Below, in pieces: positions 1-37,630 of a DNA stretch of 37,630 nucleotides (position 1 is its first letter; every line of letters starts with the position of its first letter). This stretch comes from Holophagaceae bacterium (GTDB taxonomy: Bacteria > Acidobacteriota > Holophagae > Holophagales > Holophagaceae): the NCBI GenBank assembly GCA_025363715.1, contig JANYLR010000034.1:1-37630 (forward strand). Reading direction: 5' to 3'. The notes below the pieces were generated by a model. It did not search any database, was not told the origin of the DNA, and saw nothing but the letters and a program-made list of their open reading frames with translations. The position numbers and the translations under genes are program-made.

Positions 1-1
1 G

Positions 2-118
2 TTGCATCACGCCTGGATCGGTGGCCTGCTCGAACACGTGCTGACGCTGGTCCGCGTGTGCCGCACCATCGCACCGCTCTACCCCGAGGTAAACGTGGAC
101 CTGCTGGTTACCAGTTGA
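2..118 (+). pseudogene. Truncated HD-domain protein fragment (YhaM-like C-terminal piece)
   Basis: The reading frame entering from the left edge encodes 38 residues and stops at a TGA at 116-118. It contains HHAWIGGLLEHVLTLV, which closely matches HHAFLGGLLEHTLSVL of the intact exoribonuclease-like gene at 809-1807. In the intact protein the next block is AGVLLHDVGK, carrying the metal-binding HD pair. Here the frame ends just before that block, after VDLLVTS. The fragment therefore lacks the catalytic HD motif and everything beyond it. It looks like the remnant of a second YhaM-type gene cut by a deletion or rearrangement near position 105-115. A chimeric assembly join is the alternative, because the homologous region is only about 1 kb away on the other strand. 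The upstream part is outside the window. Confidence 0.6.
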
Positions 119-135
119 AAGGCCGAAGCTCCGAC

Positions 136-621
136 CTACGCAATTGCCTGTCGAATATCGAACAGGAGGCGCTTCAGCTCCAGCTCGGACAGCTGGAGGG
201 GCACCTGCTGCTTGACTTCCTCCTTGCGGTAGAAGGCGATGCGCTTCACCACGATCTTGTTCTTGCCGATGCTGATCTCGTTGAACTGGATCTGGGTGTC
301 GTCCTTGTAGGGCGGCAGGCTGCGGAGCTGGATGTACATCCCGCGCCGGTCATGGTCGACGATCTCGAGGCGCTCCTTCAGGTAGTTCACCTGCTCCGAA
401 AGCTTTTCCGCCTTGGTCTTCAGCTTGGCGAAGCTCAGCTTCTTGGGGGCGTTCCGTTCCAGGACCATCTCGCCCAGCTGCACCCCGTCCCCACCGCGGA
501 GCAGGAAGCCATCGAGGGTCCCATCCAGTTCGATATCCGCCTGGTGGAAGGACTCGAAGCCCTGGAACTCACCAGGTAGCACAGAGTCGTCATAGCGCTT
601 GGCTTTGCGGGACAGCTTCAT
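136..621 (-). CDS. Hypothetical protein with central coiled coil, 161 aa
   Basis: I do not recognise this family. I chose the ATG at 621, which begins MKLSRKAKRY, because AGGTG lies just upstream of it and the residues encoded further upstream look non-coding. The protein is highly charged. Residues about 60-95 (KLSFAKLKTKAEKLSEQVNY and following) form a likely coiled coil. The C-terminal half is predicted to be beta-rich, ending in a leucine-rich amphipathic helix. There is no signal peptide or membrane segment, so it is probably cytoplasmic. It lies on the same strand as the quality-control operon but 187 bases beyond its last gene, so it probably has its own promoter; an inverted repeat TTTCTA/TAGAAA at 674-691 lies upstream. 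No function is proposed. Confidence 0.6.
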   Translation of the reverse strand: MKLSRKAKRYDDSVLPGEFQGFESFHQADIELDGTLDGFLLRGGDGVQLGEMVLERNAPKKLSFAKLKTKAEKLSEQVNYLKERLEIVDHDRRGMYIQLRSLPPYKDDTQIQFNEISIGKNKIVVKRIAFYRKEEVKQQVPLQLSELELKRLLFDIRQAIA

Positions 622-673
622 GGAACACCTCAGTGAGTCAGGAACCCTACTGAGCCAGAGCCGTGCCAGGAAT

Positions 674-691
674 TTTCTACCTCGATAGAAA
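674..691. promoter_or_regulatory. Small inverted repeat upstream of the 161-aa gene
   Basis: TTTCTA (674-679) and TAGAAA (686-691) are perfect 6-base arms around a 6-base spacer, in a locally AT-rich stretch 53 bases upstream of the start at 621. It could be an operator. No matching transcription factor is identifiable, and 6-base arms alone are weak evidence. Confidence 0.25.
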
Positions 692-808
692 GGCATAGGC
701 TCCGATTTATCATCACTTCCGCGCGGAGCTTGCCCAGCGTGCCCTGCCCAGGGGGTGCGCCCTACCCTCCAGACCTGTTCGATTCTGGCCAGGCAGGAAT
801 GGGCCTGT

Positions 809-1807
809 TCAGTTCCGGACAGCACCCTCATCGGTGCCTACTTTGGGCCAGCGCGTCCGGTAGATCATGCGATCCAGGGCCCGGCTGTAGGCACTCCAGG
901 CGCCCCCTGAGCTCGCGTCCCCCAGGGCGCGGAACATGGTGTCCAGCTTGCCATCCAGGTCATCCAGGTAATGGACCAGGAGGGCTTCGGGGGTCTTGGG
1001 GAGCACCGGCGACCCGAATTCCAGGCGGCCATGGTGGCTAAGCACGATGTGCAGGATCTGCATGCGCAGTTCCTCGGGGAACCCGGAGATCTTGCCCACC
1101 GCCCGGCTGATCCACTCGGCCTCCAGGGCAATGTGACCCAGCAAATTCCCCGCATCGGTGTAGCCGAAGCTGCGCTGGTAGCTCAGTTCGGCCGTCTTGC
1201 CCACATCATGAAGGAGCACCCCCGCCACCACCAGATCGCGGTTGAGCTCCCGGTAGTGGGCACAGGCCCGCTCCGCCATGCCCAGCACCGACAGGGTGTG
1301 CTCCAACAGACCCCCGAGAAAGGCATGGTGCATGGACTTGGCGGCGGGCGCCTGGGCGAAGGCCGTCCGCAGCCCTGCATCAGCCACGAAGAGGGACTGG
1401 AGCAGCTGCTGGATCCAGGGGTCCCGGACCGAACCGATGAAGCCGTCCAGCTCCGCCAGCATCTCCGGCACGGGCCGGGCGCTCACGGGGAAGAAAGCGG
1501 AGAAGTCCCCCACCTCTGCGTCCGCCGCGTAGCGAGCTTTGTCCAGCTTGAGCTGGAGGCGCCCGTTGTAGCTCGTCACCGCCCCCTTCACCCGCAGGAA
1601 GGCATCGGCGCGGACGGCTTCCATATCCCCCTCGACGGCCCGGATGTCCCAGAGGAAGGCCTTCAGGTCGCCGGAGGCGTCGGACAGTTTCAGTTCCAGA
1701 TACTCCGTGCCCTTGGCGCTGACCTTGTAGGCGGCCTCCTGAGCCAGGAGGAAGCCCTGGAAGAGGTCACCCTCCTTCAGGTTCCGGATGAGGGGCTGGT
1801 CGGGCAT
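809..1807 (-). CDS. yhaM: YhaM-family 3'-5' exoribonuclease (OB fold + HD domain)
   Basis: This 332-residue protein has the two-domain plan of YhaM/CbfA exoribonucleases, which trim RNA or ssDNA from the 3' end using a metal-dependent HD domain. Residues about 10-95 form an OB-fold nucleic-acid-binding domain (EGDLFQGFLLAQEAAYKV, LKLSDASGDLKAFLWD). Residues about 160-310 form the HD domain. They include HHAFLGGLLEHTLSVL, the core LLHDVGK, GHIALEAEW, LSHHGRLEFGSP and VHYLDDLDGKLD. Length matches the family (about 310-330). The ATG at 1807 has CGGAG upstream at good spacing. It is the last gene of a minus-strand operon with rqcP and two PpiC foldases. A truncated relative is at 2-118. Family assignment is firm; the RNA substrate is not known from sequence. 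Confidence 0.85.
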   Translation of the reverse strand: MPDQPLIRNLKEGDLFQGFLLAQEAAYKVSAKGTEYLELKLSDASGDLKAFLWDIRAVEGDMEAVRADAFLRVKGAVTSYNGRLQLKLDKARYAADAEVGDFSAFFPVSARPVPEMLAELDGFIGSVRDPWIQQLLQSLFVADAGLRTAFAQAPAAKSMHHAFLGGLLEHTLSVLGMAERACAHYRELNRDLVVAGVLLHDVGKTAELSYQRSFGYTDAGNLLGHIALEAEWISRAVGKISGFPEELRMQILHIVLSHHGRLEFGSPVLPKTPEALLVHYLDDLDGKLDTMFRALGDASSGGAWSAYSRALDRMIYRTRWPKVGTDEGAVRN

Positions 1808-1858
1808 GGGTGCTCCGGGTCTCGCATCAGGATGGCGCCCAGGATGCGGCAGTGATGG

Positions 1859-2182
1859 TCAGTGGTTGCGCGGCGCCTTCGGCGGCGGGGCGAAGGGATC
1901 CTCGTCACCGAACCCCATCTCCAGGGGAATCCGCTTATCCTCGAGGACTTCGAAGAGCGACCACTGATCGGCCTTCTTCACGTTCCCTTCGGGCAGGGCC
2001 AGCACCCGGACCTTCAGCACCCGGTTGAAGAGCGGAAACTCCAGCTCGTCGTCGGCCTTCACATCCTGGCTGGCCTTCCTGGGCACGCCATTCACCCGCA
2101 CCATCCCCTCGTCGCAGAGCTGGTTGGCCAGCTCGCGCCGCTTGATGAGCAGGCTCTTTCTGAGGAAGGCATCGAGTCTCAC
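1859..2182 (-). CDS. rqcP: S4-domain RNA-binding protein, RqcP/Hsp15-like
   Basis: This 107-residue protein opens with an S4 domain (MRLDAFLRKSLLIKRRELAN ... GMVRVNGVPRKASQDVKADDELEF). This is the pattern of RqcP (YabO) and Hsp15, which bind obstructed 50S subunits carrying peptidyl-tRNA during ribosome-associated quality control. The proline-rich C-terminal tail is an extension beyond the minimal RqcP length of about 86 residues. The start is GTG at 2182, only 4 bases after the stop of the upstream PpiC gene, which indicates translational coupling. The neighbouring peptidyl-prolyl isomerases and exoribonuclease fit a protein/RNA quality-control operon. Distinguishing RqcP from Hsp15 needs a phylogeny; a tail this short favours the RqcP side. 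Confidence 0.75.
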   Translation of the reverse strand: MRLDAFLRKSLLIKRRELANQLCDEGMVRVNGVPRKASQDVKADDELEFPLFNRVLKVRVLALPEGNVKKADQWSLFEVLEDKRIPLEMGFGDEDPFAPPPKAPRNH

Positions 2183-2186
2183 AAGA

Positions 2187-3251
2187 TCAACCCTTCAGGA
2201 TCTGTTCCATCGGCACCAGGTAGCGGATATTGGCGCGCATCCGCAGGTTCGACAGGTACTGTTCGATGGCGTTCTGAGCCTTGGGCTCCTGGAGCTTTTC
2301 CAGGATCTTGGCCTTCACATCCGCGAAGCCCTTCATGGGGGCATCCTCCAATGCCACGAGCTGGATCAGGTAGAGGTCCTTGTCCGTTTCGATGGGCGCC
2401 GAGACCTGGTCGGGCTTCAGCTTGACGGCCGCCTCCTCGATGCTGGCCCGGAGGAAACCCTTGCTCATCCAACCCAGATCGCCACCGGTGGCCTTGCTGG
2501 GACTGGTGGAATGGAGGCGGGCCAGGTCCTCGAAAGGTTTGCCTGCCTTCAGCTCGGCCTGAATGGCCTCGACTTGCTGCCGGGCATTGGCCTGGTCTTC
2601 GACCGAAGCGCCCTTGGCGAGCACCAGCTCGCGGATACGGAAGCGGCTGGGCAGGCGGTACTCGTCCTTGTGATCCTCGTAGTAGGCCCGCAGCTCGTTG
2701 TCTTCCACGGCCACCTTGGAAAACACTTCCCGCTGCAGCACGAACTGCTGGATGGACTGCTGCTTCTGGCGCTTCATGAACTCCGGCAGGCCGATGCCGA
2801 GGCTGGCCTTGAGGGCCCGCTCGAGATCCGCGTCCGTGGCGAAGTTGTTCTCTTTCTTGATGCCGTCGATATTGGACCGGACATAGTCGTCCGTGATGGG
2901 CGAACCCAGCTCCGTGCCCTTGTCCTCCAGCAGGAAGGCGTCCACGAGTCCCTTCAGGGTCTTCTCGCGGGCGTCCTTCAGCTTTTCGTCCAGCTCCTTT
3001 CCGGAGAACTGGCGGTAGAGCGCCGCGTGCTGCTGCTCCACGGCCTGGTTGAGGCCCCGGCGCGTGATGATGTGCTTGTTGACACTGACGAGAATCTCTT
3101 CGCGGATATCGGCCTTGGGTTTGCCATCAGCCGACGTGGCCTCGGTCTTGGCGACGTCAGGATTGGCCACGCTGCCGGCCTGGGGCTTGGCCACAGGCTT
3201 TTTGCAGGCCAACGGCAAGGCCAGCAGAGGAAGGAGAAGGAGCCACCTCAC
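2187..3251 (-). CDS. PpiC-type (SurA-like) peptidyl-prolyl isomerase, probable lipoprotein
   Basis: The protein has 354 residues with an N-terminal export signal (MRWLLLLPLLALPLAC). Cys16 sits in an imperfect lipobox with proline at -3, so it is either a lipoprotein or a Sec substrate. Residues about 45-190 form a SurA_N-like helical chaperone region. Residues about 195-300 form a parvulin domain (RFRIRELVLA, FEDLARLHSTSPSKATGGDL, DLYLIQLV). It should catalyse proline isomerisation and chaperone outer-membrane or periplasmic proteins. The start codon is GTG at 3251, overlapping the upstream PpiC stop in the sequence GTGA. Two foldases in tandem, followed by rqcP, suggest coordinated expression. 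The closest named relatives would be SurA or PrsA; I assign the family only. Confidence 0.85.
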   Translation of the reverse strand: MRWLLLLPLLALPLACKKPVAKPQAGSVANPDVAKTEATSADGKPKADIREEILVSVNKHIITRRGLNQAVEQQHAALYRQFSGKELDEKLKDAREKTLKGLVDAFLLEDKGTELGSPITDDYVRSNIDGIKKENNFATDADLERALKASLGIGLPEFMKRQKQQSIQQFVLQREVFSKVAVEDNELRAYYEDHKDEYRLPSRFRIRELVLAKGASVEDQANARQQVEAIQAELKAGKPFEDLARLHSTSPSKATGGDLGWMSKGFLRASIEEAAVKLKPDQVSAPIETDKDLYLIQLVALEDAPMKGFADVKAKILEKLQEPKAQNAIEQYLSNLRMRANIRYLVPMEQILKG

Positions 3252-4258
3252 TTAGTGTCTCCCTTGGGGGCCGTGGGAGCCTTAGGCGCCTCGATGACCT
3301 TGGGCGCGGGAGCAGCCTTCACCAGCTCGAAGGGAATCTCCTTGCGGAGGTCATCCATCAGCTCGTTCCACACCTTGGCCTGGCGCTCCTGGGTGGCCAT
3401 CTTCTCCGCTTGCCCCTTGGCCTCTTCGAAAGGAACCTGCCGGGTGGGCTTGCGGCCTTCGACCTTGATCAGGTGGTAGCCGTAGCTGGTCTTCACGGGC
3501 GCGCCCACCTTGCCCACGGGCTGGGTGCGGGCCGCGGCGCCGAACTCCGGCACCCAGCCGGAGGGATCGGCATCGGCGTAGAGGCCGCCATTCTCCTTGC
3601 TGCCAGGGTCGTCGGTGTACTTCTTGGCCAGGGCCTCGAACTTGGCGCCCTTCTTGAGCTCAGCCTGGATCTTGGCGATGCGCTTCTGGGCATCCGCATC
3701 GCTCAGGCCCGGCTGACCCTCGCCTTGCTTCACGGACACCAGGATGTGGCGCACGGACACCAGATCCGGCTGCTTGAACCGCTCTGGGTGCTTGTCGTAG
3801 TAGGTCTTCACGGCGGCCTCGTCCACGGCCAGCTTCTTCTGGATGGCCTCACCCTCCTTGGCCAGGAACTCGCGGGCCAGCAGATCGTCCTTGGCGCGGT
3901 CCAGGGCCCGCTGGTAGCCCGGCGTCTTGTCCAGCTCCAGCTTCCTGGCTTTCACGGTGAGCAGCTTGCTTTCGGCCATGCGCTTGACGAACTCGTCCTT
4001 GCCGCCCTGGATCATCATGATCTGCATCTGTTCCTGCTGGCCCAGCAGGCGGAAGGCGGCCTGGAAATCCGCTTCGGTGATCTGTTCGCCGCCCACCTTG
4101 GCCAACACCACCTCTTCGGGTTTGGGGGCGGGCGCTGGCGCTGCGGCAGAGGCGGGAGTGACGATGGGGGCAGGCGCGGAGGCTGGCGCGGGGGCCTTGG
4201 CCGGTTCCTGGGCGACGACACCGAGGGCGAGGAGGGGGATCAGGGAGGCACGGAGCAT
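3248..4258 (-). CDS. PpiC-type peptidyl-prolyl cis-trans isomerase, exported
   Basis: The protein has 336 residues. A short signal peptide (MLRASLIPLLALGVVAQ) is followed by a low-complexity Ala/Pro linker at residues about 18-48. A SurA_N-like helical region follows (VGGEQITEADFQAAFRLL, MAESKLLTVKA). A parvulin domain then spans about 165-285 (LVSVRHILVS, KYTDDPGSKENGGLYAD, VKTSYGYHLIKV). The C-terminus is another Ala/Pro/Lys tail. The HILV and GYHLIKV elements are classic for catalytically competent parvulins. It is the first gene of the operon that continues into the second PpiC gene through a 4-base GTGA overlap. Likely periplasmic foldase; client proteins unknown. Confidence 0.88.
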   Translation of the reverse strand: MLRASLIPLLALGVVAQEPAKAPAPASAPAPIVTPASAAAPAPAPKPEEVVLAKVGGEQITEADFQAAFRLLGQQEQMQIMMIQGGKDEFVKRMAESKLLTVKARKLELDKTPGYQRALDRAKDDLLAREFLAKEGEAIQKKLAVDEAAVKTYYDKHPERFKQPDLVSVRHILVSVKQGEGQPGLSDADAQKRIAKIQAELKKGAKFEALAKKYTDDPGSKENGGLYADADPSGWVPEFGAAARTQPVGKVGAPVKTSYGYHLIKVEGRKPTRQVPFEEAKGQAEKMATQERQAKVWNELMDDLRKEIPFELVKAAPAPKVIEAPKAPTAPKGDTK

Positions 4259-4331
4259 GTATTTTCCTTGGAGTTCAGGGCGCTAGGCCGCTAGTTGGAC
4301 ATTTTTCAGAGTTCGCAGCTTCAGCGGCATA

Positions 4332-4385
4332 AGGGGCCGAATGGGGAATGCCCCGCCTGGGGCAGGACGTTGCCCGACGGCCCCT
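4332..4385 (-). terminator. Branched stem-loop downstream of the BI-1 family gene
   Basis: An outer 7-base stem, AGGGGCC (4332-4338) with GGCCCCT (4379-4385), encloses two further hairpins. These are GGGG/CCCC at 4343-4354 and GGGCA/TGCCC at 4360-4375. The outer arm overlaps the stop codon of the membrane-protein gene at 4384. The position is right for transcription termination or mRNA 3'-end protection on the minus strand, but there is no U-tract. Confidence 0.35.
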
Positions 4386-5064
4386 AACGGCGCCGTCCGC
4401 CGAGAAGGTTCATCAGGGAGATGAAGATGTTGTAGAGGCTCACGAAAAGAGAGAGGGCGAAGCCGGCGGGATCGCCGAAGTCATCGGTGCGGAGCATGGC
4501 CGAGGTGTCCCAGAGCAGCTTCGCCGAGCAGGCGATCACCGCCACGCCGGAGATGACGAGGCTGAAGGTCTCCAGGTGGAAGATGGCTGCGGCCAGGCTG
4601 CCGAAGAACATCACGGCGATGCCGACGATGACGAAGTTGCGGAGGAAACTGAAGTCCTTCTTGGAAACGAAGGCCGTGACGGTGAGAGTCATGAAGACCA
4701 CGCCGGTGAGCCCGAAGGCCAGAAATACGGGCGTGAAGCCCGCGCCCCGGGCCACCAGGAGGGCGATGATGCCGGCGATGGTGCCGGAGATGTAGGTGAA
4801 GAGGGCGTAGGCGATGCGGTTCAGGGGCCGTTTCCGGCTGACGGCCGAGGCGAACAGCAGCGTGCCGAACTGGACGCCGAAAAGGATCCAGTGCCAGAAG
4901 CCGCCGGCCATGGAGATCAAGGCCGGTCCCACCACTGGGGCGCTGAGGGCCCCCAGGGCCGCCACAGCGAAGCCGCCCATGAGCCAAAGGTAGACGCTTC
5001 GGACAAACTCAACGCGGGACCTTGTCCCTTCCGAAGCCCCCTGCCAAGACTGTTGCAGATCCAT
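4384..5064 (-). CDS. Bax inhibitor-1 / YccA family membrane protein
   Basis: The 226-residue protein has seven hydrophobic segments from about residue 25 to the C-terminus, with short loops. Examples are YLWLMGGFAVAALGALSAPV, AYALFTYISGTIAGIIALLV, AFGLTGVVFMTLTVTAFVS and NFVIVGIAVMFFGSLAAAIF. The end ALSLFVSLYNIFISLMNLLG with a basic tail is characteristic of the BI-1/YccA/YetJ family, inner-membrane proteins linked to calcium leak and to FtsH protease. I prefer the ATG at 5064 (MDLQQSW) over a TTG four codons upstream because GGAG lies at proper spacing before the ATG. It diverges from bioF across a 91-base gap that holds a strong dyad. Confidence 0.85.
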   Translation of the reverse strand: MDLQQSWQGASEGTRSRVEFVRSVYLWLMGGFAVAALGALSAPVVGPALISMAGGFWHWILFGVQFGTLLFASAVSRKRPLNRIAYALFTYISGTIAGIIALLVARGAGFTPVFLAFGLTGVVFMTLTVTAFVSKKDFSFLRNFVIVGIAVMFFGSLAAAIFHLETFSLVISGVAVIACSAKLLWDTSAMLRTDDFGDPAGFALSLFVSLYNIFISLMNLLGGRRR

Positions 5065-5077
5065 GCGACGCTCCAAA

Positions 5078-5099
5078 AGGGATCCGGACGCGGATCCCT
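5078..5099. promoter_or_regulatory. Perfect 22-base dyad between the BI-1 gene and bioF
   Basis: AGGGATCCG (5078-5086) and CGGATCCCT (5091-5099) are perfect 9-base arms around GACG. It lies 13 bases upstream of the membrane-protein start and 57 bases before bioF, so it could be a shared operator or a 5'-UTR hairpin. It does not resemble the known BirA or BioR operators. Confidence 0.45.
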
Positions 5100-5155
5100 C
5101 TTAGATCCTAACATTCCCCCTACCCTATCCCTGTCATGACCACCCTCGAGGTTCC

Positions 5156-6276
5156 ATGATCCCCTCCCCCTGGCAGGACCGGCTGCAGCAGCAGGCCACC
5201 CGGCGCCGGGCCCTGGGCCGGGACCGGGCCATCCTCCCGGCCGCCGGAGTGGATGTCTGCTCCAATGACTACCTGGGGCTCCGGCGGGATCCCCGCTTGG
5301 CCGCCGCCGCCGCCACCGCCGCCCGGGACCACGGGGCCGGGGCCGGGGCCGCCCGCCTCCTGCGGGGCACCTGCCCCCTGCACGAGGACCTGGAGGCCAC
5401 CCTGGCCCGCTGGAAGGGCACCGAGGCCTGCCTGCTCTTCAACACGGGCTACCAGGCCAACGCCACCCTCATCCCGGCCCTGGCCGGGGCGGGGGATGCG
5501 GTGTTCTCCGATGCCCTCAACCACGCCTCCCTGGTGGACGGCTGCCGCATGGCCCGGGCTCGGGGCGCCGCGGTGGGCATCTACCGGCACCTGGACCTGG
5601 TGGATCTGGCCTCGCAGCTCACGGCCTGGCGGGCTAAGGCCCCTGCCCCCGCCCTGGCCCTGGTGGCCACGGACGCCGTCTTCAGCATGGATGGCGACGG
5701 GGCGGACCTGCCGGCCCTGGCAGCCCTGTGCGAACAGCACGGTGCCCTCCTGCTCATCGACGAGGCTCATGCCACGGGCCTGCTGGGCTCCGATGGCGCC
5801 GGCCTGGCCCAGCTCCAGGGCGTCCATGGCCGGGTTCCCCTGGTCATGGGCACCTTGGGCAAGGCCATCGGCGCCTTCGGGGCCTTCGTCTGCTGCGACC
5901 GGCTGCTCCGCGATCACCTCCTGAACACGGCCCGGGGCTTCATTTTCTCTACGGCCCTGCCCCCGCCGGTCCTGGGGGCCGCTCTGGAGGGCCTCCGGCT
6001 CGCCCGGGCCGAACCCTGGCGCCGGGAACGGGCCCTGGCTCTCGCGGATCGGCTGCGGGCGGCCCTCGGCCAGCCCGGTCAACCCTCGGCCATCGTGCCC
6101 ATTCCCGTGGGCCCGGATGCCGAGGCGGTCCGCCTCGCGCTCAGCCTCCAGGCGATCGGCTTCGATGTGCGGGCCGTGCGCCCACCCACGGTGCCTGAAG
6201 GCTCCGCCCGCCTCCGGATCACCACGGGCGCCCACTTGGAGGACGGCCAGGTCGACCAGCTCATACGGGCTCTGGG

Positions 6277-6283
<7 letters not shown>
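5156..6283 (+). CDS. bioF: 8-amino-7-oxononanoate synthase
   Basis: BioF is a PLP-dependent alpha-oxoamine synthase that condenses pimeloyl-ACP (or pimeloyl-CoA) with L-alanine to make KAPA, the first step of biotin ring assembly. The 375-residue length fits the family. Visible motifs are CSNDYLGLRR near the start, LLFNTGYQANAT, SDALNHASLVDG and TDAVFSMDGDGADL. LLIDEAHATGLLG contains the cofactor-contacting Asp202 and His205, and GTLGKAIGAFG has the Schiff-base lysine at Lys236. The ATG at 5156 follows GAGG. It heads the biotin genes, but bioD and bioA lie 3.4 kb away beyond a kinase and a TPR gene. Its stop overlaps the convergent kinase stop by 7 bases. An acyl-CoA ligase role (Kbl) is less likely given the bio context. 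Confidence 0.92.
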
Positions 6284-8886
<2,603 letters not shown>

Positions 8887-9046
8887 GACTTGCCTCGTGC
8901 TGTGCAGGGTGTGCTCGGCTGGGTTCAGGGTCGCAGAAGGAAATCCATCCGGGAATCGCTGCTCTCCCCCTTCATCGTCACCTGGGCCCATTTGCCTGAC
9001 CTGTGGGAGAATCCCTGTGGACCCGAGGGTCTTTAGGAGGTGCCGC

Positions 9047-9667
9047 TTGAACCGCAACATTCTTTTCGCCCTGGTTGGCGGCCTGGCAGCGGGATTCCTC
9101 GCGGGGTACTTCGTGTTTGGCGGCGATGGCGCCCAAACCCACACTCCCGTGGTGGCTGCTTCCACAGCCCCGATCATGCCCGCGCCCTCCCTGGGCGGCC
9201 TGCCGGGAGCCAACCCAGGCGCCATGCCCAGCGGCCCGGCGCTGCCCAGCGCGGAGGTTCAGGCACGCATTGCCCGCATCGAGGCCGCGGTGCTGGCCGA
9301 TCCGAAGAACCACGATGCCTGGGCGGCCCTCGGCAACGAGTACTTCGACTCCCACCAGCCGCAGAAGGCCGTGGATGCCTACGCCAAGGCCCTGGCTCTG
9401 AAGCCGGAGAATCCCGACATCCTCACGGATCAGGGCGTCATGTACCGCCAGCTGGGCCAGTTCGACAAGGCGCTGGCTGCCTTCCAGAAGGCCAACAAGC
9501 AGAAGCCCACCCACATCCAGAGCCTCTTCAACATGGGCATCGTCTATTCCACCGACCTGAACAAGCCGGCGGAAGCCGCCAAGGCCTGGAACAAGGTCAT
9601 CGCCACGGCCCCGAACAGCGAACAGGCCACCCAGGCCAAGCAGCTGCTCAGCCAGCTGAAGCCATAG
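9047..9667 (+). CDS. Membrane-anchored tetratricopeptide repeat protein
   Basis: I place the start at TTG 9047 because a near-perfect Shine-Dalgarno AGGAGGTG (9035-9042) sits immediately before it. Upstream in-frame sequence is arginine-rich and antisense to the kinase. The 206-residue product begins with a single N-terminal membrane anchor (ILFALVGGLAAGFLAGYFVF), then a Pro/Ala/Gly-rich linker at about 30-70. Three or more TPR units follow from about 75 onward (WAALGNEYFDSHQPQKAVDA, ILTDQGVMYRQLGQFDKALA, SLFNMGIVYSTDLNKPAEAA). It probably scaffolds a periplasmic or cytoplasmic complex at the membrane; orientation and partner are unknown. It lies 33 bases before bioD and may be cotranscribed with it, although no biotin role is evident. 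Confidence 0.8.
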   Translation: MNRNILFALVGGLAAGFLAGYFVFGGDGAQTHTPVVAASTAPIMPAPSLGGLPGANPGAMPSGPALPSAEVQARIARIEAAVLADPKNHDAWAALGNEYFDSHQPQKAVDAYAKALALKPENPDILTDQGVMYRQLGQFDKALAAFQKANKQKPTHIQSLFNMGIVYSTDLNKPAEAAKAWNKVIATAPNSEQATQAKQLLSQLKP

Positions 9668-9700
9668 CCGGGCCTCGGAACCCATCCCGGCCCCGATGCC

Positions 9701-10309
9701 ATGGTGAACCCAGCCGCGCTTCCCAGCCCCCTGTGGATCCTCGGCACGGGCACCGGCGTGGGCAAGACCCAGGTGGCACGCCACATGGCTCGGGCCTGGG
9801 TCGGACTGGGCCCCGTGACCTATCGCAAGCCCTTCCAGACCGGCGTGGACCGGGCCGACCATCCCGAGGCCGATGCCTCCGCGGTGATCGGCCCGGGCAT
9901 CTGCGTGGAGAGCCTTGTGCTGCTGAAGGCCCCCCTCTCCCCCTGGGCTGCGGCCCAAGGGGAGGGCCGGATCCTGGATTTGCCCGCCGCGGCGGCCTGG
10001 TGCCTGCGGCCCGCCGAGGGCCGGGTGCTGCTGGAGGGCGTGGGGGGCTTGATGGTGCCCCTTGGGCCGAAGCTCCACTTCCTCGCCTGGGCCACGGACC
10101 TGCAGCTCCCCTGCGTGTTGGTGGCCCTGGGCGGCCTGGGCACCCTCAACCACACCCTGCTCTCCGCGGAGGCCCTCATGCTGCGCGGCTGGCGCCTCGA
10201 GGCCGTGCTGCTGAATCCGGGCGCGGATGGCACAGCGCCTGAAGTCGCTGAATCGAATGCTGCGCTGCTGCGTGGGTTTCTGCCCATGCCGGTGACCGTC
10301 CTAGACTGA
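9701..10309 (+). CDS. bioD: ATP-dependent dethiobiotin synthetase
   Basis: BioD closes the ureido ring of dethiobiotin from 7,8-diaminopelargonate, CO2 and ATP. The 202-residue protein shows the P-loop GTGTGVGKT at residues 15-23 (Lys22), the substrate-binding YRKPFQTGVDR, and LLEGVGGLMVPLG, the second nucleotide/substrate loop. The final GTLNHTLLSAEALMLRGW is also typical of the family. It is slightly short (usual 210-240). The start ATG at 9701 has only a weak ribosome-binding site, which is compatible with coupling to the TPR gene upstream. It is followed after 4 bases by bioA, so bioD and bioA form a pair. Assignment is firm. Confidence 0.9.
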   Translation: MVNPAALPSPLWILGTGTGVGKTQVARHMARAWVGLGPVTYRKPFQTGVDRADHPEADASAVIGPGICVESLVLLKAPLSPWAAAQGEGRILDLPAAAAWCLRPAEGRVLLEGVGGLMVPLGPKLHFLAWATDLQLPCVLVALGGLGTLNHTLLSAEALMLRGWRLEAVLLNPGADGTAPEVAESNAALLRGFLPMPVTVLD

Positions 10310-10313
10310 TCCC

Positions 10314-11678
10314 ATGCCCACGCCCCTGCCCCCCGACTGGTCCGACCGACTGGCCATCGATCGCGCCCATGTCTGGCATCCCTTCACCCAGATGCAGATC
10401 CACGAGGCCGACCCGCCGGTGCCCGTGGTGGGCGCCGAGGGTTGCGACCTGCTGCTGGCCAACGGCGAGCGGGTGCTGGACGGCATCTCCAGCTGGTGGA
10501 CCTGCCTCCACGGCCATGGTCATCCCCGGCTGGTGAGCGCCCTGGAGCGCCAGGCCGCCAGGCTCGACCACGCCATGTTCGCGGGCTTCACCCACGAGCC
10601 CGCCCTGGAGCTGGTGGCACGGCTCCGCCCCAAGCTGCCCCCGAACCTCACCCGGGCCTTCTTCTCGGACGACGGCAGCACGGCCGTGGAGGTGGCCCTG
10701 AAGATGGCCTTCCAGGCCCAGCTCCAGCGGGGCGAGCAGGGCCGCGACCGCTTCGGCGCCCTGCGCGGCGGCTACCACGGCGACACCCTGGGCGCCGTGG
10801 GCGTGGGCGAGCTGGAGAATTTCCTGACCGGGCTCTTCAGTCCCCTGCTGCTGGCCTGTGACCGGCTGGAGGTGCCCGAGGATCCCCGGCGGGAGATCCA
10901 AGCCGATCTCACGGGCTGGCCCGCGCGGCTGGAACTGGCACGCCGAAACATGCAGGGATTCTTCGCGGAAAAGGGCGAGCGTCTCGCCGCCTTCATCGCC
11001 GAGCCCCTCATCCAGTGCGCCGGCGGCATGCGGATGTGGCCGCCCGAGTTGCTGCAGGAGCTGCGGGTGCAGTGCGACCAGCACGGCGTCTATCTCATCC
11101 TCGACGAAGTGGCCACGGGTTTCGGTCGCACGGGCACCTTCCTGGCCTGTGAGCAGGCGGGCGTGGCACCGGATCTGCTTTGTCTTTCCAAGGGGCTCAC
11201 CGGCGGCACGCTGCCCCTCTCCATGACCTGGGCCACGGAGGCCATCTACGGCCACTTCTGGGGCACGCCCGCCTCGGGCCGGGCCTTCCTCCACGGCCAC
11301 AGCTACACCGCCAATCCCACCGCCTGTGCGGTCGCCGCCGCCAGCCTGGCCCTGTTCGATGACGAGCCGGTGTTGGCCAACGCCCAGGCCCTCGCGGCCG
11401 CCATGCGGGAGGCCTTCACGAGCCTCGCCTCCCACCCCGCCGTGCGCCAGGCCCGCAGCCTCGGCACCCTCGGCGCCTGCCGGCTGGTGGATCCCGCTAC
11501 GGGAAAGACCCACGCGCCCGAGGCCCGCTTCGGCTGGCGCCTGCACCGCCTCGCCCTCGACCACGGCCTGCTCGTGCGGCCCATCGGCGACTGCCTCTAC
11601 CTGATGCCGCCGCTGAGCACGCCCCCGGAACGAATCCGGGAGGCCGCAGAGGAACTGGTCCACCTTCTGAACAATTAG
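10314..11678 (+). CDS. bioA: Adenosylmethionine-8-amino-7-oxononanoate aminotransferase
   Basis: BioA is a class-III PLP transaminase that makes 7,8-diaminopelargonate from KAPA, with S-adenosylmethionine as amino donor. Length is 454 residues (family about 430-460). Diagnostic motifs are HVWHPFTQMQ, the active-site SSWWTCLHGHGHP, FFSDDGSTAVEVALKMAFQ and RGGYHGDTLGAVGVG. YLILDEVATGFGRTGT includes PLP-contacting Asp264. LCLSKGLTGG holds Schiff-base Lys293, and GHSYTANPTACAVAAAS follows. It is 4 bases after bioD. bioB and bioC are not in the window, so the pathway is completed elsewhere. It ends 94 bases before the nested palindromic repeat. Confidence 0.93.
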   Translation: MPTPLPPDWSDRLAIDRAHVWHPFTQMQIHEADPPVPVVGAEGCDLLLANGERVLDGISSWWTCLHGHGHPRLVSALERQAARLDHAMFAGFTHEPALELVARLRPKLPPNLTRAFFSDDGSTAVEVALKMAFQAQLQRGEQGRDRFGALRGGYHGDTLGAVGVGELENFLTGLFSPLLLACDRLEVPEDPRREIQADLTGWPARLELARRNMQGFFAEKGERLAAFIAEPLIQCAGGMRMWPPELLQELRVQCDQHGVYLILDEVATGFGRTGTFLACEQAGVAPDLLCLSKGLTGGTLPLSMTWATEAIYGHFWGTPASGRAFLHGHSYTANPTACAVAAASLALFDDEPVLANAQALAAAMREAFTSLASHPAVRQARSLGTLGACRLVDPATGKTHAPEARFGWRLHRLALDHGLLVRPIGDCLYLMPPLSTPPERIREAAEELVHLLNN

Positions 11679-11771
11679 GAAATGCAGACCGTGGCGGCTA
11701 TAGGTATTCCATTCCCCTTGGGTGACGAGAGCGCCTGAAGAGGCACGTGAAGCCCCATCGGTGTAGTCTTT

Positions 11772-11844
11772 ATCCCTTCCATCCCCTCCATCCCTGTTCA
11801 AAAAGCTTTTTGTTTTTAACAGGGATGAAGGAGATGAAGGGGAT
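11772..11844. repeat. Nested palindrome with three tandem 9-mers per arm
   Basis: The left arm is three consecutive 9-mers, ATCCCTTCC, ATCCCCTCC and ATCCCTGTT (11772-11798). The right arm mirrors it as AACAGGGAT, GAAGGAGAT and GAAGGGGAT (11818-11844). The innermost pair is perfectly complementary and the whole 27-base arms match at 23 positions. Inside lies a 14-base perfect palindrome CAAAAAGCTTTTTG (11799-11812) followed by five T. It fills the gap between bioA and the fumarylacetoacetase-family gene. It could act as a bidirectional terminator, but the internal 9-mer repetition looks more like a dispersed intergenic repeat family. Confidence 0.65.
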
Positions 11845-11920
11845 CTTCCCAACCCGGGATGATTCTTCGAAACCCGATTGGAGCGATGTCCCTGCTCACA
11901 TCCTGGCCCTGGAGCGCACG

Positions 11921-12940
11921 ATGAAACTGGTGACTTTTCTGCAGGCCGGCAGGGAGAAAATCGGGGCGGTGATGGCCGATGGCCGCATTCTCGACTTCGC
12001 CGCCGCGGATGCACGCCTGGCCGTGGAGATGCTGACGCTGATCCGCCGCCAGGACGAGCTCATGCCCCTGGCCCGGAGGCTGGCCCAGGCTCCCCCGGCC
12101 ACAGCCCTGCTCGAGCCTGCCGCCGTCCATCTGCTCGCCCCCCTGCCCCGCCCCGTCTCCATGCGGGACGGCTACGCCTTCCGCCAGCACGTGGCCACGG
12201 CCCGCCGCAACCGTGGGCTGGAGATGATTCCCGAGTTCGACCTCTTCCCCGTCACCTACTTCACCAACCACTTGGCAGTGACTGGCCCCGGCGAGGTGCT
12301 GGTGCAGGACCACCACCTGGTGCGCCTCGACTTCGAGCTGGAGGTGGCCATCGTTACCGGTCGGCCCCTGAAGAACGCCACCCTGGAGGAGGCGGACGAG
12401 GCCATCTTCGGGTTCACGATCATGAACGACTGGAGCGCCCGCATGCTCCAGATGGAGGAGATGAAGCTCTCCCTGGGCCCCTGCAAGGGCAAGGACTTCG
12501 CCACCAGCCTGGGCCCCTGGCTGGTCACCAAGGACGAGCTGGCCCTGGAAGCGACGGACCGCGGCCGCCTGCTGCGCGCCCGCATGACCTGCGCCGTGAA
12601 TGGACACCGGCTGTCGGATGGCAATGCGGACACCATGAACTGGACCTTCGCCCAGATTCTCCAGCGCACCAGCTACGGCATCCAGATGCAGCCCGGCGAG
12701 GTCATCGGCAGCGGCACCGTGGGGACCGGCTGCCTGCTGGAGTTGAACGGCTCGAAAATCACCAACAACCTCTGGCTCAAGGCCGGCGACGAAGTGGTCA
12801 TGGAGATCGAGGGCCTGGGCCGCCTGGTGAACACGATCACCCATGTGCCCGAGCGGCTTTCCGACATGCCCCCGCACCTGGTGGGCGGCACGCTCCCCGA
12901 CCTCTACGCGGGCACCCCTTCCGGCGAGGCGGGGGACTGA
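11921..12940 (+). CDS. Fumarylacetoacetate hydrolase family protein (probable fumarylacetoacetase)
   Basis: Members of this family cleave C-C bonds in 1,3-dicarbonyls; fumarylacetoacetase finishes tyrosine/homogentisate breakdown by giving fumarate and acetoacetate. I start at ATG 11921, 6 bases after GGAG; upstream in-frame codons run through the palindromic repeat and are not coding. The 339-residue length fits the bacterial two-domain type. Metal/substrate motifs include MRDGYAFRQHVATAR, LDFELEVAIVTG (acidic metal ligands), FTIMNDWSARMLQMEEMKL, GKDFATSLGPWLV and NLWLKAGDEVVMEIEGLGRL. The presence of hmgA at 17976-19187 supports the homogentisate role. Maleylacetoacetate isomerase is not seen in the window. 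FAH-fold acylpyruvate hydrolase is the alternative, but the length argues against it. Confidence 0.82.
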   Translation: MKLVTFLQAGREKIGAVMADGRILDFAAADARLAVEMLTLIRRQDELMPLARRLAQAPPATALLEPAAVHLLAPLPRPVSMRDGYAFRQHVATARRNRGLEMIPEFDLFPVTYFTNHLAVTGPGEVLVQDHHLVRLDFELEVAIVTGRPLKNATLEEADEAIFGFTIMNDWSARMLQMEEMKLSLGPCKGKDFATSLGPWLVTKDELALEATDRGRLLRARMTCAVNGHRLSDGNADTMNWTFAQILQRTSYGIQMQPGEVIGSGTVGTGCLLELNGSKITNNLWLKAGDEVVMEIEGLGRLVNTITHVPERLSDMPPHLVGGTLPDLYAGTPSGEAGD

Positions 12941-12986
12941 ACCGCCGGGCGTTGCCCGCGCCCGGCAGGTGGACCATCATGGCGGC

Positions 12987-14279
12987 ATGATCCGGCCCTT
13001 CCGCCTCCGTCTTCTGCTTGGCCTCCTGGCGGGCCTCGCCCTCTCCGCCCAGGCGCCCCTCCTGGTGCGCACCGGGCGCCTGCTGGATATGCGTAACGGC
13101 CAGGTCCGCATGGACCAGGGCCTGCTGGTGAAGGAGGGCCGCATCGCCGCCAGCGGCCCCTGGGCCCAGGTGGCCGCCTCGGCGCCCAAGGATGCGGCCC
13201 TTCTCGATCTCTCCGGCCAGTTCGTGCTGCCGGGCCTTATCGAGGCCCATACCCATGTGCTGCTCCAGGGCAATCGCACGGCCCAGGACTACGCGGACCA
13301 GATCCTCAAGGAGAGCGTGTCCTATCGCGCCCTGCGGGCCGCCGCCGCCGCACGGTCGGCCTTGATGTGGGGCTTCACGACGATGCGGGACCTGGGCAGC
13401 GAAGGCGCCGGCTACGCCGATGTGGATCTGAAGAAGGCCCTCGAGGCCGGCGTGATGCCGGGCCCTCGGCTCTTCGTGGCGGGCAAGGCCTTCTCGGCCA
13501 CGGGCACCTACCCCCTGCAGAACTACGCCTGGGAGCTGGACCTCCCCTCGGGCGTTCGGGTAGTGGACGGCGTGGAGGCCATCCGCGTGGCCGTGCGCGA
13601 TGAAGTCCGCCGTGGCGTGGACTGGATCAAGGTCTATGTGGACCGGGGCACCCGCCTGGATCCCGATGGCCGCCTGCGCTCCCTGACCAACTACCGGCCC
13701 GAGGAGCTGCGGGCCTTCGTGGAGGAGGCCCACCACCTGGGCAGGCGCACCTCGGCCCATGTGAAGGGCTGGGATGGCATCGACGCGGCCCTCACCGCGG
13801 GCTTCGATACCCTGGAGCACGCGGACGGGTTCACCGATGACCTGCTGGATCGCGCCGTGAGGCAGGGCACCTTCTGGTGCCCGACCATCTACGCGGGGCT
13901 CTGGGTGGCGGAGGGCCGTCCCCTGGGCCGGAAATTCGCGGAGATCCTCTCGGCCGCCTTCAAGAAGGGCCTGGCCAAGGGCGTGAAGGTCGCCCTGGGC
14001 AGCGATGCCGGCGCCTTTCCCTGGACCGAAAATCCGGCGAAGGAGCTGGCCCTCATGGTCGAGCGCGGCATGACGCCCCTCCAGGCCCTCCAGTCGGCCA
14101 CGGTGGTGGGCGCCGACCTGCTGGGCCGCAAGGATCTGGGCAGCCTGGAACCGGGTGCCTGCGCCGACCTCGTGGCCCTGCCCGAAGATCCCCTGAAGGA
14201 CATCACGGCCCTGCAGCGCCTCGACACCGTGATGAAGGGCGGCGTGGTGGTGCGCCGCGACTCCCCGGCCCGCCCATGA
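12987..14279 (+). CDS. Exported metal-dependent amidohydrolase
   Basis: This amidohydrolase-superfamily TIM-barrel enzyme has 430 residues from ATG 12987. A signal peptide (LRLLLGLLAGLALSAQA) implies a periplasmic or secreted location. The metal site shows GLIEAHTHVLLQG (HxH), a probable bridging Lys in DWIKVYVD, TSAHVKGWD and FDTLEHADGF for the two histidines, and the conserved Asp in ALGSDAGAFPW. The C-terminal GSLEPGACADLVALPEDPL is the usual beta-sandwich return. It belongs to the imidazolonepropionase/Xaa-Pro dipeptidase-like group, whose substrates include dipeptides and cyclic amides. The stop overlaps the next gene in ATGA. A paralogue lies at 15209-16672, around the flavin reductase-like gene. 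Substrate unknown. Confidence 0.85.
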   Translation: MIRPFRLRLLLGLLAGLALSAQAPLLVRTGRLLDMRNGQVRMDQGLLVKEGRIAASGPWAQVAASAPKDAALLDLSGQFVLPGLIEAHTHVLLQGNRTAQDYADQILKESVSYRALRAAAAARSALMWGFTTMRDLGSEGAGYADVDLKKALEAGVMPGPRLFVAGKAFSATGTYPLQNYAWELDLPSGVRVVDGVEAIRVAVRDEVRRGVDWIKVYVDRGTRLDPDGRLRSLTNYRPEELRAFVEEAHHLGRRTSAHVKGWDGIDAALTAGFDTLEHADGFTDDLLDRAVRQGTFWCPTIYAGLWVAEGRPLGRKFAEILSAAFKKGLAKGVKVALGSDAGAFPWTENPAKELALMVERGMTPLQALQSATVVGADLLGRKDLGSLEPGACADLVALPEDPLKDITALQRLDTVMKGGVVVRRDSPARP

Positions 14280-15133
14280 GCCACCGCACAATCCTCCCCG
14301 CGGACCTGGGTTCCATCGAGACCAACGCCCTGCTCTGCGGGGGCGTGGGACCGCGCCCCATCGCCCTGGCCAGCACCCTCAGCGCGGAGGGCATCCGGAA
14401 TCTGTCGCCCTTCAGCTTCTTCAATGCCTTCGGCTCGAACCCGCCCACGGTGGCCTTCGCCCCCAACCGCCGGGGTCGCGACGGCACCGTCAAGCACACC
14501 TACCTGAACGCCGTGGCTACGGGCGAGTTCGTTATCGCCGGCGTGAGCCACGCCATGGTCCACCAGATGAACGTGGCCAGCGCCGAGTGGGCCGACGGCG
14601 TGGACGAGTTCCCCAAGTGCGGCCTCACGCCGCGACCCGCGCGCCTCGTGAAGCCCGCCCTCGTGGAAGAAAGCCCCTTCCAGATGGAATGTCGACTCCA
14701 GCAGGTGGTGGAGCTGGGCAGCGGGCCCGGATCCGGGCTCATGCTCATCGGCCAGGTGCTGGCCTTCCATGTGCGGGAGGACTGTTTCTCCGATGGCATC
14801 CTTCATCCGGACCGCCTGGATCTGGTGGGCCGCAACGGCGGCGCCTGGTACACCCGGGCCAGCGGCAAGGCGCTGTTCCAGCTGCCCAAGCCCGCGGCCA
14901 AACCCATCGGCTACGACGCCCTGCCCGAAGTCCTGAAGCAGAGCCGCATCCTGACCGGCAATGACCTCGGCCAGCTCGCCAACAACGCCGAGCTGCCGGA
15001 CCTGTCGGCCGCGGCCCCCTGGCCCGGCGATGCCACCACACCCGAGGGGCTGGATCGGGCCATCCAGCGGGCCCTGGGCGCCGGCGACATCGAGGAGGCC
15101 TGGCGGCTGGTGGGCCTGCGGATCCACCTCTGA
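14276..15133 (+). CDS. Flavin reductase-like FMN-binding split-barrel protein
   Basis: The 285-residue cytoplasmic protein starts at ATG 14276 inside the preceding stop (ATGA). The N-terminal two-thirds is a flavin reductase-like split barrel: GVGPRPIALASTLSAEGIRN, LSPFSFFNAFGSNPPTVAFA, VATGEFVIAGVSHAMVHQMN. This group (DIM6/NTAB-like) binds FMN and often supplies reduced flavin or acts as an oxidoreductase on aromatics. The C-terminal 80 residues (SRILTGNDLGQLANNAELPD and following) form a helical extension beyond the core domain. Its place among amidohydrolases and homogentisate genes suggests work on an aromatic or cyclic substrate, but that is inference. Confidence 0.8.
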   Translation: MSHRTILPADLGSIETNALLCGGVGPRPIALASTLSAEGIRNLSPFSFFNAFGSNPPTVAFAPNRRGRDGTVKHTYLNAVATGEFVIAGVSHAMVHQMNVASAEWADGVDEFPKCGLTPRPARLVKPALVEESPFQMECRLQQVVELGSGPGSGLMLIGQVLAFHVREDCFSDGILHPDRLDLVGRNGGAWYTRASGKALFQLPKPAAKPIGYDALPEVLKQSRILTGNDLGQLANNAELPDLSAAAPWPGDATTPEGLDRAIQRALGAGDIEEAWRLVGLRIHL

Positions 15134-15208
15134 GGCCGGGCTCCGGGATTCTGCTTGCGAGGCCCTGGCTCCACCGGTAGCGTGGCTCTCACCTTCACGG
15201 GAGGTCGC

Positions 15209-16672
15209 ATGTTTCCTCGTGGGCGGAGCACGGTCCTGGCCCTGGTGCTCTCTTGGCACCTCGGCGCTCAGACGGCGCCCTCCGCCGAGATCCGCCAGTA
15301 CCTCAAGGTGGAGGCCCCGGTGGTGGCCCTGCTTCACGCCCGGGTGGTGGATGGCACCGGCGCCCCCGCTCGGGAGGACCAGACCCTCATCCTCCGCGGG
15401 GGCCGCATCGAGGCCATGGGCGCCAGCGCAGCCACCGCGGTGCCGAAGGACGCCCAGTCGCTGGACCTGACAGGCCACACCGTGCTGCCGGGCCTGGTGG
15501 GCATGCACAACCACCTCTTCTACACCCACTCCGCCCACTTCGATGAGAAGGGCGCCGTGCCGGCGCCAGGACGAATGTTCGCCGAGATCGCCTACTCGGC
15601 TCCCCGCCTCTACCTGGCCTGCGGCGTCACCACCATCCGCACCACCGGCAGCCTGGAGCCCTACACCGACCTCAACCTCAAGCGCCAGATCGACGCGGGC
15701 CTCATGCCGGGGCCGAAGATGGACGTGACGGGCCCCTACCTCGAAGGCTTCGAGCCCATGACGCCCCAGATGCACGCCCTGGGCGGCCCCGACGAGGCGC
15801 GCCGCTTCGTGGCCTACTGGGCCGATGCGGGCGTCACCTCCTTCAAGGCCTACATGAACATCACCCGGGCCGACCTCGGCGCGGCCATCCAGGCGGCTCA
15901 CGCCCGTGGACTGAAGGTGACGGGACACCTGGGCTCAGTCACCTGGCCCGAGGCCCTGGCCCTGGGCATCGACGACTTCGAACACGGTCCCGTGTACACG
16001 GACACGGAGTTCACGCCGGACAAGAAGCCAGACCAGGGCCCGCCGGTGGCGGCCTCCTGGGGCTCCTGGCTGAAGGTGGACATCGCCGGCCCCGAGGTCC
16101 AGGCCCTCATCCACGCGCTGGTGGCGAAGCGGGTGGCCGTGACCTCCACCCTGCCGGTCTTCGAGCTGGGGGTGCCGGGACGGCCGCCCCTCCAGCCGCG
16201 GGTGCTCGCCGCCATGTCTACGGAATCCAAGGCCAGTTACCTCGCGGCCCGGGGTCGCGTGAAGGTGGCGCCCAATGGCATGGCCGAGCAGCTGCTCAAG
16301 AAGGAGATGGCCTTCGAGCTGGCCTTCGTCCGGGCAGGCGGCCTGCTGCTGGCCGGCCCCGATCCCACGGGCATGGGCGGCGTGCTGCCGGGCTTCGGCG
16401 ACCACCGGGAACTGGAGCTGTTGGTGGAGGCCGGCTTCTCGCCCGTGGAGGCGATCCACATCTACACGGCGAATGGCGCCGCCTTCCTGGGCCGCCTGGA
16501 CCGCATCGGCACCCTGGCTCCCGGCAAACAGGCGGACCTGGTGGTGGTGAGGGGCGATCCCTCGCGGAAGATCGAGGACATCGAGAATGTCGTGACGGTC
16601 TTCAAGGATGGGCTCGGCTACGACTCCGCCAAGCTCATCGAATCCGTGCGTGCCCATGTGGGCATCCGCTGA
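15209..16672 (+). CDS. Exported amidohydrolase, second copy
   Basis: The product has 487 residues from ATG 15209, which follows GAGGT. The signal sequence is STVLALVLSWHLGAQ. It is a metal-dependent amidohydrolase with GLVGMHNHLFY (HxH variant), TSFKAYMNITRADL (probable bridging Lys), KVTGHLGSVTW and IDDFEHGPVYTD for the later histidines, and LLAGPDPTGMGG with the final Asp. GTLAPGKQADLVVVRGDP closes the barrel. It is clearly related to the amidohydrolase at 12987-14279 but diverged, and longer between the sixth and eighth strands. It is probably periplasmic. The two hydrolases flanking a flavoprotein may act on one class of substrate. Substrate not predictable. Confidence 0.85.
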   Translation: MFPRGRSTVLALVLSWHLGAQTAPSAEIRQYLKVEAPVVALLHARVVDGTGAPAREDQTLILRGGRIEAMGASAATAVPKDAQSLDLTGHTVLPGLVGMHNHLFYTHSAHFDEKGAVPAPGRMFAEIAYSAPRLYLACGVTTIRTTGSLEPYTDLNLKRQIDAGLMPGPKMDVTGPYLEGFEPMTPQMHALGGPDEARRFVAYWADAGVTSFKAYMNITRADLGAAIQAAHARGLKVTGHLGSVTWPEALALGIDDFEHGPVYTDTEFTPDKKPDQGPPVAASWGSWLKVDIAGPEVQALIHALVAKRVAVTSTLPVFELGVPGRPPLQPRVLAAMSTESKASYLAARGRVKVAPNGMAEQLLKKEMAFELAFVRAGGLLLAGPDPTGMGGVLPGFGDHRELELLVEAGFSPVEAIHIYTANGAAFLGRLDRIGTLAPGKQADLVVVRGDPSRKIEDIENVVTVFKDGLGYDSAKLIESVRAHVGIR

Positions 16673-16696
16673 CGGCAGCTTCTTCCGGGACTCCGG

Positions 16697-17614
16697 TCAG
16701 TCTCCGGAATCCTGCGAACCCAAGGCCGGATTGCCGCGGTGGTGCACCACCCGCTGGGAGTAGGGGATCTCGATGCCCGCCTCGCGGAAGGCCAGCAGGA
16801 TGCGCCGCCGCAGCTCCCGCGCCACCTCCCACTGGGCGCCTGGCGCCGTCTTGGTCAGCGTGCGGATGATGAAGCCGTTGGGCCCCAGGGTCTCGATGCC
16901 CTTCACTTCCAGGGTTTCGAGGACCAGCTCCGGCCGGTCCTCGTGCAGCTTCCTCCCGGCTTCCAGCAACACCGCAAAGGCCATATCCGGATCCGTGGCC
17001 AGGTCCACTTCCACGTCCACCAGAGCCCGGGCGAAATCCTTGGACAGCACCACGACCCGGTTGATGGAGCCATTGGGCACGAAGTGGGCCCGTCCCTCCA
17101 TGTCCCGCAGCTGAGTGATGCGCAGGGTCATGCGCTCGACGGTGCCCACGTGGTTGTCGTCCACGTTGATGATATCGCCCACGCCGAACTGGTTTTCCAT
17201 GAGCAGGAAGAACCCGCTGATGACGTCCTTCACCAGGCTCTGGGCGCCAAAACCCAGCGCCACCCCCGCCACGCCCGCCCCGGCCACCAGGGGGCCGATG
17301 TTCACCCCGAACTCCTGCAACAGCATCAGCAGGAAGAAGGCGATCACCAGCACCCGGGCCGCGTTGGTGAGCACCGCGCCGAGGGTCTCGGCCCGCCGCT
17401 CGGCCTCGGAGGTGGTGGCGTCGTCGCCATCGTCCACAGCGCGGCGCACCGCCCGGGTGACCAGCTTCACCGCCAGCAAGAGCCCCAGGCAGGCCACGGC
17501 CACCAGCAGCAGGTGCCCCAGGCGGGACCACCCCGAACGCTCCATCCAGCCCGCCAGTCCCTTCAGCCACTGAGGGGTCATCTGTATTGCCGCCATTCCA
17601 AAGGTCGCTTCCAT
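16697..17614 (-). CDS. Small mechanosensitive channel, MscS family
   Basis: The 305-residue inner-membrane protein has the small-conductance mechanosensitive-channel layout. Three hydrophobic segments (LGHLLLVAVACLGLLLAVKL at about 32-51; VLTNAARVLVIAFFLLMLL; the pore helix) are followed by a soluble domain. The pore helix and signature are NIGPLVAGAGVAGVALGFGA then QSLVKDVISGFFLLMENQFG. The beta domain begins VGDIINVDDNHVGTVERMTL, and the C-terminal alpha/beta region ends near IEIPYSQRVVHH. Start ATG 17614 follows GGAG; Met7 or Met12 are possible alternatives. It opens under membrane tension to release solutes. It is convergent with the amidohydrolase gene and has no evident tie to catabolism. 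Confidence 0.9.
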   Translation of the reverse strand: MEATFGMAAIQMTPQWLKGLAGWMERSGWSRLGHLLLVAVACLGLLLAVKLVTRAVRRAVDDGDDATTSEAERRAETLGAVLTNAARVLVIAFFLLMLLQEFGVNIGPLVAGAGVAGVALGFGAQSLVKDVISGFFLLMENQFGVGDIINVDDNHVGTVERMTLRITQLRDMEGRAHFVPNGSINRVVVLSKDFARALVDVEVDLATDPDMAFAVLLEAGRKLHEDRPELVLETLEVKGIETLGPNGFIIRTLTKTAPGAQWEVARELRRRILLAFREAGIEIPYSQRVVHHRGNPALGSQDSGD

Positions 17615-17749
17615 GCTTAGGCTCCGCTACCAGCGTACCGGATTCCTTCCTGGGGGACCTGGTTGCCAAGAGTTTGTGCGTAAATCGGTCGTGCCCACGA
17701 GGCGCCCCGCAACCCAATGAGCCCCTTGGCGATAGATCCGGAGGTTAGG

Positions 17750-17859
17750 TTTTAATTACTTATTGATAATCAATGAATGCCGATTTTTCCTTGTTTTCAC
17801 CTTGCTGATGCTCACGAAACGGCCATGATGATTTCACCTCAGCCCTATCAGGAGCCCCC
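17750..17859 (+). promoter_or_regulatory. AT-rich leader with a 13-base dyad
   Basis: The stretch from about 17750 is markedly AT-rich against its GC-rich surroundings. It contains ATTGAT-A-ATCAAT (17762-17774), a perfect odd dyad, and ends in GGAG (17851-17854) just before the small frame at 17860. It is a plausible promoter/operator region for that frame. It partly resembles a Fur half-site (GATAAT), but the full box is absent. Confidence 0.35.
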
Positions 17860-17970
17860 ATGGCCCGCAGCACCTCGGAGCGGATCGACCGTCGCCGGCA
17901 CCACGGCCCCTTCCGGTTCCTATACATGGACCTGAAGGCCATCATGCGCCGCTTCCTGGGCACCCGCTGA
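17860..17970 (+). CDS. Possible 36-aa basic small protein
   Basis: A short frame starts at ATG 17860, 5 bases after GGAG, and ends at TGA 17968-17970, six bases before the convergent hmgA stop. The peptide is strongly basic, with an RIDRRRHH cluster near the N-terminus and an amphipathic stretch RFLYMDLKAIMRRFLG toward the C-terminus. It could bind nucleic acid or lie on the membrane surface. Support comes from the good ribosome-binding site and the AT-rich leader. The competing antisense frame at 17760-17963 has no comparable initiation signal. I do not recognise the family, and a chance frame is possible. Confidence 0.4.
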   Translation: MARSTSERIDRRRHHGPFRFLYMDLKAIMRRFLGTR

Positions 17971-17975
17971 GCGTC

Positions 17976-19187
17976 CTACTTCCAGGACGCCCAATAGTCG
18001 ACGTTCTCCACCATCCCCGCCGCCGCCGTGGCCTTCAGGGGACGGAAGGTGTCCACCATGACCGCCACCTCGTCGGTGCGCTCCTTGGTGCGGCTGAGGG
18101 GGATGGCCTTGGGGTGGGGCCCGTGGTGGATGCCCTGGGGGTGCCAGGTCACCATGCCGGTGCCGATGCCGTCCCGGCTGAAGAAGTGGCCTGCCGAGTA
18201 GAACAGCACCTCGTCGTAGTCGATGTTGCTGTGATAGAACGGCACGCGCATGGCGCCTTCCTCTTCCTCGAAGGGCCGGGGCAGGAAGGAGCAGATGACG
18301 AAGTTGTTCCCGATGAAGGTGCTGTGCGCGCTGGGCGGCAGGTGGTAGCGGGCGCTCAGGATTGGTCGGATGTCCTTCACGTTGATGCGCCACACCGTGA
18401 GGTCGCCCTTCCAGCCCACCACGTCCAGGGGATTGAACGGGTAGTAGACCTTGGTGATCTCGTTTTCGCGCTTGATGTGGACGGCCCACTCCCGGGGCAC
18501 GGCGTCGTAGGGCTCCAGCTCCGGCGTGTCGATCATGGCCGGATCGAAGATGGCGTTCGGGCCCAGCTGGTTCCGATCCGGGATGGTGACTTCGCTGAAG
18601 CTTTCGATGAGCAGATAGCGCTGCTCGCCGGCACCTGGCAGGAAGCGGTAGGTGGTGCCCCTCGGGATCACCAGGTAGTCGCCGGTGGCGTAATGGAGGG
18701 CGCCGAAGCTGGTCTCCAGCTTTCCCGCCCCCGCGTGGATGTAGTAGACATCATCACCATCGGCATTGCGGTAGAAGAAATCCATGGTCGCGGGGATGAC
18801 CCAGTGCAGGGCCAGGTCGTTGTTGTGGAGCAGGCAGATGGGCGCGAAGGCCACCTCTCTGGAACCGAACATCGACGACCGAATGGACGATTCTGTGCGG
18901 GGGTCCCGCGCTTTCGCGCCCACCCCCGCGCCCCCGCCGCCGGTCCGGGCCAAGCCCGCCCCGTCCGCCGCCAACAGCTGATTCAGGTCGTAGCTGTGGG
19001 GCCGCAGGGGGCCCTCGATGCGGGTCCAATCCGTGACGGGATGCAGCCGGTAGAGATGGGTGGTGCGGCCGAAGAAGCCTTGCCGCGCATGCTCCTCCTC
19101 GAAAGTACCCGCGGGCAGTTCCACGTGGGCCTGGCGGGCGTGCAGCCCCTTGCGCAGGGGGAACAGCGGGGTTTCCTTCTTGGACAT
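17976..19187 (-). CDS. hmgA: Homogentisate 1,2-dioxygenase
   Basis: HmgA opens the homogentisate ring with O2 and non-haem Fe(II), giving maleylacetoacetate in tyrosine/phenylalanine breakdown. I start at ATG 19187 (MSKKETPLFP), which follows GAGG; an ATG eight codons upstream lacks a site. At 403 residues it is of the shorter bacterial type. The cupin core is DDVYYIHAGAGKLETSFGAL and DYLVIPRGTTYRF. Iron ligands are probably His319 and Glu326 in FYHSNIDYDEVLFY plus a histidine in GIHHGPHP. Residues about 73-104 form a Gly/Ala-rich insertion not expected in the fold, with a strong palindrome in its DNA. Oxygen dependence implies at least microaerobic growth. FAH-family hydrolase 11921-12940 would act later in the same pathway. 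Confidence 0.88.
   Translation of the reverse strand: MSKKETPLFPLRKGLHARQAHVELPAGTFEEEHARQGFFGRTTHLYRLHPVTDWTRIEGPLRPHSYDLNQLLAADGAGLARTGGGGAGVGAKARDPRTESSIRSSMFGSREVAFAPICLLHNNDLALHWVIPATMDFFYRNADGDDVYYIHAGAGKLETSFGALHYATGDYLVIPRGTTYRFLPGAGEQRYLLIESFSEVTIPDRNQLGPNAIFDPAMIDTPELEPYDAVPREWAVHIKRENEITKVYYPFNPLDVVGWKGDLTVWRINVKDIRPILSARYHLPPSAHSTFIGNNFVICSFLPRPFEEEEGAMRVPFYHSNIDYDEVLFYSAGHFFSRDGIGTGMVTWHPQGIHHGPHPKAIPLSRTKERTDEVAVMVDTFRPLKATAAAGMVENVDYWASWK
18899..18927. repeat. Palindromic element with GNRA-type loop inside hmgA
   Basis: On the + strand GGGGGT (18899-18904) pairs with ACCCCC (18922-18927), and GCGC (18908-18911) pairs with GCGC (18916-18919) around TTTC. In the hmgA mRNA this reads GCGC-GAAA-GCGC, a stem with a GNRA tetraloop, flanked by a short purine internal loop and the outer stem. 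It encodes part of the Gly-rich segment GVGAKARDPR. It resembles palindromic elements that insert in frame into genes. Confidence 0.5.
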
Positions 19188-19417
19188 GGCGACCTCGGTG
19201 TGGTCCGTCATTATCAGAGGAATCTGTGGCCACAGGTTTTGCCAATGCCAAGGAGACCAGCGGTTTGAGGCTTTTGTGGGCAGGAAACACTCACCTGATA
19301 GGGTTTAGGTAGCGCAAATTCACCATGGCCCTTGGCTGACCGATAGGTATTCTGCAGCGGTCATCCCAGCTCGCTCAATTGGCCATCGACCTTCGTTTCA
19401 TGCCCCAAGGAGGTGTC

Positions 19418-20113
19418 ATGGATCGGAATTATTCGCAGGACCTGCTGATCGCCATTGAAAGGGCGGACCGGGCCGGCGCCAACGCGGTCATCCAGGCCTG
19501 GGCCGCAGGCCGAGACTTCCGGCAGGTGGTGCCGGAACTGCTCGCCCCGGTGCTGGAGACCTTCGGGAAGGTCTGGGCCACCGGCCATGGCGGCGTCTCT
19601 CTGGCCACAGGCTATGTGGCTTCGAAGATCGCCGAGGATGTCCTCACCCGGCTTCTGCAGGAAGCCAAAGACAGCGGCTCAGTTCTGCCGGTCAAGGGCC
19701 CCGTGGTCCTCGGCAATGTCGAGGATGACTTCCATCCCCTGGGCCGCAAAATGGTCGCCGCCTTCCTCCGCGCCGACGGCTGGGATGTCCGCGACCTGGG
19801 GGTGGACGTGAGCGCCGCAGAGTTCGTGGACACGGCTGAAGCATCGGGGGCCAAGGTCATCGGCGCCTCGGCCATGATGTACACGACGGCGAAGAACGTG
19901 GCCAAGATCCGCCAGGAGATCGACCGCCGGGGGCTCACCGGCAAGCTTCAGCTGGCCGTCGGCGGCGCGGTCTTCAAACTGCGGCCCGAGCTGGTGGCGG
20001 ACTTCGGCGGGGATGGCACCGCCGCCAGTGCCGTGGAAGCCTCCACCCTTTTCGAAACGCTGCGGCAGCGCGCCCTCACTCTCGACTCCCCCGCTGGAGG
20101 GCTGCACCCATGA
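19418..20113 (+). CDS. Corrinoid (B12-binding) methyltransfer protein, MtbC/MtaC-like
   Basis: Corrinoid shuttle protein that carries a methyl group on cobalt between two methyltransferases. I start at ATG 19418 (MDRNYSQDLL) because of AGGAGGT just upstream. The 231-residue protein has an N-terminal four-helix cap (about 1-90) and a Rossmann B12 domain (about 92-215). That domain carries the cobalt-ligand motif D104-F-H106-P-L-G109, then IGASAMM and LAVGGAVF. Cobalt should be coordinated by His106. Its stop overlaps the start of the methyltransferase gene (ATGA). No substrate-specific methyltransferase (MtaB, MttB or MtvB type) or RamA-like reactivator is seen nearby, so the methyl donor cannot be named. 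Confidence 0.88.
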   Translation: MDRNYSQDLLIAIERADRAGANAVIQAWAAGRDFRQVVPELLAPVLETFGKVWATGHGGVSLATGYVASKIAEDVLTRLLQEAKDSGSVLPVKGPVVLGNVEDDFHPLGRKMVAAFLRADGWDVRDLGVDVSAAEFVDTAEASGAKVIGASAMMYTTAKNVAKIRQEIDRRGLTGKLQLAVGGAVFKLRPELVADFGGDGTAASAVEASTLFETLRQRALTLDSPAGGLHP

Positions 20114-21135
20114 ACAGCTTCGAACGGATCCTGGCCACCCTCCAGAACCAGCCCACCGACCGGCCGCCGTTCTTCCTCAACGCGAGCCTCTACGGCGCGC
20201 GACTCACGGGCGCCAGCCTGGACGACCACTACACCCAGGCCGCCCTCTATGCCGAAGGCCAGATGGCCATCCGCGACGTCTTCAGTCCCGATCTGCTGAC
20301 CAGCCCTTTCCTCGTTCCAGCCATCGGGGAGGCCTTCGGGAGTTCCAGGCGCGACCATCCGCGCCAGGCGCCGAACATCTCGGGATTCGCCGCCCAGTCC
20401 GCGGAAGCCATGCTGAAGCTCCCCCTGCCAGACGTGGACAGCCACCCCCGGCTGGTCTACCTGAGGGAGACGATCCGGATCCTCGCTGCGAAATATGCCG
20501 GCGAAGTGCCGATCATCGGAGTGCTGGTGAGTCCCCTGGACATCCCCCCGCTGGTCATCGGGCTGGAGGCCTGGCTCGATGCCCTCCTTTTCGAGCCGGC
20601 CGTAGCCCAGGCCCTGCTGGATCGCCTGACGCCCTTCTTCGTGGCTCTGGCCGAGGCCATGTTCAGCGATGGCGCCACGGCAGTGGCCCTGACGGCCAAC
20701 CTGGCCAACAAGGACATCGTCACCCCGGACGTGGCGCATACCTTGACGCTCCCGTGCCTGAGAACCGCCCTGGCCGAGCTCCCGGGGCTGGTCATCTTCC
20801 ACCACGGGGGCTGCCCCCTGGTGGACCAGCTGGTCCGGTTCAAAGGGCTGCCCAACGTCGCGGCCTACGTGCTCGATGCCGGGGAGAACCTCGGCGCCGC
20901 CCGCCAGGCCCTGGGCCCTGGGCCCGTGGTGATGGGCAATCTCAACGGCCCGGGATTGTCTGATCTTCAGCCCGGGGACGTGCAGGCCCTCTGCGACCGG
21001 GCCTTCGCCCAGCGGGGCGAAGACCGCCAGTTCATCCTGTCCACCTGCGGTGCCGATATCCAGATCGACACGCCCCCAGAATGCCTCGCCGCCATCACTG
21101 AGGCCGTGTGTCGGGCGGGAGGGGTCGAGGCATGA
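20110..21135 (+). CDS. Uroporphyrinogen-decarboxylase-fold methyltransferase (MtbA/MtaA/CmuA-like)
   Basis: This 341-residue TIM-barrel protein is of the family that includes haem-pathway UroD and zinc-dependent methylcobamide:acceptor methyltransferases. The corrinoid protein immediately upstream, joined by an ATGA overlap, favours the methyltransferase role. It begins NSFERILATLQNQPTDRPPF, the usual family opening, and has EAMFSDGATAVALTANLANK mid-barrel. The family zinc motif is HxC...C; here I see H231-H232-G-G-C235 and C313 (LSTCGAD), so the His-Cys spacing is one residue longer than expected. The acceptor could be tetrahydrofolate or coenzyme M-like; in a bacterium tetrahydrofolate is more likely. 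It overlaps the DUF1638-like gene at its stop. Confidence 0.8.
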   Translation: MNSFERILATLQNQPTDRPPFFLNASLYGARLTGASLDDHYTQAALYAEGQMAIRDVFSPDLLTSPFLVPAIGEAFGSSRRDHPRQAPNISGFAAQSAEAMLKLPLPDVDSHPRLVYLRETIRILAAKYAGEVPIIGVLVSPLDIPPLVIGLEAWLDALLFEPAVAQALLDRLTPFFVALAEAMFSDGATAVALTANLANKDIVTPDVAHTLTLPCLRTALAELPGLVIFHHGGCPLVDQLVRFKGLPNVAAYVLDAGENLGAARQALGPGPVVMGNLNGPGLSDLQPGDVQALCDRAFAQRGEDRQFILSTCGADIQIDTPPECLAAITEAVCRAGGVEA

Positions 21136-21734
21136 TCCAGGAGAAACAGAAGCTCTGCCTTTCCTGCTCGATCTTCCGGAAGGAGATCGAGGCTCTGCAG
21201 GCCTCCGGCCAGCTCGACCTACCCGTGGAATTTCTCAACTCCATGCTCCACATGGTCCCAGCCAAGCTGGAAGCCCGCCTGCAGGAAGCCCTGAGCTCGG
21301 CCCGCCTCCAGGATCCCGAGCGGGAGGTGGTGATGGCCTATGGGGACTGCTGCGGCCACATGGATACCTTCGAGTCCGAACCAGGCACCGCCCGCACCGA
21401 AGGCATCAACTGCTGCGAGATCATCCTCGGCTCCGAGGCCTACCGGAAACTCCGGAAAGAAGGCGCCTTCTTCCTCATGCCAGAATTGGCCCTGGCCTGG
21501 AGGCAGATCTTCGTGGGCCAGCTGGGCCTGCTGGGACCCTGCGCCAAGACCTTCATGCAGGAGATGCATTCCCGGATGATCTACCTCGATACCGGCCTGG
21601 TGCCCGTGCCGCATGCCGCCCTACAGGAGGCCAGCGAGTTCCTGGGCTTGCCGGTGGAGATCCTGCCCGTCTCGCTTGATCCCCTGCTCGCCAGCCTGCG
21701 GCAGGCCGTGCAATCGGCCCACCGCCATGACTGA
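21132..21734 (+). CDS. DUF1638-family protein
   Basis: The 200-residue cytoplasmic protein starts at ATG 21132 within the previous stop (ATGA). Its pattern fits DUF1638: a start with paired cysteines (KLCLSCSIFRKEIEAL), EFLNSMLHMVPAKLEARLQE, then VVMAYGDCCGHMDTF, GINCCEIILGSEAYRKL and EGAFFLMPELALAWRQIF. Six or more conserved-looking cysteines (two CC pairs) suggest metal or corrinoid/thiol chemistry. Genes of this family are repeatedly found beside corrinoid-dependent methyltransferases, although the biochemical role is unsettled. It overlaps the next gene, a hybrid kinase, by 8 bases, so all four genes are probably translated as a unit. Confidence 0.72.
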   Translation: MIQEKQKLCLSCSIFRKEIEALQASGQLDLPVEFLNSMLHMVPAKLEARLQEALSSARLQDPEREVVMAYGDCCGHMDTFESEPGTARTEGINCCEIILGSEAYRKLRKEGAFFLMPELALAWRQIFVGQLGLLGPCAKTFMQEMHSRMIYLDTGLVPVPHAALQEASEFLGLPVEILPVSLDPLLASLRQAVQSAHRHD

Positions 21735-24090
21735 TTTCAGCCGCCAGCCCGACGACGCCGCTGTCCAGTTCATGATCGTGGACTTCCTCGCGGAAATCCT
21801 GAAGTTCTCGGAAAGCCCCAGCGAGATGGGCCAGTACCTCACCCGGCAGCTGCGGGAGCTCCTGGGCGTCCGGGCCGTGGTGATGCTGCAGCACGGCCCT
21901 AGTGCCAAGAACGGGTCACCCCACATCGTGGCCATCGAGCCTGAGCGGGCCCGCAACAACGCGCTCGTGCAGGGGCTGGTTCAGTTGGTAGAGCATCACC
22001 CAGACCTGGATGAGGCAACCCTGCTTCTTCGGCCCACTACCCTCCCCTGCATCGCCGGTGTGATGGACACGCTTTGCATCGCCTCCCTGAGCCTGACCCC
22101 TCTCCGGGTCGGTGAGCTGAGGGTGGGCACCCTCTTCGCCCTGGACCACTTGGATCTCCAGCGCACGGACGACGTGGTGAGGCTGCTGAACGCCCTCTCT
22201 CCCGTGTTCGCATTGATCCTGCGCAATGCCCTCCACTTCGAGGCCCAGGAGGCCAAGGTCCTGGCCCAGGCCGAGGAGTACCGGGCCCTGCTCCAGACGA
22301 ATCTGGACGGCTTCCTGATGGTCCGGGGCGATGGCTCCCTGCTGGAAGCCAATGCCGCCTACCTGCGCATGAGCGGGTACTCCCTCGAGGAACTGCGGAC
22401 CCTCCACATCTCTGATCTGGATGCCATCGAAAGCCGTCCGGAAACCGATCAGCGCACCCAGAAAATGAAGGATGAGGGCTCGGACCGCTTCCGCTCCCGG
22501 CATCAGCGGAAGGATGGCACCACCTACCCGGTGGAAGTATCGACCACCCACGTCCCGGGGCGGGATCTGCTCATCGGTTTCATCCGGGACCTGACGGAGC
22601 GGGAGGTCGCCGAAACCGCCCTGCGGAATAGCGAGGCCCACTACCGGGAGCTGATGGAAATGCTCGGCGAAGGCGTGTGCATGGTGGATGCCACGGAAAC
22701 CTTCATCATGGCGAATCCCGAAGCCGAACGGATCTTCGGCGTGGGCCGGGGCGAGCTGATCGGCCTGAGCCTCCGGGCCTTCCTGGAGGACGCGGAATGG
22801 GACCAGGTCAGGAACCACACGCACCGCAGGCTCGGAGGCGCCAAGGATGCCTACGAGATCGTGATCCGCCGCCTGGACGGCGTGCACCGGACCCTGCTGA
22901 TCACCGTGACCCCCCGCTCTGATCCGGATGGCGTCTTCATCGGCAGCCTGGCGGTCACCCGGGATGTGACCGACGAGCTGAAGACCAAGGAAGCCCTCCG
23001 CCTATCCCAGAAGATGGAAAGCCTCGGCAACCTGGCGGGCGGCCTGGCCCACGACATGAACAACGTGCTGGGGGCGATTCTCGGGCTGTCCACCACTCAC
23101 CTGGATCTGCAACCCGAGGGAACCCGCCTCCACAGCACCTTCGAGACCATCACGAAGGCCTGCCTGCGGGGCCGAAACATGGTGAAGAGCCTGCTGGACT
23201 TCGCGCGGAAGGACATGGCTGGCGTGCGCTCCGTCTCCCTCAACAGCCTGCTGGAAGAAGAAGCCCGCCTCCTGGAGCGGACCATCCCCGCCAGCATCGC
23301 CATTCACTTGGATCTGGATCCGGGCGTGGGCACCATCCTCGGGGATCCGGATGCCCTCAGCCTCATGCTCATGAACCTCTGCGTGAACGCCATCGACGCC
23401 ATGCCGGATGGCGGCCGGCTCACCCTCCGGACTAGGAGCCTGTCCGACGGCCGCCTGCTCCTCGCCGTGGAAGACACGGGCATCGGCATGGCGCCCGAGA
23501 CCCTCGAGCATGCCTTCGAGCCCTTCTTCACCACCAAGCCCCAGGGCAAGGGCACCGGCCTGGGCCTGTCCCTGGCCTACAGCACCGTGAAGGCCCACCA
23601 TGGCGAATTGAGCGTCCAGAGCAGGCTGTGGGTAGGCACCACCCTGGAGCTGCGCTTCCCGGCCTCCCAGGTGCGTGATGAGCACGCCGCCCCGGAGGGC
23701 CCGGACACAGCCCAGAGCGACACGGCCCTGCTCATCCTCCTGGTGGACGATGACGAACTCATCCAGTCGGCCATCTCCGCCCAGCTGGAAGCCATGGGGC
23801 ACCTGGTCAGCCCTGCCCTGACGGGGGAAGAGGCCATGGGGAAGGTGGACGAGGGGCTGCGACCGGATCTCATCATTCTCGATATGAACATGCCCGGCTG
23901 GGGCGGGGCCAACACCCTGCCCAGGCTGCGGGCGGCCCTGCCGGAGGTACCCGTCCTGCTGTCCACGGGCCGGGCCGACCAGCGGGCCATCGACCTGGCC
24001 CACGCCCATCCCGGCGTCACCATCCTGGCCAAGCCCTTCGGCTTCCGCGAGCTCCAGGCCACCCTTGGCGCGGTGCTCGCCCGAGGCTGA
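21727..24090 (+). CDS. Soluble hybrid histidine kinase: GAF-PAS-PAS-HisKA-HATPase-REC
   Basis: The 787-residue protein starts at ATG 21727, 8 bases inside the preceding gene, and has no membrane segment. Residues about 10-170 are GAF-like. PAS1 is about 183-300 ([20 protein letters not shown]) and PAS2 about 304-425 ([20 protein letters not shown]). HisKA has phospho-acceptor His442 in [14 protein letters not shown]. HATPase shows [20 protein letters not shown] and [14 protein letters not shown] has Asp719 in [13 protein letters not shown]. With GAF and PAS modules it should sense a cytoplasmic ligand or redox state. Its coupling to the corrinoid operon suggests it monitors that metabolism. 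No DNA-binding partner is next to it. Its stop abuts the stop of the convergent transporter. Confidence 0.87.
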
Positions 24091-25482
24091 TCAGGCCTGC
24101 TGCTGCAGCCAGCGGTTGTAGACCAGCATGCTTAGGGCACTGAGCAGTCCGAAGGAGCCCAGAATCACCCAACCCAGCGTGGCGTATGTGGGATCCAGTC
24201 TGAGCAAACCGTTCGGCAACTTCTCTGCATGGCGGCACATGAAGTAGTTGAAGAACACCGTCCCGACGGGCCCACCCACAATGGCACCGATCCCCATGGG
24301 TAGCTGGGCATACCCGAGGAAAAGCCCTTCCTGCCCCTTGGGGGAGAGAGACCCGATGTATTCGTAGAGACGGCTCGATGCGAAAAGCTCACCGAAGGCG
24401 ATGAGCGCCACGGTCAGGATGATGAACACCGATCCCAGCGGGAGGACCCAGAACAGGAAGCCCGTCCCCGCCTCGACGCCGCCGGACAGGTAGACGGGAA
24501 CGATGTTGATCAGCATGGATAGGCCGATAATGACCGTTCCGATGACGATGGACTTGATGGGCGGGAGCTTGCCAAAGAGCTTCGTGATCAGCAACTGGAA
24601 GGCCACGATGACGATCGGGTTTGCGGCCGTGTAAAGGTCCATCCTGGGGCTCAATTCCACGGTCCGTTTCACATACAGGGGCAGGAGAGTGTAGACCTGG
24701 TTGTAGATGAAGTAGAAGCCGCTAGCGACCACGATGAAGAGCGCGAAGCGCCCATTGCCGAGAGCCGTGAAAATGCCGAGAAAAATGTCCTTGAGCGATT
24801 TGGAGGGTGCCTTTTCGGCCACCCCCATCTCCTGGTCGGGATCCGTATAGAAGAACAGCACCATGAAAAAGGCAACCACTGCGGCCCCCATGCTCACGGC
24901 GAAAATAATGCTGAGATCGAATCCCGGCTGGCTTCGGACGGAATAGGCCACCACGCGTCCAACCACGCTCCCGACGTTGATGACCATGTAAAAAATGGCG
25001 AACCCCAGCGTCTTTTTGGCGCCTGCGGTTTTCTGCACCGTTCCCGCAATGCAGGGCTTGACGAAGGAACCGCCAAGCCCGATCAGCTGGATGCCCATGA
25101 TCACAGTGACCCACACTTGCCAACCCACAGTCACACGGTCTGTCATCGCGTTCTGCAGCCGATGCCCCCCGAACCAGACTGGTGCCCCCATGAGGAGGTA
25201 GCCGACGGCCAATACGCCGAAAGCCAGAAGCAAGGCCTTCTTGAAGCCGATGCGGTCGGCCATGGTGCCCGAGAAAATGGGCATGAGGTAGAGCGTACCC
25301 CAGAGCAGGGGGCCGTTGATGACACCCGGCCAATTGGCTCCGAATCCTAGTTGTCCAAGATAGATCACCACGAAACTGGCCATCGCATAGAAGGCCGCCC
25401 GTTCGAAAAGTTCGATGACGTTTGCACTCCAGAAACTGGAGGGGAAGCGGTAATTCTCGCGGAAGGAGGGTTCGGCGCTCAT
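24091..25482 (-). CDS. POT/PTR2-type major facilitator transporter
   Basis: The 463-residue protein has about 12 hydrophobic helices. ELFERAAFYAMASFVVIYLG near the N-terminus matches the proton-coupled oligopeptide transporter (POT) E-x-x-E-R-type helix, and GTMADRIGFKKALLLAFG is the MFS loop motif. IQLIGLGGSFVKPCIAGTVQ and FYMVINVGSVVGRVVAY are also POT-like. Substrates of the family include di/tripeptides, nitrate and amines; the actual one is unknown. Its coding DNA is clearly poorer in GC than its neighbours: three 60-base lines I counted (24601, 24781, 24961) gave 60, 57 and 52 percent, against 65 (33061, AOR) and 78 (11401, bioA). This suggests recent transfer. Its stop abuts the kinase stop, making TGATCA. 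Confidence 0.82.
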   Translation of the reverse strand: MSAEPSFRENYRFPSSFWSANVIELFERAAFYAMASFVVIYLGQLGFGANWPGVINGPLLWGTLYLMPIFSGTMADRIGFKKALLLAFGVLAVGYLLMGAPVWFGGHRLQNAMTDRVTVGWQVWVTVIMGIQLIGLGGSFVKPCIAGTVQKTAGAKKTLGFAIFYMVINVGSVVGRVVAYSVRSQPGFDLSIIFAVSMGAAVVAFFMVLFFYTDPDQEMGVAEKAPSKSLKDIFLGIFTALGNGRFALFIVVASGFYFIYNQVYTLLPLYVKRTVELSPRMDLYTAANPIVIVAFQLLITKLFGKLPPIKSIVIGTVIIGLSMLINIVPVYLSGGVEAGTGFLFWVLPLGSVFIILTVALIAFGELFASSRLYEYIGSLSPKGQEGLFLGYAQLPMGIGAIVGGPVGTVFFNYFMCRHAEKLPNGLLRLDPTYATLGWVILGSFGLLSALSMLVYNRWLQQQA

Positions 25483-25590
25483 GGATACCTCGGGGACCGC
25501 TCAGTTTGCCACGGAGCGCTCAAGGTGCCATTGGGCCGTTGACTTTCATCACGATGCGACAAGATACCCGGGCCCGGAGGCTCCGCTCCC

Positions 25591-26814
25591 TCAGTGATCC
25601 TCCGCCTCCTCCGTGAGGTGCAGCAGGACGACGCCCCCGGGTTCCACCTGGGCCACGCCTTCCGGAACCACCGCCAGGGCGTTGGCCACCAGCATGGAGG
25701 AGAGGATGGCCGAACCCTGGGGCCCGGTGAGCCGCGCCTTGAGCCCATCGGCCTCCCGCCGGGCCACGACCCGCAGGAAGGTGGTGCGCTGATCCGTCCG
25801 GCCGGTCCACCCGTCTTCCAACGCGGCCTCGGCCTCGGGTCGGTGCAGCTTCGAGAAGCCCATCAGCTTCCGTAGCGCCGGGCGGACATACTCCTCGACC
25901 ATGAGCATGGCGGCCACCGGGTTGCCCGGGAGGCCGAAGATGGGCTTGCCGTCCAGTAGCCAGAAGCCCAGGGGGCCGCCCGGCTTCTGCGCCACCTTCC
26001 AAAAGATCCGCTCGGCGCCCAGCTCTTCGAGCATGGCCTTCATGAAGTCGTAGTCGCCCACGGAGATGCCACCGGTGGTGAGGACGACGTCCGCTTCCAG
26101 GGCCTGTCGGAGCACGCCCAATAGCGTGGCGCGGTCGTCCGGTACCCGGGGAAAGGGCACGGGAATCGCTCCGCAGGCGGTCACCTGGGCGCACACCGCG
26201 TGGATATTGGCATCGCGGATGCGGCCGGGGCCGGGCTGTTCCGAAACGTCCACCAGCTCATCCCCAGTGGTGAGCACGGCGACGCGGACGCGGGGATGCA
26301 CGGAGACCGTGGCAATCCCCGCCGCAGCCAGCACGCCGAGGTCCCCGGGCCGCAGCCCCTGCCCCGCCGTCGCCAGCAGCTGGCCCTTGCGCAGGTCCTC
26401 ACCGGCCAGTCGGATGTGGATACCGGCGCGGAGAGGCCGGGTAGTCTCCACCCAGTTTCCGCCGCGGGTCGTGTCTTCCACAGGCACTACGGAATCGGCG
26501 CCTTCCGGCAGGGGGGCGCCGGTCATGATGCGCAGGGCCTGGCCTGGTCCCACGGCACAGAGAGGAACGCCACCGGCCGCGAGGTCACCGAGCACCTGGA
26601 GGCAGACCGGATGCGCTTCGGAGGCCTCCGCCAGATCCGCCGCCTGCACCGCGTAGCCGTCCATGGCGGAATTGGTGAAGGGTGGCACCGTCGATGGGGA
26701 GTGCAGATCCTCGGCGACGGCGAGGCCGAGTACCTGTTCCAGGGGCAGCAGCCGCGCCGGCAGAGGCCGGACTCGACCCAGGATGAGCTGGAGGGCTTGA
26801 GTGGGTGTCGTCAT
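25591..26814 (-). CDS. moeA: Molybdopterin molybdenumtransferase (MoeA)
   Basis: MoeA inserts molybdate, or tungstate in W-users, into adenylylated molybdopterin. At 407 residues it has the full family length. Motifs include the substrate loop PPFTNSAMDGYAVQAADL, RIMTGAPLPEGADSVVPVED, RVRVAVLTTGDELVD, DVVLTTGGISVGDYDFMKAM and PIFGLPGNPVAAMLMVEEYV, with a C-terminal domain IV. Context (tup transporter, tungsten AOR, MoaD-like protein) suggests it serves the tungsten cofactor. The start at 26814 overlaps the stop of a small membrane-protein gene (ATGA), so both are translated together. Whether it prefers W or Mo cannot be read from sequence. Confidence 0.92.
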   Translation of the reverse strand: MTTPTQALQLILGRVRPLPARLLPLEQVLGLAVAEDLHSPSTVPPFTNSAMDGYAVQAADLAEASEAHPVCLQVLGDLAAGGVPLCAVGPGQALRIMTGAPLPEGADSVVPVEDTTRGGNWVETTRPLRAGIHIRLAGEDLRKGQLLATAGQGLRPGDLGVLAAAGIATVSVHPRVRVAVLTTGDELVDVSEQPGPGRIRDANIHAVCAQVTACGAIPVPFPRVPDDRATLLGVLRQALEADVVLTTGGISVGDYDFMKAMLEELGAERIFWKVAQKPGGPLGFWLLDGKPIFGLPGNPVAAMLMVEEYVRPALRKLMGFSKLHRPEAEAALEDGWTGRTDQRTTFLRVVARREADGLKARLTGPQGSAILSSMLVANALAVVPEGVAQVEPGGVVLLHLTEEAEDH

Positions 26815-27257
26815 CCGTCCCGGTACCTCATGACCCGACCGTGGAGGAAGGAGAAATGTCGCCAGGAGCCCGGCATGTGGGAACCGACCGAGGCCACCAG
26901 GGTGGCGGCCAGGTACCAGGGCAGGCGGGCCGCGGGCTGCAGGAAGCCGAGGCCCAGCAAGGCTAATTTCAGCAGCACGGCCACGCCGCTGCCCTGGGTG
27001 AGAATCGCCAGATCCCTGGCGAGGTCCACCGCGAAGAGGAGGGCGCCGCTGACCAGGGTGAGTAGGATGGGCCCCCGGAGGGCCTGGAAATCGGCGCCGA
27101 AGGGAATCCCGCCCACCACCAGGGCCATGGCCGCGATGTGCAGGCTGCGCAGGACGAGCTGCACGGGCCGCGCCCAGGGGAAGTGTCGCGGTGAGGGGGG
27201 GAACAAGGTACCCAGGAGGGTGCGGCGTTCCGGTCTGTCCGGGTGAGTGAATTCCAT
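26811..27257 (-). CDS. Four-helix membrane protein, CopD/DUF2269-like
   Basis: The 148-residue protein starts at ATG 27257 (MEFTHPDRPE); upstream residues overlap the divergent regulator region and look non-coding. It has four predicted membrane helices: LRSLHIAAMALVVGGIPF, PILLTLVSGALLFAVDLA, GVAVLLKLALLGLGFLQP and LPWYLAATLVASVGSHMP. The opening LHIAAMALVVGG is like CopD and DUF2269-type proteins, where the histidine can bind haem or copper. A second histidine in SHMPG could be its partner. It is translationally coupled to moeA. I cannot assign a function; an electron-transfer or metal role near the tungsten cofactor pathway is only a guess. Confidence 0.7.
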   Translation of the reverse strand: MEFTHPDRPERRTLLGTLFPPSPRHFPWARPVQLVLRSLHIAAMALVVGGIPFGADFQALRGPILLTLVSGALLFAVDLARDLAILTQGSGVAVLLKLALLGLGFLQPAARLPWYLAATLVASVGSHMPGSWRHFSFLHGRVMRYRDG

Positions 27258-27330
27258 ATCTTTAGTTCTAGCAGAATCTGGGCCCGGCAATCTTTCCTGT
27301 GCTGAAATGATCGGCAGCAAGGGATCCCCC

Positions 27331-27690
27331 ATGACCAAGTCCCCCTCCATGGCCGTCACCATCCGCATCCGCATCGCGGTCGGGGAGAACATCGCCATCG
27401 GCCAGGGCAAGGCCGACCTCCTGGAGGCCATCGGCCGCACCGGCTCCATCTCCGCGGCGGCCCGCGAGCTGGACATGAGCTACCGCAAGGCCTGGATGCT
27501 GGTGGATGAAATGAACCAGTGCTTCCCCTCCCCCGTGGTCACGGCCATCAAGGGCGGGCTCCAGGGCGGAGGGGCGCAGGTGACTGACCTGGGCCAGGAG
27601 GCCCTGACCCGCTTCCGCCGGATCGTGGCGAAGGCCTCCGCCGCCATTGATGCGGATGTCCGGGAATTCAGAAAGAAACTTCTGCGTTGA
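27331..27690 (+). CDS. ModE-type DNA-binding domain protein without ligand domain
   Basis: This 119-residue protein is essentially the ModE N-terminal winged helix-turn-helix. It contains GKADLLEAIGRTGSISAAAR then ELDMSYRKAWMLVDEMN, the ModE/LysR-type recognition helix, and GGLQGGGAQVTDLGQEAL as the wing. The C-terminal molbindin (Mop) domains that bind molybdate in E. coli ModE are absent. I start at ATG 27331 (MTKSPSMAVT), with AAGGGA upstream; ATGs at 27307 and 27349 are alternatives. It diverges from moeA's operon and precedes tupA by 78 bases. It probably regulates tungstate uptake, either constitutively or through a partner that senses the oxyanion. Similar single-domain regulators are known beside mod genes. 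Confidence 0.83.
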   Translation: MTKSPSMAVTIRIRIAVGENIAIGQGKADLLEAIGRTGSISAAARELDMSYRKAWMLVDEMNQCFPSPVVTAIKGGLQGGGAQVTDLGQEALTRFRRIVAKASAAIDADVREFRKKLLR

Positions 27691-27731
27691 GGTGATATCC
27701 CGCCAAAAAGGCCTGGCCAGGCTGTCCCAAT

Positions 27732-27757
27732 CGTTATAGTCCTGCGAGACTATCGAG
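27732..27757. promoter_or_regulatory. Candidate ModE-like operator overlapping the tupA promoter
   Basis: ATAGTC (27736-27741) and GACTAT (27748-27753) are perfect arms around a 6-base spacer. The left side reads CGTTATAG, close to the ModE half-site CGTTATAT. TATAGT (27735-27740) could also be a -10 element, so binding would block transcription. It starts 37 bases upstream of tupA. Confidence 0.5.
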
Positions 27758-27768
27758 TGGAGGTCGAC

Positions 27769-28623
27769 ATGAACCGATCCACCTTTCTGCGCTGGGGACT
27801 GGCCCTGGCCACGAGCCTATCCCCCTGCTTTCTGGCGGCCGCGCCGCCTGCGGAGAGAATCGTCATTCTGGCCACCACCACCAGCACCCAGGATTCCGGT
27901 CTGCTGGACGAGCTGCTGCCCCTCTTCGAGAAGCAGACCGGCTACCAGGTCAAGACCATCGCCGTGGGCTCCGGCCAGGCCATCGCCATGGGGAAGCGCG
28001 GCGAGGCGGATGTGCTGCTGGTGCATTCTCCCGAGGCCGAGAAGGCGCTGGTAGCCGAGGGTTCCGGCGTGAACCGGCGCATCGTCATGCACAACGACTT
28101 CATCCTGGTGGGACCGGCCGCTGACCCGGCGGGGATCGCGAAACACACCGCGGCAGAGAGCTTCCAGCGGATCGCGGCCACGAAGTCGCTGTTCCTGTCC
28201 CGCGGCGACAACTCCGGCACCCATGCCCAGGAGTTGAAGCTCTGGAAGGCTGCGGGCATCCCCTTCGAAGGCCAGACCTGGTACCAGCAGACGGGCCAGG
28301 GCATGGGCCAGACCCTGGCCATCGCCACCGAAAAGAAGGCTTACACATTGTCAGATCGCGGTACCTATCTCGCCCTGCGGAAGAAGCTCGGCCTGCCCAT
28401 CCTGCATGAAGGCGATCCTGCCCTCCGGAATGTCTACCACGTCATCGAGGTAAATCCGGCGCGGTTCCCCAAGGCGAATGCGGCGGGAGCCCGCGCCTTT
28501 GCTGACTTCATGGTGTCGAAACCTGTCCAGGCCCGCATCAAAGAATTCGGAATCAGCCTCTATGGGTCACCGCTATTCTTCCCAGATGCCGAGGTCCCGA
28601 AGCTGGACGCCGGAAGGAGCTAG
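27769..28623 (+). CDS. tupA: Tungstate-binding protein of ABC transporter
   Basis: TupA captures tungstate in the periplasm. I start at ATG 27769 after GGAGG. The 284-residue product has a Sec signal (FLRWGLALATSLSPCFLAAA). Diagnostic motifs are ILATTTSTQDSGLLDELLPL (the TTTS oxyanion-binding signature), VGSGQAIAMGKRGEADVLLV and FLSRGDNSGTHAQELKLW. The TTTS/RGDNSGTH pattern separates tungstate-selective TupA from ModA. It is followed by a dehydrogenase gene before the permease tupB, which is an unusual order. Selectivity for W over Mo is a family property, inferred here. Expression is probably controlled by the dyad at 27732-27757. Confidence 0.9.
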   Translation: MNRSTFLRWGLALATSLSPCFLAAAPPAERIVILATTTSTQDSGLLDELLPLFEKQTGYQVKTIAVGSGQAIAMGKRGEADVLLVHSPEAEKALVAEGSGVNRRIVMHNDFILVGPAADPAGIAKHTAAESFQRIAATKSLFLSRGDNSGTHAQELKLWKAAGIPFEGQTWYQQTGQGMGQTLAIATEKKAYTLSDRGTYLALRKKLGLPILHEGDPALRNVYHVIEVNPARFPKANAAGARAFADFMVSKPVQARIKEFGISLYGSPLFFPDAEVPKLDAGRS

Positions 28624-28628
28624 AACCC

Positions 28629-30260
28629 ATGTCGAACGCCATCTTCAGCCTGCCCGAATCGCACAGCGAAGCCATCCTTTCCTATGCTCCCGGCTCGAAG
28701 GAACGGGCCCTGCTGAAGGCCGAACTGGAGCGCCAGTACCACCAGGAACTCGAGATCCCGCTCATCATCGGCGGGAAGGAAGTCCGCACCGGCACGATCC
28801 AGAAGGCCGTCTGCCCCCATGACCATAAGCACGTGCTGGCCCGCTACCACGAGGCTGGCGAGGCCGAAGTGCGCCTGGCCATCGAGGCGGCCCTGGCCGC
28901 CAAGAAGGACTGGGAGGCCACGCCCTGGGAGGATCGCGCCGCCATCTTCCACAAGATGGCCAGCCTCATCTCCACCAAGTACCGATACATCCTGAACGCC
29001 GCCACCATGCTCAACCAGTCCAAGAGCGCCTATCAGGCGGAGATTGATAGCACCTGCGAAACGGCGGACTTCTTCCGGTTCAACGCGAAGTTCATGGAGG
29101 ACATCTACAAGCACCAGCCCATCTCGGATCCGCACGTGTGGAACCGGGTCCACTACCGGGCCCTGGAAGGCTTCGTACTCGCCGTGACGCCCTTCAATTT
29201 TACGGCCATCGGCGCCAACCTCGCCACCGCCCCCGCCATCATGGGCAACACCGTGGTCTGGAAACCCGCTTCGACCTCCATTCTGTCGAACTACTACCTC
29301 ATGCAGCTCTTCAAGGAGGCGGGACTCCCCGATGGCGTCATCAACTTCGTCCCCGGCCGCGGCTCCATGATCGGCAAGATCGCCCTGGAAGACCCCAACT
29401 TCGCGGGCCTGCACTTCACGGGCTCCACGGGCGTCTTCAACAGCATGTGGAAGACCATCGCGGACAACCTCGGCCGCTACCGCAGCTATCCCCGCATCGT
29501 GGGCGAGACCGGCGGCAAGGACTACATCTTCATGCATGCCACGGCGGATGCGGTGGAGACCGCGGCGGCCATCGTGCGCGCGGGCTTCGAGTACCAGGGC
29601 CAGAAGTGCTCCGCTTGCTCCCGGGTCTACATCCCGGCCTCCCGCTGGGCCGAGATGAAGGGCCTCATCCTGGGCCTGCTGGCCGAGGTCAAGATGGGCG
29701 ACGTGCGGGACTTCCGCAATTTCTTCAATGCGGTGATCGACGAGGCCGCCTTCGACAGCACGATGAAGTACATCGAGCTGGCCAGGAACGCCAAGGATGC
29801 CCAGATCATCGCGGGCGGCAAGGGCGACAAATCGAAAGGCTATTTCATCGAGCCCACGGTCATCCTCACCACCGATCCCAAGTTCGTGACCATGGAAGAG
29901 GAGATCTTCGCACCAGTGGTCACCCTCTACGTCTACGAGGATGCGCAGCTGGAAGCGACCCTGAAGCTGCTCGACGAGACCTCGCCCTATGCCCTCACCG
30001 GCGCCATCTTCGCCCGGGACCGCTACATCATCAACCAGCTCACCGATGCTCTGGCCAATACCGCCGGCAACTTCTACATCAACGACAAGTGCACGGGGGC
30101 CGTGGTGGGTCACCAGCCCTTTGGCGGTGCCCGGGCCTCGGGCACCAATGACAAGGCCGGCAGCCTGCTGAATCTGATCCGGTGGACCTCGCCGCGCACC
30201 ATCAAGGAAAGCTTCACCCCACCCCGGGACATCAAGTTCCCGTTTCTCGAAGCCGAGTAG
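28629..30260 (+). CDS. pruA: 1-pyrroline-5-carboxylate / glutamate semialdehyde dehydrogenase
   Basis: NAD(P)-dependent aldehyde dehydrogenase of the ALDH4 type, which oxidises glutamate-5-semialdehyde (from proline breakdown) to glutamate. Its 543-residue length and IIGGKEVRTGTIQKAVCPHD, GFVLAVTPFNFTAIGANLAT, VVWKPASTSILSNYYLMQLF and LHFTGSTGVFNSMWKTIADN match this branch rather than generic ALDHs. Catalytic residues are Glu293 (VGETGGKD) and Cys327 (QGQKCSACSR). The proline dehydrogenase half of bifunctional PutA is absent, so this is the stand-alone form. It starts 5 bases after tupA, with GGAG upstream, and ends 2 bases before tupB. Its place inside the tungstate operon is unexpected and suggests shared regulation with the tungsten aldehyde enzyme. 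Confidence 0.9.
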   Translation: MSNAIFSLPESHSEAILSYAPGSKERALLKAELERQYHQELEIPLIIGGKEVRTGTIQKAVCPHDHKHVLARYHEAGEAEVRLAIEAALAAKKDWEATPWEDRAAIFHKMASLISTKYRYILNAATMLNQSKSAYQAEIDSTCETADFFRFNAKFMEDIYKHQPISDPHVWNRVHYRALEGFVLAVTPFNFTAIGANLATAPAIMGNTVVWKPASTSILSNYYLMQLFKEAGLPDGVINFVPGRGSMIGKIALEDPNFAGLHFTGSTGVFNSMWKTIADNLGRYRSYPRIVGETGGKDYIFMHATADAVETAAAIVRAGFEYQGQKCSACSRVYIPASRWAEMKGLILGLLAEVKMGDVRDFRNFFNAVIDEAAFDSTMKYIELARNAKDAQIIAGGKGDKSKGYFIEPTVILTTDPKFVTMEEEIFAPVVTLYVYEDAQLEATLKLLDETSPYALTGAIFARDRYIINQLTDALANTAGNFYINDKCTGAVVGHQPFGGARASGTNDKAGSLLNLIRWTSPRTIKESFTPPRDIKFPFLEAE

Positions 30261-30262
30261 GG

Positions 30263-30961
30263 ATGGACCTGATCTGGGAGGGCCTGCGGAAAGCGCTGGA
30301 GCTGCTGCTCAGGATGGACCCGGAGGTTCTCCGGATCACCCTGCTCTCCCTCCAGGTGTCTGGCCTCGCCACCCTGCTGAGCGTGCTGCTCGGACTCGGT
30401 CTCGCCGTGCTGGTGGCCCTCAACGAGTTCCCGGGCAAACGCCTGGTCATCGCCCTCATGAACACGGGCATGGGCCTGCCGCCCGTGGTGGTGGGGCTCT
30501 TCGTGACCGTGCTGCTCTGGCGGAACGGGCCCTTCGGCTTTCTGGGCATCCTCTACACGCCCGCAGCCATCATCCTGGCCCAGTGCGTCATCGCCACACC
30601 CATCATCGCCGGTCTCGGGCTCGCCGCCCTCCAGCACCTGCCGCCGGGCCTGCGCCTCCAGATCCTCGCCCTGGGCGCGACCCGGACTCAGCTGGTGTGG
30701 CTGCTGCTGAAGGAGGCTCGCCTGCCTCTGCTGGCCGCCGTCATGGCCGGTTTCGGCGGCGTCATCTCCGAGGTAGGTGCCTCCATCATGGTGGGCGGCA
30801 ACCTGAAAGGCAGTACCCGCGTGCTCACCACGGCCACCGTCATGGAAACCAGCCGCGGCAACTTCGACGTGGCCTTCGCCCTCAGCTTCATCCTGCTGGT
30901 GCTGGCCTTTTCGGTGAACGCCCTGCTCACCCACCTGCAGCAACGGAGCCAGCGCCGATGA
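30263..30961 (+). CDS. tupB: Tungstate ABC transporter permease
   Basis: The 232-residue inner-membrane permease has six hydrophobic segments. LRITLLSLQVSGLATLLSVL begins the membrane domain, and the cytoplasmic EAA-like coupling loop is near ALGATRTQLVWLLLKEARLP. MNTGMGLPPVVVGLFVTVLL and PIIAGLGLAALQHLPPGLR are typical of TupB, which is close to molybdate/sulfate permeases. EVGASIMVGGNLKGSTRVLT is a further family hallmark. Start ATG 30263 lies 2 bases after the dehydrogenase stop, and its own stop overlaps tupC (ATGA), so translation is tightly linked. It forms the membrane channel with TupC and receives tungstate from TupA. Confidence 0.9.
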   Translation: MDLIWEGLRKALELLLRMDPEVLRITLLSLQVSGLATLLSVLLGLGLAVLVALNEFPGKRLVIALMNTGMGLPPVVVGLFVTVLLWRNGPFGFLGILYTPAAIILAQCVIATPIIAGLGLAALQHLPPGLRLQILALGATRTQLVWLLLKEARLPLLAAVMAGFGGVISEVGASIMVGGNLKGSTRVLTTATVMETSRGNFDVAFALSFILLVLAFSVNALLTHLQQRSQRR

Positions 30962-32073
30962 GCCGCGAATCCCTGCTCCAGGCACGGGGCCTCCGGGTCC
31001 ACCGGGGCGGGGCCCTGGTGCTGGATGTGCCGGCCCTGGACCTGCGCGCCGGAGAAGTGCTCGCCCTCATGGGCCCCAATGGCGCCGGCAAGAGTACCCT
31101 CCTGCTGACCTTGGCCGGTCTACTGCCCCACTCCGCCGGGGAGCTCCGGTTCCAGGACGGGAAACTCGATTCCAGGACTGAGCGGAATGACTTCCGCCGC
31201 CGCATGACCATGGTGTTCCAAGATCCCCTGCTCTTCGATGTCACGGTGGCCGAGAACATCGCTTCGGGATTGAAGCTGCGGGGCGTACCCGCTGCGGAGC
31301 GGCATCCCCAGGTGGTGACCTGGGCCCGGCGACTCGGAATTGGCGACCTGCTGAATCGCTCGGCCCTGCACCTGTCCGGCGGCGAGGCCCAGCGCACCGC
31401 CCTGGCCCGGGCCTTCGTCCTCCGTCCCGAGATCCTCTTCCTGGACGAGCCCTTCTCTTCCCTGGATGCCCAGGCCCGGGAAGAGCTCATTGGGGAGCTG
31501 GGGCACATCCTGGCCGAAACCGGAACCACCGCGGTCATCTCCACTCACGACCAGGGCAAGGCGGTCCGGCTGGCGCACCGGCTGGCCGTGATGCAGGAGG
31601 GTCGCATCATCCAGATGGGGGGCCTGAGGGAGGTCATGAACCACCCGGAGAGCCCCTTCGTCGCCGCCTATGTGGGCATGGAAACCCTCCTCAAAGGGCA
31701 GGTGGTGACCTGCGAGGGCGGGCTGATCGCCTTGCGTCTGCGAGGTTCGCGCGCCCCTGAGATCCAGGCCCTGGGCGAGGCCCAGCCCGGCCAGACGGTC
31801 CTGGTGGGGGTGCGTCCCGAGCACGTGGCCCTGTCTTTACAAACCGACAACAGCAGCAGCGTCCGGAACGCCTTTCCAGGGGCTGTGACCAAGGTCATAC
31901 CCCGGGGTCCCTTCTTCAAGGTCGAGCTGGATTGCGGTTTCCACCTGGCGGCCTATGTGACGGCCCAATCGCTGTCAGAACTTGATCTTCAGCCTGGTCG
32001 GCAGGTGGTGGCCTCCTTCAAGGCCACCTCCGTGCACCTCATCCGAAAGGAGGGACTCGACTCCCAGCTGTGA
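30958..32073 (+). CDS. tupC: Tungstate ABC transporter ATPase with C-terminal TOBE domain
   Basis: ATP-hydrolysing subunit of the tungstate importer, 371 residues from ATG 30958 (overlapping tupB). The ABC domain at about 1-235 has Walker A GPNGAGKST (Lys45), Q-loop MVFQDPLLFD, signature LSGGEAQRTALARA, Walker B ILFLDEPFSSLDAQ and H-loop STHDQGKA. Residues about 270-365 form a TOBE/Mop-like oxyanion domain (VLVGVRPEHVALSL, VIPRGPFFKVELDCGFHLAA). That domain may allow inhibition of transport by bound tungstate, as described for related ModC-type proteins. Because the ModE-type regulator here lacks such a domain, TupC may hold the only oxyanion sensor in the locus (inference). Confidence 0.9.
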   Translation: MSRESLLQARGLRVHRGGALVLDVPALDLRAGEVLALMGPNGAGKSTLLLTLAGLLPHSAGELRFQDGKLDSRTERNDFRRRMTMVFQDPLLFDVTVAENIASGLKLRGVPAAERHPQVVTWARRLGIGDLLNRSALHLSGGEAQRTALARAFVLRPEILFLDEPFSSLDAQAREELIGELGHILAETGTTAVISTHDQGKAVRLAHRLAVMQEGRIIQMGGLREVMNHPESPFVAAYVGMETLLKGQVVTCEGGLIALRLRGSRAPEIQALGEAQPGQTVLVGVRPEHVALSLQTDNSSSVRNAFPGAVTKVIPRGPFFKVELDCGFHLAAYVTAQSLSELDLQPGRQVVASFKATSVHLIRKEGLDSQL

Positions 32074-32182
32074 CCACGCGCCATTGCGGGCCGGAGGCCC
32101 CAGGACTAGCCTCAGCTATGGGGTGGCGAAGCTGCTCCTCTATGGCTCTGCTGTTCTGAACCCGTCCGGAGGCGTCTTCGCC

Positions 32183-32605
32183 ATGAAACAGCTGGTGATT
32201 GATTTCCAGAAATGCGACGCAGGGCGCAACTGCGAGCATGAGTGCGAACTGGAGTGCGCCATCAAGGTCTTCAAGGTGGACGACCCGGCCCAGGCCGCCC
32301 TCCAGATCAAGGCCTACGAGGAGGGCGGCGGCCACGCCATCCTTTGCGACCAGTGCGGCGATTGCGTGGTGGTCTGCCCCACCGAGGCCCTCAAGCGCAA
32401 CAAGCTGGGCGTCGTGATGATCGACAAGAAGATCTGCGTGGGCTGCTACATGTGCATCGGCTTCTGCGAGAAGGACGCCTTCATGCGGAACTCCGACTGG
32501 ATCACGCCCCACAAGTGCACGTCCTGCGGCATCTGCGTGAAGGTCTGCCCCCACGGCGCCCTGTCCATCGTGGAAGTCCCTGAGCCGGCCCCCCGGATCA
32601 TTTGA
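32183..32605 (+). CDS. Ferredoxin-like subunit with four [4Fe-4S] motifs
   Basis: The 140-residue electron-transfer protein starts at ATG 32183 after GGAGG. It holds 16 cysteines in four groups: Cys11/17/21/25 (wide spacing), Cys55/58/61/65, Cys85/88/91/95 and Cys112/115/118/122. The last three follow C-x2-C-x2-C-x3-C. It has no signal peptide. It precedes the AOR gene by 16 bases and is the expected redox partner, as AorA is for the tungsten aldehyde oxidoreductase AorB of Aromatoleum. The FAD/NADH subunit (AorC) is missing here, so electrons probably go to another carrier. It may be cotranscribed with tupC, 109 bases upstream. Confidence 0.87.
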   Translation: MKQLVIDFQKCDAGRNCEHECELECAIKVFKVDDPAQAALQIKAYEEGGGHAILCDQCGDCVVVCPTEALKRNKLGVVMIDKKICVGCYMCIGFCEKDAFMRNSDWITPHKCTSCGICVKVCPHGALSIVEVPEPAPRII

Positions 32606-32621
32606 GCCCAAGGAGCGCGAC

Positions 32622-34850
32622 ATGAGCCAGCTCGTCTTCGATCCCAGCAAGGTCATGGATATCGATCACACTCTGCGCACCGAGTACCTGGATGGCCTCG
32701 AGGCCATCAAGGCCGCGCATAAGGTGCTCAAGGAAATCACCTATACGCCCAGCCTGCCGGACAAGGGCTACACCAACCGCAGCCTCTACGTGAACGTGGG
32801 CTCCCTGGAGATCAAGGAGAAGCCCGTCACTCAAGCGATGAAGGATGTCTTCATCGGCGGTCGCGGCTTCGGGCTCTACCACCTCTGGAACGCGGTGAAG
32901 CCCACCACCCGCTGGAACGATCCGGAGAACGAAATCATCATCAGCCCCGGGCCCGTGTCGGGCATGACCCAGTACGCGGGCACCGGAAAGTCGCTGGTGG
33001 TGAGCCTCTCGCCCCAGACGGACATCCCCATCGATTCCAACGTGGGCGGCTTCTACGGCCCCCTGCTCAAGTTCTCGGGCTTCGACGCGCTGGAACTGCA
33101 GGGCAAGTCGGACCGGGACATCATCCTCTTCATCGATGGCCAGAAGGGCATCATCCGTGTCGAAGAGGCCCCCACGGACCCCGTGGACAGCCATGTCCTC
33201 GCGGAGATCCTCACCCACATGTACGCCGAGAACGAGGCGGACCTGCCTAACATCTCCGTGGTCTCCACGGGCGCCGCCGCCGAGCACAGCCTCATCGGCA
33301 TGCTGAACTTCTCGTTCTATGACCGGCGCAGGAAGTGCGTGCGCTTCAAGCAGGCCGGGCGGGGCGGCATCGGCACCGTGTTCCGGAACAAGCGCATCCG
33401 CGCCCTCGTGATCCGTGGGCCCAAGGTGGCCGGCGACATGAATCATCCCGTCGATCCCGAGACCATCGCCAAGACCGGCATCAAGTACCACAAGGAGATC
33501 CGCGAGAACGATCCCCACCAGTGCATGATGCGGCGCAATGGCACGGCCCATATCGTCGAGATCATGGACGCCTACGACCTGCTACCCGTCCACAACTTCC
33601 AGTACGGCTCGCACCCGGATGTCCACAAGATCGACTCCAGCTACTGGCAGCAGCGCTGCACCCAGGTCACCGTGGACGGCTGCTGGTACGGCTGCTCCAT
33701 GGCCTGTGCCAAGGGCGTGGATGGCCTCACCGTACAGACCGGCCCCTACAAGGGCCACCTGGTCTCCGTTGACGGACCCGAGTACGAGAATGCGGCGGGA
33801 CTCGGCTCCAATTGCGGTGTATTCGATCCCGAATACCTGCTGGAACTGAACTTCTACTGCGACACCTACGGGATCTGCACCATCACCTACGGCACCCTCA
33901 CGGCTTTCGTCATGGAGTGCTACCAGCGCGGCATCCTGAACAAGGAGCGCACCGGCGGCCTGGAACTGACCTGGGGCAACGCCGCGGCCGACCTGGAGAT
34001 GATGCACCAGATGGCCCGCGGTGAAGGCTTCGGCAAGATCGCCGGCCTGGGCACCAAGAAGATGAAGGAACACTTCATCAAGCAGGGCTGGGGCGATCCG
34101 CAGCTCATCAACGACATCGGCATGGAGAACAAGGGCCTCGAGTACTCCCAGTACATGTCCAAGGAATCCCTGGCCCAGCAGGGCGGCTACGCGCTGACCA
34201 ACAAGGGCCCCCAGCACGACGAGGCCTGGCTGATCTTCATGGACATGGTGAACAAGCAGATCCCCACTTTCGAGGACAAGGCCGAAGCGCTCTATTACTT
34301 CCCCCTGTTCCGCACCTGGTTCGGGCTGAACGGTTTCTGCAAGCTGCCCTGGAACGACGTGGTCCCCGCCAACAACTCGGAACAGCCCGAGGCCCACAAG
34401 GTGCCCGAGCACGTGCAGAACTACGTGGATCTGTTCACGGCCACCACGGGCATCAAGATCACCAAGGAAGATCTCATCACGCAGTCCGCGAAGGTCTACA
34501 ACTTCCAGCGCGTGTTCAACATCCGCATGGGCAAGGGCCTGCGCCTGCACGATGCCGCGCCCTACCGCTCGCTGGGCCCTGTCACCAAGGAGGAGTACGA
34601 ATCCCGGGCCGAGCGCTACGACCAGCAGATCGTCACCGAAATGGGTCTCGATCCCGTTGGCAAGACCACCGAGGAGAAGATGGCCCTGCACCGCGAGTGG
34701 CGCACCGGCCGGTTCTCCCAGCTCATGGACGCCGTCTACACCCGCCGGGGCTGGACCCTGGACGGCGTGCCCACCCTGGAGCGCCTGAAGGAGCTGGGCC
34801 TGGATGCCTTCCCGGAAGTGGTCGAAGTGGTGAAGCAGCATCTGCCGTGA
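32622..34850 (+). CDS. aor: Tungsten aldehyde:ferredoxin oxidoreductase family protein
   Basis: Likely tungsten-bis-pyranopterin enzyme oxidising aldehydes to acids (or the reverse) with ferredoxin. It has 742 residues, against about 600-650 in typical AOR, FOR and BamB; about 50 of the extra ones form an N-terminal extension. The AFOR N-domain is visible in FIGGRGFGLYHLWNAVKPTT, IIISPGPVSGMTQYAGTGKS and NVGGFYGPLLKFSGFDALEL. The cluster ligands appear as Cys354/358/362 (CWYGCSMAC, one residue longer than the usual C-x2-C-x3-C) plus a later Cys573 (GFCKLPWND). AAGGAG precedes ATG 32622. Neighbours (tup genes, ferredoxin, MoaD-like protein, moeA) strongly support a W-enzyme. Substrate is not known; amino-acid semialdehydes are a contextual guess. 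Confidence 0.88.
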   Translation: MSQLVFDPSKVMDIDHTLRTEYLDGLEAIKAAHKVLKEITYTPSLPDKGYTNRSLYVNVGSLEIKEKPVTQAMKDVFIGGRGFGLYHLWNAVKPTTRWNDPENEIIISPGPVSGMTQYAGTGKSLVVSLSPQTDIPIDSNVGGFYGPLLKFSGFDALELQGKSDRDIILFIDGQKGIIRVEEAPTDPVDSHVLAEILTHMYAENEADLPNISVVSTGAAAEHSLIGMLNFSFYDRRRKCVRFKQAGRGGIGTVFRNKRIRALVIRGPKVAGDMNHPVDPETIAKTGIKYHKEIRENDPHQCMMRRNGTAHIVEIMDAYDLLPVHNFQYGSHPDVHKIDSSYWQQRCTQVTVDGCWYGCSMACAKGVDGLTVQTGPYKGHLVSVDGPEYENAAGLGSNCGVFDPEYLLELNFYCDTYGICTITYGTLTAFVMECYQRGILNKERTGGLELTWGNAAADLEMMHQMARGEGFGKIAGLGTKKMKEHFIKQGWGDPQLINDIGMENKGLEYSQYMSKESLAQQGGYALTNKGPQHDEAWLIFMDMVNKQIPTFEDKAEALYYFPLFRTWFGLNGFCKLPWNDVVPANNSEQPEAHKVPEHVQNYVDLFTATTGIKITKEDLITQSAKVYNFQRVFNIRMGKGLRLHDAAPYRSLGPVTKEEYESRAERYDQQIVTEMGLDPVGKTTEEKMALHREWRTGRFSQLMDAVYTRRGWTLDGVPTLERLKELGLDAFPEVVEVVKQHLP

Positions 34851-34854
34851 TCGG

Positions 34855-34877
34855 CTCCATTCGCTGCGCGAATGGAG
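34855..34877 (+). promoter_or_regulatory. Perfect 10-base-pair hairpin between aor and the MoaD-like gene
   Basis: CTCCATTCGC (34855-34864) pairs fully with GCGAATGGAG (34868-34877) around a TGC loop. It starts 5 bases after the AOR stop and ends just before the ribosome-binding site AGGAAAAG of the MoaD-like gene. There is no T-run, so I favour an mRNA-stability or translation-tuning element over a terminator. Confidence 0.6.
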
Positions 34878-34889
34878 ATAGGAAAAGAC

Positions 34890-35087
34890 ATGATTCTCGT
34901 CAATGAGGAACCGCTCGACTGGCACGGGGGCATGACCGTCCGCGACATCCTGCGTGCCCGGAACTACCGCTTCCCCATGCTGGTCATCCACGTGAACGAC
35001 GCCCTGATTCAGAAGAAGGACTACGACTCGACCACCATCCCGGATGACGCGGTGGTCAAGGTCATCCACCTCATCAGCGGCGGGTGA
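34890..35087 (+). CDS. MoaD/ThiS-like sulfur-carrier protein
   Basis: This 65-residue beta-grasp protein ends in the di-glycine ISGG needed for thiocarboxylation by a MoeB-like enzyme. I start at ATG 34890 (MILVNEEPLDWHGGMTVRDI); an ATG six codons upstream lies in the hairpin and has no ribosome-binding site. TVRDILRARNYRFPMLVIHV and PDDAVVKVIHLISGG fit the MoaD/ThiS superfamily. Its place after an AOR gene parallels AorD-type proteins and suggests it supplies sulfur for the tungstopterin of that enzyme. A ThiS role is less likely because no thiamine gene is near. It is expressed through the hairpin at 34855-34877. Confidence 0.85.
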   Translation: MILVNEEPLDWHGGMTVRDILRARNYRFPMLVIHVNDALIQKKDYDSTTIPDDAVVKVIHLISGG

Positions 35088-35092
35088 ATGCA

Positions 35093-35118
35093 CTGAGGCC
35101 ACCCTGGGGCGGCCTCAG
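35093..35118. terminator. GC-rich stem-loop between convergent genes
   Basis: CTGAGGCC (35093-35100) and GGCCTCAG (35111-35118) form an 8-base perfect stem with a 10-base loop, in the 51-base gap between the MoaD-like gene (+) and the dehydrogenase (-). A smaller ATCGG/CCGAT hairpin follows at 35120-35139. The position suggests bidirectional termination, although no T-tract is present. Confidence 0.5.
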
Positions 35119-35138
35119 CATCGGCATCCTGCGTCCGA

Positions 35139-36665
35139 TCACATCTCCAGGGTGATCCCTTGGGCCAGTTCCACCGTGCCACTGAAGTTGATGGCGCTGG
35201 TCTGGCGTCGCATGTAGGCCTTCCAGGCATCGGACCCGCTTTCGCGGCCGCCGCCGGTCTCCTTCTCGCCGCCGAAGGCGCCACCAATCTCGGCGCCGCT
35301 GGTGCCGGTGTTCACGTTGGCGATGCCGCAGTCGCTGCCGGCCACGGAGAGGAACAATTCGCCCTCCCGCTGGTCATTGGTGATGATGGCGCTGGAGAGG
35401 CCCTGGGTCACGCCGTTCTGGAGGGCGATGGCCTCCTCGATGGTGCGGTAGCTCATCAGGTAGAGTACCGGCGCGAAGGTCTCCTCCTTCACGATGGACA
35501 GGTTGCCGCTCACTTCCGCGATGCAGGGGGTGATGTAGCAGCCGCCGGGGTTGGGCAGCTTCTCGCCGCCGAAGAGGATCTTCCCGCCTTCAGCTTTCAC
35601 GGACTCGATGGCTGCCAGCATGGTAGCCACGGCCGCAGGATCGACCAGAGGACCCATGAGGTTCTTCCCATCGCGGGGATCGCCAATGGGCGTCTTGCGG
35701 TAGAGCTCCAGCAGGCGCTCGCGGAAGGTACCCAGGACGGACTCGTGGACGATGACCCGACGCGTGGTGGTGCAGCGCTGACCCGAAGTGCCGATGGCGC
35801 CGAAGTAGATGGAGCGCACCGCGATATCCAGATCGGCCTTGTCGCTCACGATGACGGCACCATTGCCGCCCAGCTCGAGGATGTGTCGGCCGAAGCGCTC
35901 CTGTACCAGCTTGCCCACATGGCGGCCACCCGGGACCGAGCCGGTGTAGGACAGCAGGGCCACCCTGGGGTCGGTGTTGATGAGATCGCCGATGTCGCTG
36001 CCCCGGCCGATGGCCAGGCTGCAGATGGCAGGATCGAAGCCGAAGTCGCGCAGCACTTTTTCGGCGATCTTCGTGCAGGCGATGGCCGTGAGGGGAGTCT
36101 TTGACGATGGCTTCCACAGCACCGTGTCGCCGCAGACCAAGGCGATGGCCGTATTCCAACTCCAGACGGCCACGGGGAAGTTGAACGCCGTGATGATGCC
36201 CACCACGCCCAGGGGGTGCCACTGCTCCTGCAGCCGGTGCATGCGCCGCTCGCTGGGCATGGTGAGGCCGTAGAGCTGGCGGGAGAGGCCCACCGCGAAG
36301 TCGCAGATATCGATCATCTCCTGGACCTCGCCCAGGCCCTCGCGCAGGGTCTTGCCCATCTCAAGGGAAACCAGCCCGGCCAGGGCCTGCTTGTTCCGGC
36401 GCAGCTCGTCGCCAATGGCCTTCACCACCTCGCCGCGCTTGGGGGCGGGCACCAGCTTCCAGGATGCGAAGGCCTGATGGCATTTCGCTAGGATGGCGTC
36501 GAATTCCTGGGGGGTCACGTTGGTGACACTTGCCAGGGCTTCGCCGTGGATCGGAGAGACGACCGTCTGCAGCTTGCCGCTGCCGGTCCAGGCACCCGCG
36601 AACCCCCCGGAATTCGTATCGGAAAGTCCCAATGCCTCCAAAGCCTTTTCCATGACCTTCTCCAT
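35139..36665 (-). CDS. amaB: L-piperideine-6-carboxylate (aminoadipate semialdehyde) dehydrogenase
   Basis: ALDH7-type enzyme that oxidises alpha-aminoadipate semialdehyde (in equilibrium with piperideine-6-carboxylate) to aminoadipate in lysine degradation. It has 508 residues. Branch-specific C-terminal motif AFGGEKETGGGRESGSDAWK and QEQWHPLGVVGIITAFNFPV indicate the ALDH7/AmaB group. Catalytic Cys298 lies in SGQRCTTTRR, with the Glu in LELGGNGA. Start ATG 36665 follows GGAGG. Upstream on its strand is a perfect TATAAT (36711-36706) as a candidate -10. It diverges from a LysR-type gene, probably its regulator. It also closes a locus that already holds a P5C dehydrogenase and a tungsten aldehyde enzyme. 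Confidence 0.87.
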   Translation of the reverse strand: MEKVMEKALEALGLSDTNSGGFAGAWTGSGKLQTVVSPIHGEALASVTNVTPQEFDAILAKCHQAFASWKLVPAPKRGEVVKAIGDELRRNKQALAGLVSLEMGKTLREGLGEVQEMIDICDFAVGLSRQLYGLTMPSERRMHRLQEQWHPLGVVGIITAFNFPVAVWSWNTAIALVCGDTVLWKPSSKTPLTAIACTKIAEKVLRDFGFDPAICSLAIGRGSDIGDLINTDPRVALLSYTGSVPGGRHVGKLVQERFGRHILELGGNGAVIVSDKADLDIAVRSIYFGAIGTSGQRCTTTRRVIVHESVLGTFRERLLELYRKTPIGDPRDGKNLMGPLVDPAAVATMLAAIESVKAEGGKILFGGEKLPNPGGCYITPCIAEVSGNLSIVKEETFAPVLYLMSYRTIEEAIALQNGVTQGLSSAIITNDQREGELFLSVAGSDCGIANVNTGTSGAEIGGAFGGEKETGGGRESGSDAWKAYMRRQTSAINFSGTVELAQGITLEM

Positions 36666-36705
36666 GGTTCACCTCCAGGATTCATTTGTATCGTTTTTTG
36701 TTTCA

Positions 36706-36711
36706 ATTATA
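36706..36711 (-). promoter_or_regulatory. Candidate -10 element of amaB
   Basis: On the minus strand this reads TATAAT, a perfect -10 hexamer, 41 bases upstream of the amaB start codon, in an AT-rich intergenic region. The hexamer 17 bases further upstream (TGCAAC) is a poor -35, which suits an activator-dependent promoter. Confidence 0.4.
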
Positions 36712-36733
36712 AAATTCATTCGATTCACGTTGC

Positions 36734-36752
36734 ATATGAATATCATTCATAT
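36734..36752. promoter_or_regulatory. Dyad operator candidate before the LysR gene
   Basis: ATATGAAT (36734-36741) and ATTCATAT (36745-36752) are perfect 8-base arms around ATC, ending 2 bases before the LysR start. ATTCAT also occurs at 36680-36685 and 36714-36719, giving four related hexamers in the divergent amaB/lysR region. This fits a LysR-type recognition/activation site pair with autoregulation. Confidence 0.55.
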
Positions 36753-36754
36753 AT

Positions 36755-37630
36755 ATGGATACCCTGCTCGATCTTCCCCAGCTCCGCACCTTCTACACCC
36801 TGGCGCAAACCGGCAGCTTCACCGCCTGCGCCCGCCGGCTCAACCGCACCCAGTCTGCCGTCAGCCACGCCATGGCCAAGCTGGAGGACCTTGCCGGCGC
36901 GCCACTGCTGGCCCGCAGGGGCCGGGACCTGGGGCTGACCGAGGAAGGCCGCCGGCTCTACCAGGCTTGCGAACAGATCTTCGCCACACTCGATGCGGCG
37001 GTGGACGACCTGCGCCGCCACCGGACCCTGGCCCGGGGCTGCCTCCGCATCGGGGCCACCGTGGAATTCGGGAGCAGCATCCTCATGAAGCACATGCAGC
37101 CCTTCCTCGCCGCCAACCCAGGCCTGGAGATCGATTTCACCCTCAGCCACGAGCTGCTCGGCCCCCTGCTGCGGGATGACCTCGACCTCATCATCGACTG
37201 CCAGGAACACCCCCTGCCCACCCTGAAAAAGTCGCCGCTGTTCCGGGAAACCTATGTGGTGGCCTGTTCGAGGGCCTTCCGGAAGGTCCATCGGCTCCGC
37301 GTTCCAGCGGATCTTTCGCGGGGCCCCGTCCTCTCACTGGACAAGGCCGGGTCCTGGTGGAACCGCTTCCTCATGGCCGTACCGGACCAGGAACAGCCCC
37401 AGCTGGACCGGATCATCGCCGTGAATCACATCCGGGCCATGATCCACGCGGCCATCGAGGGCATGGGGGCCCTGCTGGTGCCCCGCTACAGCGTGCTGGA
37501 GGAGCTGAATCGGGGCGACCTCGTGGCCCTCTTCCCCACCATCCGCCCCACCGAGGACCGCTTCTCCATCTACCAGAAGAAAGTGAAGGCCGGCCATGAG
37601 AAGCAGCGGTTGCTGACGCGGTACCTGCAG
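36755..37630 (+). CDS. LysR-type transcriptional regulator (C-terminus beyond window)
   Basis: The frame opens at ATG 36755 and stays open for 292 codons to the window end, so almost the whole regulator (usual length about 300) is present. Residues about 7-62 hold the winged helix-turn-helix (LRTFYTLAQTGSFTACARRL, RTQSAVSHAMAKLEDLAG). Residues about 90 onward form the periplasmic-binding-protein-like effector domain (LRIGATVEFGSSILMKHMQP, DLDLIIDCQEHPLP, AAIEGMGALLVPRYSV). No ribosome-binding site is visible before the ATG; the AT-rich dyad occupies that place, so translation may be leaderless or the start slightly different. It is divergent from amaB and is probably its activator, with an effector related to lysine/aminoadipate metabolism (inference). 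Confidence 0.85.
   Translation, partial: MDTLLDLPQLRTFYTLAQTGSFTACARRLNRTQSAVSHAMAKLEDLAGAPLLARRGRDLGLTEEGRRLYQACEQIFATLDAAVDDLRRHRTLARGCLRIGATVEFGSSILMKHMQPFLAANPGLEIDFTLSHELLGPLLRDDLDLIIDCQEHPLPTLKKSPLFRETYVVACSRAFRKVHRLRVPADLSRGPVLSLDKAGSWWNRFLMAVPDQEQPQLDRIIAVNHIRAMIHAAIEGMGALLVPRYSVLEELNRGDLVALFPTIRPTEDRFSIYQKKVKAGHEKQRLLTRYLQ

Follow-up and report, generated by a model that had tools for sequence, protein, structure and literature searches.

A predicted ferredoxin-linked counterpart of P5C dehydrogenase in a tungstate-type transport operon of a Geothrix-like Holophagaceae bacterium

Relatives of the aldehyde oxidoreductase (AOR) encoded in the window (the whole stretch of 37,630 nucleotides that was analysed, from a Geothrix-like Holophagaceae bacterium) occupy the slot of pruA behind an L-proline-dehydrogenase-type (PDH) complex in Firmicutes. 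Judged by gene context and protein family, the AOR is predicted most likely to be a ferredoxin-linked counterpart of P5C dehydrogenase. In the Geothrix operon the enzyme probably oxidises L-glutamate 5-semialdehyde to glutamate, with electrons leaving via WorS to ferredoxin, and would share this substrate with its relatives in the Firmicutes PDH operons.

Gene content and organisation of the operon

Profile searches recovered all the genes that the initial annotation had named, and these are contiguous: tupABC, moeA, a MoaD-like gene, a ModE-type regulator, an AOR with its ferredoxin and two semialdehyde dehydrogenases (Table 1).

Table 1. Features of the operon and its flanks (coordinates in the window)
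Feature	Position	Strand	Evidence and remarks
MFS/POT (peptide-type) transporter	24091..25482	-	Pfam MFS_1, PTR2
moeA, molybdopterin molybdenumtransferase family, cofactor assembly	25591..26814	-	Pfam MoeA_N, MoCF_biosynth, MoeA_C
Small protein, probably membrane	26811..27254	-	Overlaps the start of moeA; its own start codon is uncertain (longest ORF to 27476)
ModE-type HTH regulator	27306..27690	+	TIGR00637, 80.6 bits, below cut-off of 98.5; start uncertain, longest ORF from 27247
Inverted repeat TTATAGTC-CTGCGA-GACTATCG, candidate operator	27734..27755		Upstream of tupA; 14/16 half-site letters
tupA, tungstate-type binding protein	27757..28623	+	Best model TupA NF041772, 237.8 bits, below cut-off of 400; ATG at 27769 possible
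pruA, P5C (glutamate semialdehyde) dehydrogenase	28629..30260	+	TIGR01236, 763.5 bits, above cut-off of 613.6
tupB, permease	30260..30961	+	NF038017, above cut-off; NF041773, 153 bits, below cut-off of 320; searched as the longer ORF from 30182
tupC, ATPase	30958..32073	+	Best model tungstate ATPase WtpC NF040840, 262.5 bits, below cut-off of 440
WorS-type polyferredoxin subunit	32183..32605	+	16 Cys; matches small subunits of two solved AORs
WorL/AOR, 742 aa	32622..34850	+	Pfam AFOR_N and AFOR_C
WorX (ThiS/MoaD-like), probably cofactor maturation	34872..35087	+	TIGR01683, 42.3 bits, above cut-off of 37.45
amaB, L-piperidine-6-carboxylate (P6C) dehydrogenase	35139..36665	-	NF050084, 744.4 bits, above cut-off of 730
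LysR regulator, runs off the window	36755..37630	+	Pfam

The pruA gene sits inside the tup operon: it starts 5 bp past tupA and its final base is the first base of tupB, while tupB and tupC overlap by 4 bp. The order tupA-pruA-tupB-tupC, followed by WorS-AOR-WorX, is shared by the window and 17 Geothrix-like loci, tupC shows 63-87% identity in Geothrix loci, and the whole run tupA-pruA-tupB-tupC-WorS-AOR-WorX would form one transcript. Among 80 loci fetched by AOR similarity, tupA, pruA and tupB stand in this order at 18 (the 17 Geothrix-like loci and L021), an arrangement that is more than chance. Tungstate models rank best for TupA and TupC, and for TupB the tungstate model comes second to a general permease model; as all three tungstate scores lie under the curated cut-offs, specificity for tungstate rather than molybdate is put forward as a prediction.

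Upstream, moeA is retained in most Geothrix loci of sufficient length to show it. The small protein beside it gave no match among the family models searched, and relatives with 50-83% identity are encoded in Geothrix and at some other loci. The only Pfam match of the ModE-type regulator is its HTH domain, below the cut-off. The inverted repeat is a weak candidate for an operator; among relatives, only L004 (11) and L025 (12) rise above the usual background of 8-10. Both flanks also occur in AOR-less Geothrix, the left-hand one (the MFS/POT transporter) in some of them (L193 and L195), the right-hand one with its LysR gene.

The AOR and its partner subunits

The window AOR matches Pfam AFOR_N (140 bits) and AFOR_C (329 bits) and belongs to a distinct clade of proteins of about 720-740 aa, with members in Acidobacteriota, Firmicutes, Bacteroidota and others. 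Second-shell residues listed for aldehyde-oxidising tungsten enzymes (PMC13328260) were mapped through a HMMER alignment: T308, E389, Y511 and H532 of the window AOR correspond to Thr243, Glu313, Tyr427 and His448 (P. furiosus numbering), and each is present in 80/80 fetched clade members. Four cysteines (C354, C358, C362 and C573) are likewise invariant in all 80. The clade motif reads CxxxCxxxC against CxxCxxxC plus a later Cys in the family, the first Cys lying one residue earlier (C354, not 355) throughout. Assignment to the YdhV / benzoyl-CoA reductase type, in which the second-shell residues are lost (PMC12096430), was rejected since all four are kept and the NCBIfam YdhV-type model scores 80 bits against a cut-off of 868.

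The ferredoxin of the initial annotation is a WorS-type subunit, which by cysteine count has room for four 4Fe-4S clusters; 9mqx_E and 8c0z_C, each the small subunit of an AOR of solved structure, are among its matches and align over residues 2-131 of 140. No FAD or bifurcation subunit was found among the genes identified in the operon by profile searches. Ferredoxin is the predicted electron acceptor and tungsten the predicted metal, with Tup, MoeA and WorX presumably supplying the AOR cofactor.

Exchange of pruA and AOR behind the PDH complex

PDH-type complexes were located at 41 places in two Firmicutes classes, where the gene after pdhB is an AOR at 22, pruA at 13 and neither at four, the contig ending at the other two. 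In the class of genome G084, the complex is found in 20 of 82 genomes with pdhB 85-100% identical, and the slot behind pdhB holds pruA at 13 of the 20 loci versus WorS-AOR at seven; at no locus are both present, and at none are both missing. The pruA products at the former (L203-L215) are 56-58% identical to that of the window, and the one scanned (L203, 788 bits) exceeds the TIGR01236 cut-off. The latter are L050, L061, L064, L078, L153, L154 and L216, the contig of L216 stopping after WorS and the first ~220 AOR residues. The second class (391 genomes) has 21 pdhB places, with AOR at 15, pruA at none, neither at four and two cut; WorS was seen at all of these 15 except L222.

With the limit set at E<=1e-60, where the controls from E. 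coli and B. subtilis were detected, no P5C dehydrogenase was recovered in 12 of 14 PDH-AOR genomes; those of L047 and L065 carry a separate one besides the PDH-AOR operon. The PF01619 proline dehydrogenase was found in none of the 14.

The nature of the complex was assessed in one operon (L050), where the best solved relative of pdhB is 1y56_B (291 bits, versus 156 for sarcosine oxidase beta) and pdhA hardly separates 1y56_A (79.4 bits) from sarcosine oxidase (76.2 bits). Structure 1Y56 is the L-proline dehydrogenase complex of P. horikoshii (PMC1949818). The homology of pdhA and pdhB to sarcosine oxidase subunits would suit another aldehyde arising in these operons, namely formaldehyde released from N-methylated amino acids, and HypD together with a hydroxyproline dehydratase/epimerase-type gene (below cut-off) near some PDH operons points to hydroxyproline use and hence to alpha-ketoglutarate semialdehyde. 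Either substrate is very improbable, as the nearest solved relative of pdhB is the beta chain of L-proline dehydrogenase, the gene exchanged with the AOR is a TIGR01236-type P5C dehydrogenase, and the product of HypD is itself P5C.

Wider neighbourhood of AOR loci

Other genes were also identified near members of the clade. Those above cut-offs are HypD, SucC, SucD, Kor alpha and methylaspartate mutase E at L050, an acetylornithine/ornithine-type transaminase and Kor alpha at L155 and L157, and 5-oxoprolinase PxpA and PxpB at L068; GDH, PrdR and Xaa-Pro dipeptidase were seen below cut-off. A pdhB, HypD, OAT or pruA gene stands within 6.5 kb at 40 of 88 long-clade loci versus none of 32 short-AOR loci. 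Within a single class the figures are 8/12 for long and 0/32 for short AORs, 10 of these 32 having less than 5.9 kb on a side. Fisher p values for such comparisons take no account of kinship among the loci.

None of the C5 genes looked for lies within 10 kb at 47 of the 88 clade loci, of which 28 have less than 6.5 kb on one or both sides and 19 have both flanks. They include 20 of the 22 Bacteroidota loci (Bacteroidota L051 has just a pruA-like fragment), as well as Riflebacteria, Myxococcota and several Holophagae; in the class that supplied the short AORs, four of 12 long-AOR loci are without C5 neighbours (L156, L158, L159 and the cut L160). The AORs of such loci may have another substrate. 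These 47 loci would also agree with a general, broad-range aldehyde detoxifier, placed in amino-acid operons because amino-acid breakdown yields many aldehydes, and several characterised AORs are indeed broad-range and tied to peptide or amino-acid use (PMC13328260). Such a role is nonetheless unlikely given the exact exchange with pruA in 20/20 PDH operons of one class and the lack of such neighbours at all 32 loci of the short AORs of one class.

The lysine-type dehydrogenase

The initial annotation had proposed that the AOR acts on the proline-type (P5C) and lysine-type (P6C) semialdehydes alike. The P5C half gains strong, though indirect, support from the slot exchange with pruA; the P6C half is not supported. 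The amaB gene is near the AOR at 18 of 88 loci, namely the 17 Geothrix-like loci and L043 of Bacteroidota, in which it adjoins the AOR. Absence of pruA/amaB from most loci with this AOR type, which the initial annotation had named as a refutation of its proposal, is literally observed outside the Geothrix-like loci, where pruA is present at 4/66 and amaB at 1/66. The scarcity of pruA near the AOR in PDH operons arises as the AOR apparently takes its place. For amaB, the pruA-amaB pair is found without an AOR in AOR-less Geothrix and in outgroup Holophagae, and a single enzyme for both semialdehydes is improbable; amaB is probably an older neighbour outside the AOR system.

Proposed role in Geothrix

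Geothrix carries both enzymes, and the AOR is there not the sole one, as pruA is also present. The window pruA belongs to the cassette-type clade, which was found in 27 of 28 AOR-positive Geothrix relatives; six of eight AOR-negative relatives have another pruA next to amaB, and it is at this position that the cassette stands.

Under the proposed scheme, proline or ornithine would be converted to P5C, whose open form is L-glutamate 5-semialdehyde, and the AOR would carry out the oxidation to glutamate that PruA, an NAD-dependent enzyme, would perform with NAD+. The cell would gain low-potential ferredoxin instead of NADH from this aldehyde-to-acid step. In Geothrix, PruA and the AOR probably serve as alternatives, with the supply of tungsten or the redox state deciding between them. 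More tentatively, and with the odds somewhat against it, the tungsten enzyme may have displaced P5C dehydrogenase in proline catabolism, with Geothrix retaining the two enzymes as a pair tuned by tungsten. A single operon would then combine a tungstate importer, a tungsten-free NAD enzyme and a tungsten/ferredoxin enzyme for the same step, and metal supply and redox state would set whether the electrons from proline end up in NADH or in low-potential ferredoxin.

Operation in reverse, with reduced ferredoxin driving glutamate or another acid to the semialdehyde from which proline or other products are made, is conceivable since AORs can participate in acid reduction (PMC10816221). It is regarded as highly improbable in Geothrix: the operon partners elsewhere are catabolic (PDH, HypD, Kor and SucCD), and pruA, with which the AOR is exchanged, serves an oxidative step. 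If the oxidative prediction is true, the last oxidation in proline and ornithine breakdown would be ferredoxin-reducing and energy-conserving in anaerobes. Operons that are close relatives and hold one or the other enzyme offer a natural exchange experiment.

Comparison with known systems

A 2026 survey recognised 92 tungsten oxidoreductase clades, of which five have had their role defined; 38 clades comprise class II members of which none is characterised (PMC13328260). The long-AOR group hereby gains a concrete predicted substrate and pathway that are simply testable. The window system resembles class II WOR (WorL and WorS, with WorX named for some) in its WorL fold domains, 16-Cys WorS, ThiS-like WorX and second-shell Thr/Glu/Tyr/His (PMC13328260). 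It differs from the class II WORs described in its clade of ~720-740 aa, its CxxxCxxxC motif and the predicted substrate; glutamate semialdehyde was not named in the searched text of PMC13328260. As with GAPOR/GOR, a tungsten enzyme and ferredoxin would replace an NAD(P) enzyme, there GAPDH, at one pathway step (PMC13328260), but the substrate is another and the exchange is visible here operon by operon among relatives.

A C5 compound has also been proposed for the formaldehyde ferredoxin oxidoreductase (FOR) of P. furiosus, with glutaric semi- or dialdehyde as its possible native substrate (PMC12096430, section 9). The earlier statement that no AOR for amino-acid semialdehydes had been described is thereby qualified, the general idea having been anticipated for another clade: FOR is a different, shorter enzyme of 619 aa (1b25, 142 bits with the window AOR). 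PruA (TIGR01236) in the PDH operons shares with the AOR both its slot and the reaction predicted for it, whereas the AOR comes from an unrelated family and is predicted to use ferredoxin in place of NAD.

Gene content of the island

The genome to which the contig belongs (G000:C69, 3.43 Mb, 84% complete) is Geothrix-like, and the nearest named contig is from a Geothrix MAG whose aldehyde oxidoreductase (AOR) is 95% identical to that of the window. ORFs were called by codon-usage scoring and tblastn, length-based ORF lists being poor at high G+C. Family-model searches confirmed the contiguous genes of the initial annotation, and the full order is MFS/POT transporter, moeA, small protein, ModE-type HTH regulator, tupA, pruA (P5C dehydrogenase), tupB, tupC, ferredoxin-like gene, AOR, ThiS-like gene, amaB (P6C dehydrogenase) and LysR gene, with amaB on the strand opposite to the AOR and ThiS-like genes. 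pruA lies within the tup operon (see table), and the order tupA-pruA-tupB was found in 18 of 80 loci fetched by AOR similarity. The importer is predicted to be specific for tungstate on the basis of models below cut-off. The ferredoxin-like product was named WorS because it has 16 Cys and aligns, across residues 2-131 of 140, with proteins that include the small subunits of two solved AORs.

Scanning of 26700-37000 gave no promoters, and terminators no different from shuffled sequence; no tRNA was found and Rfam gave zero matches at gathering threshold. The operator-like repeat upstream of tupA is weak, with only L004 and L025 above background among loci of relatives, most of which score as background. 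Two genes of biotin synthesis lie elsewhere in the window, and two amidohydrolases close to the island may possibly serve in the use of proline peptides.

Coordinates of features in the window and in AOR or pdhB loci of other genomes
Sequence	Position	Feature	Remark
Window	5156-6283	BioF-like	394 bits, below cut-off 426
Window	10314-11678	BioA	484 bits, over cut-off 405
Window	12843-14279, 15155-16672	Two amidohydrolases	Best named model Xaa-Pro dipeptidase, 294 / 142 bits, cut-off 500
Window	27734-27755	Inverted repeat TTATAGTC-CTGCGA-GACTATCG	Immediately 5' of tupA; putative operator of ModE type
Window	ends 28623	tupA	
Window	28629-30260	pruA	
Window	starts 30260	tupB	Start taken as first ATG past 30182
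Window	32622-34850	AOR	742 aa
L068 (Alkaliphilus transvaalensis)	6607-9186	5-oxoprolinase pxpA and pxpB, PxpC-like gene	pxpA and pxpB over cut-offs; ahead of WorS-AOR
L228 (clostridial PDH-WorS-AOR locus)	11673-15155	Downstream NuoF-like and NADH-dependent [FeFe] hydrogenase group A6 genes	NuoF-like below cut-off; hydrogenase 925 bits, cut-off 765
L032, L036 (Acidobacteriota AOR loci)	16426-17649, 17828-19051	PLP aminotransferase-like gene	Adjoins tupA
L203	3953-4972	Hydroxyproline dehydratase/proline racemase-type gene	398 bits, cut-off 540; between HypD and PDH-pruA operon

The long AOR clade

The AOR of the window shares 27-29% identity with the two other AORs of the same genome and 58-95% with a clade of long AORs. 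Among 80 members of this clade, all four second-shell residues (T308, E389, Y511 and H532) are invariant, as are Cys 354, 358, 362 and 573, the first being one residue off relative to the AOR of P. furiosus. The resulting cluster-binding motif at residues 354-362 is CxxxCxxxC, whereas the P. furiosus AOR and one paralogue have CxxCxxxC. D533 and E534, which follow the active-site His, are invariant in the clade and missing in the two paralogues aligned; our guess is that they would hold a substrate amino group. In-frame TAG codons in some Desulfosporosinus-like AOR matches are taken to be normal stops near the C-terminus, as AOR-covering ORFs are present in L061, L064 and L078. In a quick AOR tree of 93 rows these gene contexts fall at several positions: the L-proline-dehydrogenase-type complex (PDH) occurs in one part of the Firmicutes, a different group holds OAT/GDH/Kor, and pruA contexts appear in Holophagae and at two positions in Bacteroidota.

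Neighbours of the AOR in other genomes

A PDH gene set lies immediately 5' of WorS-AOR in 14 of the 80 named loci; the set is complete, at four genes, in twelve, the other two (L042 and L046) being on short contigs, and WorX follows in most. The closest solved relative of pdhB (beta subunit) of locus L050 is 1y56_B, 1Y56 being the P. horikoshii L-proline dehydrogenase complex according to passages of PMC1949818; with pdhB so placed, sarcosine/formaldehyde was set aside as first-choice substrate. The surroundings of the L050 operon encode HypD (1351 bits, cut-off 1100) and methylaspartate mutase E, and SucC, SucD and Kor alpha occur near PDH-AOR operons. L047 carries Xaa-Pro-dipeptidase-like and PrdR-like genes, each under cut-off. 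At L155 and L157, an acetylornithine/ornithine-type transaminase and Kor alpha score over their cut-offs and a glutamate dehydrogenase scores under its own. The pxpA/pxpB genes of L068 are predicted to offer another way to glutamate. We take the neighbour families at the PDH-AOR, L155/L157 and L068 loci to produce or consume P5C/glutamate semialdehyde, glutamate or glutamate products.

Several further arrangements were observed. The hydrogenase and NuoF-like genes of L228 are a possible electron sink. Genome G079 encodes two PDH complexes (L230 and L045), each with its own AOR behind it. L032 and L036 contain tupABC and moeA without pruA; for the aminotransferase-like gene of L032, a model search gave nothing over cut-off.

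Contexts of long and short AORs were compared using 40 AOR regions (8 long, 32 short), part of all matches in the 82 genomes of the class of G084. A neighbour of C5 type (pdhB, HypD, OAT or pruA) was present within 6.5 kb in 40 of 88 long-clade loci (the 80 named plus these 8) versus 0/32 short ones, a comparison that ignores kinship and in which 6.5 kb was available on both sides in 43/88 long loci and 5.9 kb in 22/32 short loci. Without the 22 Geothrix-like loci the long-clade count is 22/66; in the G084 class alone it is 8/12, versus 0/32. None of the searched genes lies within 10 kb in 47/88 clade loci, 19 of which have 6.5 kb on both sides. Because these 47 take in 20 of the 22 Bacteroidota loci, the AOR substrate in Bacteroidota may be different.

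Exchange of pruA and AOR behind pdhB

At E<=1e-60, pdhB has a match in 20 genomes of the G084 class, every one of which was inspected. Directly after pdhB, pruA stands in 13 and WorS-AOR in 7 (in L216 the contig end cuts the AOR); both and neither were each found in 0. One of the 13 pruA genomes, G129, carries a long AOR as well, at a different locus (L157) and in a GDH/Kor/transaminase setting. In a second class (391 genomes sampled evenly out of a larger group), 19 genomes have 21 pdhB places between them; pdhB is followed by AOR at 15 places, by pruA at none and by neither at four (L219, L224, L227 and L231), two being contig-cut; WorS was not seen at one AOR place (L222). Among the 14 PDH-AOR genomes, drafts in which genes may be missed, 12 gave no P5C dehydrogenase at E<=1e-60 (the exceptions hold L047 and L065) and none gave a PF01619 proline dehydrogenase.

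pruA and amaB among Geothrix relatives

The long AOR is present in 28 of 36 same-genus relatives, and 27 of these 28 have a cassette-type pruA (81-93% identity), as a single match each at E<=1e-60; none was found in G033. In six of the eight AOR-less relatives the gene next to amaB is a pruA from a different lineage (57-59%; contig-cut in two), with a gap of 60-131 bp in the five measured. Of the other two, G010 (78% complete) has cassette-type pruA fragments without a long AOR, and G011 gave no pruA match at E<=1e-60. A flank is shared with the window in five of the six pruA-amaB loci, on both sides in four, L148 being too short: an MFS or histidine kinase gene on one side and LysR past amaB on the other. 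In a quick, midpoint-rooted tree, cassette pruA forms one clade, and pruA of AOR-less Geothrix clusters with outgroup Holophagae and L027, where a pruA of this other lineage is close to tup and AOR in a different arrangement. From the common flanks and the two lineages, the cassette with its own pruA occupies the site of the other pruA in AOR-less relatives, and we infer that it replaced this older gene. PF01619 proline dehydrogenase was found in the window's genome and 55/60 relatives, so P5C is probably made there.

Predicted role and comparison with known systems

The simplest account is that the long AOR clade would perform the reaction of PruA with ferredoxin, an activity predicted from gene context. 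The AOR would act in PruA's stead in the Firmicutes PDH operons and beside PruA in Geothrix, where the position of pruA in a tungstate operon suggests that PruA could be a tungsten-free backup. The initial annotation had the AOR act on lysine-type (P6C) as well as proline-type semialdehydes. The lysine half was abandoned: amaB and pruA are paired with or without the AOR, and as the pair exists in AOR-less relatives, amaB and P6C were excluded from the system.

We do not claim that an AOR for P5C is absent from print. Pairing 'aldehyde ferredoxin oxidoreductase' with 'Geothrix' or 'glutamate semialdehyde' gave no match, the phrase missing the spelling 'aldehyde:ferredoxin'; with 'proline dehydrogenase', the passages matched do not concern an AOR for P5C. 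Twelve of 21 matching passages of a C. sticklandii paper (P5C, tungst and ferredoxin oxidoreductase terms) contain no AOR for P5C, and a term search of the main text of PMC13328260 gave no proline, semialdehyde, glutamate, Geothrix, Holophag or Desulfosporosinus. The WorS-WorL-WorX set of the window, WorL being the AOR, fits class II WOR as termed in passages of that paper. Section 9 of PMC12096430 names glutaric semi- or dialdehyde as a possible substrate of FOR, so that a tungsten enzyme for such aldehydes has already been proposed, for another clade.
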